From an uncultured Oscillospiraceae bacterium (GTDB lineage: Bacteria; Bacillota; Clostridia; Oscillospirales; Oscillospiraceae): a stretch of 35,017 nucleotides of DNA. The position numbers and the translations under genes were made by a program. Positions within the stretch are counted from its first letter, which is position 1; every line of letters begins with the position of its first letter. Below the pieces are notes generated by a model. It saw nothing but the letters and a program-made list of their open reading frames with translations. It searched no databases and had not been told where the DNA came from. Location of the stretch: contig CANROF010000027.1 of NCBI GenBank assembly GCA_947632155.1, positions 1 through 35,017 of the forward strand. The letters are read 5' to 3'. Shown here in pieces: positions 1 to 35,017 of the stretch.

Positions 1-10
1 TACCACAAAC

Positions 11-45
11 AAAAGAGAGCCGCCACCCCTGGCGACTCTCTTTTT
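11..45 (+). terminator. Intrinsic terminator (probably of an upstream gene)
   Basis: An A/G-rich arm (11-19) pairs with the C/T-rich arm at 36-45. An inner CGCCA/TGGCG stem (21-25 with 30-34), one C-A mismatch and a CCCC loop complete the hairpin. T41-T45 forms the U tract. The A run on the other side lets it act in both directions. The gene it ends lies outside the window. Confidence 0.8.
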
Positions 46-191
46 CTGTGTGGGGACTTTTTTCACAGCCCCTTTTTTTGCGCGAAAAATGAAAAATTTG
101 AAAATTTTACAAAACCAATCCCCTTTTGATGCCGCGATGATACATGCTTGCCCTATATTTGCGTGGAAAAACGCGAAAGGGTGTGGGTTGG

Positions 192-953
192 ATGGAGGAA
201 TATACAACCACGGTGCTTCTGAGCCCCGGGGAACTGCGCCGGCGGCAGGAGGCGGAGGCCCGGGCGCGGCGCAGGAGCAGGCTCACGGCCATCTGCGCCC
301 TCCTTCTGGCCCTCTCCGCGGGGGCGGCCTTTGGGGCCTCCGTTGTGGAGGCCCGGGGCGGCTTTACGGAGCCTCCCCCGGCGGGGGACGGCGCCGCCCA
401 AAGCTCCGGCCTCCCCTCCGGGACGGTTGGCGGCGGCGTTCCGGCCCCGGAGCTCCCGGACTGGATAACGGAGGACCTGCTGCCCGTGAACGAATACTCC
501 CGCCCCGGGACGCCCCTGACGGAGGTGAAGGGCGTGGTGGTCCACTACGTGGGAAATCCCGACACCACGGCGTGGCAGAACAAAAACTACTTCAAAAACC
601 TGGCCGAGACGCACGCCACCTACGCCAGCAGCAACCTGATCGTGGGGCTGGACGGCGAGGTGATCCTCTGCGTGCCCCTGGACGAGATCGCTTACTGCTC
701 CACGGTCCGCAATAAGGACACCATCTCCATCGAGGTCTGCCACCCGGACGAGACGGGCAAATTTTCCGACACCACCATGGACTCCCTCATACGCCTCCTG
801 CGCTTTCTGTGCGTCCATTACGGGCTTGAACGGGAGGACATCCTGCGCCACTACGACGCCGACGGCAAGGAGTGCCCCATGTGGTATGTCAAAAACCCCG
901 GCGACTGGGAGGCATTGCGGGACAGGGTATTTGAGGACCTGAACGACTATTGA
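192..953 (+). CDS. N-acetylmuramoyl-L-alanine amidase, membrane-anchored (Amidase_2/PGRP fold)
   Basis: Predicted zinc amidase that cleaves the bond between MurNAc and the stem peptide of peptidoglycan. The 253-residue product has a basic N-terminus, one hydrophobic segment (about residues 30-50, signal anchor), a Pro/Gly-rich linker, then the catalytic domain from about residue 110. Visible metal-ligand candidates are H118 (VVHYVGN), H220 and C228 (RHYDADGKECP), which is the His/His/Cys layout of the T7-lysozyme/PGRP family. I chose ATG192 because AAAGG at 176-180 is suitably placed; ATG144 would give a 16-residue extension without a ribosome site. It stands alone, and the next reading frame is a gene remnant. 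The family call is firm; the physiological role (growth, sporulation or germination) cannot be read from the sequence. Confidence 0.88.
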   Translation: MEEYTTTVLLSPGELRRRQEAEARARRRSRLTAICALLLALSAGAAFGASVVEARGGFTEPPPAGDGAAQSSGLPSGTVGGGVPAPELPDWITEDLLPVNEYSRPGTPLTEVKGVVVHYVGNPDTTAWQNKNYFKNLAETHATYASSNLIVGLDGEVILCVPLDEIAYCSTVRNKDTISIEVCHPDETGKFSDTTMDSLIRLLRFLCVHYGLEREDILRHYDADGKECPMWYVKNPGDWEALRDRVFEDLNDY

Positions 954-957
954 CAAA

Positions 958-981
958 CGGTGGGGCCCGACGGTCCCGCCG
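958..981 (+). terminator. Weak hairpin after the amidase gene
   Basis: CGGTGGG (958-964) pairs with CCCGCCG (975-981), including one G-U pair, followed by CTATTTTA. The stem is short and the T tract poor, so this is only a possible terminator. Confidence 0.3.
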
Positions 982-990
982 CTATTTTAT

Positions 991-1815
991 GTGTTGAAAA
1001 AAATCTATTGCGTGGTCTGCGCCGATAGCGGCCACATCAACGTCCACGAGGCCGGCGCGCCGGAGTTTACCGGCCACAAGGTCCTGCCGCTGCCCCAGCG
1101 GGACGGAAAGCTCCCGGCGGCGGAGCTGAGGCCGTACCTGTCATCTTTCTTTGCCAACCCAAATCATGAGCACATGGTCTTTCCCGGGATGGTCTACATC
1201 TCCCACCCCACGGAGTACGGGACGCTCTACACCCGGGAAGAGCTCACGGAGCTTTCGGACATTTGTAAAAGCTTCCACATCCCCCTTTACATGGACGGGG
1301 CGCGGCTGGCCTACGCGCTGGGGGCGGACTTAGGCGTTGGGCTTGCGGACATAGCGGGGCTTTGCGATGTCTTCTACATCGGCGGGACGAAATGCGGGGC
1401 GCTGTGCGGGGAGGCGCTGGTTTTCCCCGGGGGCGCGCCGGAGCACTTTCTGACCGTCGTCAAGCAGCGCGGGGCGCTTTTGGCCAAGGGGCGGCTGTGC
1501 GGGGCGCAGTTTGACGCGCTCTTCACCGGCGGGCTCTATGAGGAGCTGGGCCGGCAAGCCGTCCGGGAGGCCCTGCGGCTGCGGGAGGGCCTGCGGGGGC
1601 TCGGGATTCCCCTTTACATCGAAAGCCCCACCAATCAGCAGTTCCCCATTTTGCCGGACGGGGCGCTCCGTGAGCTCTCTCAAAAGGTCCGCTATTCCTA
1701 TTGGGAGCCGCTGGAACGGGGCCGCAGCGTCATACGCCTTGCCACAAGCTGGGCCACCCGCCCGGAGGACGTCACGGAGCTCTTGGGGGTGTTCTCCTCC
1801 ATTTACAAGCCGTAA
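991..1815 (+). pseudogene. 5'-truncated threonine aldolase / beta-eliminating lyase
   Basis: The frame encodes the central and C-terminal part of a PLP-dependent low-specificity L-threonine aldolase-type enzyme (fold type I, beta-eliminating lyase family). It retains SGHINVHEAGAPE, the cofactor-contacting MDGARLAYAL and the probable PLP lysine in YIGGTKCGAL. The open frame gives at most 274 residues, whereas the family is usually about 340. The missing part is the N-terminus with the glycine-rich phosphate-binding segment that should precede CADSGHINVHE. The in-frame sequence upstream back to the stop at 940-942 shows no family similarity, and there is no convincing ribosome site before the GTG at 991. 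The break falls directly after the amidase gene. I read it as a remnant; a shortened but translated protein is less likely. Confidence 0.7.
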
Positions 1816-1889
1816 GACGCCCGCAAGACACAGGGACCGGGGCGCGGTTTTAGGACATTTACATAACGCCTTTCCGAAATAATCACACA

Positions 1890-1931
1890 AAACCACAAAA
1901 ACCGGGCCCCGCGCTTACGCGCGGGGCCCGG
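1890..1931 (-). terminator. Terminator of SLH protein gene 1
   Basis: Perfect 13-bp stem (1902-1914 with 1919-1931) with a TTAC loop. On the minus strand it is followed by a T-rich tail (complement of 1890-1901). A nearly identical hairpin ends the second SLH gene at 24403-24430. Confidence 0.9.
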
Positions 1932-1953
1932 AAATGTTTTATGTGGGGGGAAA

Positions 1954-4590
1954 TCAGGCAGCGGGCTTGGGAACAATCAGGATGAATTCAGCCTGAGTAT
2001 CCTTATTGACGTACACTGTTACATACGCATCCTTTTCAACAGCGTCCGCAACAGTAGGAGCACTACCAGTGGCATCAACGATTACAGTGTCCTTGGTGAG
2101 ATAAATAACCGTATCGCCGACAACGATGTAATCATTCTCAACGAGGCCAACCTGACTCGCAGTGACCTTAGGAGTAACAGCATTAACAGCGGAAATAGCA
2201 CCATTCTTGAGGCTCAAATTATAAACCGTACCAGGCTCAAGCGTCTTGTTTACTTCACTTGTTGTAACCTGGAGGTTCGTAGCGCCCTCATAGGTTTCAA
2301 CAGCGCCATCCACAAAGAACATGTAGTGGGCCTTGTCCGTAGTCTCACCAGGTCCAACATAAATGGCGTAATTGACGGGAGTCTCAGCGGGCTTCGGGGC
2401 ATCCTCACTATTAGTGGTGACTACATAAATCTTAGTGACGACATTGTTGGAGCCAGCTACAACAACAGCATTCTCATAAGACTTCGCATCAGAGGGGAAC
2501 TGACCATAACCGTTAAGTGTTGTGACTGTAGTCTTATTCTTCGAGGTATCGAGATAGGAGACTACCACCACAGTAGCGCCGTTCGCATACAAGGTCTTCT
2601 TATCAAGCTCGCCGACCTTAGCGGTATTCTTCTTGAGCTCCACCTTCAAAGTTTTGGCAGACTCGCGGATAATGGCAAGGGTGCCGTCAGCAAGCTCAGC
2701 ATATTCATAGAAGCCAGATTTGAGTTCATCTGCCTTGCCAACCTCATATTCAGTCATCAGAGAGCCGTCAACATTCTTATAGAAGTATCCATCATCGTTG
2801 CTCCCTATAGCGAGAGTGACTACTTTGACCTCGCCGGTTTCGGGCATGATAACACGGGCTCTTGAAAGAGCGTTCTGGGCCGCAGTGGGATCCTTGCCAA
2901 GAAGCTCTTCATCATCAGTGAGCTCGCCGTCATTATATCCCTGGGAAGCTTCCGTGATGACATAAATATAATTGGTTTCAACGGTAATGGGCTCTTCAGT
3001 TGTGGCATAAATGATGTGGCCGTAGTTGTCCTCATAGAAGTTGAACTCGGTATTCTTGTCATAAGCATAACCGGCAGAAGTACCAATGACAGCATCCACA
3101 AGTCCCTTTTCCCCGTCAGCCTTGGCGTTGGCGGATTTGTATTTAACAACATTGTCAACGCGGATATAGCCGCTTGCAGAAGAAGCAGTAACCTTACCGG
3201 AGAAAGTCTTCGCAACGTTCATATCAACGATGTTGTAGTTGCTTTCATCCTTCTCAACCGCGGTGAAGATGACGACCTGGCCCTTGGTGAACTCGCTGGT
3301 TTCCTTGAAGCAGGTGATTGTTTTACCATTTACATTAATGCCGAACTTAACATTGGCTTTTTCCGTTGCGGTAGCCTTGTTAATATCACTGGAAGTGAGC
3401 ACATGGACATAGGTATCAATTACAATGATCTTAGCCGCTTTGGTGCTGCTGGTGCCCTCGTCATAAACTTCAACGCGCTGACCGGGCTTATAAACGGTGT
3501 CTCCATTCGCATCTCCGACTTTATATTTTGTCGCAGCTTTGGGAGTACCGTTAGTTGTAACAGAAACGCTGACCTCATCGCCCGTCTTGTAGCCAAGGGC
3601 TTTAAGAGCATCGCTGAGCTTCACGCCGTCAGTGTAGATATTGTTGTACGGAACAGTGAGGGTGGAATAAATGTTGTCTTTCTCCTTACTGCGATCTTTG
3701 TATCCATAGGTGGAACGGCCAAAGGTGTCAACATTCTCAGTAAACTGAAGGTGATAGAGTGTATCGCCAATGGAGCCGGTGTTCACCTGGGTTTTGGTGT
3801 AAGAAACAACATCATCCTCGTGGGCGTTTTTCCAAGTCTGCATGACCAGAAGCGCCTCTACCAAAGAATCAACCGTGTCAATGGGGCTGTCACTTCCGGC
3901 ATCATAGGTATCGTTCTCGGTCTTTTCTACATATACGAGATACCCAACCGTAACGGTCCCGTCGGGGGAGTGATTGATGGCCTGCCAGATCATCTGGGCA
4001 GTCTCTTCACGGGTCAGAGCCTTGTTGGGGTCCTCAATGACGTCCTCAAGGCCAGTCTCAAAGATGTCATACTCACGGGCGAACTCAACGGCCTTGGAGG
4101 TCCAGCTCGCGGTGGCGTTCTTGGGCTCATAGCCGGTGGCCTTCATGAGCATGGTCAGGAGCTCGAAGCCGGTGACGGTGGCGTTGGGGACAAAGGTGGT
4201 ATCGGTCTTGCCGGTGACGATGCCCGCCTCATAGGCATAACCGATGTTGCCGTCCGCCCACTTGTGAGCCTCGCCCACGTCGGTGAAGGGATGATCGCTG
4301 CCAAGCACAGCCAGAGCACGTCCGGCAGGAGTGGTCAGCGTCGCCACGATCAGGGACGCGGCCTCAGCGCGGGTGACAGGCGCAGAGGGTACGAACGCGG
4401 TGTCGCTCTTACCGGTGATAATGCCCATACCGGTAAGGGTGGCGACTGCGAGTTCGTAGTCGGGGTCGATCTCGGTCTTGTCATCGAAGCCCCTGTACGT
4501 CTCCATGTCCGCGTTTGCGGGCAGAATCAGTACGCCGACTGCCATGACTACTGCCAAGACCAAGCACAGGGTCTTTTTCAGAGTCTTCAT
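1954..4590 (-). CDS. S-layer-type protein with N-terminal SLH domains (paralogue 1)
   Basis: An 878-residue exported surface protein. A Sec signal peptide (MKTLKKTLCLVLAVVMAVGV, cleavage probably after PANA) is followed by three SLH-type segments in residues about 40-240. These carry the recognisable patterns TGMGIITGKSDTAFVPSAPV, AGIVTGKTDTTFVPNATVTG and TREETAQMIWQAIN. SLH domains bind pyruvylated secondary cell-wall polymer. The remainder (about 240-878) is Thr/Val/Lys/Asp-rich, predicted beta-rich, and I recognise no enzyme motif in it. Start ATG4590 has AAGGAGG (4600-4606) nine bases upstream; an open frame 16 codons longer has no such site. The gene is visibly less G+C-rich than its neighbours. 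Its 5' region and terminator match those of the SLH gene at 24461-27055. An S-layer or abundant surface protein role is inferred. Confidence 0.88.
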   Translation of the reverse strand: MKTLKKTLCLVLAVVMAVGVLILPANADMETYRGFDDKTEIDPDYELAVATLTGMGIITGKSDTAFVPSAPVTRAEAASLIVATLTTPAGRALAVLGSDHPFTDVGEAHKWADGNIGYAYEAGIVTGKTDTTFVPNATVTGFELLTMLMKATGYEPKNATASWTSKAVEFAREYDIFETGLEDVIEDPNKALTREETAQMIWQAINHSPDGTVTVGYLVYVEKTENDTYDAGSDSPIDTVDSLVEALLVMQTWKNAHEDDVVSYTKTQVNTGSIGDTLYHLQFTENVDTFGRSTYGYKDRSKEKDNIYSTLTVPYNNIYTDGVKLSDALKALGYKTGDEVSVSVTTNGTPKAATKYKVGDANGDTVYKPGQRVEVYDEGTSSTKAAKIIVIDTYVHVLTSSDINKATATEKANVKFGINVNGKTITCFKETSEFTKGQVVIFTAVEKDESNYNIVDMNVAKTFSGKVTASSASGYIRVDNVVKYKSANAKADGEKGLVDAVIGTSAGYAYDKNTEFNFYEDNYGHIIYATTEEPITVETNYIYVITEASQGYNDGELTDDEELLGKDPTAAQNALSRARVIMPETGEVKVVTLAIGSNDDGYFYKNVDGSLMTEYEVGKADELKSGFYEYAELADGTLAIIRESAKTLKVELKKNTAKVGELDKKTLYANGATVVVVSYLDTSKNKTTVTTLNGYGQFPSDAKSYENAVVVAGSNNVVTKIYVVTTNSEDAPKPAETPVNYAIYVGPGETTDKAHYMFFVDGAVETYEGATNLQVTTSEVNKTLEPGTVYNLSLKNGAISAVNAVTPKVTASQVGLVENDYIVVGDTVIYLTKDTVIVDATGSAPTVADAVEKDAYVTVYVNKDTQAEFILIVPKPAA

Positions 4591-4722
4591 GTAGTGTTTC
4601 CTCCTTAATAACACCCCAGCCCCCATGCCCCGCCCCAAAACCCGCTGTTCCCAAGGCTTTTCCCCTCAATTTCCAGCTCCGTTGTGTCTTGCGCGAGTGT
4701 TGTACATATTTTTCCAATTCGT
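4591..4722 (-). promoter_or_regulatory. Conserved 5' leader and putative promoter of SLH gene 1
   Basis: This stretch is almost base-for-base the same as 27056-27187 in front of the second SLH gene. It contains the AAGGAGG ribosome site and, at its far end on the minus strand, GAATTGG followed by TGTACAAC, the only plausible -10-like element. No good -35 is visible. A long, conserved untranslated leader is common for abundant S-layer mRNAs; that role is inferred. Confidence 0.5.
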
Positions 4723-4781
4723 GTCCTGCGCGTGTCTTGCGCCTGTCCCGGCCGGGGCGAAAAATCCTTGAAAGGCCGGAC

Positions 4782-4810
4782 TTGACAAGCGCTTTCGGGG
4801 AGGCTACAAT
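4782..4810 (+). promoter_or_regulatory. Promoter of proS
   Basis: TTGACA (4782-4787), 17-bp spacer, TACAAT (4805-4810). The predicted leader before proS is about 30 nt, too short for a T-box. Confidence 0.85.
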
Positions 4811-4847
4811 GTAAGCACACTATTCTTTGTAATCAGGAGTCTTTTTT

Positions 4848-6281
4848 ATGGCTAAAGACAAAAAAGTCGAACAGATCACCGATATGGACGTGGATTTCAC
4901 CCAGTGGTACACCGACGTGTGTACCAAGGCGGAGCTCATCGACTACTCCTCCATCAAGGGCATGTTCATCTACCGCCCCTACGGCTACGCCATTTGGGAA
5001 AACATCCAGTCCATCCTGGACGCGGAATTCAAAAAGCTGGGCCACCAGAACGTCTACCTGCCCATGCTCATCCCGGAGAGCCTTCTCCAAAAGGAGAAGG
5101 ACCACGTGGAGGGCTTCGCCCCGGAGTGCGCCTGGGTCACCATGGGCGGCGCGGACAAGTTAGAGGAGCGCTGCTGCATCCGCCCCACCAGTGAGACGCT
5201 TTTCTGCGAGCACTATAAGAACGTCATCCACTCCTGGCGGGACCTGCCCAAGCTCTACAACCAGTGGTGCAGCGTTTTGCGCTGGGAGAAGACCTCCCGG
5301 CCTTTCCTCCGCCACCGGGAATTCCTCTGGCAGGAGGGCCACACTATGCACGCCACGGAGGAGGAGGCCCGGGCCGAGACGCAGCGGATGCTCAACGTCT
5401 ACGCCGACTTCATGGAGAACGTGCTGGCCATGCCCGTCATCCGCGGCCGCAAGACCGACAAGGAGAAGTTCAACGGCGCGGAGGAGACTTACACCGTGGA
5501 GTGCATGATGCACGACAAAAAGGCCCTCCAGGGCGGCACCAGCCACTACTTCGGCGACGGCTTCGCCAGGGCCTTCGACATCACCTACACGGGGCGCGAC
5601 AACCAGCTCCACCACCCCTATCAAACAAGCTGGGGCGTGTCCACCCGCATGATCGGCGGTATCATCATGACCCACGGCGACAACTCCGGCCTGGTGCTGC
5701 CCCCGAAGATCGCCCCCATCCAGATCATCGTGGTCCCCGTGGCGATGCACAAGGAGGGCGTCCAGGAGGCGGCCGGGAAGCTGCTGGAGACGCTGAAAAA
5801 CGCCGGTATCCGCGGGGAGATCGACCTTTCCGACCAGTCCATGGGCTGGAAGGCCGCCCAGTACGAGATGAAGGGCGTCCCCGTCCGGCTGGAGCTGGGG
5901 CCCCGGGACATCGAAAACGGCGTCTGCGTGGCGGCCAAGCGCACTGGCGGCGAAAAGCTGACCCTGCCCCTGGAGAACGTGGCCGACACCGTTAAGAAGG
6001 TCCTGGAGGACGTGCAGAAGGAGATGTACGAAAAGGCCCTCAAAAACCTCACCGACAACACCTTTGACGCCCACAGCGTGGAGGAGGTCCGGGACGGCTG
6101 CCAGAAGGGCGGCTTTGCCCGTATGATGTGGTGCGGCGACGAGGCGTGCGAGGTCAAGATGAAAGAGCAGGCCGGCGTCACCAGCCGCTGCATCCCCTTC
6201 GACCAGCACCACATCGGCGATGTCTGCCCCGTGTGCGGGAAGCCGGCAAAGCAGATGGTGATTTGGGGAATCGCATATTAA
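4848..6281 (+). CDS. proS: Prolyl-tRNA synthetase, archaeal/eukaryotic (zinc-domain) type
   Basis: Class II aminoacyl-tRNA synthetase that charges tRNA-Pro with proline. At 477 residues without a YbaK-like editing insertion, it matches the ProS type 3 group rather than the roughly 570-residue bacterial type. Class II motif regions are visible: YLPMLIPESLL, RPTSETLFCEHY and LRWEKTSRPFLRHREFLWQE, with a GGIIMTHGD segment further on. The C-terminal domain carries a likely zinc site (CGDEAC near residue 428 and CPVCGK near 465) and ends in WGIAY, whose terminal Tyr is typical of this type. ATG4848 follows CAGGAG with proper spacing. It is monocistronic, with its own promoter and a following terminator. 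Confidence 0.96.
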   Translation: MAKDKKVEQITDMDVDFTQWYTDVCTKAELIDYSSIKGMFIYRPYGYAIWENIQSILDAEFKKLGHQNVYLPMLIPESLLQKEKDHVEGFAPECAWVTMGGADKLEERCCIRPTSETLFCEHYKNVIHSWRDLPKLYNQWCSVLRWEKTSRPFLRHREFLWQEGHTMHATEEEARAETQRMLNVYADFMENVLAMPVIRGRKTDKEKFNGAEETYTVECMMHDKKALQGGTSHYFGDGFARAFDITYTGRDNQLHHPYQTSWGVSTRMIGGIIMTHGDNSGLVLPPKIAPIQIIVVPVAMHKEGVQEAAGKLLETLKNAGIRGEIDLSDQSMGWKAAQYEMKGVPVRLELGPRDIENGVCVAAKRTGGEKLTLPLENVADTVKKVLEDVQKEMYEKALKNLTDNTFDAHSVEEVRDGCQKGGFARMMWCGDEACEVKMKEQAGVTSRCIPFDQHHIGDVCPVCGKPAKQMVIWGIAY

Positions 6282-6300
6282 TTTAAATGTATGATCAAGC

Positions 6301-6336
6301 ATCCGGGACGTCACGCGTGGCGTCCCGGATTTATTG
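6301..6336 (+). terminator. Terminator after proS
   Basis: ATCCGGGACG (6301-6310) pairs with CGTCCCGGAT (6321-6330), followed by TTATTGT. The apical part is itself palindromic (CACGCGTG). Confidence 0.75.
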
Positions 6337-6452
6337 TATTATTAAATGTACGGGCCGTGACCGCAGAGAATGCCCTTGGGCACGCCCAGATCGGCCCATG
6401 CTGCGACAACCGACAACCTGCAATCAACGCGAACCCCCACCAATCACGCCGT

Positions 6453-6840
6453 AGGGGCCGGACACTGTGCCGGCCCCTCCCCCGGATTATTGCCATGTCC
6501 CGTTGAACGAAGATGCGCGCGAATCGGATGGACGGGCCGATGTGGTCATCGGCCCCTACGGCCGGACGTTGGGTCTATGCGTTCATTGAAAGGAGATTGC
6601 AAATCGGGAGGACGGGTCGCCGGGGACGGCGACCCCTACAGCAGAAACGAAGGGTTTTGCGTTTTTCGGTAGGTGAAAGCGTATCGGCGGGGACGGGCGG
6701 GTTTGGAACCCGCCCCTACGAGAGAAATGGTAGAATTTTTCATAGAAACAGGCATGTCCGATTCTGTTCGTAGGAAGCGTCTATTTCAACGCAACAACCT
6801 TTATCCTCGCCGTAGGGGTCGCCGTCCCCGGCGACCCGTC
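6453..6840. repeat. Cluster of five short hairpin repeats in a 560-bp gene-free region
   Basis: No gene is supported between 6337 and 6891. Five perfect 9-bp stem-loops occur at 6453-6478, 6534-6555, 6614-6635, 6695-6715 and 6816-6837. They share a format: GACGGG or similar at the left edge and CCCCTAC at the right edge, with a different stem interior in most copies. The last copy is the reverse complement of the third. The second copy is repeated exactly at 34994-35015. They resemble REP-type intergenic palindromes; no mobilising gene is visible here. Confidence 0.8.
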
Positions 6841-6891
6841 CCTCAATTCACCACTCAACTCCCAATCATATGAACGACTCCTACTGGCCGC

Positions 6892-6927
6892 AAAAAAACG
6901 CCCGCTGAAGAGGTTTCAGCGGGCGTT
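6892..6927 (-). terminator. Terminator of the yabP-yabQ-divIC-yabR operon
   Basis: A 13-bp perfect stem (6897-6909 with 6915-6927) with a 5-nt loop. On the minus strand it ends in a run of seven T (complement of 6892-6898). Confidence 0.92.
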
Positions 6928-6943
6928 ATACATTATAAATATA

Positions 6944-7372
6944 CTACCTTCTCCGCTTCGTTCCCCGGCGGTCGGTTTTTTTCATCATGTCGGATATTTT
7001 GCCCTCGGAGTCCTTCATGAAGCGCTTGAGCTTGTCCTCGAAGTCGGCGTCCAGGGGCGGCTGGTCGTCGGAGAGGGGCGAGCTCTCCTGGCGGGGCGGG
7101 CGCGGGGGGCGGGGGGCGCTCTCCTGACGGGGCGGGCGGGGCTGGGCCTGCTTGATGGACAGGTTGATGCGGCCGTTCTCGTCGATCTTGAGGACCTTCA
7201 CCTGGACCTCCTGGCCCACGGTGAGGAAATCCGCCACGTTGTTCACAAAGGTGTTGGCGATCTCGGAGATGTAGACAAGGCCGGACTTGCCCGGCGCAAG
7301 CTGAACAAAGGCCCCGAACTTGGTGATGCCCGTGACCTTACCGGTGAGAACCGCTCCCTCTTGAATATCCAT
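6944..7372 (-). CDS. yabR: S1-domain RNA-binding protein, YabR-like
   Basis: A 142-residue protein with one S1 RNA-binding domain at the N-terminus (residues about 1-75: GAVLTGKVTGITKFGAFVQL through KIDENGRINLSIKQ). A Pro/Arg/Gln-rich linker and a short charged C-terminal helix ending in RRGTKRRR follow. The S1 fold suggests RNA or ribosome contact. The gene order yabP-yabQ-divIC-yabR is the same as in Bacillus subtilis, which supports the name. I chose the ATG at 7372 because GAGAGGAAAG sits just upstream. The alternative ATG at 7396 overlaps the divIC stop (ATGA) but has no good ribosome site, so the extra eight residues cannot be excluded. Confidence 0.85.
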   Translation of the reverse strand: MDIQEGAVLTGKVTGITKFGAFVQLAPGKSGLVYISEIANTFVNNVADFLTVGQEVQVKVLKIDENGRINLSIKQAQPRPPRQESAPRPPRPPRQESSPLSDDQPPLDADFEDKLKRFMKDSEGKISDMMKKTDRRGTKRRR

Positions 7373-7392
7373 ACGGTCTTTCCTCTCTGTCG

Positions 7393-7668
7393 TCATTTGC
7401 CGGAGGAGTAGATCTCCTCGCCGGGGTCGATCATGCCCAACTCGTCCCTGGCGATGTCGCGGATGACATCCGGGTCATCCTTATTGTTGATGGCGTACAG
7501 CATGTCGTCGTTCTCGGCGGCGATGGCGGCCTGCTGGCGGCGCAGATCGTCCAGCTCCGACTGGGCCTCGGCCCGGCGGTCGCTTATCCTGATGAGCGAC
7601 ACCACCGCGTACACCACCAGGACCGCTATAACTATCTTCGTAAGTATACCTGTGCGTTTCAGGCGCAT
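7393..7668 (-). CDS. divIC: Septum formation initiator DivIC/FtsB family
   Basis: A 91-residue bitopic membrane protein with a short basic N-terminus, one transmembrane helix (residues about 9-27), a coiled-coil segment (about 28-60) and the family's C-terminal pattern IARDELGMIDPGEEIY. DivIC works with FtsL and DivIB in the divisome at the septum. A clear GGAGGT ribosome site precedes ATG7668. The gene lies between yabQ and yabR as in Bacillus. Its 5' two thirds is also covered by the open tail of the yabQ frame. Confidence 0.88.
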   Translation of the reverse strand: MRLKRTGILTKIVIAVLVVYAVVSLIRISDRRAEAQSELDDLRRQQAAIAAENDDMLYAINNKDDPDVIRDIARDELGMIDPGEEIYSSGK

Positions 7669-8143
7669 GATTCGTGACCTCCGGAACGGCCCTGCGGGCC
7701 CTTTTGCGTTTCTTGTACTCTATTTTATACCATTCCAGCGCAGAATGAAAGAGTTTTTTTATATTTTTACGAAATTTTTCTAAGATTTCCGCCGCTTTTT
7801 TAAGAGGCATTAACAAAATCCCCAGTATCCTGGCGATAAGCCCCGTAAAAAGCGCCCCGACGTACAAGACGGCCCTGCTCAGCGTGAGAAAATAGAGCGC
7901 CGCGCCAAGGGCCGCCAGGACCTGCATGAAGATCCGCTGCCGCCCGCCCCCGGCCCAGAGGCCCAGCACAAAGAGCCCCGCCGCCGCGCAGCCCCAGAAG
8001 AGGATGTCCGCCGCCGCGGTGAGCACCGCGCTCTTCACCCCGCGGCGCAGGATCCGCAGCGCGTCGTACAGCAGCCCCATCGCCACGCCCGCCGAAACGG
8101 ATATGAGGGCCTGGAGGGCCTGCCCTCCCACCGACTGTTCCAT
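7481..8143 (-). CDS. yabQ: Spore cortex protein YabQ-like
   Basis: A polytopic membrane protein of the YabQ family, needed for spore cortex formation in Bacillus. Hydrophobic segments lie at residues about 8-30, 40-65 and 70-110, with the family-like start SAGVAMGLLYDALRILRRG, then a basic tail around KKAAEILEKFRKNIKKLF. The frame stays open to 220 residues and overlaps divIC by 188 bp. The overlapping part is Gly/Pro/Arg-rich and looks like out-of-frame divIC rather than conserved YabQ sequence. The functional protein probably needs only the first 150-160 residues. ATG8143 follows the yabP stop by three bases, so translation is likely coupled. Confidence 0.8.
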   Translation of the reverse strand: MEQSVGGQALQALISVSAGVAMGLLYDALRILRRGVKSAVLTAAADILFWGCAAAGLFVLGLWAGGGRQRIFMQVLAALGAALYFLTLSRAVLYVGALFTGLIARILGILLMPLKKAAEILEKFRKNIKKLFHSALEWYKIEYKKRKRARRAVPEVTNHAPETHRYTYEDSYSGPGGVRGGVAHQDKRPPGRGPVGAGRSAPPAGRHRRRERRHAVRHQQ

Positions 8144-8146
8144 GGC

Positions 8147-8434
8147 TCACCGAAAGAGCCTGGCGAAGAAGCCCTCGCCCCGGGGCTCAGGGTCCAAGTA
8201 CTCCATGGCGTCGATACTGCCCGTGACCACCACGTCGCCGCTGTCCACGCTGAGCTTTTCCATGTGCAGGTCCTCCCCCCGGACGGTCAGCGTCCCCCGG
8301 GTGGTGCCCATGACGACCTCCTGCTCGTTGAAGCTCTCCACATCCGTGACGCCGGAGACAAGGAGCCTCCGGCGGGAGTCCAGACTCAGGCTGTGGGGCG
8401 GCTCCGGAACGGGCCGCTTGTCCTCGATGTTCAT
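8147..8434 (-). CDS. yabP: Sporulation protein YabP
   Basis: A 95-residue YabP/YqfC-family protein. It shows PHSLSLDSRRRLLVSGVTDV, then FNEQEVVMGTTRGTLTVRGE and a beta-rich core with LHMEKLSVDSGDVVVTGSID, typical of the family. YabP is made in the mother cell and needed for cortex assembly in Bacillus. ATG8434 is preceded by GGGGAGATAGGA. First gene of the minus-strand operon yabP-yabQ-divIC-yabR. I could not identify a convincing sigma-E promoter in the 130 bp upstream. Confidence 0.9.
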   Translation of the reverse strand: MNIEDKRPVPEPPHSLSLDSRRRLLVSGVTDVESFNEQEVVMGTTRGTLTVRGEDLHMEKLSVDSGDVVVTGSIDAMEYLDPEPRGEGFFARLFR

Positions 8435-8569
8435 TCCTATCTCCCCTCTCCACGTAAAAAGTCCGTTGGCCGGGGCTGTCCCCGGGCCCTATGACAAGCT
8501 TATTGGGAGAATCGGCCGGATATTACGGAAATTTCCATTCAATCTTCGCATTTTTACCCCATCCCGGCC

Positions 8570-8598
8570 TTGACAGACAGGAAAAATAGGTGTATATT
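8570..8598 (+). promoter_or_regulatory. Promoter of the M23 hydrolase gene
   Basis: TTGACA (8570-8575), 17-bp spacer, TATATT (8593-8598). The untranslated leader would be about 115 nt. Between this promoter and yabP (8435-8569) I see no other feature. Confidence 0.82.
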
Positions 8599-8614
8599 TA
8601 CTTCGTTACTAAAT

Positions 8615-8631
8615 TGTAACCGTTCTGTAAC
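8615..8631 (+). promoter_or_regulatory. WalR (YycF)-type binding box
   Basis: TGTAAC-N5-TGTAAC, an exact match to the Firmicutes WalR direct-repeat pattern TGTWAH-N5-TGTWAH. It lies 10-27 bases after the predicted start point and in front of a cell-wall endopeptidase, a typical WalKR target class. A position downstream of the promoter suggests repression (inference). Confidence 0.6.
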
Positions 8632-8720
8632 TATCTCTTTCCAAAGATGACAATTCGGTGTCGGGCGGACGATGAGGACCGTGTCCATCCGGGACGGCGC
8701 CGTTTTTCAGGGGGAAGCTC

Positions 8721-9980
8721 ATGATCTTCAGGCACTCAAACCACGGCGCGCACGAAAAGCAGGGCTCCGACAAGCGCCGCAAGGCCCTCATGCTTTCGGC
8801 TCTGACGGCCTGCGCGCTGGTCTTTTCCCTGTTGTGTGTGTTTTCAAGCTATTCCATCTGCTACGCCGTCTCCTACGGCGGGCAAGTGGTGGGCCAAGTT
8901 TCCAGCCGGGCGGAGCTCACCGCCGCCATTGAGGAGGCCGACAGCCTGGCCGGGGAGATACTGGGCGAGGAGCACTACATCTCCCAGTGCCTCTCCGTCA
9001 CGGCCACGGTGGGGACGGTCCCGGAGTCGGCGGAGGAGCTGGCCGGGAAGCTCATCGAGAGCGTGGACAGCATCGTCAACCGCTGCTGCGTCTATGTGGA
9101 CGGGAGCATGGTGGGCGCCATCGCGGACGACGGGGAGCTCCAGGACATCCTTGACGCCATCGCCGCCCGCTACACCACCGACAGCACCGTGTCCGTGGGG
9201 ATACGCGAGAACGTGACATACGAGTACGCGCTTATCAACGCCGAGCTTGAGTCCGACCCTGAGGAGCTGGCTTGGCTTCTTGACCCGAACAACGGTGAGT
9301 CCCAATACAGGCTCACCGTTGTCAGCCGGGAGAGCTCCGCCTCCGTGGCGTCCGTGCCCCACGGCACCGTGGTGACCTACGACCCGGAGGGCTACTCCGA
9401 CGAGGTGGAGCACGTCTCCGACGGGCAGGACGGCCTGATGGTCTGCTCCTACAGCGTGGAGTTGGAGAACGGCCAGGTGGTGGGGCGGCACCTCACCGGC
9501 ACCCAGGTCACCGTGGAGCCCCAGCCGGAGGAGATCACCGTAGGCGCCCTCCCCGGGTCCCGCACCGACTCCCGGGGCTTCTATATCTGGCCCACCACGG
9601 GGCTCATCACCTCCGAGTTCGGCGGGCGCGAGACGGACGTGGGGAGCGCGGACCACTCGGGCCTTGATATAGGCAACACCATCGGCACCGACGTCTGGGC
9701 CGCCGACGGCGGCGACGTGATCTACGCCGGCGACACCCACGCCGGCTACGGGCTTCTGGTAAAGGTCCTCCACGACAACGGGCAGGTCACCTGCTACGCC
9801 CACCTGAGCCGCATCTTGGTGAGCGTGGGCGACAGAGTGGCCCAGGGGGACGTCATCGCCAGGATGGGCGACACCGGCGACGTCACCGGCCCGCACCTGC
9901 ATTTTGAGATTCGGCCGGACGGGGAAAACCCCGTGGACCCCATGCGCTACATGACGGGCTGGCCCGAATTCGACCGCTGA
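8721..9980 (+). CDS. M23 (LytM-type) peptidoglycan endopeptidase with G5-like domain
   Basis: A 419-residue exported cell-wall hydrolase. A transmembrane or signal segment lies at residues about 22-50. A central region follows, then a G5-like domain (about 205-280, with DGLMVCSYSVELENGQVVGR), then the zinc peptidase domain to residue 419. Visible metal and catalytic residues are H312 and D316 (HSGLD), the H in CYAHLSR, and H392/H394 (GPHLHFEI); all four M23 positions appear intact. It should cut peptide cross-links in peptidoglycan outside the membrane. ATG8721 follows AGGGGGAAG. It is monocistronic, with its own promoter, a WalR-type box in the leader and a strong terminator. Confidence 0.93.
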   Translation: MIFRHSNHGAHEKQGSDKRRKALMLSALTACALVFSLLCVFSSYSICYAVSYGGQVVGQVSSRAELTAAIEEADSLAGEILGEEHYISQCLSVTATVGTVPESAEELAGKLIESVDSIVNRCCVYVDGSMVGAIADDGELQDILDAIAARYTTDSTVSVGIRENVTYEYALINAELESDPEELAWLLDPNNGESQYRLTVVSRESSASVASVPHGTVVTYDPEGYSDEVEHVSDGQDGLMVCSYSVELENGQVVGRHLTGTQVTVEPQPEEITVGALPGSRTDSRGFYIWPTTGLITSEFGGRETDVGSADHSGLDIGNTIGTDVWAADGGDVIYAGDTHAGYGLLVKVLHDNGQVTCYAHLSRILVSVGDRVAQGDVIARMGDTGDVTGPHLHFEIRPDGENPVDPMRYMTGWPEFDR

Positions 9981-9996
9981 CACGCAAAAGGCTTTC

Positions 9997-10027
9997 TCTC
10001 CCGGCTCTATGGGCCGGGAGATTTTTT
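9997..10027 (+). terminator. Terminator after the M23 hydrolase gene
   Basis: TCTCCCGGC (9997-10005) pairs with GCCGGGAGA (10013-10021), followed by six T. The 120 bp after it (10028-10149) holds nothing I recognise. Confidence 0.93.
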
Positions 10028-10149
10028 GTCCGCGGGGGACGGGGCCGGGGATTTTAGCGAATAAAGGGGGAAAATGCTTAATGGCGCGGCGTAAAACGGG
10101 CCTGTCGTTATTCAATGATACAAGCTTTTCAAACCGGGCTTTTTTGCCC

Positions 10150-10178
10150 TTGACGCGGGAAAAACGCTACAATATAAT
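10150..10178 (+). promoter_or_regulatory. Promoter of the purine operon
   Basis: TTGACG (10150-10155), 17-bp spacer, TATAAT (10173-10178). The predicted transcript start is near 10185. This leaves a leader of about 310 nt before purE that contains a palindromic repeat and a terminator-like hairpin. Confidence 0.82.
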
Positions 10179-10193
10179 ATATACATAAGTATA

Positions 10194-10354
10194 ATACTAA
10201 TCCCTAATCAAAAACACCAATTCGCGACGGTCTTTTTTGCGCCATGCTTCGTCAGACGGCTTAACAATACATACAGTATTCTCTGCGCCGTCTTCCTCGC
10301 ATGACGCAAAAAATCCTCGCCGCTCGGTTGGCGTTTTTAATCAGGGATTAGTAT
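10194..10354. repeat. MITE-like palindromic element, long copy
   Basis: The 25-bp ends (10194-10218 and 10330-10354) are inverted repeats with three mismatches, beginning ATACTAATCCC. Inside is the shared core TTCGCGACGG-TCTTTTTTGCGCC, with CGCCGCTCGGT near the right end. A nested inner inverted repeat (TTTTTTGCG with CGCAAAAAA) surrounds about 74 bp absent from the short copy at 30062-30144. It lies between the pur promoter and purE, so it should be transcribed into the leader. No coding capacity. Confidence 0.75.
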
Positions 10355-10368
10355 AAGATAACTTTTGA

Positions 10369-10388
10369 CCCCGCCGCGGACGGCGGGG
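10369..10388 (+). promoter_or_regulatory. Strong hairpin in the pur leader
   Basis: CCCCGCCG (10369-10376) and CGGCGGGG (10381-10388) form a perfect 8-bp stem with a CGGA loop and no T tract. It may be part of a leader RNA structure upstream of the terminator-like hairpin at 10452-10482. I could not match it to a known riboswitch class. Confidence 0.4.
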
Positions 10389-10451
10389 CGGCGGCGGGAC
10401 CGGCGGACGTTCTCTGGGAAACAGGCTTTTCGGGGAGGTTCGCTCTTTTTT

Positions 10452-10482
10452 GTTTTGCCGCCGGCGGCGAAAACAATTTTTT
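10452..10482 (+). terminator. Possible attenuator terminator before purE
   Basis: GTTTTGCCGCC (10452-10462) faces GGCGGCGAAAAC (10463-10474), giving a GC-rich stem flanked by T/A pairs with one bulged base. T477-T482 follows. The hairpin ends only about four bases before the AAAAGGAG ribosome site of purE. A terminator here, upstream of the operon it would silence, points to conditional termination; the controlling ligand or factor is unknown. Confidence 0.5.
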
Positions 10483-10498
10483 CAGAAAAGGAGCCATT

Positions 10499-10993
10499 AT
10501 GAAAAAAGTCGGTATCCTGATGGGGAGCGCCAGCGACCTGCCGGTGGTGGAAAAGGCCGTATCCGCCCTTCAAGAGTACGGCGTACCAGCCGAGGTCCAC
10601 GTCTACTCCGCCCACCGCACCCCGGAGGAGGCCCGGGATTTCGCCCTCCATGCCCGGGAGCGGGGCTTCGGCGTCCTCATCGCCGCCGCGGGGATGGCGG
10701 CGCACTTAGCGGGGGCAGTGGCGGCAAACACCACCCTCCCCGTCATCGGAATCCCCTGCAAATCCTCGGTCCTGGACGGCATGGACGCGCTGCTGTCCAC
10801 CGTCATGATGCCCCCCGGCATCCCCGTGGCCACGGTGGCCATCAACGGCGCCCAGAACGCGGCGCTCCTGGCCGTGGAGATTCTGGCCGTGGAGAACGCC
10901 TCTTTAGCTGAAAAGCTGGACGCGGCCAGACGCGCCGGGGCCGAAAAGGTCCTGCGGTCTGACGCCGAGGTCCGGGAAAAACTGGGCCTGTGA
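10499..10993 (+). CDS. purE: 5-(carboxyamino)imidazole ribonucleotide mutase (PurE, class I-like)
   Basis: A 164-residue enzyme of purine synthesis. Class I PurE converts N5-CAIR to CAIR. The family motifs are intact: [12 protein letters not shown] at the N-terminus, [10 protein letters not shown] with the conserved His, [11 protein letters not shown] and [11 protein letters not shown], then [20 protein letters not shown]. Length is normal. The start is fixed by AAAAGGAG at 10486-10493. First gene of the operon, 24 bp before purF. Class I PurE normally needs PurK, which is absent from this window; either purK lies elsewhere or this protein uses CO2 directly. Confidence 0.95.
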
Positions 10994-11017
10994 CACTTTT
11001 GAACGAAGGAGACTACT

Positions 11018-12442
11018 ATGGGCGGTTTTTTTGGAGTAACCTCTAAGCGCAACGCCGTTTTCGACGTGTTTTTCGGGACGGACTACCACTCCCACCTGGG
11101 CACCCGCCGGGGCGGCATGGCCGCCTGGAGCCCGGAGTCGGGCCTCCAGCGGGAGATTCACAACATCGAGAACACCCCCTTCCGCACGAAGTTTGAAAAC
11201 GACGTGCTGGAGCTCAAGGGCGCCAGCTCCATCGGCTGCATCTCCGACACGGACCCCCAGCCGGTGCTCATCCGCTCCCACCTGGGCGTCTACGCCATCA
11301 GCATGGTGGGCATCATTCAAAATCAGGAGGACCTGACGAATCGCTTCCTGGACGCCACCTACGGCCATTTTGAGGCCATGGGCGGCGGCAGGGTCAACCA
11401 GTGCGAGTTAGTGGCGGCCCTCATCAACCAGCAGCGGACCTTTGAGGACGGCATCCGCTTCGCCCAGGAGAAGATCGAGGGCACGGTATCGCTCCTCCTG
11501 CTCACGGACAAGGGGGAGATCATCGCCGCCCGGGACAAAATGGGGCGCCTCCCCATCATCCTGGGCCGAAACGACGAGGGGTACTGCGTCAGCTTCGAGT
11601 CCTTCGCCTTTGAGAAGCTGGGCTACACGTATGAGCGGGACCTGGGCCCCGGGGAGATCGTCCGCGTCACCGCCGGCGGCGTGGAGCGGCTGGCCGCCCC
11701 CGGGGAGAGGATGAAGATATGCACCTTCCTCTGGACCTACTACGGCTACCCCAACAGCCGGTATGAGGGCTCCAACGTGGAGGTCAGCCGCGCCAAAAAC
11801 GGCCGGCTCATGGCGAAGTACGACCGGGAGCACGACGGCATCCCCGACGTGGACTTCGTCTGCGGCGTGCCGGACTCCGGCGTGGGCCACGCCATCGGCT
11901 ACTCCAACGAGAGCTCCATCGACTACGCCCGTCCCTTCATCAAGTACACCCCCACCTGGCCCCGGTCCTTCATGCCCTACAAGCAGGAGATTCGCAACCA
12001 GGTGGCGAAAATGAAGCTCATCCCCGTCCACGAGCTCATCGAGGGGAAAAAGCTCCTCTTTGTGGACGACTCCATCGTCCGGGGCACACAGCTTGCGGGG
12101 ACGGTGGACTTCCTCCGGAATAACGGCGCCCGGGAGCTCCACATGCGCTCGGCCTGCCCGCCCATCATGTACGGGTGCAAGTACCTCAATTTCTCCCGCT
12201 CCACCAGCGAGATGGAGCTCATCGCCCGCCGGACCATCAAGACCCTGGAGGGGGACGAGGGCCTTCGACATGCCGACGAGTACGTGGACGGCACCACCTC
12301 CCGGGGAAAGGCCATGCGCGAGCACATCTGCAAGACATTGAAATTCGATTCCCTTGAGTATCAGACCCTGGACGGGACGCTGTCCGCCATCGGAATCGAC
12401 AAGTGCAAATTATGCACGTATTGTTGGAACGGGGAGGAGTAA
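11018..12442 (+). CDS. purF: Amidophosphoribosyltransferase-like PurF lacking the N-terminal Cys nucleophile
   Basis: A 474-residue PurF homologue, first committed step of purine synthesis (PRPP to phosphoribosylamine). The C-terminal phosphoribosyltransferase half is well preserved, with the PRPP loop [13 protein letters not shown] near residue 350. Cysteines near 379 and 386 plus CKLCTYC near 463-469 resemble the 4Fe-4S ligand pattern of Bacillus-type PurF. The N-terminal Ntn-glutaminase domain is present but begins MGGFFGV instead of the canonical MCGIFG. The Cys1 nucleophile is therefore glycine. The usual Asn-Gly oxyanion segment reads IIQNQEDL. It may use free ammonia or another subunit's ammonia (inference). 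GAAGGAG sets the start, and no upstream start restores a cysteine. It lies between purE and purM. Confidence 0.9.
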
Positions 12443-12447
12443 CTGGC

Positions 12448-12626
12448 TTGAAAGGGCGTTGCCCTTTCAATGCCAAGGGAATACGTGCGGAAAATTATTC
12501 TGAATTTTGCGAAATTCAGAATAATTTCCCTGCTGTCACGCTGCGCGCACGGCCCACAGGGCCGCACACTTGCGTGACAAGAGGGATTTTTCCCGACGTA
12601 CATGCCGCCGGGAAAAATATTGAAAT
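12448..12626 (+). repeat. Four-stem structured repeat element, copy A (purF-purM spacer)
   Basis: Four stem-loops follow each other. Stem 1: 12448-12457 with 12461-12470. Stem 2: 12492-12507 with 12512-12527, 16 bp, loop TGCG. Stem 3 outer: 12534-12541 with 12572-12579; inner: CGGCCC (12550-12555) with GGGCCG (12559-12564). Stem 4: 12587-12595 with 12609-12617. The element ends in AATATTGAAAT. It begins six bases after the purF stop and is read in the operon's sense. Other copies are at 16210, 21443 (inverted) and 34741. Confidence 0.88.
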
Positions 12627-12656
12627 ATGGGAGAATAAGGAAAGGATTTTATCTAT

Positions 12657-13697
12657 ATGAATGATTCCAAATCCGATTTTTACGCCTCCGCCGGGGTGGA
12701 CATCACGGCGGGGTACAGGGCTGTGGAGCTGATGAAAAAGCACGTCCGGCGCACGCTCATACCCGGCGCGGACGACGACATCGGCGGCTTCGGCGGGACG
12801 TTTGTGCCCGATCTGGCCGGGATGCGCCAGCCCGTCCTCGTCTCCGGCACCGACGGCGTGGGGACGAAGATAAAAATCGCCTTTGACCTCAACAAGCACG
12901 ACACCGTGGGCATCGACTGCGTGGCCATGTGCGTCAACGACATCATCTGCTGCGGCGCCAAGCCCCTCTTTTTCCTGGACTACATCGCCTGCGGGCGGAA
13001 TATCCCGGAGAAGATCGCCGCCATCGTGGGCGGCGTGGCGGAGGGATGCGTCCGCTCCGGCTGCGCCCTCATCGGCGGCGAGACTGCGGAGCACCCGGGC
13101 CTCATGCCGGAGGAGGAGTACGACCTGGCGGGCTTCGCCGTGGGAATCGTGGACCGGGAGCGGGTCCTGAAGCCCGACTCCGTCCGGGAGGGGGACGCCA
13201 TCATCGCCCTGCCCTCCTCCGGCGTCCACTCCAACGGCTTCTCCCTGGTGCGCAAGATCCTGGCCGAGTCCGGCACCGCCCTCGGCGACACCTTTGAGGA
13301 GCTGGACGGGCGGCCCATCGGCGAGGTGCTGCTGACCCCCACCAAGCTCTACGTAAAGCCGGTCCTGGCGCTTTTGGACGCGGTGGCGGTCAAGTCCGTG
13401 GCCCACATCACCGGCGGCGGGTTTTATGAGAACATCCCCCGGGCCCTCCCGGAGGGGCTGGGGGCGAAGATCGACAGGGCGAGCCTCCGCGTTCTCCCCA
13501 TTTTCGGGCTTCTGGCGCGGCTGGGGAACGTCCCGGAGCGGGAGATGTTCAACGTCTACAACATGGGCGTGGGCATGACCGTCATCGTCGCCCCCCAGGA
13601 CGCCGAAAGGGCCCTGGAGGTCCTGCGGGAGGCCGGGGAGGAAGCCTACGTCTGCGGCGAGGTCGTCCGGTCGGAAACGAGGATGCGGATATGCTGA
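12657..13697 (+). CDS. purM: Phosphoribosylformylglycinamidine cyclo-ligase (AIR synthetase)
   Basis: A 346-residue enzyme that closes the imidazole ring: FGAM plus ATP to AIR. The AIRS family pattern is clear: DIGGFGGTFVPDLAG, the nucleotide-binding segment VSGTDGVGTKIKIAF, GIDCVAMCVNDIICCGAKPL, GGETAEHPGLM and ITGGGFYENIPRALP. Length is normal. GGAAAGG lies about ten bases before ATG12657. The start is separated from purF by the structured repeat. The last seven bases overlap the start of purN. Confidence 0.97.
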   Translation: MNDSKSDFYASAGVDITAGYRAVELMKKHVRRTLIPGADDDIGGFGGTFVPDLAGMRQPVLVSGTDGVGTKIKIAFDLNKHDTVGIDCVAMCVNDIICCGAKPLFFLDYIACGRNIPEKIAAIVGGVAEGCVRSGCALIGGETAEHPGLMPEEEYDLAGFAVGIVDRERVLKPDSVREGDAIIALPSSGVHSNGFSLVRKILAESGTALGDTFEELDGRPIGEVLLTPTKLYVKPVLALLDAVAVKSVAHITGGGFYENIPRALPEGLGAKIDRASLRVLPIFGLLARLGNVPEREMFNVYNMGVGMTVIVAPQDAERALEVLREAGEEAYVCGEVVRSETRMRIC

Positions 13698-14308
13698 GAA
13701 AAGCGCGGATCGCGGTGCTTGTCTCCGGCGGCGGCACGAATTTGCAGGCCCTTTTGGACGCGGAGAGCAGCGGTATCCTGACCAGCGGCCAGATCGTCCT
13801 GGTCGTCTCCAACGTCAGGAGCGCCTACGCCCTGGAGCGGGCGAAAAACGCGGGGGTGGAGGCACTTTTCCTCTCCAAAAAGGCCCTGGGCGGCACCCAG
13901 GAGGGCTTTGACCGGGCGCTCATGCGGGTGCTGGACGAGCGCGGCATCGACCTCATCGTCCTGGCGGGCTACCTCAACATCCTCACCCCCGCATTCACCG
14001 CCCACTACCCCGGCAGGATCATCAACATCCACCCCGCCCTGATTCCCAGCTTCTGCGGGAAGGGCTTTTACGGGCTCCACGTCCACGAGGCGGCGCTTGC
14101 CTACGGCGTCAAGGTCACGGGGGCCACGGTCCACTACGTCAACGAGGTGTGCGACGGCGGGCAGATCATCGCCCAGAAGGCCGTCTATGTGCGCGACGGC
14201 GACACCCCGGAGACGCTGCAGCGGCGGGTCATGGAGGAGGCCGAGTGGGTCATACTCCCCCAGGCCGCCGAAAAAGTCTCAAAAGAGCTCATGGAGGGAA
14301 AAGCATGA
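13691..14308 (+). CDS. purN: Phosphoribosylglycinamide formyltransferase (PurN)
   Basis: A 205-residue GAR transformylase that uses 10-formyl-tetrahydrofolate to formylate GAR. Visible motifs are VLVSGGGTNLQALLD (phosphate-binding loop), the folate/catalytic region IINIHPALIPSFCGKGFYG with conserved Asn and His, and VTGATVHYVNEVCDGGQII with the catalytic Asp. Length is normal. Its ATG lies inside the purM stop region (ATGCTGA), so translation is coupled. Its own stop overlaps the next start (ATGA). Confidence 0.96.
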   Translation: MLRKARIAVLVSGGGTNLQALLDAESSGILTSGQIVLVVSNVRSAYALERAKNAGVEALFLSKKALGGTQEGFDRALMRVLDERGIDLIVLAGYLNILTPAFTAHYPGRIINIHPALIPSFCGKGFYGLHVHEAALAYGVKVTGATVHYVNEVCDGGQIIAQKAVYVRDGDTPETLQRRVMEEAEWVILPQAAEKVSKELMEGKA

Positions 14309-15009
14309 TCAACGATATAAAAAAGCTCCTTTCGGAAAATACCTACCCCGGCCGGGGAATCGTCCTGGGCCGGTCCCGGGACGACAAAAAGGCCGTTATC
14401 GCCTACTTCATCATGGGCCGCAGCCAGAACAGCCGCAACCGGGTCTTTGAAAGGACCGAGGACGGCATCCGCACAAGGGCCTTTGACGAATCGAAGATGT
14501 CCGACCCCAGCCTCATCATCTACCACCCGGTGCGGAAGGTGGGCAGGACCACCGTCGTCACCAACGGCGACCAGACGGACACCATCCGGGACGCCATGCT
14601 CTCCGGCCACTGTTACCGCCACGGCCTGCACACCCGGACCTTTGAGCCCGACGGCCCCAACTGGACGCCACGCATCTCCGGCGTGGTGGAGCCCGACGGA
14701 AAATACGCCCTGTCCATCTTAAAGTCCATGGACGGGGATCCCACGTGCTGCTGCCGGTATTTTTACGAGTACGACCGGCCCATCCCCGGCACGGGCCACT
14801 TCATCCACACCTACAAACGCGACGGGGACCCCATCCCCAGCTTTGACGGCGAGCCGGAGCGCGTCGCCATCGAGGCGGAGACGGCGGCGGAATTCGCGAA
14901 GCTCCTGTGGGAAAACCTCAACGCCGACAACAAGGTGTCCCTCTATGTGAGCTGCATCGACATCGCCACCGGAAAAGACGACAGCGTCATCATCAACAAG
15001 AACGTGTGA
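14305..15009 (+). CDS. purO: IMP cyclohydrolase, archaeal PurO type
   Basis: A 234-residue protein of the PurO-like IMP cyclohydrolase family, which closes FAICAR to IMP in the last step of the pathway. Recognisable segments include LSENTYPGRGIVLGRS, AYFIMGRSQNSRNRVF, the TFEPDGPNWTPRISGV region and RYFYEYDRPIPGTGHFIHTY. It is not related to the cyclohydrolase domain of bifunctional PurH. The neighbouring transformylase lacks exactly that domain, so the two genes together replace PurH. ATG14305 overlaps the purN stop (ATGA). The family call rests on recognised sequence patterns and context. Confidence 0.9.
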   Translation: MINDIKKLLSENTYPGRGIVLGRSRDDKKAVIAYFIMGRSQNSRNRVFERTEDGIRTRAFDESKMSDPSLIIYHPVRKVGRTTVVTNGDQTDTIRDAMLSGHCYRHGLHTRTFEPDGPNWTPRISGVVEPDGKYALSILKSMDGDPTCCCRYFYEYDRPIPGTGHFIHTYKRDGDPIPSFDGEPERVAIEAETAAEFAKLLWENLNADNKVSLYVSCIDIATGKDDSVIINKNV

Positions 15010-15018
15010 GGTACGAAT

Positions 15019-16203
15019 ATGACCGAATTTGAACTGAAATACGGCTGCAACCCCAACCAGAAGCCGGCGAAAATCTTCATGCGCTCCGGGCGCGACCTGC
15101 CCATCGAGGTGCTGAACGGCCGGCCCGGGTATATAAACTTCCTGGACGCCCTCAACTCCTGGCAGCTTGTCCGGGAGCTCCGGCGCGAGATCGGCCTTCC
15201 CGCCGCCGCCAGCTTCAAGCACGTCTCCCCCGCCGGCGCCGCCGTGGGCAATCCGCTGTCCGAGGAGCTGAAGCGCGCCTGCTTTGTCCATGACATCAAG
15301 GGCCTGGACGACTCTCCCCTGGCCTGCGCCTACGCCCGGGCCCGGGGCACGGACCGCATGAGCTCCTTCGGGGACTGGATAGCCCTGTCGGATGTATGCG
15401 ACGTCGCCACCGCGAAGATCATAAAGCGGGAAGTCTCCGACGGCGTCATCGCCCCCGGCTACACCCCCGAGGCCCTGGAGCTCCTGCGCCAGAAAAAGAA
15501 CGGCGGCTACAACGTGGTGAGGATCGACGAGGGGTACGTCCCCGAGCACGAGGAGACAAAGGAGGTCTTTGGCGTCACCTTCTCCCAGGGCCGCAACGAC
15601 TTCAAGATCGACGCCCAGCTCTTGGGAAACATCGTCACCGCCAACCAGTATCTGCCCGGCTTTGCCGTGCGGGACCTCATCATCTCCCTCATCACCCTCA
15701 AATACACCCAGTCCAACTCCGTCTGCTTCGCCGCCGACGGACAGGCCATCGGCGTGGGCGCCGGCCAGCAGAGCCGCATCCACTGCACGCGCCTTGCCGG
15801 CGGCAAGGCCGACACCTGGCATCTCAGGCAGTCCCAGCGGGTCCTGGAGCTGCCCTTCATAAAGGGCATCGCCCGCACGGACCGGGACAACGTCATCGAC
15901 GGCTTCATCAACCACAACGAGGAGGACGTCACCGCCGACGGCGTGTGGCAGCGGTACTTCACCGAGCAGCCCCGGTACTTCTCCCCGGAGGAGCAGCGGG
16001 AGTACCTGGACAAAATCACCGACGTCTCCCTGGGCTCCGACGCCTTCTTCCCCTTTGGCGACAACATCCAGCGCGCGGCCAAGAGCGGCGTCAAGTACGT
16101 GGCCGAGCCCGGCGGCTCCGTGCGGGACGACAACGTCATTGAGGTCGCCAACAGCTACGGCATGGCAATGGCTTTCACGGGAATGAGACTTTTCCACCAC
16201 TGA
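15019..16203 (+). CDS. purH: AICAR formyltransferase, stand-alone (C-terminal half of PurH)
   Basis: A 394-residue enzyme that formylates AICAR with 10-formyl-tetrahydrofolate. Bifunctional PurH is about 510-530 residues; here the N-terminal MGS-like cyclohydrolase domain is missing and the protein starts directly at the transformylase region (LKYGCNPNQKPAKIF). The catalytic Lys-His pair is present as K67/H68 in SFKHVSPAGAAVG. The conserved end FPFGDNIQRAAKSGVKYVAE is intact. GTGAGGT precedes ATG15019, nine bases after the purO stop. The lost activity is supplied by purO just upstream. Confidence 0.94.
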   Translation: MTEFELKYGCNPNQKPAKIFMRSGRDLPIEVLNGRPGYINFLDALNSWQLVRELRREIGLPAAASFKHVSPAGAAVGNPLSEELKRACFVHDIKGLDDSPLACAYARARGTDRMSSFGDWIALSDVCDVATAKIIKREVSDGVIAPGYTPEALELLRQKKNGGYNVVRIDEGYVPEHEETKEVFGVTFSQGRNDFKIDAQLLGNIVTANQYLPGFAVRDLIISLITLKYTQSNSVCFAADGQAIGVGAGQQSRIHCTRLAGGKADTWHLRQSQRVLELPFIKGIARTDRDNVIDGFINHNEEDVTADGVWQRYFTEQPRYFSPEEQREYLDKITDVSLGSDAFFPFGDNIQRAAKSGVKYVAEPGGSVRDDNVIEVANSYGMAMAFTGMRLFHH

Positions 16204-16209
16204 TCTGGC

Positions 16210-16389
16210 TTTGAAGGGCTGACGCCCTTCAAATGCCAAGGGGAACGTGCGGAAACCCAGACCTGAATTCTGCGGAATTCAGGTCCGGATTTCCTGCTGT
16301 CACGCCGCCCGCGCCGCCGTAGGCGGCACAAGCGGCGCGACAAAAGGGATTTTTTCCAAGGCACATGTCCTTGGAAAAAATATTGAAAT
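16210..16389 (+). repeat. Four-stem structured repeat element, copy B (purH-purD spacer)
   Basis: Stem 1: 16210-16219 with 16224-16233. Stem 2: 16260-16270 with 16275-16285, loop TGCG. Stem 3 outer: 16298-16308 with 16332-16342, one mismatch; inner: GCCGCC (16313-16318) with GGCGGC (16322-16327). Stem 4: 16350-16361 with 16369-16380, 12 bp. It ends AATATTGAAAT, begins six bases after the purH stop, and has the same orientation as the operon. Stem sequences differ from copy A but remain paired. Confidence 0.88.
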
Positions 16390-16416
16390 TGGGATTATAA
16401 AATCGGAGGCGTTTTA

Positions 16417-17688
16417 ATGAAAATTCTTGTGGTGGGCGGCGGGGGCCGCGAGCACGCTATTATCAAGGCCATTCGGAAAAATCCGGCGGTGGACGTCGTC
16501 TACGCCCTGCCGGGGAACGGCGGCATCGCCGCGGACGCGGTGTGCGTGCCCATCAAGGCCACGGACATCCCCGGCATCGTGAAATTCGCCTCGGACACCC
16601 GGGTGGACTACGCCGTTGTGGCCCCGGACGACCCCCTGGCCATGGGGTGCGTGGACGAGCTGGAGGCCATAGGGGTCCCCTGCTTCGGTCCTAAGAAGAA
16701 CGCCGCCATCATCGAGTCCAGCAAGGCCTTTTCCAAGGCCCTGATGAAAAAATACCGCATCCCCACGGCGCAGTTCCGGACCTTCACCGACATGGGCGAG
16801 GCCATAAAATACGTGGAGCTCATGGGCGCGCCCATCGTGGTCAAGGCCGACGGCCTGGCCCTGGGCAAAGGCGTCACCGTGGCAAAGACCGTCTTAGAGG
16901 CCAAGGAGGCCATCCGGGAGATGATGGAGGGCGGCAAATTCGGCGCCTCCGGCTCCACGGTGGTCATCGAGGAGTACCTGGAGGGGCCGGAGGTGTCGGT
17001 CCTCTCCTTCACCGACGGGAACGTGGTGGTGCCCATGGTGTCCAGCATGGACCACAAGCGCGCCGGGGACGGCGACACCGGCCCCAACACCGGCGGCATG
17101 GGTACCGTGGCGCCAAACCCCTACTACACGCCGGAGGTGGCAAAGCGGTGCATGGAGGAGATCTTCCTCCCCACGATCCGCGCCATGAACGCCGAGGGGC
17201 GGACCTTCAAGGGCTGCCTCTACTTCGGCCTCATGCTCACCGCTGACGGCCCCAAGGTCATAGAATATAACTGCCGCTTCGGCGACCCGGAAACGCAGGT
17301 GGTCCTGCCGCTTTTAGAGTCCGACCTGCTCACCGTCATGCGGGCGGTGACGGAGGGGCGGCTCTCCGAGACGGAGGTCCGCTTCTCCCACAAGTCCGCC
17401 TGCTGCGTGGTGCTGGCCTCCCGGGGCTACCCCGTGAAGTACGAAAGCGGCTTTGAGCTGGTCCTGCCGGAGACGCCGGAGGGCCGGGAGATATACGTGG
17501 CCGGCGCGGAGGCGCGGGACGGGAAGCTCCTCAGCCACGGCGGCCGGGTCCTGGGCTGCGTGGCGGTGGAGGACACCCTGCAAAGCGCCGTTTCCGGGGC
17601 CTACGCCTTAGCCGACAGCGTGAAATTCGAAAACGGCTTCTGCCGCCGGGATATAGGAAAACGGGCGTTGGCGGCCCTGCATGGATAA
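16417..17688 (+). CDS. purD: Phosphoribosylamine-glycine ligase (GAR synthetase)
   Basis: A 423-residue ATP-grasp ligase that joins phosphoribosylamine and glycine. The N-domain starts ILVVGGGGREHAIIKAI, the family signature. The ATP-grasp core has PIVVKADGLALGKGVTVA, IEEYLEGPEVSVLSF, DTGPNTGGMGTVAPNPYY and the metal-binding YNCRFGDPETQ. The C-terminal domain is complete, and length is normal. TCGGAGG lies well spaced before ATG16417. It follows repeat copy B and is 12 bp from purL. Confidence 0.97.
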   Translation: MKILVVGGGGREHAIIKAIRKNPAVDVVYALPGNGGIAADAVCVPIKATDIPGIVKFASDTRVDYAVVAPDDPLAMGCVDELEAIGVPCFGPKKNAAIIESSKAFSKALMKKYRIPTAQFRTFTDMGEAIKYVELMGAPIVVKADGLALGKGVTVAKTVLEAKEAIREMMEGGKFGASGSTVVIEEYLEGPEVSVLSFTDGNVVVPMVSSMDHKRAGDGDTGPNTGGMGTVAPNPYYTPEVAKRCMEEIFLPTIRAMNAEGRTFKGCLYFGLMLTADGPKVIEYNCRFGDPETQVVLPLLESDLLTVMRAVTEGRLSETEVRFSHKSACCVVLASRGYPVKYESGFELVLPETPEGREIYVAGAEARDGKLLSHGGRVLGCVAVEDTLQSAVSGAYALADSVKFENGFCRRDIGKRALAALHG

Positions 17689-17700
17689 GAGGTAAGTGAA

Positions 17701-20700
17701 ATGGTATACAGAGTATTTGTGGAGAAACGAAACGGCCTCACCCAGGAGGCCGATTCCCTGGCCGGGGATCTCAGGGAGCTTTTGGGGATAAAAAATCTCC
17801 GGGGCGTCCGGGTCCTCAACCGCTACGACGTGGAGGGCATCGACGAGGAGCTTTTCAAAAGGTCCGTGGCCACGGTCTTTTCCGAGCCGCAGCTTGACGT
17901 GACATACCCGGAGCTCACGGCCCAGGGGACCGTTTTTGCCGTGGAGTACCTGCCGGGGCAGTTCGACCAGCGCGCCGACTCCGCGGCCCAGTGCATCCAG
18001 ATCCTCTCCCAGGGGGAGCGGCCCACGGTCCGCACGGCCAAGGTCTACGTCCTCCGGGGGAAGCTCACCCGCTCCGACCTTGAGCGGGTGAAAAAGTACG
18101 TCATAAACCCGGTGGAGGCCCGGGAGGCGTCCCTGGAGAAGCCCGAGACGCTGAAGACCGACTACGCCATCCCCACTGTCGTTGAGACGCTTGCGGGCTT
18201 TACCTCCCTGACCCACGGCGAGATCGAGGACCTCGTCCAAAAGTACGGCCTTGCCATGGACGCCGACGACCTTATGTTCTGCCGGGACTACTTTAAGTCC
18301 GAGGGCCGGGAGCCCACCATCACGGAGATTCGCATGATCGACACCTACTGGTCCGATCACTGCCGCCACACCACCTTCCTCACCCACATCGACAGCGTGG
18401 AGTTTGCCGACCCCCTCTGTCAGGAGGAATTTGAGGTGTACCTGGCCATGCGGGACTACTGCGGGGACAGAAAGCCCCTGTGCCTCATGGACATCGCCAC
18501 CGTGGGGGCCAAATACCTCAAAAAGCGGGGGCTCCTGCCGAAGCTGGACGAATCCGACGAGATCAACGCCTGCACCGTCAAGATAAAGGTTGACGTGGAC
18601 GGCGAGAGCCAGGACTGGCTGTTGCTCTTCAAAAACGAAACCCACAACCACCCCACGGAGATCGAGCCCTTCGGCGGCGCGGCCACCTGCATCGGCGGCG
18701 CCATCCGGGACCCCCTCTCCGGGCGCAGCTATGTCTACGCCGCCATGCGCGTCACCGGCGCTTCGGACCCCACGGTCCCGGTATCCGAGACGATGGCGGG
18801 AAAGCTCCCCCAGCGCAAGCTGGTCACCGGCGCGGCGGCGGGGTACAGCTCCTACGGCAACCAAATCGGCCTTGCCACCGGCATCGTGGACGAGATCTAC
18901 GACCCCGGCTACGCCGCCAAGCACATGGAGATCGGCGCCGTCCTGGGCGCCGCCCCCGCCGGGAACGTCCGCCGGGAGGTCCCGGCCCCCGGGGACATCG
19001 TGATTCTCCTGGGCGGCCGCACGGGCCGCGACGGCATCGGCGGCGCCACGGGCTCTTCCAAGGCCCACAACGCCCACTCGGTGGAGACTTGCGGCGCCGA
19101 GGTCCAAAAGGGCAACGCCCCGGAGGAGCGCAAGCTCCAGCGGCTCTTCCGCAATCCCCTGGCCACCCGGCTCATCAAGCGCTGCAACGACTTCGGCGCC
19201 GGCGGCGTCTCCGTGGCGGTGGGCGAGCTGGCCGACGGGCTGCTCATCGACTTAAATCAGGTCCCCAAAAAGTACGAGGGCCTGGACGGCACGGAGCTGG
19301 CCATCTCCGAGTCCCAGGAGCGCATGGCCGTGGTGGTGGACCCCCAGGACCGGGACGAATTCCTGCGCCTGGCGGAGAGCGAAAACTTAGAGGCCACCGT
19401 CATCGCCGTGGTCACCGCCGAGCCGCGCCTTGTGATGGAGTGGAACGGCAAAAAGATCGTGGACATCTCCCGTGAATTTCTGAACACCAACGGCGCTTCA
19501 AAGCACACGGACGTGAAGGTGGAGGCCCCCAGGTCCGTGGAGACGCGCCTTACCGGCGATTTTGAGCGGGACATGACGGAGCTGGTGTCTGACCTTAACG
19601 TCTGCTCCAAGCGGGGCTTGGCCGAACGCTTCGACTCCACCATCGGCGCCGCCAGCCTCCTTATGCCCTTCGGCGGCAAATACCAGCTCACGCCCATTGA
19701 GGCCATGGTCCACCGCCTCCCCCTGGACCGGGGCCGCTCCGACGACTGCTCCTTCATGGCCTGGGGCTACAACCCCAAAATAACCGAGGCCAGCCCCTTC
19801 CGCGGGGCGTATCTGGCGGTGGTGGAGTCCGTCTCCAAGCTCATCGCCGCGGGCGCGTCCTTTGAGGACGTGTACCTCACGTTCCAGGAATATTTCTGCC
19901 GCCCCGGCACGAACCCTGAGCGCTGGGGACAGCCCCTGGCGGCGCTTTTGGGCGCCCTGAAGGCCCAGAGGGAGCTGGGGATAGGCGCCATCGGCGGCAA
20001 GGACTCCATGTCCGGCTCCTTTGAGGACCTGGACGTGCCCCCCACGCTTGTTTCCTTCGCCGTCACCATGGGCAAGGAGCGGGACGTCGTCTCCCCCGAG
20101 TTCAAGGCCCCCGGCCACGACGTCATCTGGCTGAAGCCCGCGTACAAAAACGGCCTGCCCACGGCGGAGAGCCTCAAGGCCCTCTACGCCCGGGTGACGG
20201 CCCTCTTCCGGGACGGCAGGGCCGTCTCCGCCTGGACCCCCGCCTACGGCGGCGCGGCGGAGGGCGTCTTTAAGATGGCCCTGGGCAACGGCATCGGCTT
20301 TGCCTTCGCCCCGGAGGCATCGGCCCAGGACATCTTCGCCCACTCCTACGGCTCCTTCATCGTGGAGCTCACCGGCAAGGCCCAGGGGGATCTCCTGGGC
20401 GTCACCACCGCCGGGCCCGCCATCACCCTGGGCGATAAGAGCGTCCCCCTGGACGCCCTCAGAGGCGCCTGGGAGGGCAAGCTCGAGCGCGTCTATCCCA
20501 CCCGGGCCGGCGAGACTGTCCCCGCCCCGGAGTACAGCTTCACCGCCATCACCCGGGCGGCCCCCAAGGCCGGCGTGGCAAAGCCCCGGGTGCTCATCCC
20601 CGTCTTCCCCGGCACCAACTGCGAATTCGACACTGCCCGGGCCTTTGAGGCCGCCGGCGCAGAGGCGAAGATCTTCGTCATCCGCAATCAGACCAGCTCC

Positions 20701-21375
20701 GCCATCGCCCGGAGCGTGGAGGAGTTTGCCCGGGACGTCCGGGACGCCCAGATCGTCTTCATCCCCGGCGGCTTCTCCGGCGGCGACGAGCCCGACGGCT
20801 CCGGCAAGTTCATCACGGCCTTCTTCCGCTCCGCCGCGGTGAAAAACGCCGTCAGCGACCTTCTGGACCGGCGGGACGGCCTCATGGGCGGCATCTGCAA
20901 CGGCTTCCAGGCCCTCATCAAGCTGGGCCTCGTGCCCTTCGGCAAGATAACCGACACGGACCCGAGCTGCCCCACCCTCACCTACAACACCATCGGCCGC
21001 CACCAGTCGCGCCTGGTGCGGACCCGCGTGGCCTCCAACAAGTCCCCCTGGTTCGCGCTCACGAATCCCGGGGAGGTCTACATGGTGCCCATCTCCCACG
21101 GCGAGGGCAAGTTCCTGGCCTCCGCCCAGACCGTGGCGCAGCTCGCCGAGCGCGGGCAGATTGCCACCCAGTACGTGGACCTGGAGGGCCGTCCCACCAT
21201 GGACGTGTCCTACAACCCCAACGGCTCCGTGGCCGCCATCGAGGGCATCACCAGCCCCGACGGCCGCGTCTTCGGCAAAATGGGCCACTCCGAGCGCGTA
21301 GGCGGCCTCTACAAAAACGTCCCCGGCCAGTTCGACATGCGCATCTTCGAGGCCGGCGTCAAGTATTTCAAGTGA
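17701..21375 (+). CDS. purL: Phosphoribosylformylglycinamidine synthase, single-chain (PurL-PurQ fusion)
   Basis: A 1224-residue enzyme that converts FGAR and glutamine to FGAM. Domain order: a PurS-like N-terminal region (about 1-150), two AIRS-type synthetase halves (for example HCRHTTFLTHID, NETHNHPTEIEPFGGAATC and GAIGGKDSMSGSF), then a class I glutaminase from about residue 960. The glutaminase triad is visible: C1066 in GGICNGFQAL, and H1133 with E1135 in PISHGEG. Unlike PurF in this operon, its glutaminase is therefore intact. It is shorter than the roughly 1300-residue proteobacterial enzyme, as is usual for clostridial single-chain forms. AGAGGTAAG precedes ATG17701. Last gene of the operon. 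Confidence 0.96.
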   Translation: MVYRVFVEKRNGLTQEADSLAGDLRELLGIKNLRGVRVLNRYDVEGIDEELFKRSVATVFSEPQLDVTYPELTAQGTVFAVEYLPGQFDQRADSAAQCIQILSQGERPTVRTAKVYVLRGKLTRSDLERVKKYVINPVEAREASLEKPETLKTDYAIPTVVETLAGFTSLTHGEIEDLVQKYGLAMDADDLMFCRDYFKSEGREPTITEIRMIDTYWSDHCRHTTFLTHIDSVEFADPLCQEEFEVYLAMRDYCGDRKPLCLMDIATVGAKYLKKRGLLPKLDESDEINACTVKIKVDVDGESQDWLLLFKNETHNHPTEIEPFGGAATCIGGAIRDPLSGRSYVYAAMRVTGASDPTVPVSETMAGKLPQRKLVTGAAAGYSSYGNQIGLATGIVDEIYDPGYAAKHMEIGAVLGAAPAGNVRREVPAPGDIVILLGGRTGRDGIGGATGSSKAHNAHSVETCGAEVQKGNAPEERKLQRLFRNPLATRLIKRCNDFGAGGVSVAVGELADGLLIDLNQVPKKYEGLDGTELAISESQERMAVVVDPQDRDEFLRLAESENLEATVIAVVTAEPRLVMEWNGKKIVDISREFLNTNGASKHTDVKVEAPRSVETRLTGDFERDMTELVSDLNVCSKRGLAERFDSTIGAASLLMPFGGKYQLTPIEAMVHRLPLDRGRSDDCSFMAWGYNPKITEASPFRGAYLAVVESVSKLIAAGASFEDVYLTFQEYFCRPGTNPERWGQPLAALLGALKAQRELGIGAIGGKDSMSGSFEDLDVPPTLVSFAVTMGKERDVVSPEFKAPGHDVIWLKPAYKNGLPTAESLKALYARVTALFRDGRAVSAWTPAYGGAAEGVFKMALGNGIGFAFAPEASAQDIFAHSYGSFIVELTGKAQGDLLGVTTAGPAITLGDKSVPLDALRGAWEGKLERVYPTRAGETVPAPEYSFTAITRAAPKAGVAKPRVLIPVFPGTNCEFDTARAFEAAGAEAKIFVIRNQTSSAIARSVEEFARDVRDAQIVFIPGGFSGGDEPDGSGKFITAFFRSAAVKNAVSDLLDRRDGLMGGICNGFQALIKLGLVPFGKITDTDPSCPTLTYNTIGRHQSRLVRTRVASNKSPWFALTNPGEVYMVPISHGEGKFLASAQTVAQLAERGQIATQYVDLEGRPTMDVSYNPNGSVAAIEGITSPDGRVFGKMGHSERVGGLYKNVPGQFDMRIFEAGVKYFK

Positions 21376-21442
21376 TTCCCTTTCCGCCAATCCTGTTCGG
21401 GCCGCCGCCCAGGTCGGCTCACAGGCTGTCGCAAACCCCCAC

Positions 21443-21626
21443 ATCAATATTTTTTCCGGCGACATGTGCGTCGGAAAAAATACCTTTTGTTTTGCTTAAG
21501 TGTGCGGCCCTACGGGCCGTGCGCGGAGCAAAACAGCAGGGAAATTATCTCTGAATTCCGCAGAATTCAGAAAAATTTCTCGCACGTTCCCCTTTGTCGG
21601 AAAAGCCCGCCAGGGCTTTTTCGACA
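21443..21626 (-). repeat. Four-stem structured repeat element, copy C (inverted)
   Basis: Read on the minus strand it has the same order as copies A, B and D. Plus-strand coordinates: stem 4, 21450-21458 with 21472-21480. Stem 3 outer, GTTTTGC (21489-21495) with GCAAAAC (21528-21534); inner, 21505-21510 with 21514-21519. Stem 2, CTGAATTC (21551-21558) with GAATTCAG (21563-21570). Stem 1, 21595-21608 with 21613-21626, one G-U pair. It lies between purL and the MATE gene, antisense to both. Confidence 0.85.
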
Positions 21627-21632
21627 GTCTGC

Positions 21633-21654
21633 GGGCCGCCGCCCACGGCGGCCC
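21633..21654. terminator. GC-rich hairpin upstream of the MATE promoter
   Basis: GGGCCGCC (21633-21640) pairs perfectly with GGCGGCCC (21647-21654). There is no T tract, so it is only a weak candidate for ending purL transcription. No better terminator is seen after purL. Confidence 0.35.
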
Positions 21655-21680
21655 ACTTCTTATGTTTCCCTTGACAAAAT

Positions 21681-21709
21681 TTATAAAAAGTTTATGATTA
21701 TGCTATAAT
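21681..21709 (+). promoter_or_regulatory. Extended -10 promoter of the MATE gene
   Basis: TGC-TATAAT (21701-21709) is an extended -10. The base-17-spaced -35 position reads TTATAA, a weak match. A TTGACA at 21671 is 27 bp away and too far to pair with it. Confidence 0.6.
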
Positions 21710-21734
21710 ACCCTAACATTTTGAGGTCATACTT

Positions 21735-23090
21735 ATGCAAGAGAATAAAATGGGCGTTATGCCGGTGGGGAAGCTCCTTATCACCATGTCCCTCCCCATG
21801 ATGGCGTCCATGCTGGTCCAGGCGCTGTACAACGTGGTGGATTCGGTGTTTGTCAGCCGCGTCAGCGAGGCTGCCTTCACCGCGGTATCCCTGGCCTTCC
21901 CCATCCAGACGCTGATCATCGCCTTCGCCAACGGCGTGGGCGTGGGCATGAACGCCCTCCTGTCCCGGGCCCTGGGCGAAAAGCGGCCCGACGAGGCAAA
22001 CCGTGTGGCCCGCCACGGGCTTATCCTCATGGCCGCGTCCTTCCTCGTTTTCCTGATCTTCGGTCTGTTCCTCACCCGGCCCTTCATGCGCACCCAGGTC
22101 ACCGCCGACACCGACCCGCAGATATTGGAATACGGCGTGCAGTATCTGTCCATCGTCTCCGTCTTTTCCTTTGGCATCTTCGGCCAGATCTACGCCGAAA
22201 GGCTCTTTCAGTCCACGGGCAAGACCGTCTGGTCCATGGTCACCCAGGGCGTGGGGGCCGTCATCAACATCATCCTGGACCCCATCATGATCTTCGGCCT
22301 GCTGAGCTTTCCCCGGATGGAGGCCGCCGGCGCGGCCGTCGCCACGGTCATCGGCCAGATTACCGCCGCCATTCTCGGCATTGTGCTCAACTTTTTTGTG
22401 AACCGGGAGATCAAGCTTGAGCTTCGCAGGCTCCTTGAGCTGGAGGGCCGGGTCTTCCGGCAGATGCTCCTCATCGGCATCCCCACCACCGTCATGCAGG
22501 CCATCGGGTCCCTCATGAGCTACGTGATGAACCGGATCCTCATGGCCTTCAGCTCCACCGCCGCGGCGGTGTTCGGGGCGTATTTCAAGATTCAGTCCTT
22601 TGTCTGTATGCCCGTGTTCGGCTTGAACGCCGGGATGGTGCCCATTATCGCCTACAACTACGGCGCCCGGAGCAGGGAGCGCATCACACAATGTATCAAG
22701 CTCAGCGTGATCTTCGCCGAGGCCATCACCACCGTGGGCTTTCTCGTATTCCAGCTCTTCCCCCAGGCGCTCCTGCGCTTTTTTGACGCGTCGCCCTACA
22801 TGCTGGAGCTGGGCGTCCCGGCTCTGCGGATCATATCCATCCACTTCCTGCTGTGCGGCGCCTGCATCGTCATCGGCTCGGTATTTCAGGCCCTGGGGAA
22901 CGGCCTCTACTCCGCCATCGTCTCCTTTTTGCGCCAGGTGGTGGTGCTGCTGCCGGTGGCCTATATCTTCTCTAAGACCATCGGGCTCTCCGCCGTGTGG
23001 TGGTGCTTCCCCATCGCCGAGGCCGTGTCCCTGGCCACAAGTCTCTTCCTGCTCGCCAGGATCCATAAGAACGTAGTTTCAAAACTCTGA
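21735..23090 (+). CDS. MATE family efflux transporter
   Basis: A 451-residue integral membrane protein with about 12 predicted transmembrane helices in two halves. The MATE family start is clear: GKLLITMSLPMMASMLVQAL then YNVVDSVFVSR. It also has the typical QAIGSLMSYVMNRIL and GLNAGMVPIIAYNYGARSRE in the second half. Such transporters use Na+ or H+ gradients to export drugs or metabolites; the substrate cannot be inferred. TGAGGT precedes ATG21735. The DUF975 gene follows after 30 bp and is likely co-transcribed. Confidence 0.93.
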   Translation: MQENKMGVMPVGKLLITMSLPMMASMLVQALYNVVDSVFVSRVSEAAFTAVSLAFPIQTLIIAFANGVGVGMNALLSRALGEKRPDEANRVARHGLILMAASFLVFLIFGLFLTRPFMRTQVTADTDPQILEYGVQYLSIVSVFSFGIFGQIYAERLFQSTGKTVWSMVTQGVGAVINIILDPIMIFGLLSFPRMEAAGAAVATVIGQITAAILGIVLNFFVNREIKLELRRLLELEGRVFRQMLLIGIPTTVMQAIGSLMSYVMNRILMAFSSTAAAVFGAYFKIQSFVCMPVFGLNAGMVPIIAYNYGARSRERITQCIKLSVIFAEAITTVGFLVFQLFPQALLRFFDASPYMLELGVPALRIISIHFLLCGACIVIGSVFQALGNGLYSAIVSFLRQVVVLLPVAYIFSKTIGLSAVWWCFPIAEAVSLATSLFLLARIHKNVVSKL

Positions 23091-23120
23091 CGGCCATCGA
23101 GCCGGGATTGGAGCGTTAAA

Positions 23121-23906
23121 ATGGAATATTTCAGCACCCGCGACTTAAAACGTCGCGCCAAGGCCACCATCAGGCGGCGCATGGGCGCGCTGCTGCTGAC
23201 GGCGGCGCTCTTCATCGTGTTAAACTTTCTTCTGAGCTACCTGGCGGACGAGCTCACCGGCATCAACGCCTGGAACAGGGAGTTCAGCCGGCGGCTCCGG
23301 TCCTATATGGACGAGATTCAGGGTCTGGCCGGCACAAATGATCTCTATTCCCTCATCGACCGCCTCTCCATGCCGGACATCTCGTTTTACTCCAAGGGCG
23401 TCTTCGCCACGGTCCTGGCGGTGCTGGTGTACCTGATGAGCGTTCCGCTGAGCGTGGGCTACACCTTCCACGTCCTCACCGAGGCCCGCGGGGCGGAGAC
23501 GAAGGCAAGCTCCATTTTCTTCGGCTTCCGGGTGATGTGGAAGGCCCTGGCGATAAACCTGCTCTCCGGCCTCCTTGTGGCGCTGGGCTCGATTTTGTTC
23601 CTGATTCCCGGCATCATCCTTCTCCTGCGGTACTCCATGGCCATCTACATCCTCATCGACGACCCCACCAAGGGCGTGATTCAGTGCATGCGGGAGTCCG
23701 GTTTCCTGATGCGGGGGAACAAGTGGAATTATTTCAAGCTGAATTTCTCCTTTATTCTCTGGTATCTCCTGTCCTCCTTGGTCACAGGCACGGTGGGCGC
23801 GCCGCTTTTGAACATCTACCTCACCCCGTATATCAACCTCACCACCTCGTACTTCTACATCGACCTCCTCCCGGCCCACAACGGCCCGGACTCCATAAGC
23901 TTCTAA
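23121..23906 (+). CDS. DUF975 family membrane protein
   Basis: A 261-residue multi-pass membrane protein with about five hydrophobic segments (near residues 22-42, 95-115, 140-170, 200-225 and 230-250). The pattern DDPTKGVIQCMRESGFLMRG-NKWNYFKL is characteristic of DUF975, a family common in Firmicutes without an assigned function. TTGGAG lies nine bases before ATG23121. Its closeness to the MATE gene suggests one transcript. No catalytic motif is visible. Confidence 0.85.
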   Translation: MEYFSTRDLKRRAKATIRRRMGALLLTAALFIVLNFLLSYLADELTGINAWNREFSRRLRSYMDEIQGLAGTNDLYSLIDRLSMPDISFYSKGVFATVLAVLVYLMSVPLSVGYTFHVLTEARGAETKASSIFFGFRVMWKALAINLLSGLLVALGSILFLIPGIILLLRYSMAIYILIDDPTKGVIQCMRESGFLMRGNKWNYFKLNFSFILWYLLSSLVTGTVGAPLLNIYLTPYINLTTSYFYIDLLPAHNGPDSISF

Positions 23907-23908
23907 AG

Positions 23909-23940
23909 CAATGCCCCCGCCAAAAACAGCGGGGGCATTG
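23909..23940 (+). terminator. Hairpin after the DUF975 gene
   Basis: A perfect 12-bp stem (23909-23920 with 23929-23940) with an 8-nt A-rich loop. There is no T tract; its last bases overlap the -35 of the next promoter. Confidence 0.55.
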
Positions 23941-23966
23941 ACATAATCGGCCGGATATTGTATAAT
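23938..23966 (+). promoter_or_regulatory. Consensus promoter of a small-protein gene
   Basis: Perfect TTGACA (23938-23943), 17-bp spacer, perfect TATAAT (23961-23966). The transcript would start near 23973 and run about 190 nt to the terminator at 24129-24160. Confidence 0.88.
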
Positions 23967-24035
23967 ATAGAGGCCCGAAAGGGCAGGGAGCCGCGGAACG
24001 GCGACATCCAAGAAATACGGCGGCGGTTTTGGCTA

Positions 24036-24055
24036 CTCTCCTTAAGGAAGGAGGG
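24036..24055 (+). promoter_or_regulatory. Hairpin that hides the ribosome site
   Basis: CTCCTT (24038-24043) pairs with AAGGAG (24048-24053) around an AAGG loop, with C-G and U-G pairs extending it. The AAGGAGG Shine-Dalgarno of the small gene is thus base-paired in the mRNA, a usual device in type I toxin mRNAs. Confidence 0.6.
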
Positions 24056-24062
24056 GATGTTG

Positions 24063-24152
24063 ATGCCTGTTATGACATTGACTATTCACTACAAGGGATA
24101 CATATTCACCCTTTCCGTGAAGAAAGACAAAAACCGCCACTCCGACAAGTGA
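24063..24152 (+). CDS. 29-residue small protein, possible type I toxin
   Basis: A stand-alone short gene with a perfect promoter, a strong AAGGAGG site eight bases before ATG24063 and an immediate terminator. The peptide starts MPVMTLTIHYKGYIFTLSV and ends in a basic tail (KKDKNRHSDK). It is amphipathic rather than strongly hydrophobic. An in-frame ATG at 24057 lies too close to the ribosome site. An opposing consensus promoter at 24260-24288 should make an antisense RNA that shares the terminator and overlaps the last codons. By architecture this resembles a type I toxin-antitoxin locus; I do not recognise the peptide family with confidence, and a non-toxic small membrane peptide is possible. 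Confidence 0.6.
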   Translation: MPVMTLTIHYKGYIFTLSVKKDKNRHSDK

Positions 24153-24160
24153 CGGTTTTT
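24129..24160. terminator. Bidirectional terminator shared by the small gene and its antisense RNA
   Basis: AAAAACCG-C-CACT (24129-24141) pairs with AGTG-A-CGGTTTTT (24148-24160) with one C-A mismatch. T-rich sequence follows on both strands. It overlaps the end of the small coding region. Confidence 0.8.
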
Positions 24161-24253
24161 GCTTTGCTGTGGTGAAATAACCATGGCAAACTAAACTCTC
24201 GCAACTCAGAGCCAACCGCAGGTCGTGGATAACCGTTACCGCGGCTCCCTCTA
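24129..24253 (-). ncRNA. Putative antisense RNA (antitoxin RNA) opposite the small gene
   Basis: Predicted from the minus-strand consensus promoter at 24260-24288 and the bidirectional terminator at 24129-24160; length about 125 nt. It would be complementary to the 3' end of the small-protein mRNA. Its 5' end carries AGGGAGCCGCGG, the same 12 bases found near the 5' end of the opposing mRNA. Confidence 0.5.
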
Positions 24254-24259
24254 TCTATT

Positions 24260-24288
24260 ATTATACAGCCCCCCGCGCCGCTTGTCAA
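24260..24288 (-). promoter_or_regulatory. Consensus promoter of the antisense RNA
   Basis: On the minus strand: perfect TTGACA (24288-24283), 17-bp spacer, perfect TATAAT (24265-24260). No open reading frame with a ribosome site follows it. Confidence 0.85.
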
Positions 24289-24297
24289 CAGCGAACC

Positions 24298-24321
24298 CCC
24301 GCCCGGCGGGCTGTTTTTTTT
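24298..24321 (+). terminator. Terminator-like hairpin with eight T
   Basis: CCCG (24298-24301) and CGGG (24307-24310) form a short GC stem, followed by CTG and T24314-T24321. It could stop read-through from the left before the convergent SLH gene. Between it and the SLH terminator (24322-24402) nothing else is recognised. Confidence 0.45.
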
Positions 24322-24402
24322 CGCCAAAATCGCAAGACACGCGCAAGGCACAGTTGATTGATGCAAGTTTTGAATATTAACAATACTTATGTCACAACAA
24401 TT

Positions 24403-24430
24403 CGGGCCCCGCGCTAACGCGCGGGGCCCG
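24403..24430 (-). terminator. Terminator of SLH protein gene 2
   Basis: Perfect 12-bp stem (24403-24414 with 24419-24430), loop TAAC. The stem is the same as at 1903-1930 after SLH gene 1, while the T tail is weaker here. Confidence 0.75.
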
Positions 24431-24460
24431 GAAATGGTATGCGGAGATAAGTTCAGGGGA

Positions 24461-27055
24461 TCACTCAATGCTGTCAATCACAACAATGACGATGTAATCA
24501 GTATTGGTGGAGCCGCCCTTCTCATACATAGTGACAGTAGCGGTCTTATCGGACGGATAAGTCAAAGTCTCCACAACAGCTCCAGTCTTCGCATCAAAGA
24601 ACACAACACTGCTGTCAAGATACTTGATACCGTCAGTCTCAACAACGATATAGGAACCGTCCTCAAACATGGTGACTTTTTTACCATCAACAGCCTTATT
24701 AGCGGCTTCAACATCCTTGAGAGTGCTGTCGGAGTTAAGGGTAAGAGTCATAACAGTACCGGCCTTAGTGAGATTGTTGAGCTTGCCAAGGAGTGTTTCA
24801 TTCGCAGAAGTATTGGCAACGGTGAAAGTAACAACCTTGCCATCAATCACGAAGTTGTACTCAAAGCCCGCGCTTGTTTCGACACCCTTATTTACAAAGA
24901 TACCGTAAGTATTTGCAGTCTGAGTATCAGGCTGAACAGGAGCCTTAGTAAGAACATAGATAGTGTTGGGAACAGAACTGTTGGTATTGTTCACAACAAG
25001 TGCAGCCTCGACATCAGTGCTTGCAATCTTCGCAAAGCTGGTATAACCAGTGTAGGTAGTAGCCTTATAGGAAGTCTTTGCAGTGTTGGGCTCAATGACA
25101 ACCAGCTTGGTATCCTTGGTGGCATATTCTGTCGTTCCACGCTTAAGGGTAACAGTAGCCTTACCTTTTTCAATGGAGAACTCGTTGGGAACACAGTTGG
25201 AAGTAATCGCCTTAAGAGCTACCTTTCCATCGACAAGAGCATATTCATTGAAGCCAACAATACCGCCAGTGGTCTGAATAATTCCATCAGCACTCTGGAC
25301 TTCAGTGCCCTTAGTGCTATCGGGGAGGGCATAATAGGTCTTGCCGCCGTCGGTCTTAAGCGCTATATCGACCATCTCAGTCCTGCCATCCATGTAGAGA
25401 ACCAGAGCTCTTACCTGGGTGCTGGTAGCACCAGCAAAATAATCCGAGCTACTTCCCTCCTTAACCTGATAGCTAAGAACATAGATGTAATCGGTAGCCA
25501 CTACAACAGGCTGATTAGTTTCATTTACGACGTTAGCAATATAGCCCTCTCTGTTGTAGTAAATAGTGTAGGCATCGGTAAAATTAAGATCGCCAACATT
25601 AGCAATGCTGTCTTTGAGAACGTTAGTTCCAAAGTAGGCCTTGTTGCTTCCAAAATTTACATAAGGATCATTTTCTTGATCCGGACCCCTACTGGTGAGC
25701 TTCTGGCCCACTTGAGCAGTAAGAAGCTCAACGTCAGCAGCGACGGAAGCCTTGTCGCCTACCTTTTCGGTCTTGTGATAGTTGACGATGTCATCAGCCT
25801 TGAAATCAGCCGCATCGACAACAACATCCTTCTCGAGGGTAAGCTTGCCATCCTTGATGTCATCGCCAGCTATCTTTTTGACGTAATTACTCATGACAAG
25901 AATGTCATAAGTATTGGTGTCAACGAGATAGACTTCAACTGTATCGCCTGCCTCGCCGTAATGATATCTTGTATCTGTCACAGGAACAGTGGAGTATCCA
26001 TCCTCGCCGGGCTTATCAGTTTTGTCCTCGCCATTGACAATGTAACGGATATAGATGTTTGAAACTTTCTTGGTGTCAATGCCAAGAGCCTTAACGAGGG
26101 TAGCAGTATCCTTTATTTTGGAGCCGCTTACAATAGGAGTATCGTCGAATTTGGAGTAAACGACCTCATTTTTATCTCCCTCGGGCTGACCATTGGTGTA
26201 AGTGAAATACCAACGACCGAAATCATCCGTTCTCCGATAGGAAGACAGGTTATAAACCTGACCGGCAATAGTGCTGCCGCTGGTGCCAGTGGGAACAATC
26301 TTAACATCCTCGTCAGTCTTGGCAAGAGCCTTCAGCATAATTGCAGTGTCAAGGGAAACGCCGGTATAAGTCTCTTTCTTACCATCAGCCTTAGTGATAA
26401 CCACATCATAGGTACCGGTCACGCCCTTGTTGCTGGGAGCATTGATGGCGTTCCAGATGATCTGGGCGGCCTGCTCACGGGTGGGAACGGTGTCGGGGTT
26501 GGCAAACAGAGCCTCGAGGCCTTCGGTGAAGATGTCGGAAGCAGCGGCATACTTCATTGCCTCGGCGCGCCACTCGGCGTCACCGGAGACGTAACCGTTC
26601 TTGATCTCGGCGACCCTGCGGAGCATGGTCAAGAGCTCATAGGTGGTGAGTGTAGCGTTGGGGACAAATTTGTCCTCGGTCTTGCCGCTAACAACGCCCA
26701 GAGCAGCCAGATAGTTGATCTCTTTACGAGCATAGGTGTCGGAGCCGGCAATGTCGGTGAACCTGTCGCCGTAGCCCGCGAGAGTCGCGGCCTTCTTGTC
26801 AGGCGTTACCATGGTATTGACTATCATGATAGCCGCCTGCTGACGACGGAAAGTGTCGTCAGGCGTGAAGGTGGTGTCGCTCGTACCGCTAATAATGCCC
26901 ATACCGGTAAGAGTCGCAACCGCCTCCGTGAAGTTGTCGTTGATCTTTTCAGCGTCAGTGAAGTCGTCGTACGCCGCGTTTGCGGGCAGGATCAGTACGC
27001 CGACCGCCATGACTACTGCCAAGACCAAGCACAGGGTCTTTTTCAGAGTCTTCAT
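24461..27055 (-). CDS. S-layer-type protein with N-terminal SLH domains (paralogue 2)
   Basis: An 864-residue exported protein. The first 27 residues (signal peptide ending PANA) are identical to paralogue 1. Three SLH-type segments follow in residues about 30-235 (TGMGIISGTSDTTFTPDDTF, LGVVSGKTEDKFVPNATLTT and PTREQAAQIIWNAINAPSNK). The remaining 600 residues are beta-rich and Thr/Val/Asp/Lys-rich, with no enzyme motif seen. They are clearly diverged from paralogue 1. ATG27055 has AAGGAGG (27065-27071) nine bases upstream. Like paralogue 1 the gene is A+T-richer than its surroundings and monocistronic. Likely a second S-layer or surface protein, either co-expressed or an alternative form. 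Confidence 0.88.
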   Translation of the reverse strand: MKTLKKTLCLVLAVVMAVGVLILPANAAYDDFTDAEKINDNFTEAVATLTGMGIISGTSDTTFTPDDTFRRQQAAIMIVNTMVTPDKKAATLAGYGDRFTDIAGSDTYARKEINYLAALGVVSGKTEDKFVPNATLTTYELLTMLRRVAEIKNGYVSGDAEWRAEAMKYAAASDIFTEGLEALFANPDTVPTREQAAQIIWNAINAPSNKGVTGTYDVVITKADGKKETYTGVSLDTAIMLKALAKTDEDVKIVPTGTSGSTIAGQVYNLSSYRRTDDFGRWYFTYTNGQPEGDKNEVVYSKFDDTPIVSGSKIKDTATLVKALGIDTKKVSNIYIRYIVNGEDKTDKPGEDGYSTVPVTDTRYHYGEAGDTVEVYLVDTNTYDILVMSNYVKKIAGDDIKDGKLTLEKDVVVDAADFKADDIVNYHKTEKVGDKASVAADVELLTAQVGQKLTSRGPDQENDPYVNFGSNKAYFGTNVLKDSIANVGDLNFTDAYTIYYNREGYIANVVNETNQPVVVATDYIYVLSYQVKEGSSSDYFAGATSTQVRALVLYMDGRTEMVDIALKTDGGKTYYALPDSTKGTEVQSADGIIQTTGGIVGFNEYALVDGKVALKAITSNCVPNEFSIEKGKATVTLKRGTTEYATKDTKLVVIEPNTAKTSYKATTYTGYTSFAKIASTDVEAALVVNNTNSSVPNTIYVLTKAPVQPDTQTANTYGIFVNKGVETSAGFEYNFVIDGKVVTFTVANTSANETLLGKLNNLTKAGTVMTLTLNSDSTLKDVEAANKAVDGKKVTMFEDGSYIVVETDGIKYLDSSVVFFDAKTGAVVETLTYPSDKTATVTMYEKGGSTNTDYIVIVVIDSIE

Positions 27056-27187
27056 GTAGTGTTTCCTCCTTAATAACACCCCAGCCCCCATGCTCCGCCC
27101 CAAAACCCGCTGTTTCCAGGGCTTTTCCCCTCAATTTCCAGCTCCGTTGTGTCTTGCGCGGGGATTGTACAGGATTTTCCAATTCCT
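27056..27187 (-). promoter_or_regulatory. Conserved 5' leader and putative promoter of SLH gene 2
   Basis: Near-identical to 4591-4722. The far end on the minus strand carries GAATTGG and TGTACAAT, the likely -10. The identity stops at about 27187, where the divergent promoter for the next operon begins. Confidence 0.5.
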
Positions 27188-27216
27188 TGACGAAATATGT
27201 ATTTTCATGATATAAT
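27187..27216 (+). promoter_or_regulatory. Upstream promoter of the oxoamine synthase operon
   Basis: TTGACG (27187-27192), 18-bp spacer, TATAAT (27211-27216). It is divergent from the SLH gene 2 promoter. Confidence 0.65.
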
Positions 27217-27273
27217 AAAAAATTTTAAATATTCGATTTTCCCGGTTCACGAAAAATATTAATTCAATTTTAA

Positions 27274-27302
27274 TTGACAAATATGATGTATTGCTGTAAA
27301 TT
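27274..27302 (+). promoter_or_regulatory. Proximal promoter of the oxoamine synthase operon
   Basis: TTGACA (27274-27279), 17-bp spacer, TAAATT (27297-27302). It gives a leader of about 30 nt before ATG27341. Either or both promoters may be used. Confidence 0.65.
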
Positions 27303-27340
27303 GTCAATGTATGATTTCTCATCAATCGGAGGGAAAACCT

Positions 27341-28525
27341 ATGGATATATTCAAAAAATTAGTTCACGGCAACGTTCAGGCGGAGGAGGCCCGGCGCTTG
27401 GGCATCTACCCCTATTTCCACGCGCTGGAGTCCCGGCAGGACGTGGAGGTCATCATGGAGGGCAAGCGCCGCATCATGCTGGGCTCCAACAACTACTTAG
27501 GGCTCACCACCAACCCCCGGGTCATCGAGGCCGGGATCCGCGCCATCGAGAAATACGGCACCGGCTGCTCCGGCTCCCGGTTTTTGAACGGCACCCTGGA
27601 GCTCCACCTCCAGCTTGAGGACAAGCTGGCCAAGTTCCTGGGCAAGGAGGGGGTCGTCACCTTCTCCACCGGCTTCCAGTCCAACCTCGGCATCATCTCC
27701 GCCGTGGTGGGTCACGGGGACTACGTGATTTGCGACCGGGAAAACCACGCCAGCATCTACGACGGCTGCAAGCTCAGCTACGGCACCATGCTCCGCTACC
27801 GCCACAGCGACATGGAGGACCTGGAAAAACAGCTCCAGAAGGTCCCGGAGGAGTCCGGATGCCTCATCGTCACCGACGGCGTTTTCTCCATGGGCGGCGA
27901 CATCGCGAATTTGCCGGAGATCGTGCGCCTTGCCAAAAAGTACGGCGCCCGGGTGATGGTGGACGACGCCCACGCCCTGGGTGTCATCGGAAAGGGCGGC
28001 CGGGGCTCCGCCAGCTACTTCGGCCTGGAGGACGAGGTTGACATCTACATGGGCACTTTCTCCAAGTCCCTGGCGTCCCTGGGCGGCTACATGGCGGCCA
28101 GCGCCAACGTCTGCGACTACGTGCGCCACGCCTCCCGGCCCTTTATCTTCTCCGCCTCCATCACCCCGGCGAGCTGCGCCACGGCCATGGCGGCGCTTGA
28201 CGAGCTTGAAAATCACCCGGAGCTGGTGGACAACCTCCAGCACATCTCCGCCTATTTCCGTAAGCAGCTCACGGACCGGGGCATCAAGATAAGAATGAGC
28301 GAGACGCCCATCATCCCCATCTATACATACGAGATGATCGACACCCTCACCATCACAAAACAGCTCTTTGACCAGGGCGTCTATGTCAACACCTCCATCC
28401 CGCCCGCGGTGGCCCCCCACGAGTGCCTGCTGCGGACCTCGCTGATGGCCACCCACACCGAGGCCCTTTGCGATGAGGCCGCGGACATCATCCAAAAGGT
28501 CCTGAAGGCCAACGGGCTATGCTGA
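27341..28525 (+). CDS. Alpha-oxoamine synthase, serine palmitoyltransferase-like
   Basis: A 394-residue PLP enzyme of the alpha-oxoamine synthase family, which joins an amino acid to an acyl thioester with loss of CO2. Visible motifs: GSNNYLGL, CSGSRFLNGTLELHLQLE, ENHASIYDG, DDAHALGVIG (residues 208-217) and the PLP lysine K242 in GTFSKSLASLGG. The segments LGIYPYFHALESRQ near the N-terminus and SGSRFLNGTLELH look closer, from memory, to bacterial serine palmitoyltransferase than to KBL (threonine pathway) or BioF. The adjoining SDR, rather than threonine dehydrogenase, supports this. Product assignment remains inferred. ATG27341 follows CGGAGGG. The stop region overlaps the next start by seven bases. 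Confidence 0.85.
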   Translation: MDIFKKLVHGNVQAEEARRLGIYPYFHALESRQDVEVIMEGKRRIMLGSNNYLGLTTNPRVIEAGIRAIEKYGTGCSGSRFLNGTLELHLQLEDKLAKFLGKEGVVTFSTGFQSNLGIISAVVGHGDYVICDRENHASIYDGCKLSYGTMLRYRHSDMEDLEKQLQKVPEESGCLIVTDGVFSMGGDIANLPEIVRLAKKYGARVMVDDAHALGVIGKGGRGSASYFGLEDEVDIYMGTFSKSLASLGGYMAASANVCDYVRHASRPFIFSASITPASCATAMAALDELENHPELVDNLQHISAYFRKQLTDRGIKIRMSETPIIPIYTYEMIDTLTITKQLFDQGVYVNTSIPPAVAPHECLLRTSLMATHTEALCDEAADIIQKVLKANGLC

Positions 28526-29319
28526 GAGAAAAAAAGGTCGCCTTGGTCACCGGGGGGTCCAGCGGCATCGGCCTGGCCGCTGTGAAGGCCCTCCATGAGG
28601 CCGGCGTCACGGTCTATGAGACGAGCCGCCGGGACATCGCGCTTCCCGGCGCCGTCCACCTCCCCGGGGACGTCACCGACGAGGCGGCCATGGCGCGGGT
28701 GGCGGACGCCGTCCTTCAAAGGGAGGGGCAGATCGACATTCTCGTCTGCTGCGCCGGGTTTGGCATCTCCGGCGCCGTGGAGTTTACGCAGCTCGAGGCC
28801 GCGAAGCGCCAGCTCGACGTCAACTTCTTCGGCGTGGTGAACGCAGTGAAGGCCGTGCTGCCCCACATGCGGGAGCGCAAAAGCGGCAGGATCGTCGTTG
28901 TCACCTCCGTGGCCGGGGCCATCTCCATCCCCTTTCAGACCTACTACTCCGCGTCCAAGGCGGCGCTCAACGCCTACGTGGCGGCGCTGCGCAATGAGCT
29001 GCGGCCCTACGGCGTCACGGCCACGGCGGTGATGCCCGGCGACATCGCCACTGGCTTTACGGACGCCCGGGAGAAGTCGCCCGCGGGGGACGATACTTAC
29101 GGCGGGCGTATCGCCCGCTCCGTCTCCCGGATGGAGGCGGACGAGCGCGGCGGCATGAGCCCCGCCGTGGCGGGGGCGTACATCCGCAAGATGGCCCTGC
29201 GCCGCTCCGTCCCGCCCTCCTCCAGCATCGGCGTTTCCTACAAGGCCCTGGTGATGCTGACGCGCCTCCTGCCCGCACGCCTGGTGAGCCGGGTGGTGTA
29301 TATGCTCTACGCAAAATAA
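28519..29319 (+). CDS. Short-chain dehydrogenase/reductase, 3-ketosphinganine reductase-like
   Basis: A 266-residue classical SDR. It has the Rossmann motif VTGGSSGIGLAA (residues 10-21), CCAGFGISG for the NAG-type segment, catalytic Ser in VVVTSVAGAIS, and Y143/K147 in YYSASKAALN. The C-terminal part (SSSIGVSYKALVMLTRLLPA) is hydrophobic, as in membrane-associated lipid reductases. ATG28519 overlaps the stop of the oxoamine synthase, so the two are translationally coupled. The natural substrate is probably the 3-keto product of that enzyme (inference). SDR membership is certain; the specific activity is not. Confidence 0.85.
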   Translation: MLREKKVALVTGGSSGIGLAAVKALHEAGVTVYETSRRDIALPGAVHLPGDVTDEAAMARVADAVLQREGQIDILVCCAGFGISGAVEFTQLEAAKRQLDVNFFGVVNAVKAVLPHMRERKSGRIVVVTSVAGAISIPFQTYYSASKAALNAYVAALRNELRPYGVTATAVMPGDIATGFTDAREKSPAGDDTYGGRIARSVSRMEADERGGMSPAVAGAYIRKMALRRSVPPSSSIGVSYKALVMLTRLLPARLVSRVVYMLYAK

Positions 29320-29322
29320 AAA

Positions 29323-29353
29323 TCGGGGCCGCCCGTCAACCGGACAGCCCCGA
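29323..29353 (-). terminator. Terminator of the toxin mRNA (minus strand)
   Basis: TCGGGGC (29323-29329) pairs with GCCCCGA (29347-29353). On the minus strand it is followed by TTTTTATTTT. On the plus strand, after the SDR gene, there is no T tract, so it mainly serves minus-strand transcripts. Confidence 0.7.
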
Positions 29354-29369
29354 CCCCACCGGAAAAAGC

Positions 29370-29398
29370 TTGACATTTACCCGGTGGGAGGATATAAT
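29370..29398 (+). promoter_or_regulatory. Consensus promoter of antitoxin RNA
   Basis: TTGACA (29370-29375), 17-bp spacer, TATAAT (29393-29398). No reading frame with a ribosome site follows; the transcript ends about 100 nt later. Confidence 0.88.
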
Positions 29399-29404
29399 GT
29401 AGGC

Positions 29405-29504
29405 AAAGGGGTCGCCTGCTGGCACAGGCCGGCCTTCCTCACAAGATTTATAGTCAGAAGAAATGGCCGATCCTTGTGCTAACGGGGGCGGTTATTTCTT
29501 TTTT
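29405..29504 (+). ncRNA. Putative antisense antitoxin RNA
   Basis: A transcript of about 100 nt predicted from a perfect promoter to a terminator hairpin. The terminator stem is 29458-29469 with 29489-29500, two G-U pairs, then further T. It is antisense to the 3' untranslated part and last codons of the toxin mRNA. This is the arrangement of TxpA/RatA and BsrG/SR4 in Bacillus. Confidence 0.65.
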
Positions 29505-29578
29505 GTTGTCAGATTAAGTATGCCAAAAACCACGACGGCGATGAAGTTGAGGAGAAGGATGATCTCCGAGACTGACAT
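29492..29578 (-). CDS. Type I toxin-like small hydrophobic peptide
   Basis: A 28-residue peptide: a short N-terminus (MSVSE), one hydrophobic helix (IILLLNFIAVVVFGILNL) and a lysine tail (TTKKK). This is the build of small holin-like or TxpA/BsrG-type membrane toxins. GGAGGTGA lies just before ATG29578. That ribosome site is paired in a hairpin (29585-29604). A longer in-frame extension upstream is rejected for lack of a ribosome site. A consensus promoter serves the gene, and an antisense RNA gene faces its 3' end. Toxicity is inferred from architecture only. Confidence 0.75.
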   Translation of the reverse strand: MSVSEIILLLNFIAVVVFGILNLTTKKK

Positions 29579-29584
29579 CTTTTC

Positions 29585-29604
29585 ACCTCCCTGATCAAGG
29601 AGGT
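29585..29604 (-). promoter_or_regulatory. Hairpin covering the toxin ribosome site
   Basis: On the minus strand ACCTCC pairs with GGAGGT around an 8-nt loop, which blocks the Shine-Dalgarno. Sequestration of this kind is typical of type I toxin mRNAs. Confidence 0.6.
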
Positions 29605-29630
29605 TGGCCGTCGCCCCTTTGCCCGTCCCC

Positions 29631-29659
29631 ATCATACCCCATTTTTCGACGCCTTGCAA
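29631..29659 (-). promoter_or_regulatory. Promoter of the toxin gene
   Basis: On the minus strand: TTGCAA (29659-29654), 17-bp spacer, TATGAT (29636-29631). The mRNA would begin near 29624. Confidence 0.75.
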
Positions 29660-29734
29660 GTATATTTCTCCCCCATTTTTCCCGGCCGCACCTTCGGCGC
29701 CGGGAAAAAATTTTGAAATAATTTGATTTCGGTA

Positions 29735-29763
29735 TTGACAAACGCGGTTAGTCATGGTAAACT
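29735..29763 (+). promoter_or_regulatory. Promoter of the feo operon
   Basis: TTGACA (29735-29740), 17-bp spacer, extended -10 TGG-TAAACT (to 29763). A GGTTAG half-site lies in the spacer. Confidence 0.75.
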
Positions 29764-29770
29764 CTCGGAT

Positions 29771-29788
29771 GGTTAGTGAGAGCTAACC
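29771..29788. promoter_or_regulatory. DtxR/IdeR-like operator 1
   Basis: GGTTAG-N6-CTAACC, a perfect inverted repeat just after the predicted transcript start of the feo operon. Confidence 0.55.
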
Positions 29789-29805
29789 GTTTATATCAGC
29801 CGATA

Positions 29806-29821
29806 GTTAGGGTTGCCTAAC
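29806..29821. promoter_or_regulatory. DtxR/IdeR-like operator 2
   Basis: GTTAGG-N4-CCTAAC, a perfect inverted repeat that resembles the DtxR-family iron box (TTAGGTTAGCCTAACCTAA). It lies 20 bases before feoA. Confidence 0.65.
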
Positions 29822-29840
29822 CGTCTTTAAAGGAGCGCAC

Positions 29841-30062
29841 ATGATTCCGCTGACTGCATCCGGTAACGGTGACACCGGGACGATCATGAAGATCACCGGC
29901 AAAGACGACGTCCGCCAGCGTCTGGCGGAGATGGGCTTCGTCATGGGCGCCAGGGTGGCGGTGCTCTCGGAGATCTCCGGGAATATGATTCTGGAGGTCA
30001 AGCACAGCCGCGTGGCGCTGGACAGGACCATGGCCGCAAGGATCCTGGTGGACCCGGACTGA
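29841..30062 (+). CDS. feoA: FeoA, ferrous iron transport accessory protein (copy 1)
   Basis: A 73-residue SH3-like FeoA protein that acts with FeoB at the cytoplasmic side of the membrane. The family pattern is visible: DTGTIMKITGKDDVRQRLAE, then MGFVMGARVAVL and the end segment ALDRTMAARILV. AAAGGAG precedes ATG29841. It is followed by a palindromic element and a second feoA. Two feoA genes before feoB are common in Clostridia. Confidence 0.93.
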   Translation: MIPLTASGNGDTGTIMKITGKDDVRQRLAEMGFVMGARVAVLSEISGNMILEVKHSRVALDRTMAARILVDPD

Positions 30063-30144
30063 TACTAATATCCAATTAAAATGAGCCATTCGCGACGGCC
30101 TTTTTTGCGCCGCTCGGTGTCTCATTTTAAATGGATATTAGTAT
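30062..30144. repeat. MITE-like palindromic element, short copy
   Basis: The 24-bp ends (30062-30085 and 30121-30144) are inverted repeats with one mismatch, beginning ATACTAATATCC. The 35-bp core TTCGCGACGGCC-TTTTTTGCGCCGCTCGGTG matches the core halves of the long copy at 10194-10354. It begins on the last base of the first feoA stop codon and lies inside the feo operon. Confidence 0.8.
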
Positions 30145-30172
30145 GAGCATAATAAAACGAGGAGGTACATAC

Positions 30173-30394
30173 ATGAAAACACTGAAGGACGCCGCCGTGG
30201 GCTCCACGGTCACGGTGGCAAGGCTCCATGGCGAGGGCGCCCTCAAGAGGCGCATCATGGACATGGGCGTCACCCGGGGCGTTGAGATCTTCGTCCGCAA
30301 GGTGGCTCCCCTGGGGGACCCCATCGAGGTCACCGTCCGGGGCTACGAGCTCTCCATCCGCCGGGAGGACGCCGGGAATATTGAAATTACTTGA
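30173..30394 (+). CDS. feoA: FeoA, ferrous iron transport accessory protein (copy 2)
   Basis: A 73-residue FeoA-domain protein: AAVGSTVTVARLHGEGALKR, MDMGVTRGVEIFVRKVAPLG and GYELSIRREDAGNIEI. The last two are the classic FeoA C-terminal pattern, better conserved than in copy 1. I chose ATG30173 because GAGGAGGT lies eight bases upstream; an upstream in-frame ATG at 30131 falls inside the palindromic element. The gap of 81 bp to feoB holds a second regulatory region. Confidence 0.93.
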   Translation: MKTLKDAAVGSTVTVARLHGEGALKRRIMDMGVTRGVEIFVRKVAPLGDPIEVTVRGYELSIRREDAGNIEIT

Positions 30395-30403
30395 GCACCT
30401 TTT

Positions 30404-30451
30404 TTCATGTCCCATAGTTAGCCTTATATAATTATTTTTAGGTTTACCTAA
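30404..30451 (+). promoter_or_regulatory. Internal promoter and DtxR/IdeR-like operator 3, before feoB
   Basis: TTCATG (30404-30409), 17-bp spacer, TATAAT (30427-30432). Directly after it lies TTAGGT-TT-ACCTAA (30438-30451), a perfect inverted repeat close to the DtxR iron box. The operator covers the predicted start point, so iron-dependent repression of feoB is likely. Confidence 0.6.
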
Positions 30452-30475
30452 CTAATCTCACAGGAGGAAACGCAA

Positions 30476-32716
30476 ATGGAAGTGAAAATCGCCCTTGCCG
30501 GGAATCCCAACTCCGGCAAGACGACCATGTTCAACGACCTCACCGGCTCCAACCAATACGTAGGCAACTGGCCCGGAGTCACGGTGGAGAAAAAGGAGGG
30601 GCGGCTCCGCGGCCACAGGGACGTGACCATTCAGGACCTGCCCGGCATCTACTCCCTCTCCCCCTACACCTTAGAGGAGGTGGTCAGCCGCAGCTACCTG
30701 GTGACGGAGAAGCCCGACGCCATTTTGAACATCGTGGACGGCACAAACATCGAGCGGAATTTATACCTCACCACACAGCTCATCGAGCTGGGGCTTCCCG
30801 TGGTGGTGGCCCTCAACATGACGGACCTGGTGCGCAAAAACGGCGACCGGATCGACGTGGAGAAATTGAGCCGCGCCCTGGGCTGCGAGGTGGTGGAGAC
30901 TTCCGCCCTGAAGGGCGAGGGCTCCAAGGAGGCGGCGGAGCTGGCCGTCAAAGCCGCCCGGGAGAAGAAGCCCGGGGAGCTCCCCTCCGTTTTTCAGGGC
31001 AGCGTGGAGCACGCCATCGCCCACATCGAGGAGTCCATTGAGGACAAGGTGGACCCCCAGTTCGTCCGCTGGTATGCCATCAAGCTCTTTGAGCGGGACG
31101 AAAAGGTCCGGGAGGAGCTGAAGCTGCCGGAGGAGCTTTTGCGCCACATCGACGAGCACATCGCCGACTGCGAGGCGGAGCTGGACGACGACGCGGAGAG
31201 CATCATCACCAACCAGCGCTACGCCTATATCGCGGGCATCGTCTCCAAGGCCGTGAAGAAAAAGAGCTCCGGCAAAAAGATGAACGTCTCCGACAAAATA
31301 GACCGCATTGTCACCAACCGCGTCCTGGCGCTGCCCATCTTCGCCTGCGTCATCCTTCTCATCTACTTCATCGCCATGGGCCCCTCCCCCCAGGCCCTGG
31401 TGGACGGCTCCTGGAGGGACGGCGAGTCCTGGGGAATCGGCATCGGCACCTGGGGCACGGATTTCGCCAACGACGTGGTCTTTGGCGAGTGGGTCCCCGG
31501 CCTTGTGGACAAGGCGCTCTTGAATTCCGCCGGCGAGCCCGTTGTCGCCGACTGGCTCTACAGCCTCATCCAGGACGGCATCGTGGCCGGCGTGGGCGGC
31601 GTCCTGGGCTTCGTGCCCCAGATGCTGGTGCTCTTCCTGATGCTCTCCATTTTGGAGGACGTGGGCTATATGTCCCGCGTGGCTTTCATCATGGACCGCA
31701 TTTTCCGCCGCTTCGGCCTCTCCGGCAAATCCTTTATCCCCATGCTGGTGGCCACGGGCTGCGGTGTGCCGGGGCTCATGGCCTCCCGCACCATTGAGCA
31801 GGACCGGGACCGTAAGATGACGCTGATGACCACCACCTTCATGCCCTGCGGCGCGAAGCTGCCCATCATCGGCCTCATCGCCGGCGCTCTTTTCAACAAT
31901 TCCCCCTGGATCGCCGCCTCCGCCTACTTCATCGGCATGGGCTCCATCGTGGTTTCCGGCATCATCCTCAAAAAGTTCAAGGCCTTCGCCGGGGAGCCCG
32001 CCCCCTTCGTCATGGAGCTGCCCCCCTATCACGTCCCCAGCGCCACCGGCGTTCTCCGGGCCACCTGGGAGCGGGGCTGGTCCTTTATAAAGAGGGCCGG
32101 GTCCATCATCGTCATCGCCTCCATCTTAGTGTGGTTCCTCCAGTATTTCGGCGTTGAGAACGGCAGCTTCGGCGCCGTGGAGGACCAGGACAACTCCCTC
32201 ATGGCCGCTGTCGGCTCCGCGATCTGCTGGATCTTCGCGCCCCTGGGCTTTGGCAACTGGCGGGCGGCCGTGGCCTCCATCTCCGGCCTTGTGGCCAAGG
32301 AGAACGTGGTCAACACCTTCTCCATCCTCTACCACTACGCCGGTGAGATCAGCGAGAACGGCGACGAGATCTGGGGCCTTGTGGCCGCGGACTACACCGC
32401 TTTCTCCGCCTTCTCCTTCATGGTCTTCAACCTCCTGTGCGCCCCCTGCTTCGCCGCCATGGGCGCCATCCGCCGGGAGATGAACAACTGGAAGTGGACC
32501 CTGGCGGCCATCGGCTACATGTGCCTGTGGGCATACATACTGGCCCTCATCGTCTACCAGGCCTCCGCGCTCATCGGCGGGGAGATCGGCTTCAACGTCT
32601 TCACCGTGGTGGCCGCGGCGCTCTTGGCGGGTATCCTCTACCTGCTCTTCCGCAAAAACCCCTACGACGCCAGCGGTAATCGCCTCAGCGACAGGAAGGC
32701 CGCCGCCCATGCTTGA
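30476..32716 (+). CDS. feoB: FeoB, ferrous iron transporter
   Basis: A 746-residue Fe(II) transporter with an N-terminal G-protein domain: G1 GNPNSGKTT (residues 9-17), G3 DLPG (54-57), G4 NMTD (114-117). A helical GDI-like spacer runs to about 275, then a polytopic membrane domain with two Gate-type halves. The first contains GFVPQMLVLFLMLSILEDVGY and SFIPMLVATGCGVPG; the second contains GLVAKENVVNTFSILYHYAG. Length is normal. AGGAGG sits well spaced before ATG30476. It overlaps the next gene by eight bases. Confidence 0.97.
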   Translation: MEVKIALAGNPNSGKTTMFNDLTGSNQYVGNWPGVTVEKKEGRLRGHRDVTIQDLPGIYSLSPYTLEEVVSRSYLVTEKPDAILNIVDGTNIERNLYLTTQLIELGLPVVVALNMTDLVRKNGDRIDVEKLSRALGCEVVETSALKGEGSKEAAELAVKAAREKKPGELPSVFQGSVEHAIAHIEESIEDKVDPQFVRWYAIKLFERDEKVREELKLPEELLRHIDEHIADCEAELDDDAESIITNQRYAYIAGIVSKAVKKKSSGKKMNVSDKIDRIVTNRVLALPIFACVILLIYFIAMGPSPQALVDGSWRDGESWGIGIGTWGTDFANDVVFGEWVPGLVDKALLNSAGEPVVADWLYSLIQDGIVAGVGGVLGFVPQMLVLFLMLSILEDVGYMSRVAFIMDRIFRRFGLSGKSFIPMLVATGCGVPGLMASRTIEQDRDRKMTLMTTTFMPCGAKLPIIGLIAGALFNNSPWIAASAYFIGMGSIVVSGIILKKFKAFAGEPAPFVMELPPYHVPSATGVLRATWERGWSFIKRAGSIIVIASILVWFLQYFGVENGSFGAVEDQDNSLMAAVGSAICWIFAPLGFGNWRAAVASISGLVAKENVVNTFSILYHYAGEISENGDEIWGLVAADYTAFSAFSFMVFNLLCAPCFAAMGAIRREMNNWKWTLAAIGYMCLWAYILALIVYQASALIGGEIGFNVFTVVAAALLAGILYLLFRKNPYDASGNRLSDRKAAAHA

Positions 32717-32894
32717 TTTTCTCTCCGAAAACCTGGCCACCGTCCTGGTCGCCGCCCTCGTGGCCGCCGTCGTGGTTTTCATCATCGTCCGCATGGCGCG
32801 GGACGCCAAAAAAGGCGGCAGCTCCTGCGGCTCCGCCTGCTCCGGCTGTCCCAACGCCGGTATCTGCCACGCGCACGCCCCGAAAGACCGCTGA
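32709..32894 (+). CDS. FeoB-associated Cys-rich membrane protein
   Basis: A 61-residue protein with one N-terminal transmembrane helix (residues about 8-30) and a C-terminal Cys cluster (SCGSACSGCPNAGICH) with four cysteines before the final one. This matches the small FeoB-associated Cys-rich family of Firmicutes, which may help FeoB assembly or iron transfer; the function is unproven. ATG32709 lies inside the end of feoB, so translation is coupled. Confidence 0.88.
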   Translation: MLDFLSENLATVLVAALVAAVVVFIIVRMARDAKKGGSSCGSACSGCPNAGICHAHAPKDR

Positions 32895-32967
32895 AAACTC
32901 TCTCCTTTATTCTTTCCTCTTTCATAACCTCCATTTCTCTCCATTTCCAAGGCGGTCTTCCTTTCCC

Positions 32968-32998
32968 CCTCCCCGGCTCCATGCCGGGGAGGATTTTT
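32968..32998 (+). terminator. Terminator of the feo operon
   Basis: CCTCCCCGGC (32968-32977) pairs with GCCGGGGAGG (32983-32992), loop TCCAT, followed by ATTTTT. Confidence 0.92.
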
Positions 32999-32999
32999 C

Positions 33000-33027
33000 T
33001 TGATTATTCCCGCCGGCGGTATATAAT
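33000..33027 (+). promoter_or_regulatory. Promoter of the Nudix gene
   Basis: TTGATT (33000-33005), 16-bp spacer, TATAAT (33022-33027). The leader is under 20 nt, with CGGAGGCG before the start codon. Confidence 0.65.
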
Positions 33028-33045
33028 AATCCCGGAGGCGATTTT

Positions 33046-33459
33046 ATGGACGAAAAAAAGCCCGTCAGCGTAGTGGCGGCGCTCATCTGGCGGGGGGACA
33101 GGTTCCTCATATGCCGCCGCCCGCCCCACAAGGCCCGGGGAGGGCTCTATGAGTTTGTGGGCGGAAAGGTGGAGCCCGGGGAGACAAAGCCGGAGGCTCT
33201 CGTCCGGGAGTGCCGGGAGGAGCTGGCCGTCCAGGTGCGCCCCCGGGACATCTTTATGGAGCTTGTCCACCCCTACCCCGACATGACCGTGGACCTCACC
33301 TTATATAACGCCGACCTCGTCTCCGGCGAGCCGCGCCCTCTGGAGCACACCGACATCCGCTGGATTCGCCCCGAGGACATCCCCCTCTACCCCTTCTGCC
33401 CGGCGGATAAGGAGATTTTGGAAAAGCTCAGAAAACGTCCTCCTCGTCATCAGCCATGA
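33046..33459 (+). CDS. Nudix hydrolase, MutT-like
   Basis: A 137-residue Nudix protein. The Nudix box is complete except at its last glycine: G40-x5-E46-x7-R54-E55-x2-E58-E59, with Ala61 in place of Gly. The context VVAALIWRGDRFLICRRPP and YEFVGGKVEPGE resembles MutT-type (d)NTP pyrophosphohydrolases that remove oxidised nucleotides such as 8-oxo-dGTP; the substrate is inferred. GGAGGCG precedes ATG33046. Confidence 0.9.
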   Translation: MDEKKPVSVVAALIWRGDRFLICRRPPHKARGGLYEFVGGKVEPGETKPEALVRECREELAVQVRPRDIFMELVHPYPDMTVDLTLYNADLVSGEPRPLEHTDIRWIRPEDIPLYPFCPADKEILEKLRKRPPRHQP

Positions 33460-33460
33460 G

Positions 33461-33658
33461 ATGGGCTCCGGCTCTTATGAGCTCACGGCGCAGAGCGTCA
33501 AACTCGACGGCGACACCCTGGCTGTGACGCTCACCGCCCACAACCCCACAGCCCCGTACATCACCACGGACCTCTGCCAGTGGTGCGTCCTTGTGGAGTG
33601 CAACCGCGTGGACGGCGTCCCCCAGGTCACCTGGGACCTTTTACCTGAGCAGGAATAG
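33461..33658 (+). CDS. Small PrcB-like protein (hypothetical)
   Basis: A 65-residue frame that starts next to the Nudix stop codon. The pattern GSGSYELTAQSVKLDGDTLA with VTLTAHNPTAP resembles the C-terminal PrcB-type domain of Firmicutes proteins. The matching pattern appears to begin a few residues upstream in the same frame (ENVLLVISHEMGSGSYEL), inside the end of the Nudix gene, where no ATG or ribosome site is visible. It may use a non-standard start, be translated by coupling, or be a gene remnant. Two Cys lie close together (LCQWC). Function unknown. Confidence 0.5.
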   Translation: MGSGSYELTAQSVKLDGDTLAVTLTAHNPTAPYITTDLCQWCVLVECNRVDGVPQVTWDLLPEQE

Positions 33659-33662
33659 CGCG

Positions 33663-33691
33663 AAGGGCGGCCGCGGCCGCCCTTCCTTTTT
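33663..33691 (+). terminator. Terminator after the Nudix/PrcB-like genes
   Basis: A 22-nt perfect palindrome (33663-33684; arm AAGGGCGGCC) followed by CCTTTTT. It touches the end of the convergent tspO gene. Confidence 0.88.
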
Positions 33692-34163
33692 ATTCGTTCA
33701 GAAGATACACCCCGAAGTTTAAGTACCCAGCGAAGGTCACCCAGAGAAGATACGGGATGATGAGCGCCCCGGCGGTCTTGCACAGCTTGTGGAAATACGC
33801 AAGCGTGGCTATCACCATCACCCACAGCGCCACAAGCCAGAAAAACGCGAACAAATAGAGCTCCAGCCGGAAAAAGAGTATGGGCCAGAAAAAATTCACC
33901 GCCAATTGACAGGCGTACACCGTCAGCGCCGCCTCGATGTCCTCCTGCGGCCGCCGGCTCTCCGGCACAAGATAGGACGCAAGGCCCATCATGAGGTAGA
34001 GCGCCGTCCACACCACCGGGAACACCCACCCCGGCGGCGTCAGGGCGGGCTTTTGAAGCTCGTCAAAGGCCCGCATCCCGGACATGGACAGGAGCGCCGC
34101 CAGCCCTCCCACCGCAAGGGGTATCGCAAGGCAGATCATCAGCTTTTTCGGTTTGAATTTCAT
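33690..34163 (-). CDS. tspO: TspO/MBR family membrane protein
   Basis: A 157-residue protein with five predicted transmembrane helices. The TspO signature is clear: FDELQKPALTPPGWVFPVVW in the first loop, TALYLMMGLASYLV, YACQLAVNFFWPILFF and a Trp/Tyr-rich last helix (LLWVTFAGYLNFGVYLLNE). TspO proteins bind tetrapyrroles and are linked to porphyrin handling and stress; the role in this anaerobe is unknown. AGAGGTGA lies six bases before ATG34163. It is convergent with the Nudix unit and divergent from the coat genes. Confidence 0.92.
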   Translation of the reverse strand: MKFKPKKLMICLAIPLAVGGLAALLSMSGMRAFDELQKPALTPPGWVFPVVWTALYLMMGLASYLVPESRRPQEDIEAALTVYACQLAVNFFWPILFFRLELYLFAFFWLVALWVMVIATLAYFHKLCKTAGALIIPYLLWVTFAGYLNFGVYLLNE

Positions 34164-34274
34164 ATGCCGTCACCTCTTTACCGCCAGTATATTCCCGGCC
34201 GGGCGCCAATATTCTGGCAAGTCCCGCGCATAAATCTGCCTTACGGAGGCATACTGACATCGAGGTGATTTACT

Positions 34275-34448
34275 ATGAGCTCCAAGGAATTGCTCTATAT
34301 TGAGGACGCCCTGGGACACGCTGAATTTCTCTCCAAGCAGTGCCAGGACGCCGTAAACGCGCTGACCGACCCCCAGCTCAAGGCCCAGGCCCAGCAGTTG
34401 GTGGACAAGAATCGCCAGATCTTCGGCCGGTTCTACGCTCTCGTGTAA
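34275..34448 (+). CDS. Small spore-coat-associated protein (57 residues)
   Basis: A short gene with a good ribosome site (GAGGTGA, seven bases before ATG34275) that ends TAAGGAGG, giving the next gene its own Shine-Dalgarno. The peptide is helical and charged (start MSSKELLYIEDALGHAEF, then LSKQCQDAVNAL). It contains no membrane segment or signal. Small proteins of this build are commonly paired with CotF-like coat proteins in Clostridia, so a coat role is inferred from the neighbour 12 bp downstream. Confidence 0.7.
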   Translation: MSSKELLYIEDALGHAEFLSKQCQDAVNALTDPQLKAQAQQLVDKNRQIFGRFYALV

Positions 34449-34460
34449 GGAGGAAGCAAA

Positions 34461-34709
34461 ATGGACGACAAGACCATCATGGAGAATATTCTTCTCACCA
34501 CCAAGGGCGTGTGCGACCTCTTTATGCACGGCGCCATCGAGTCCTCCACGCCCAAGGTCAACTGCGCCTTCAAGGACTCCCTCAACGACGCGCTCTGCAT
34601 GCAGGACAGCATCTACCAGCAGATGTCCCAGAAGGGCTGGTACACCACCGAAAACGTGCCCCAGTCCAAAATCGACCAGGTCAAGCAAAAGTTCACCAGC
34701 GCAAACTGA
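34461..34709 (+). CDS. CotF-family spore coat protein
   Basis: An 82-residue protein with the CotF-like pattern: MDDKTIMENILLTTKGVCDL, a two-helix core with AIESSTPKVNCAFKDSLNDA, then MQDSIYQQMSQKGWYTTENV and a basic tail. CotF-family proteins are structural parts of the spore coat. AAGGAGG lies directly upstream of ATG34461 with good spacing. It forms a two-gene operon with the 57-residue protein. Confidence 0.85.
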   Translation: MDDKTIMENILLTTKGVCDLFMHGAIESSTPKVNCAFKDSLNDALCMQDSIYQQMSQKGWYTTENVPQSKIDQVKQKFTSAN

Positions 34710-34740
34710 AAACCAAGCAAAAAGCGCCGTCTTTCAACCT

Positions 34741-34924
34741 GTCGAAAAAGCCCTGACGGGCTTTTCCGACAAGGGGAACGTGCGGGAAATTTTCGCTGAA
34801 TTTTGCGAAATTCAGCGAAAACTTCCCTGCTGTTTTGCTCCGCGCACGGCCCGTAGGGCCGCACACTCCGCAAAACAAAAGGGATTTTTTCCAAGGCACA
34901 TGTCCTTGGAAAAAATATTGAAAT
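34741..34924 (+). repeat. Four-stem structured repeat element, copy D
   Basis: Stem 1: 34741-34753 with 34758-34770, one A-C mismatch. Stem 2: 34790-34803 with 34808-34821, 14 bp, loop TGCG. Stem 3 outer: TGTTTTGC (34831-34838) with GCAAAACA (34870-34877); inner: CGGCCC (34847-34852) with GGGCCG (34856-34861). Stem 4: 34885-34896 with 34904-34915, the same sequence as in copy B. It ends AATATTGAAAT. It lies after the coat genes in the sense orientation. Confidence 0.88.
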
Positions 34925-34946
34925 TGAGTTTTTTGACAACCTGATT

Positions 34947-34979
34947 CCCGGGACCGACACTTCGGCCCCGGGGTTTTTT
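34947..34979 (+). terminator. Terminator after the coat genes
   Basis: CCCGGG-A-CCG (34947-34956) pairs with CGG-C-CCCGGG (34963-34972), one mismatch, followed by G and six T. The four-stem repeat lies between the coat genes and this terminator, so it is transcribed. Confidence 0.85.
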
Positions 34980-34993
34980 GCCATCAAGGGAAT

Positions 34994-35017
34994 GGGCCGA
35001 TGTGGTCATCGGCCCCT
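34994..35017. repeat. Short hairpin repeat at the window end
   Basis: GGGCCGATG-TGGT-CATCGGCCC, the same as 6534-6555, followed by CT where the window ends. Another member of the 6.4-6.9 kb hairpin family. Confidence 0.8.

Follow-up and report, generated by a model that had tools for sequence, protein, structure and literature searches.

Intergenic repeats with a covarying four-hairpin core, probably mobile in one form and fixed behind operon stop codons in another

A stretch of 35,017 nt from an uncultured Oscillospiraceae bacterium (contig CANROF010000027.1 of assembly GCA_947632155.1; this whole stretch is called the window here) contains four copies of an intergenic repeat of about 200 nt with a core of four hairpins, which we regard with fair confidence as members of a mobile family. 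Two of them, copies C and D, would be MITEs moved by means of an IS1182-family transposase, and the other two, copies A and B, would belong to a second kind that has become fixed. The sequences themselves show how many copies there are, what their ends and target duplications look like, which insertion sequences are candidate partners, how the stems pair and how the copies are oriented.

Results

Four copies with one architecture in two kinds

Copies A, B, C and D were found where the preliminary description of this DNA had put them, and reading and aligning the four confirmed their shared anatomy. In the alignment, stem 1 is followed by an ACGTGCG linker, stem 2 with its loop TGCG, CCTGCTGT and the long stem 3, whose inner loop has three bases. 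Then come a linker resembling AAAAGGGATTTTTT, stem 4 and finally AATATTGA. Copy A (12444..12623, plus strand; stem 1 at 12444-12475, stem 2 at 12487-12533, stem 3 at 12534-12579, stem 4 at 12586-12618) occupies the purF-purM gap, with purF ending at 12442 and purM starting at 12657. Copy B (16206..16386, plus strand; stem 1 at 16206-16238, stem 2 at 16249-16297, stem 3 at 16298-16342, stem 4 at 16349-16381) occupies the purH-purD gap, with purH ending at 16203 and purD starting at 16417. The genes around A and B are named from their protein sequences, which we take to be those of purF, purM, purH and purD. The minimum free energy z-scores were -6.7 for A, -7.8 for B, -4.8 for C and -6.7 for D against 200 dinucleotide shuffles each, and for none of the four did any of the 200 shuffles fold as well as the native sequence.

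The single architecture stood up to this analysis but a uniform type did not, as A and B are of one kind and C and D of another. Copy C, of the first kind and in our reading a MITE, covers 21422..21631 on the minus strand including its terminal inverted repeats (left end CAGACTGTCGAAAAAG, right end GCGACAGCCTG), and copy D, of the same kind, covers 34736..34943 on the plus strand, likewise with its terminal inverted repeats (CAACCTGTCGAAAAAG ... TTTTTTGACAACCTG). The terminal inverted repeats of these two reach beyond the limits first given, and the segment taken for stem 1 in C and D includes the left terminal repeat. Copies A and B have no such ends, no right end and no target duplication; neither they nor their kin show the terminal inverted repeats and target duplication by which MITEs are recognised.

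A repeat dispersed through the genome

That the four copies share one element was correct, but "four-copy" was not. A covariance model (R1) built from 56 own-genome copies (alignment A2) was run on 20 stretches of 20 kb of the same genome, picked irrespective of copies; in these 400 kb it found 21 full-length copies, in addition to the four in the window. By extrapolation, a genome of 2.5 Mb would hold about 130 copies, and this copy number rules out a local element of four copies. BLAST-type searches of the own genome returned 197 and 169 candidates, the best 40 of which were scored in each case, and 400 kb of another species of the genus (G012) held 9 full copies. A pattern search found 68 copies, of which two (L104, L120) were judged false by eye and removed before counting, and 66 were kept. 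Five matches from a pattern scan of named genomes look like chance, the stems of the element being absent by eye, and exact-pattern scans of viral contigs gave no match.

Ends, target duplications and a candidate partner of the first kind

Most of the copies aligned with their flanks, C and D among them, have terminal inverted repeats, the left end being CAGnCTGTCrAAAAAG or close to it and the right end ...TTTTTTGACAnnCTG or close to it. These elements are short, about 210 nt from end to end, and carry no transposase gene. Both ends were recognised by script, with 60-nt flanks, in 33 of the 66 own-genome copies. In 18 of these 33, direct repeats lie 0-7 nt from the ends and score higher than the 99th percentile obtained with mismatched flanks; the other 15 showed no clear target duplication. 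All but one of the 18 repeats (17/18) fold as hairpins, and 12/18 are terminator-like on a lenient count (at least five T behind the hairpin, or as many A ahead of it, within 10 nt). Copy C is abutted at both ends by a 24-nt hairpin repeat, at 21632..21655 on its left and 21398..21421 on its right (both minus strand; 21/24 identical), and no target duplication was detected at copy D, which is not in the 33-copy set. In another genus (G270), similar ends and flanking hairpins were seen by eye at most of 30 loci.

Four IS1182 copies in genus mates (L128, L130, L135 and L136; 1496-1648 nt) adjoin perfect palindrome duplications, which are 23, 31, 31 and 23 nt long. The end of the element, CAGTYTGTCAAAAAAC, is shared by L128, L130 and L136, and L135 has a similar one, CAGTCTGTCGACAAAC. 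With NF033551, the IS1182 family transposase entry with a cut-off of 270 bits, the proteins of the four reach 371-440 bits, and all five tested, including L123, whose ends were not matched to the element, score 286-440 bits. The shared ends, the hairpin duplications and the matching IS1182 elements together lead us to read C and D as MITEs, for whose movement in trans an IS1182-family transposase is probably responsible. The original suggestion of a non-autonomous repeat mobilised in trans thus gains support for C, D and their kin but not for A and B, which are without ends. In the own genome, PF13751 (IS1182-type transposase) matches at 7 places, all of which bear a different end, GGGGCTGTGAAAA. 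Six genus mates (G005, G006, G010, G018, G019 and G022), each with 53-59 scored element matches, gave no PF13751 match. In these genomes, as in the own one, the partner may have been lost or may be another element. At L062 and L065, own-genome IS1182 copies end in a hairpin GGGGCTGTGAAAA..TTTTCACAGCCCC, each directly beside an element.

Stems change while pairing is kept

The claim that stem sequences change while pairing is kept was borne out by 56 own-genome copies, in which 28/69 pairs change on both sides (294 cells; 0/500 shuffles); this shuffle count is not a probability, because the structure was voted from the same sequences and the copies of one genome are related. When arms were swapped between the distinct stems found among 95 genus copies, own arms paired better than swapped ones in 89/91 cases for stem 1, 52/56 for stem 2, 57/63 for stem 3 and 33/38 for stem 4. 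The search of further genomes by covariance model, which had been proposed as a check, did find relatives: a model termed R2 scores, at a rough threshold of E 0.001 or better, in 33/61 genomes and 32/60 genera sampled in the taxonomic family, own genome included.

We then have a wider set of 20 loci from 19 genera, read on the strand opposite to that of the preliminary description. They mostly share the order 5'-CCUCGCAGAGUUC-hairpin A-AAUAAA..-hairpin B-ACUUCUC-hairpin C-hairpin D, in which hairpin B equals stem 4 of the window copies (loop like GACAUGUGC), hairpin C stem 3 and hairpin D stem 1; the window copies are without hairpin A, and stem 2 is present in them. Alignment A4 contains 16 of the 20 loci, L240, L245, L248 and L252 being omitted as hairpin A or its motif was not recognised in them. 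In these 16 sequences from 15 other genera, 34/46 pairs change on both sides, with 132 compensatory cells (0/500 shuffles), the structure having been voted from the 16 aligned sequences themselves, and the wide check on covariation thus came out in favour of the structure. Sliding the partners by 1-3 columns lowered the paired cells from 89% to 38-52% in the same 16 sequences. The five-prime arms of hairpins A, B and D differ between all loci (18, 19 and 19), and the outer stem of hairpin C has 16 kinds of five-prime arm in 19. Own arms were favoured every time when arms were swapped across genera (18, 19, 19 and 19), which lends weak support because the hairpins were picked for pairing and a few are not homologous.

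A model built from other genera on the same opposite strand (R3) matches copy A at 12534..12662 on the minus strand with an E of 1.2e-16. It finds matches in 26/197 genomes of the order (15/110 genera), and among 199 genomes of the phylum only in the own genome, in one of the same family and, marginally, in three. An already described Rfam family had been named as the result that would speak against a new element. Within the window no family of Rfam release 15 lies above its gathering score, relaxed settings over 12400-22000 gave three weak matches that are all below gathering scores, and no match overlaps the element in the 20 loci of the wider set. The T-box and L10-leader matches that Rfam gave in L243 and L257 sit elsewhere in those loci, and such an identity was rejected.

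Compensatory change is therefore supported, but alone it is no proof of selection on an RNA; the preliminary description had spoken of selection on structure. In the reading we prefer, it is as a single strand that the core would be constrained to its fold, and this fold would form in the cell.

The strand that folds

The stems pair better on the strand complementary to that of the preliminary description, because A.C mismatches become G.U pairs there. Of 46 stem-variant clusters, 39 have the better fold on this opposite strand, 6 fold equally well on both and 1 has the worse fold there, and the same clusters have 67 G.U pairs on it vs 7 on the other strand. Four sites in the 16 cross-genus sequences show G.U 49 times and A.C once on the opposite strand, and two of the four also alternate with Watson-Crick pairs. 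The cross-genus excess of G.U rests on these four sites, the others being even (18 G.U and 14 A.C); whole-hairpin wobble counts across genera are 88 G.U and 70 A.C, and interior pairs give 55 and 26, with a control of 284 to 239. The conserved wobble pairs suggest that the strand opposite to that first described is the folded one.

In the mobile element this strand might fold as an RNA or as an intermediate of single-stranded DNA, and the operon copies might then be by-products tolerated only with the weaker-folding strand in the message, an explanation to which we give somewhat less than an even chance. The better fold in 39/46 clusters and the 67 to 7 count of G.U argue for it, as do the 49 to 1 at the four sites with two of them switching to Watson-Crick, and orientation is biased in G270 too, at 18 to 2 (p 0.0004; 30 loci of that different genus, 10 of them between convergent genes). 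It is weakened by the even counts outside the four sites and by the genus alignment of 69 pairs, which on the strand first described contains 83 G.U (55 of them from one end pair) and 93 A.C. Whole-element energy favours the opposite strand in 26/30 related stretches, but taken singly the differences do not exceed the spread seen among random windows. No promoter was found on the opposite strand near copy A, and from a weak promoter-like match on that strand near D the start would fall inside a stem. The related copies are, moreover, not independent.

The second kind at operon stop codons

Copies A and B lie in sense within the purine operon and begin 0-1 nt behind a stop codon. A strict script (stem 1 TGGC..TGCCA) collected 12 copies of the second kind, A and B included, and their neighbouring genes were called by a codon-based method, which finds the window's purine genes. 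The upstream gene is on the same strand in 12/12, and the foot of the hairpin lies 0-2 nt after the stop codon in 9/12, the remaining distances being 54, 1491 (the gene was probably missed by the caller) and -18. All but one (11/12) lie between same-direction genes and the other one between convergent genes, and a target duplication was found in 0/12. The other 54 copies, where the neighbours are co-directional, are in sense 19 times vs 9 times antisense (p 0.09), and two of these 19 (L113 and L044) look second-kind by eye. In 19 of the 20 loci from 19 other genera the gene on the side of stem 1 ends towards the element, according to a caller trained on the genome of the window. These orientation data tie the strand first described to the message of the upstream gene, against the evidence of the wobble pairs. 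The earlier proposal of a structured RNA or mRNA-processing element therefore agrees with the orientation and operon position of A and B, but not with the pairing rules, which favour the opposite strand.

An element is present in some species and absent from others when orthologous gaps are compared. In genus-mate purM and purD loci the next gene is preceded by a gap of a few bases, by other sequence or by an element starting at the stop codon, and model R2 at E 1e-10 or better detected the element in 5/29 purF-purM and 10/29 purH-purD loci, although some of the matches are incomplete and contig ends truncate some of the loci. In four purH-purD loci (L191, L193, L194 and L198), read by eye, the end of purH itself is part of stem 1, the 3' arm of which is complementary to two different gene ends. 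Two tandem stem-1 hairpins were seen by eye after the purF stop codon, upstream of purM, in L153 and L155. The purH-purD gap of L185 contains a short remnant, GAAAAAAATATTGAA, which looks like what would be left after deletion of most of an element.

It is also possible, though less likely than not, that A and B represent the original form and that the element is primarily an RNA with a regulatory or processing role in operons and 3' UTRs, which acts in the upstream message, for example as 3'-end protection or a cleavage site, and that C and D arose from it by capture of IS1182 ends. The sense orientation of the second kind in 12/12 and its position at the stop codon in most copies (9/12) would be expected from this, as would the gene ends pointing towards the element in 19 of 20 loci, the use of the gene end in stem 1 at four purH-purD loci and a structure conserved over 15 genera. 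However, no element was detected in 24/29 and 19/29 of the orthologous loci (some cut by contig ends), the G.U pairs favour the complementary strand, and in G000 either orientation is seen among copies of the first kind (19 to 9).

Discussion

In the explanation that we favour, an IS1182-family transposase encoded elsewhere would recognise the ends of C and D (CAGnCTGTCrAAAAA), insertion would take place in a palindromic stem-loop, in many cases a hairpin of terminator type behind a gene, and the whole stem-loop would be duplicated. Copies A and B, which are without these ends, would have been fixed in sense directly after an operon stop codon, where their hairpins form part of the intergenic spacer. 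Their role, in the preferred reading, may be that of a structured spacer parting the 3' end of the upstream message from the next ribosome-binding site. We infer movement by the transposase, folding in the cell and this role from the features above. Almost the same likelihood as to the structured message spacer may be given to a strand whose hairpins the mobile form requires, and mutational homogenisation is a weaker candidate; the sense bias could reflect selection against the other orientation instead of a function.

As a more speculative possibility, the module may lead a double life within one order, as cargo of terminator-targeting IS1182-type MITEs and as a fixed operon module between a stop codon and the next gene. 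Transposition would then continually supply structured 3' UTRs, and the strand at work, as RNA or as single-stranded DNA, would be the opposite one.

Palindrome-correcting replication can also yield compensatory change, and the covariation might be mutational, with template switching in replication homogenising palindromes and no selection on structure. At L119 (around 502) and, by eye, at L253, the two duplications flanking one element differ on both arms and are still paired, so terminator-like hairpins also change compensatorily, and by eye whole stems are exchanged in blocks between copies. We consider this unlikely, as the linkers, loops and wobble sites are conserved between genera, which would not be expected of a blind process; in six differing pairs of duplications, moreover, the differences seen by eye concern the loop only in three, one arm in two and both arms in one.

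MITEs as such are a known kind of element, and so are folded repeats and IS1182 elements that target palindromes. According to excerpts of two articles (PMC5678879, PMC4923244), IS1272 and TnSha1 of the IS1182 family target inverted repeats, partly transcription terminators, without sequence preference, and the candidate partner of our element resembles them in belonging to the same DDE transposase family and in having hairpin targets. The published elements are reported to delete or replace the stem-loop without target duplication, whereas here the insertion sequences and the MITEs sit between two complete copies; in the excerpt of PMC5678879, a stem-loop duplication is drawn only as a possible pathway. 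ERIC, Correia/NEMIS, RUP and BOX are, according to PMC10969869 and PMC2267715, alike in being short, intergenic and gene-free, with terminal repeats and strong folds, and ERIC and Correia affect mRNA processing. Unlike these repeats as described there, the present element has separate covarying hairpins with linkers conserved across genera, hairpin target duplication and an end-less second kind at stop codons. The L17 downstream element (PMC2864571, in part) is also structured, lies just downstream of genes and had its strand chosen with the help of G.U pairs. It is tied to one gene and, in that part of the article, is not described as mobile, and the G.U argument supports its drawn orientation, whereas here it points opposite to the strand of the upstream gene.

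No family in Rfam release 15 is alike, and our literature search found no description of this repeat, although the 3161 candidates in the supplements of PMC8040213 may include it. The family of small mobile elements is apparently undescribed. The combination of whole-hairpin duplication, an order-wide covarying core and a second kind at stop codons was likewise not found in the literature searched. An abundant family is thus missing from Rfam 15, IS1182-type elements occur between two complete hairpin copies whereas the published IS1272 and TnSha1 delete the hairpin, and orthologous operon gaps with and without the element offer natural pairs for the effect of a structured spacer on expression.

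Other repeats in the window

A second MITE-like inverted repeat, with arms ATACTAATCCCTAATCAAAAACACCAA and kin, is present at 10194-10354 and 30059-30147, and ATACTAATCCCTGATTAAAA stretches similar to it flank elements in L002 and L121. Two long minus-strand open reading frames, at 1954-4638 and 24461-27103 (894 and 880 aa), share a start region of 212 nt that is 95% identical (4509-4720 and 26974-27185), and near-identical GGGCCCCGCGC hairpins accompany them at 1903-1936 and 24403-24436. GC-rich inverted repeats (GGACGGGTCGCCGGGGACGGCGACCCCTAC...) occupy 6448-6841, and by eye a similar unit lies in the purF-purM gap of another species (L177).
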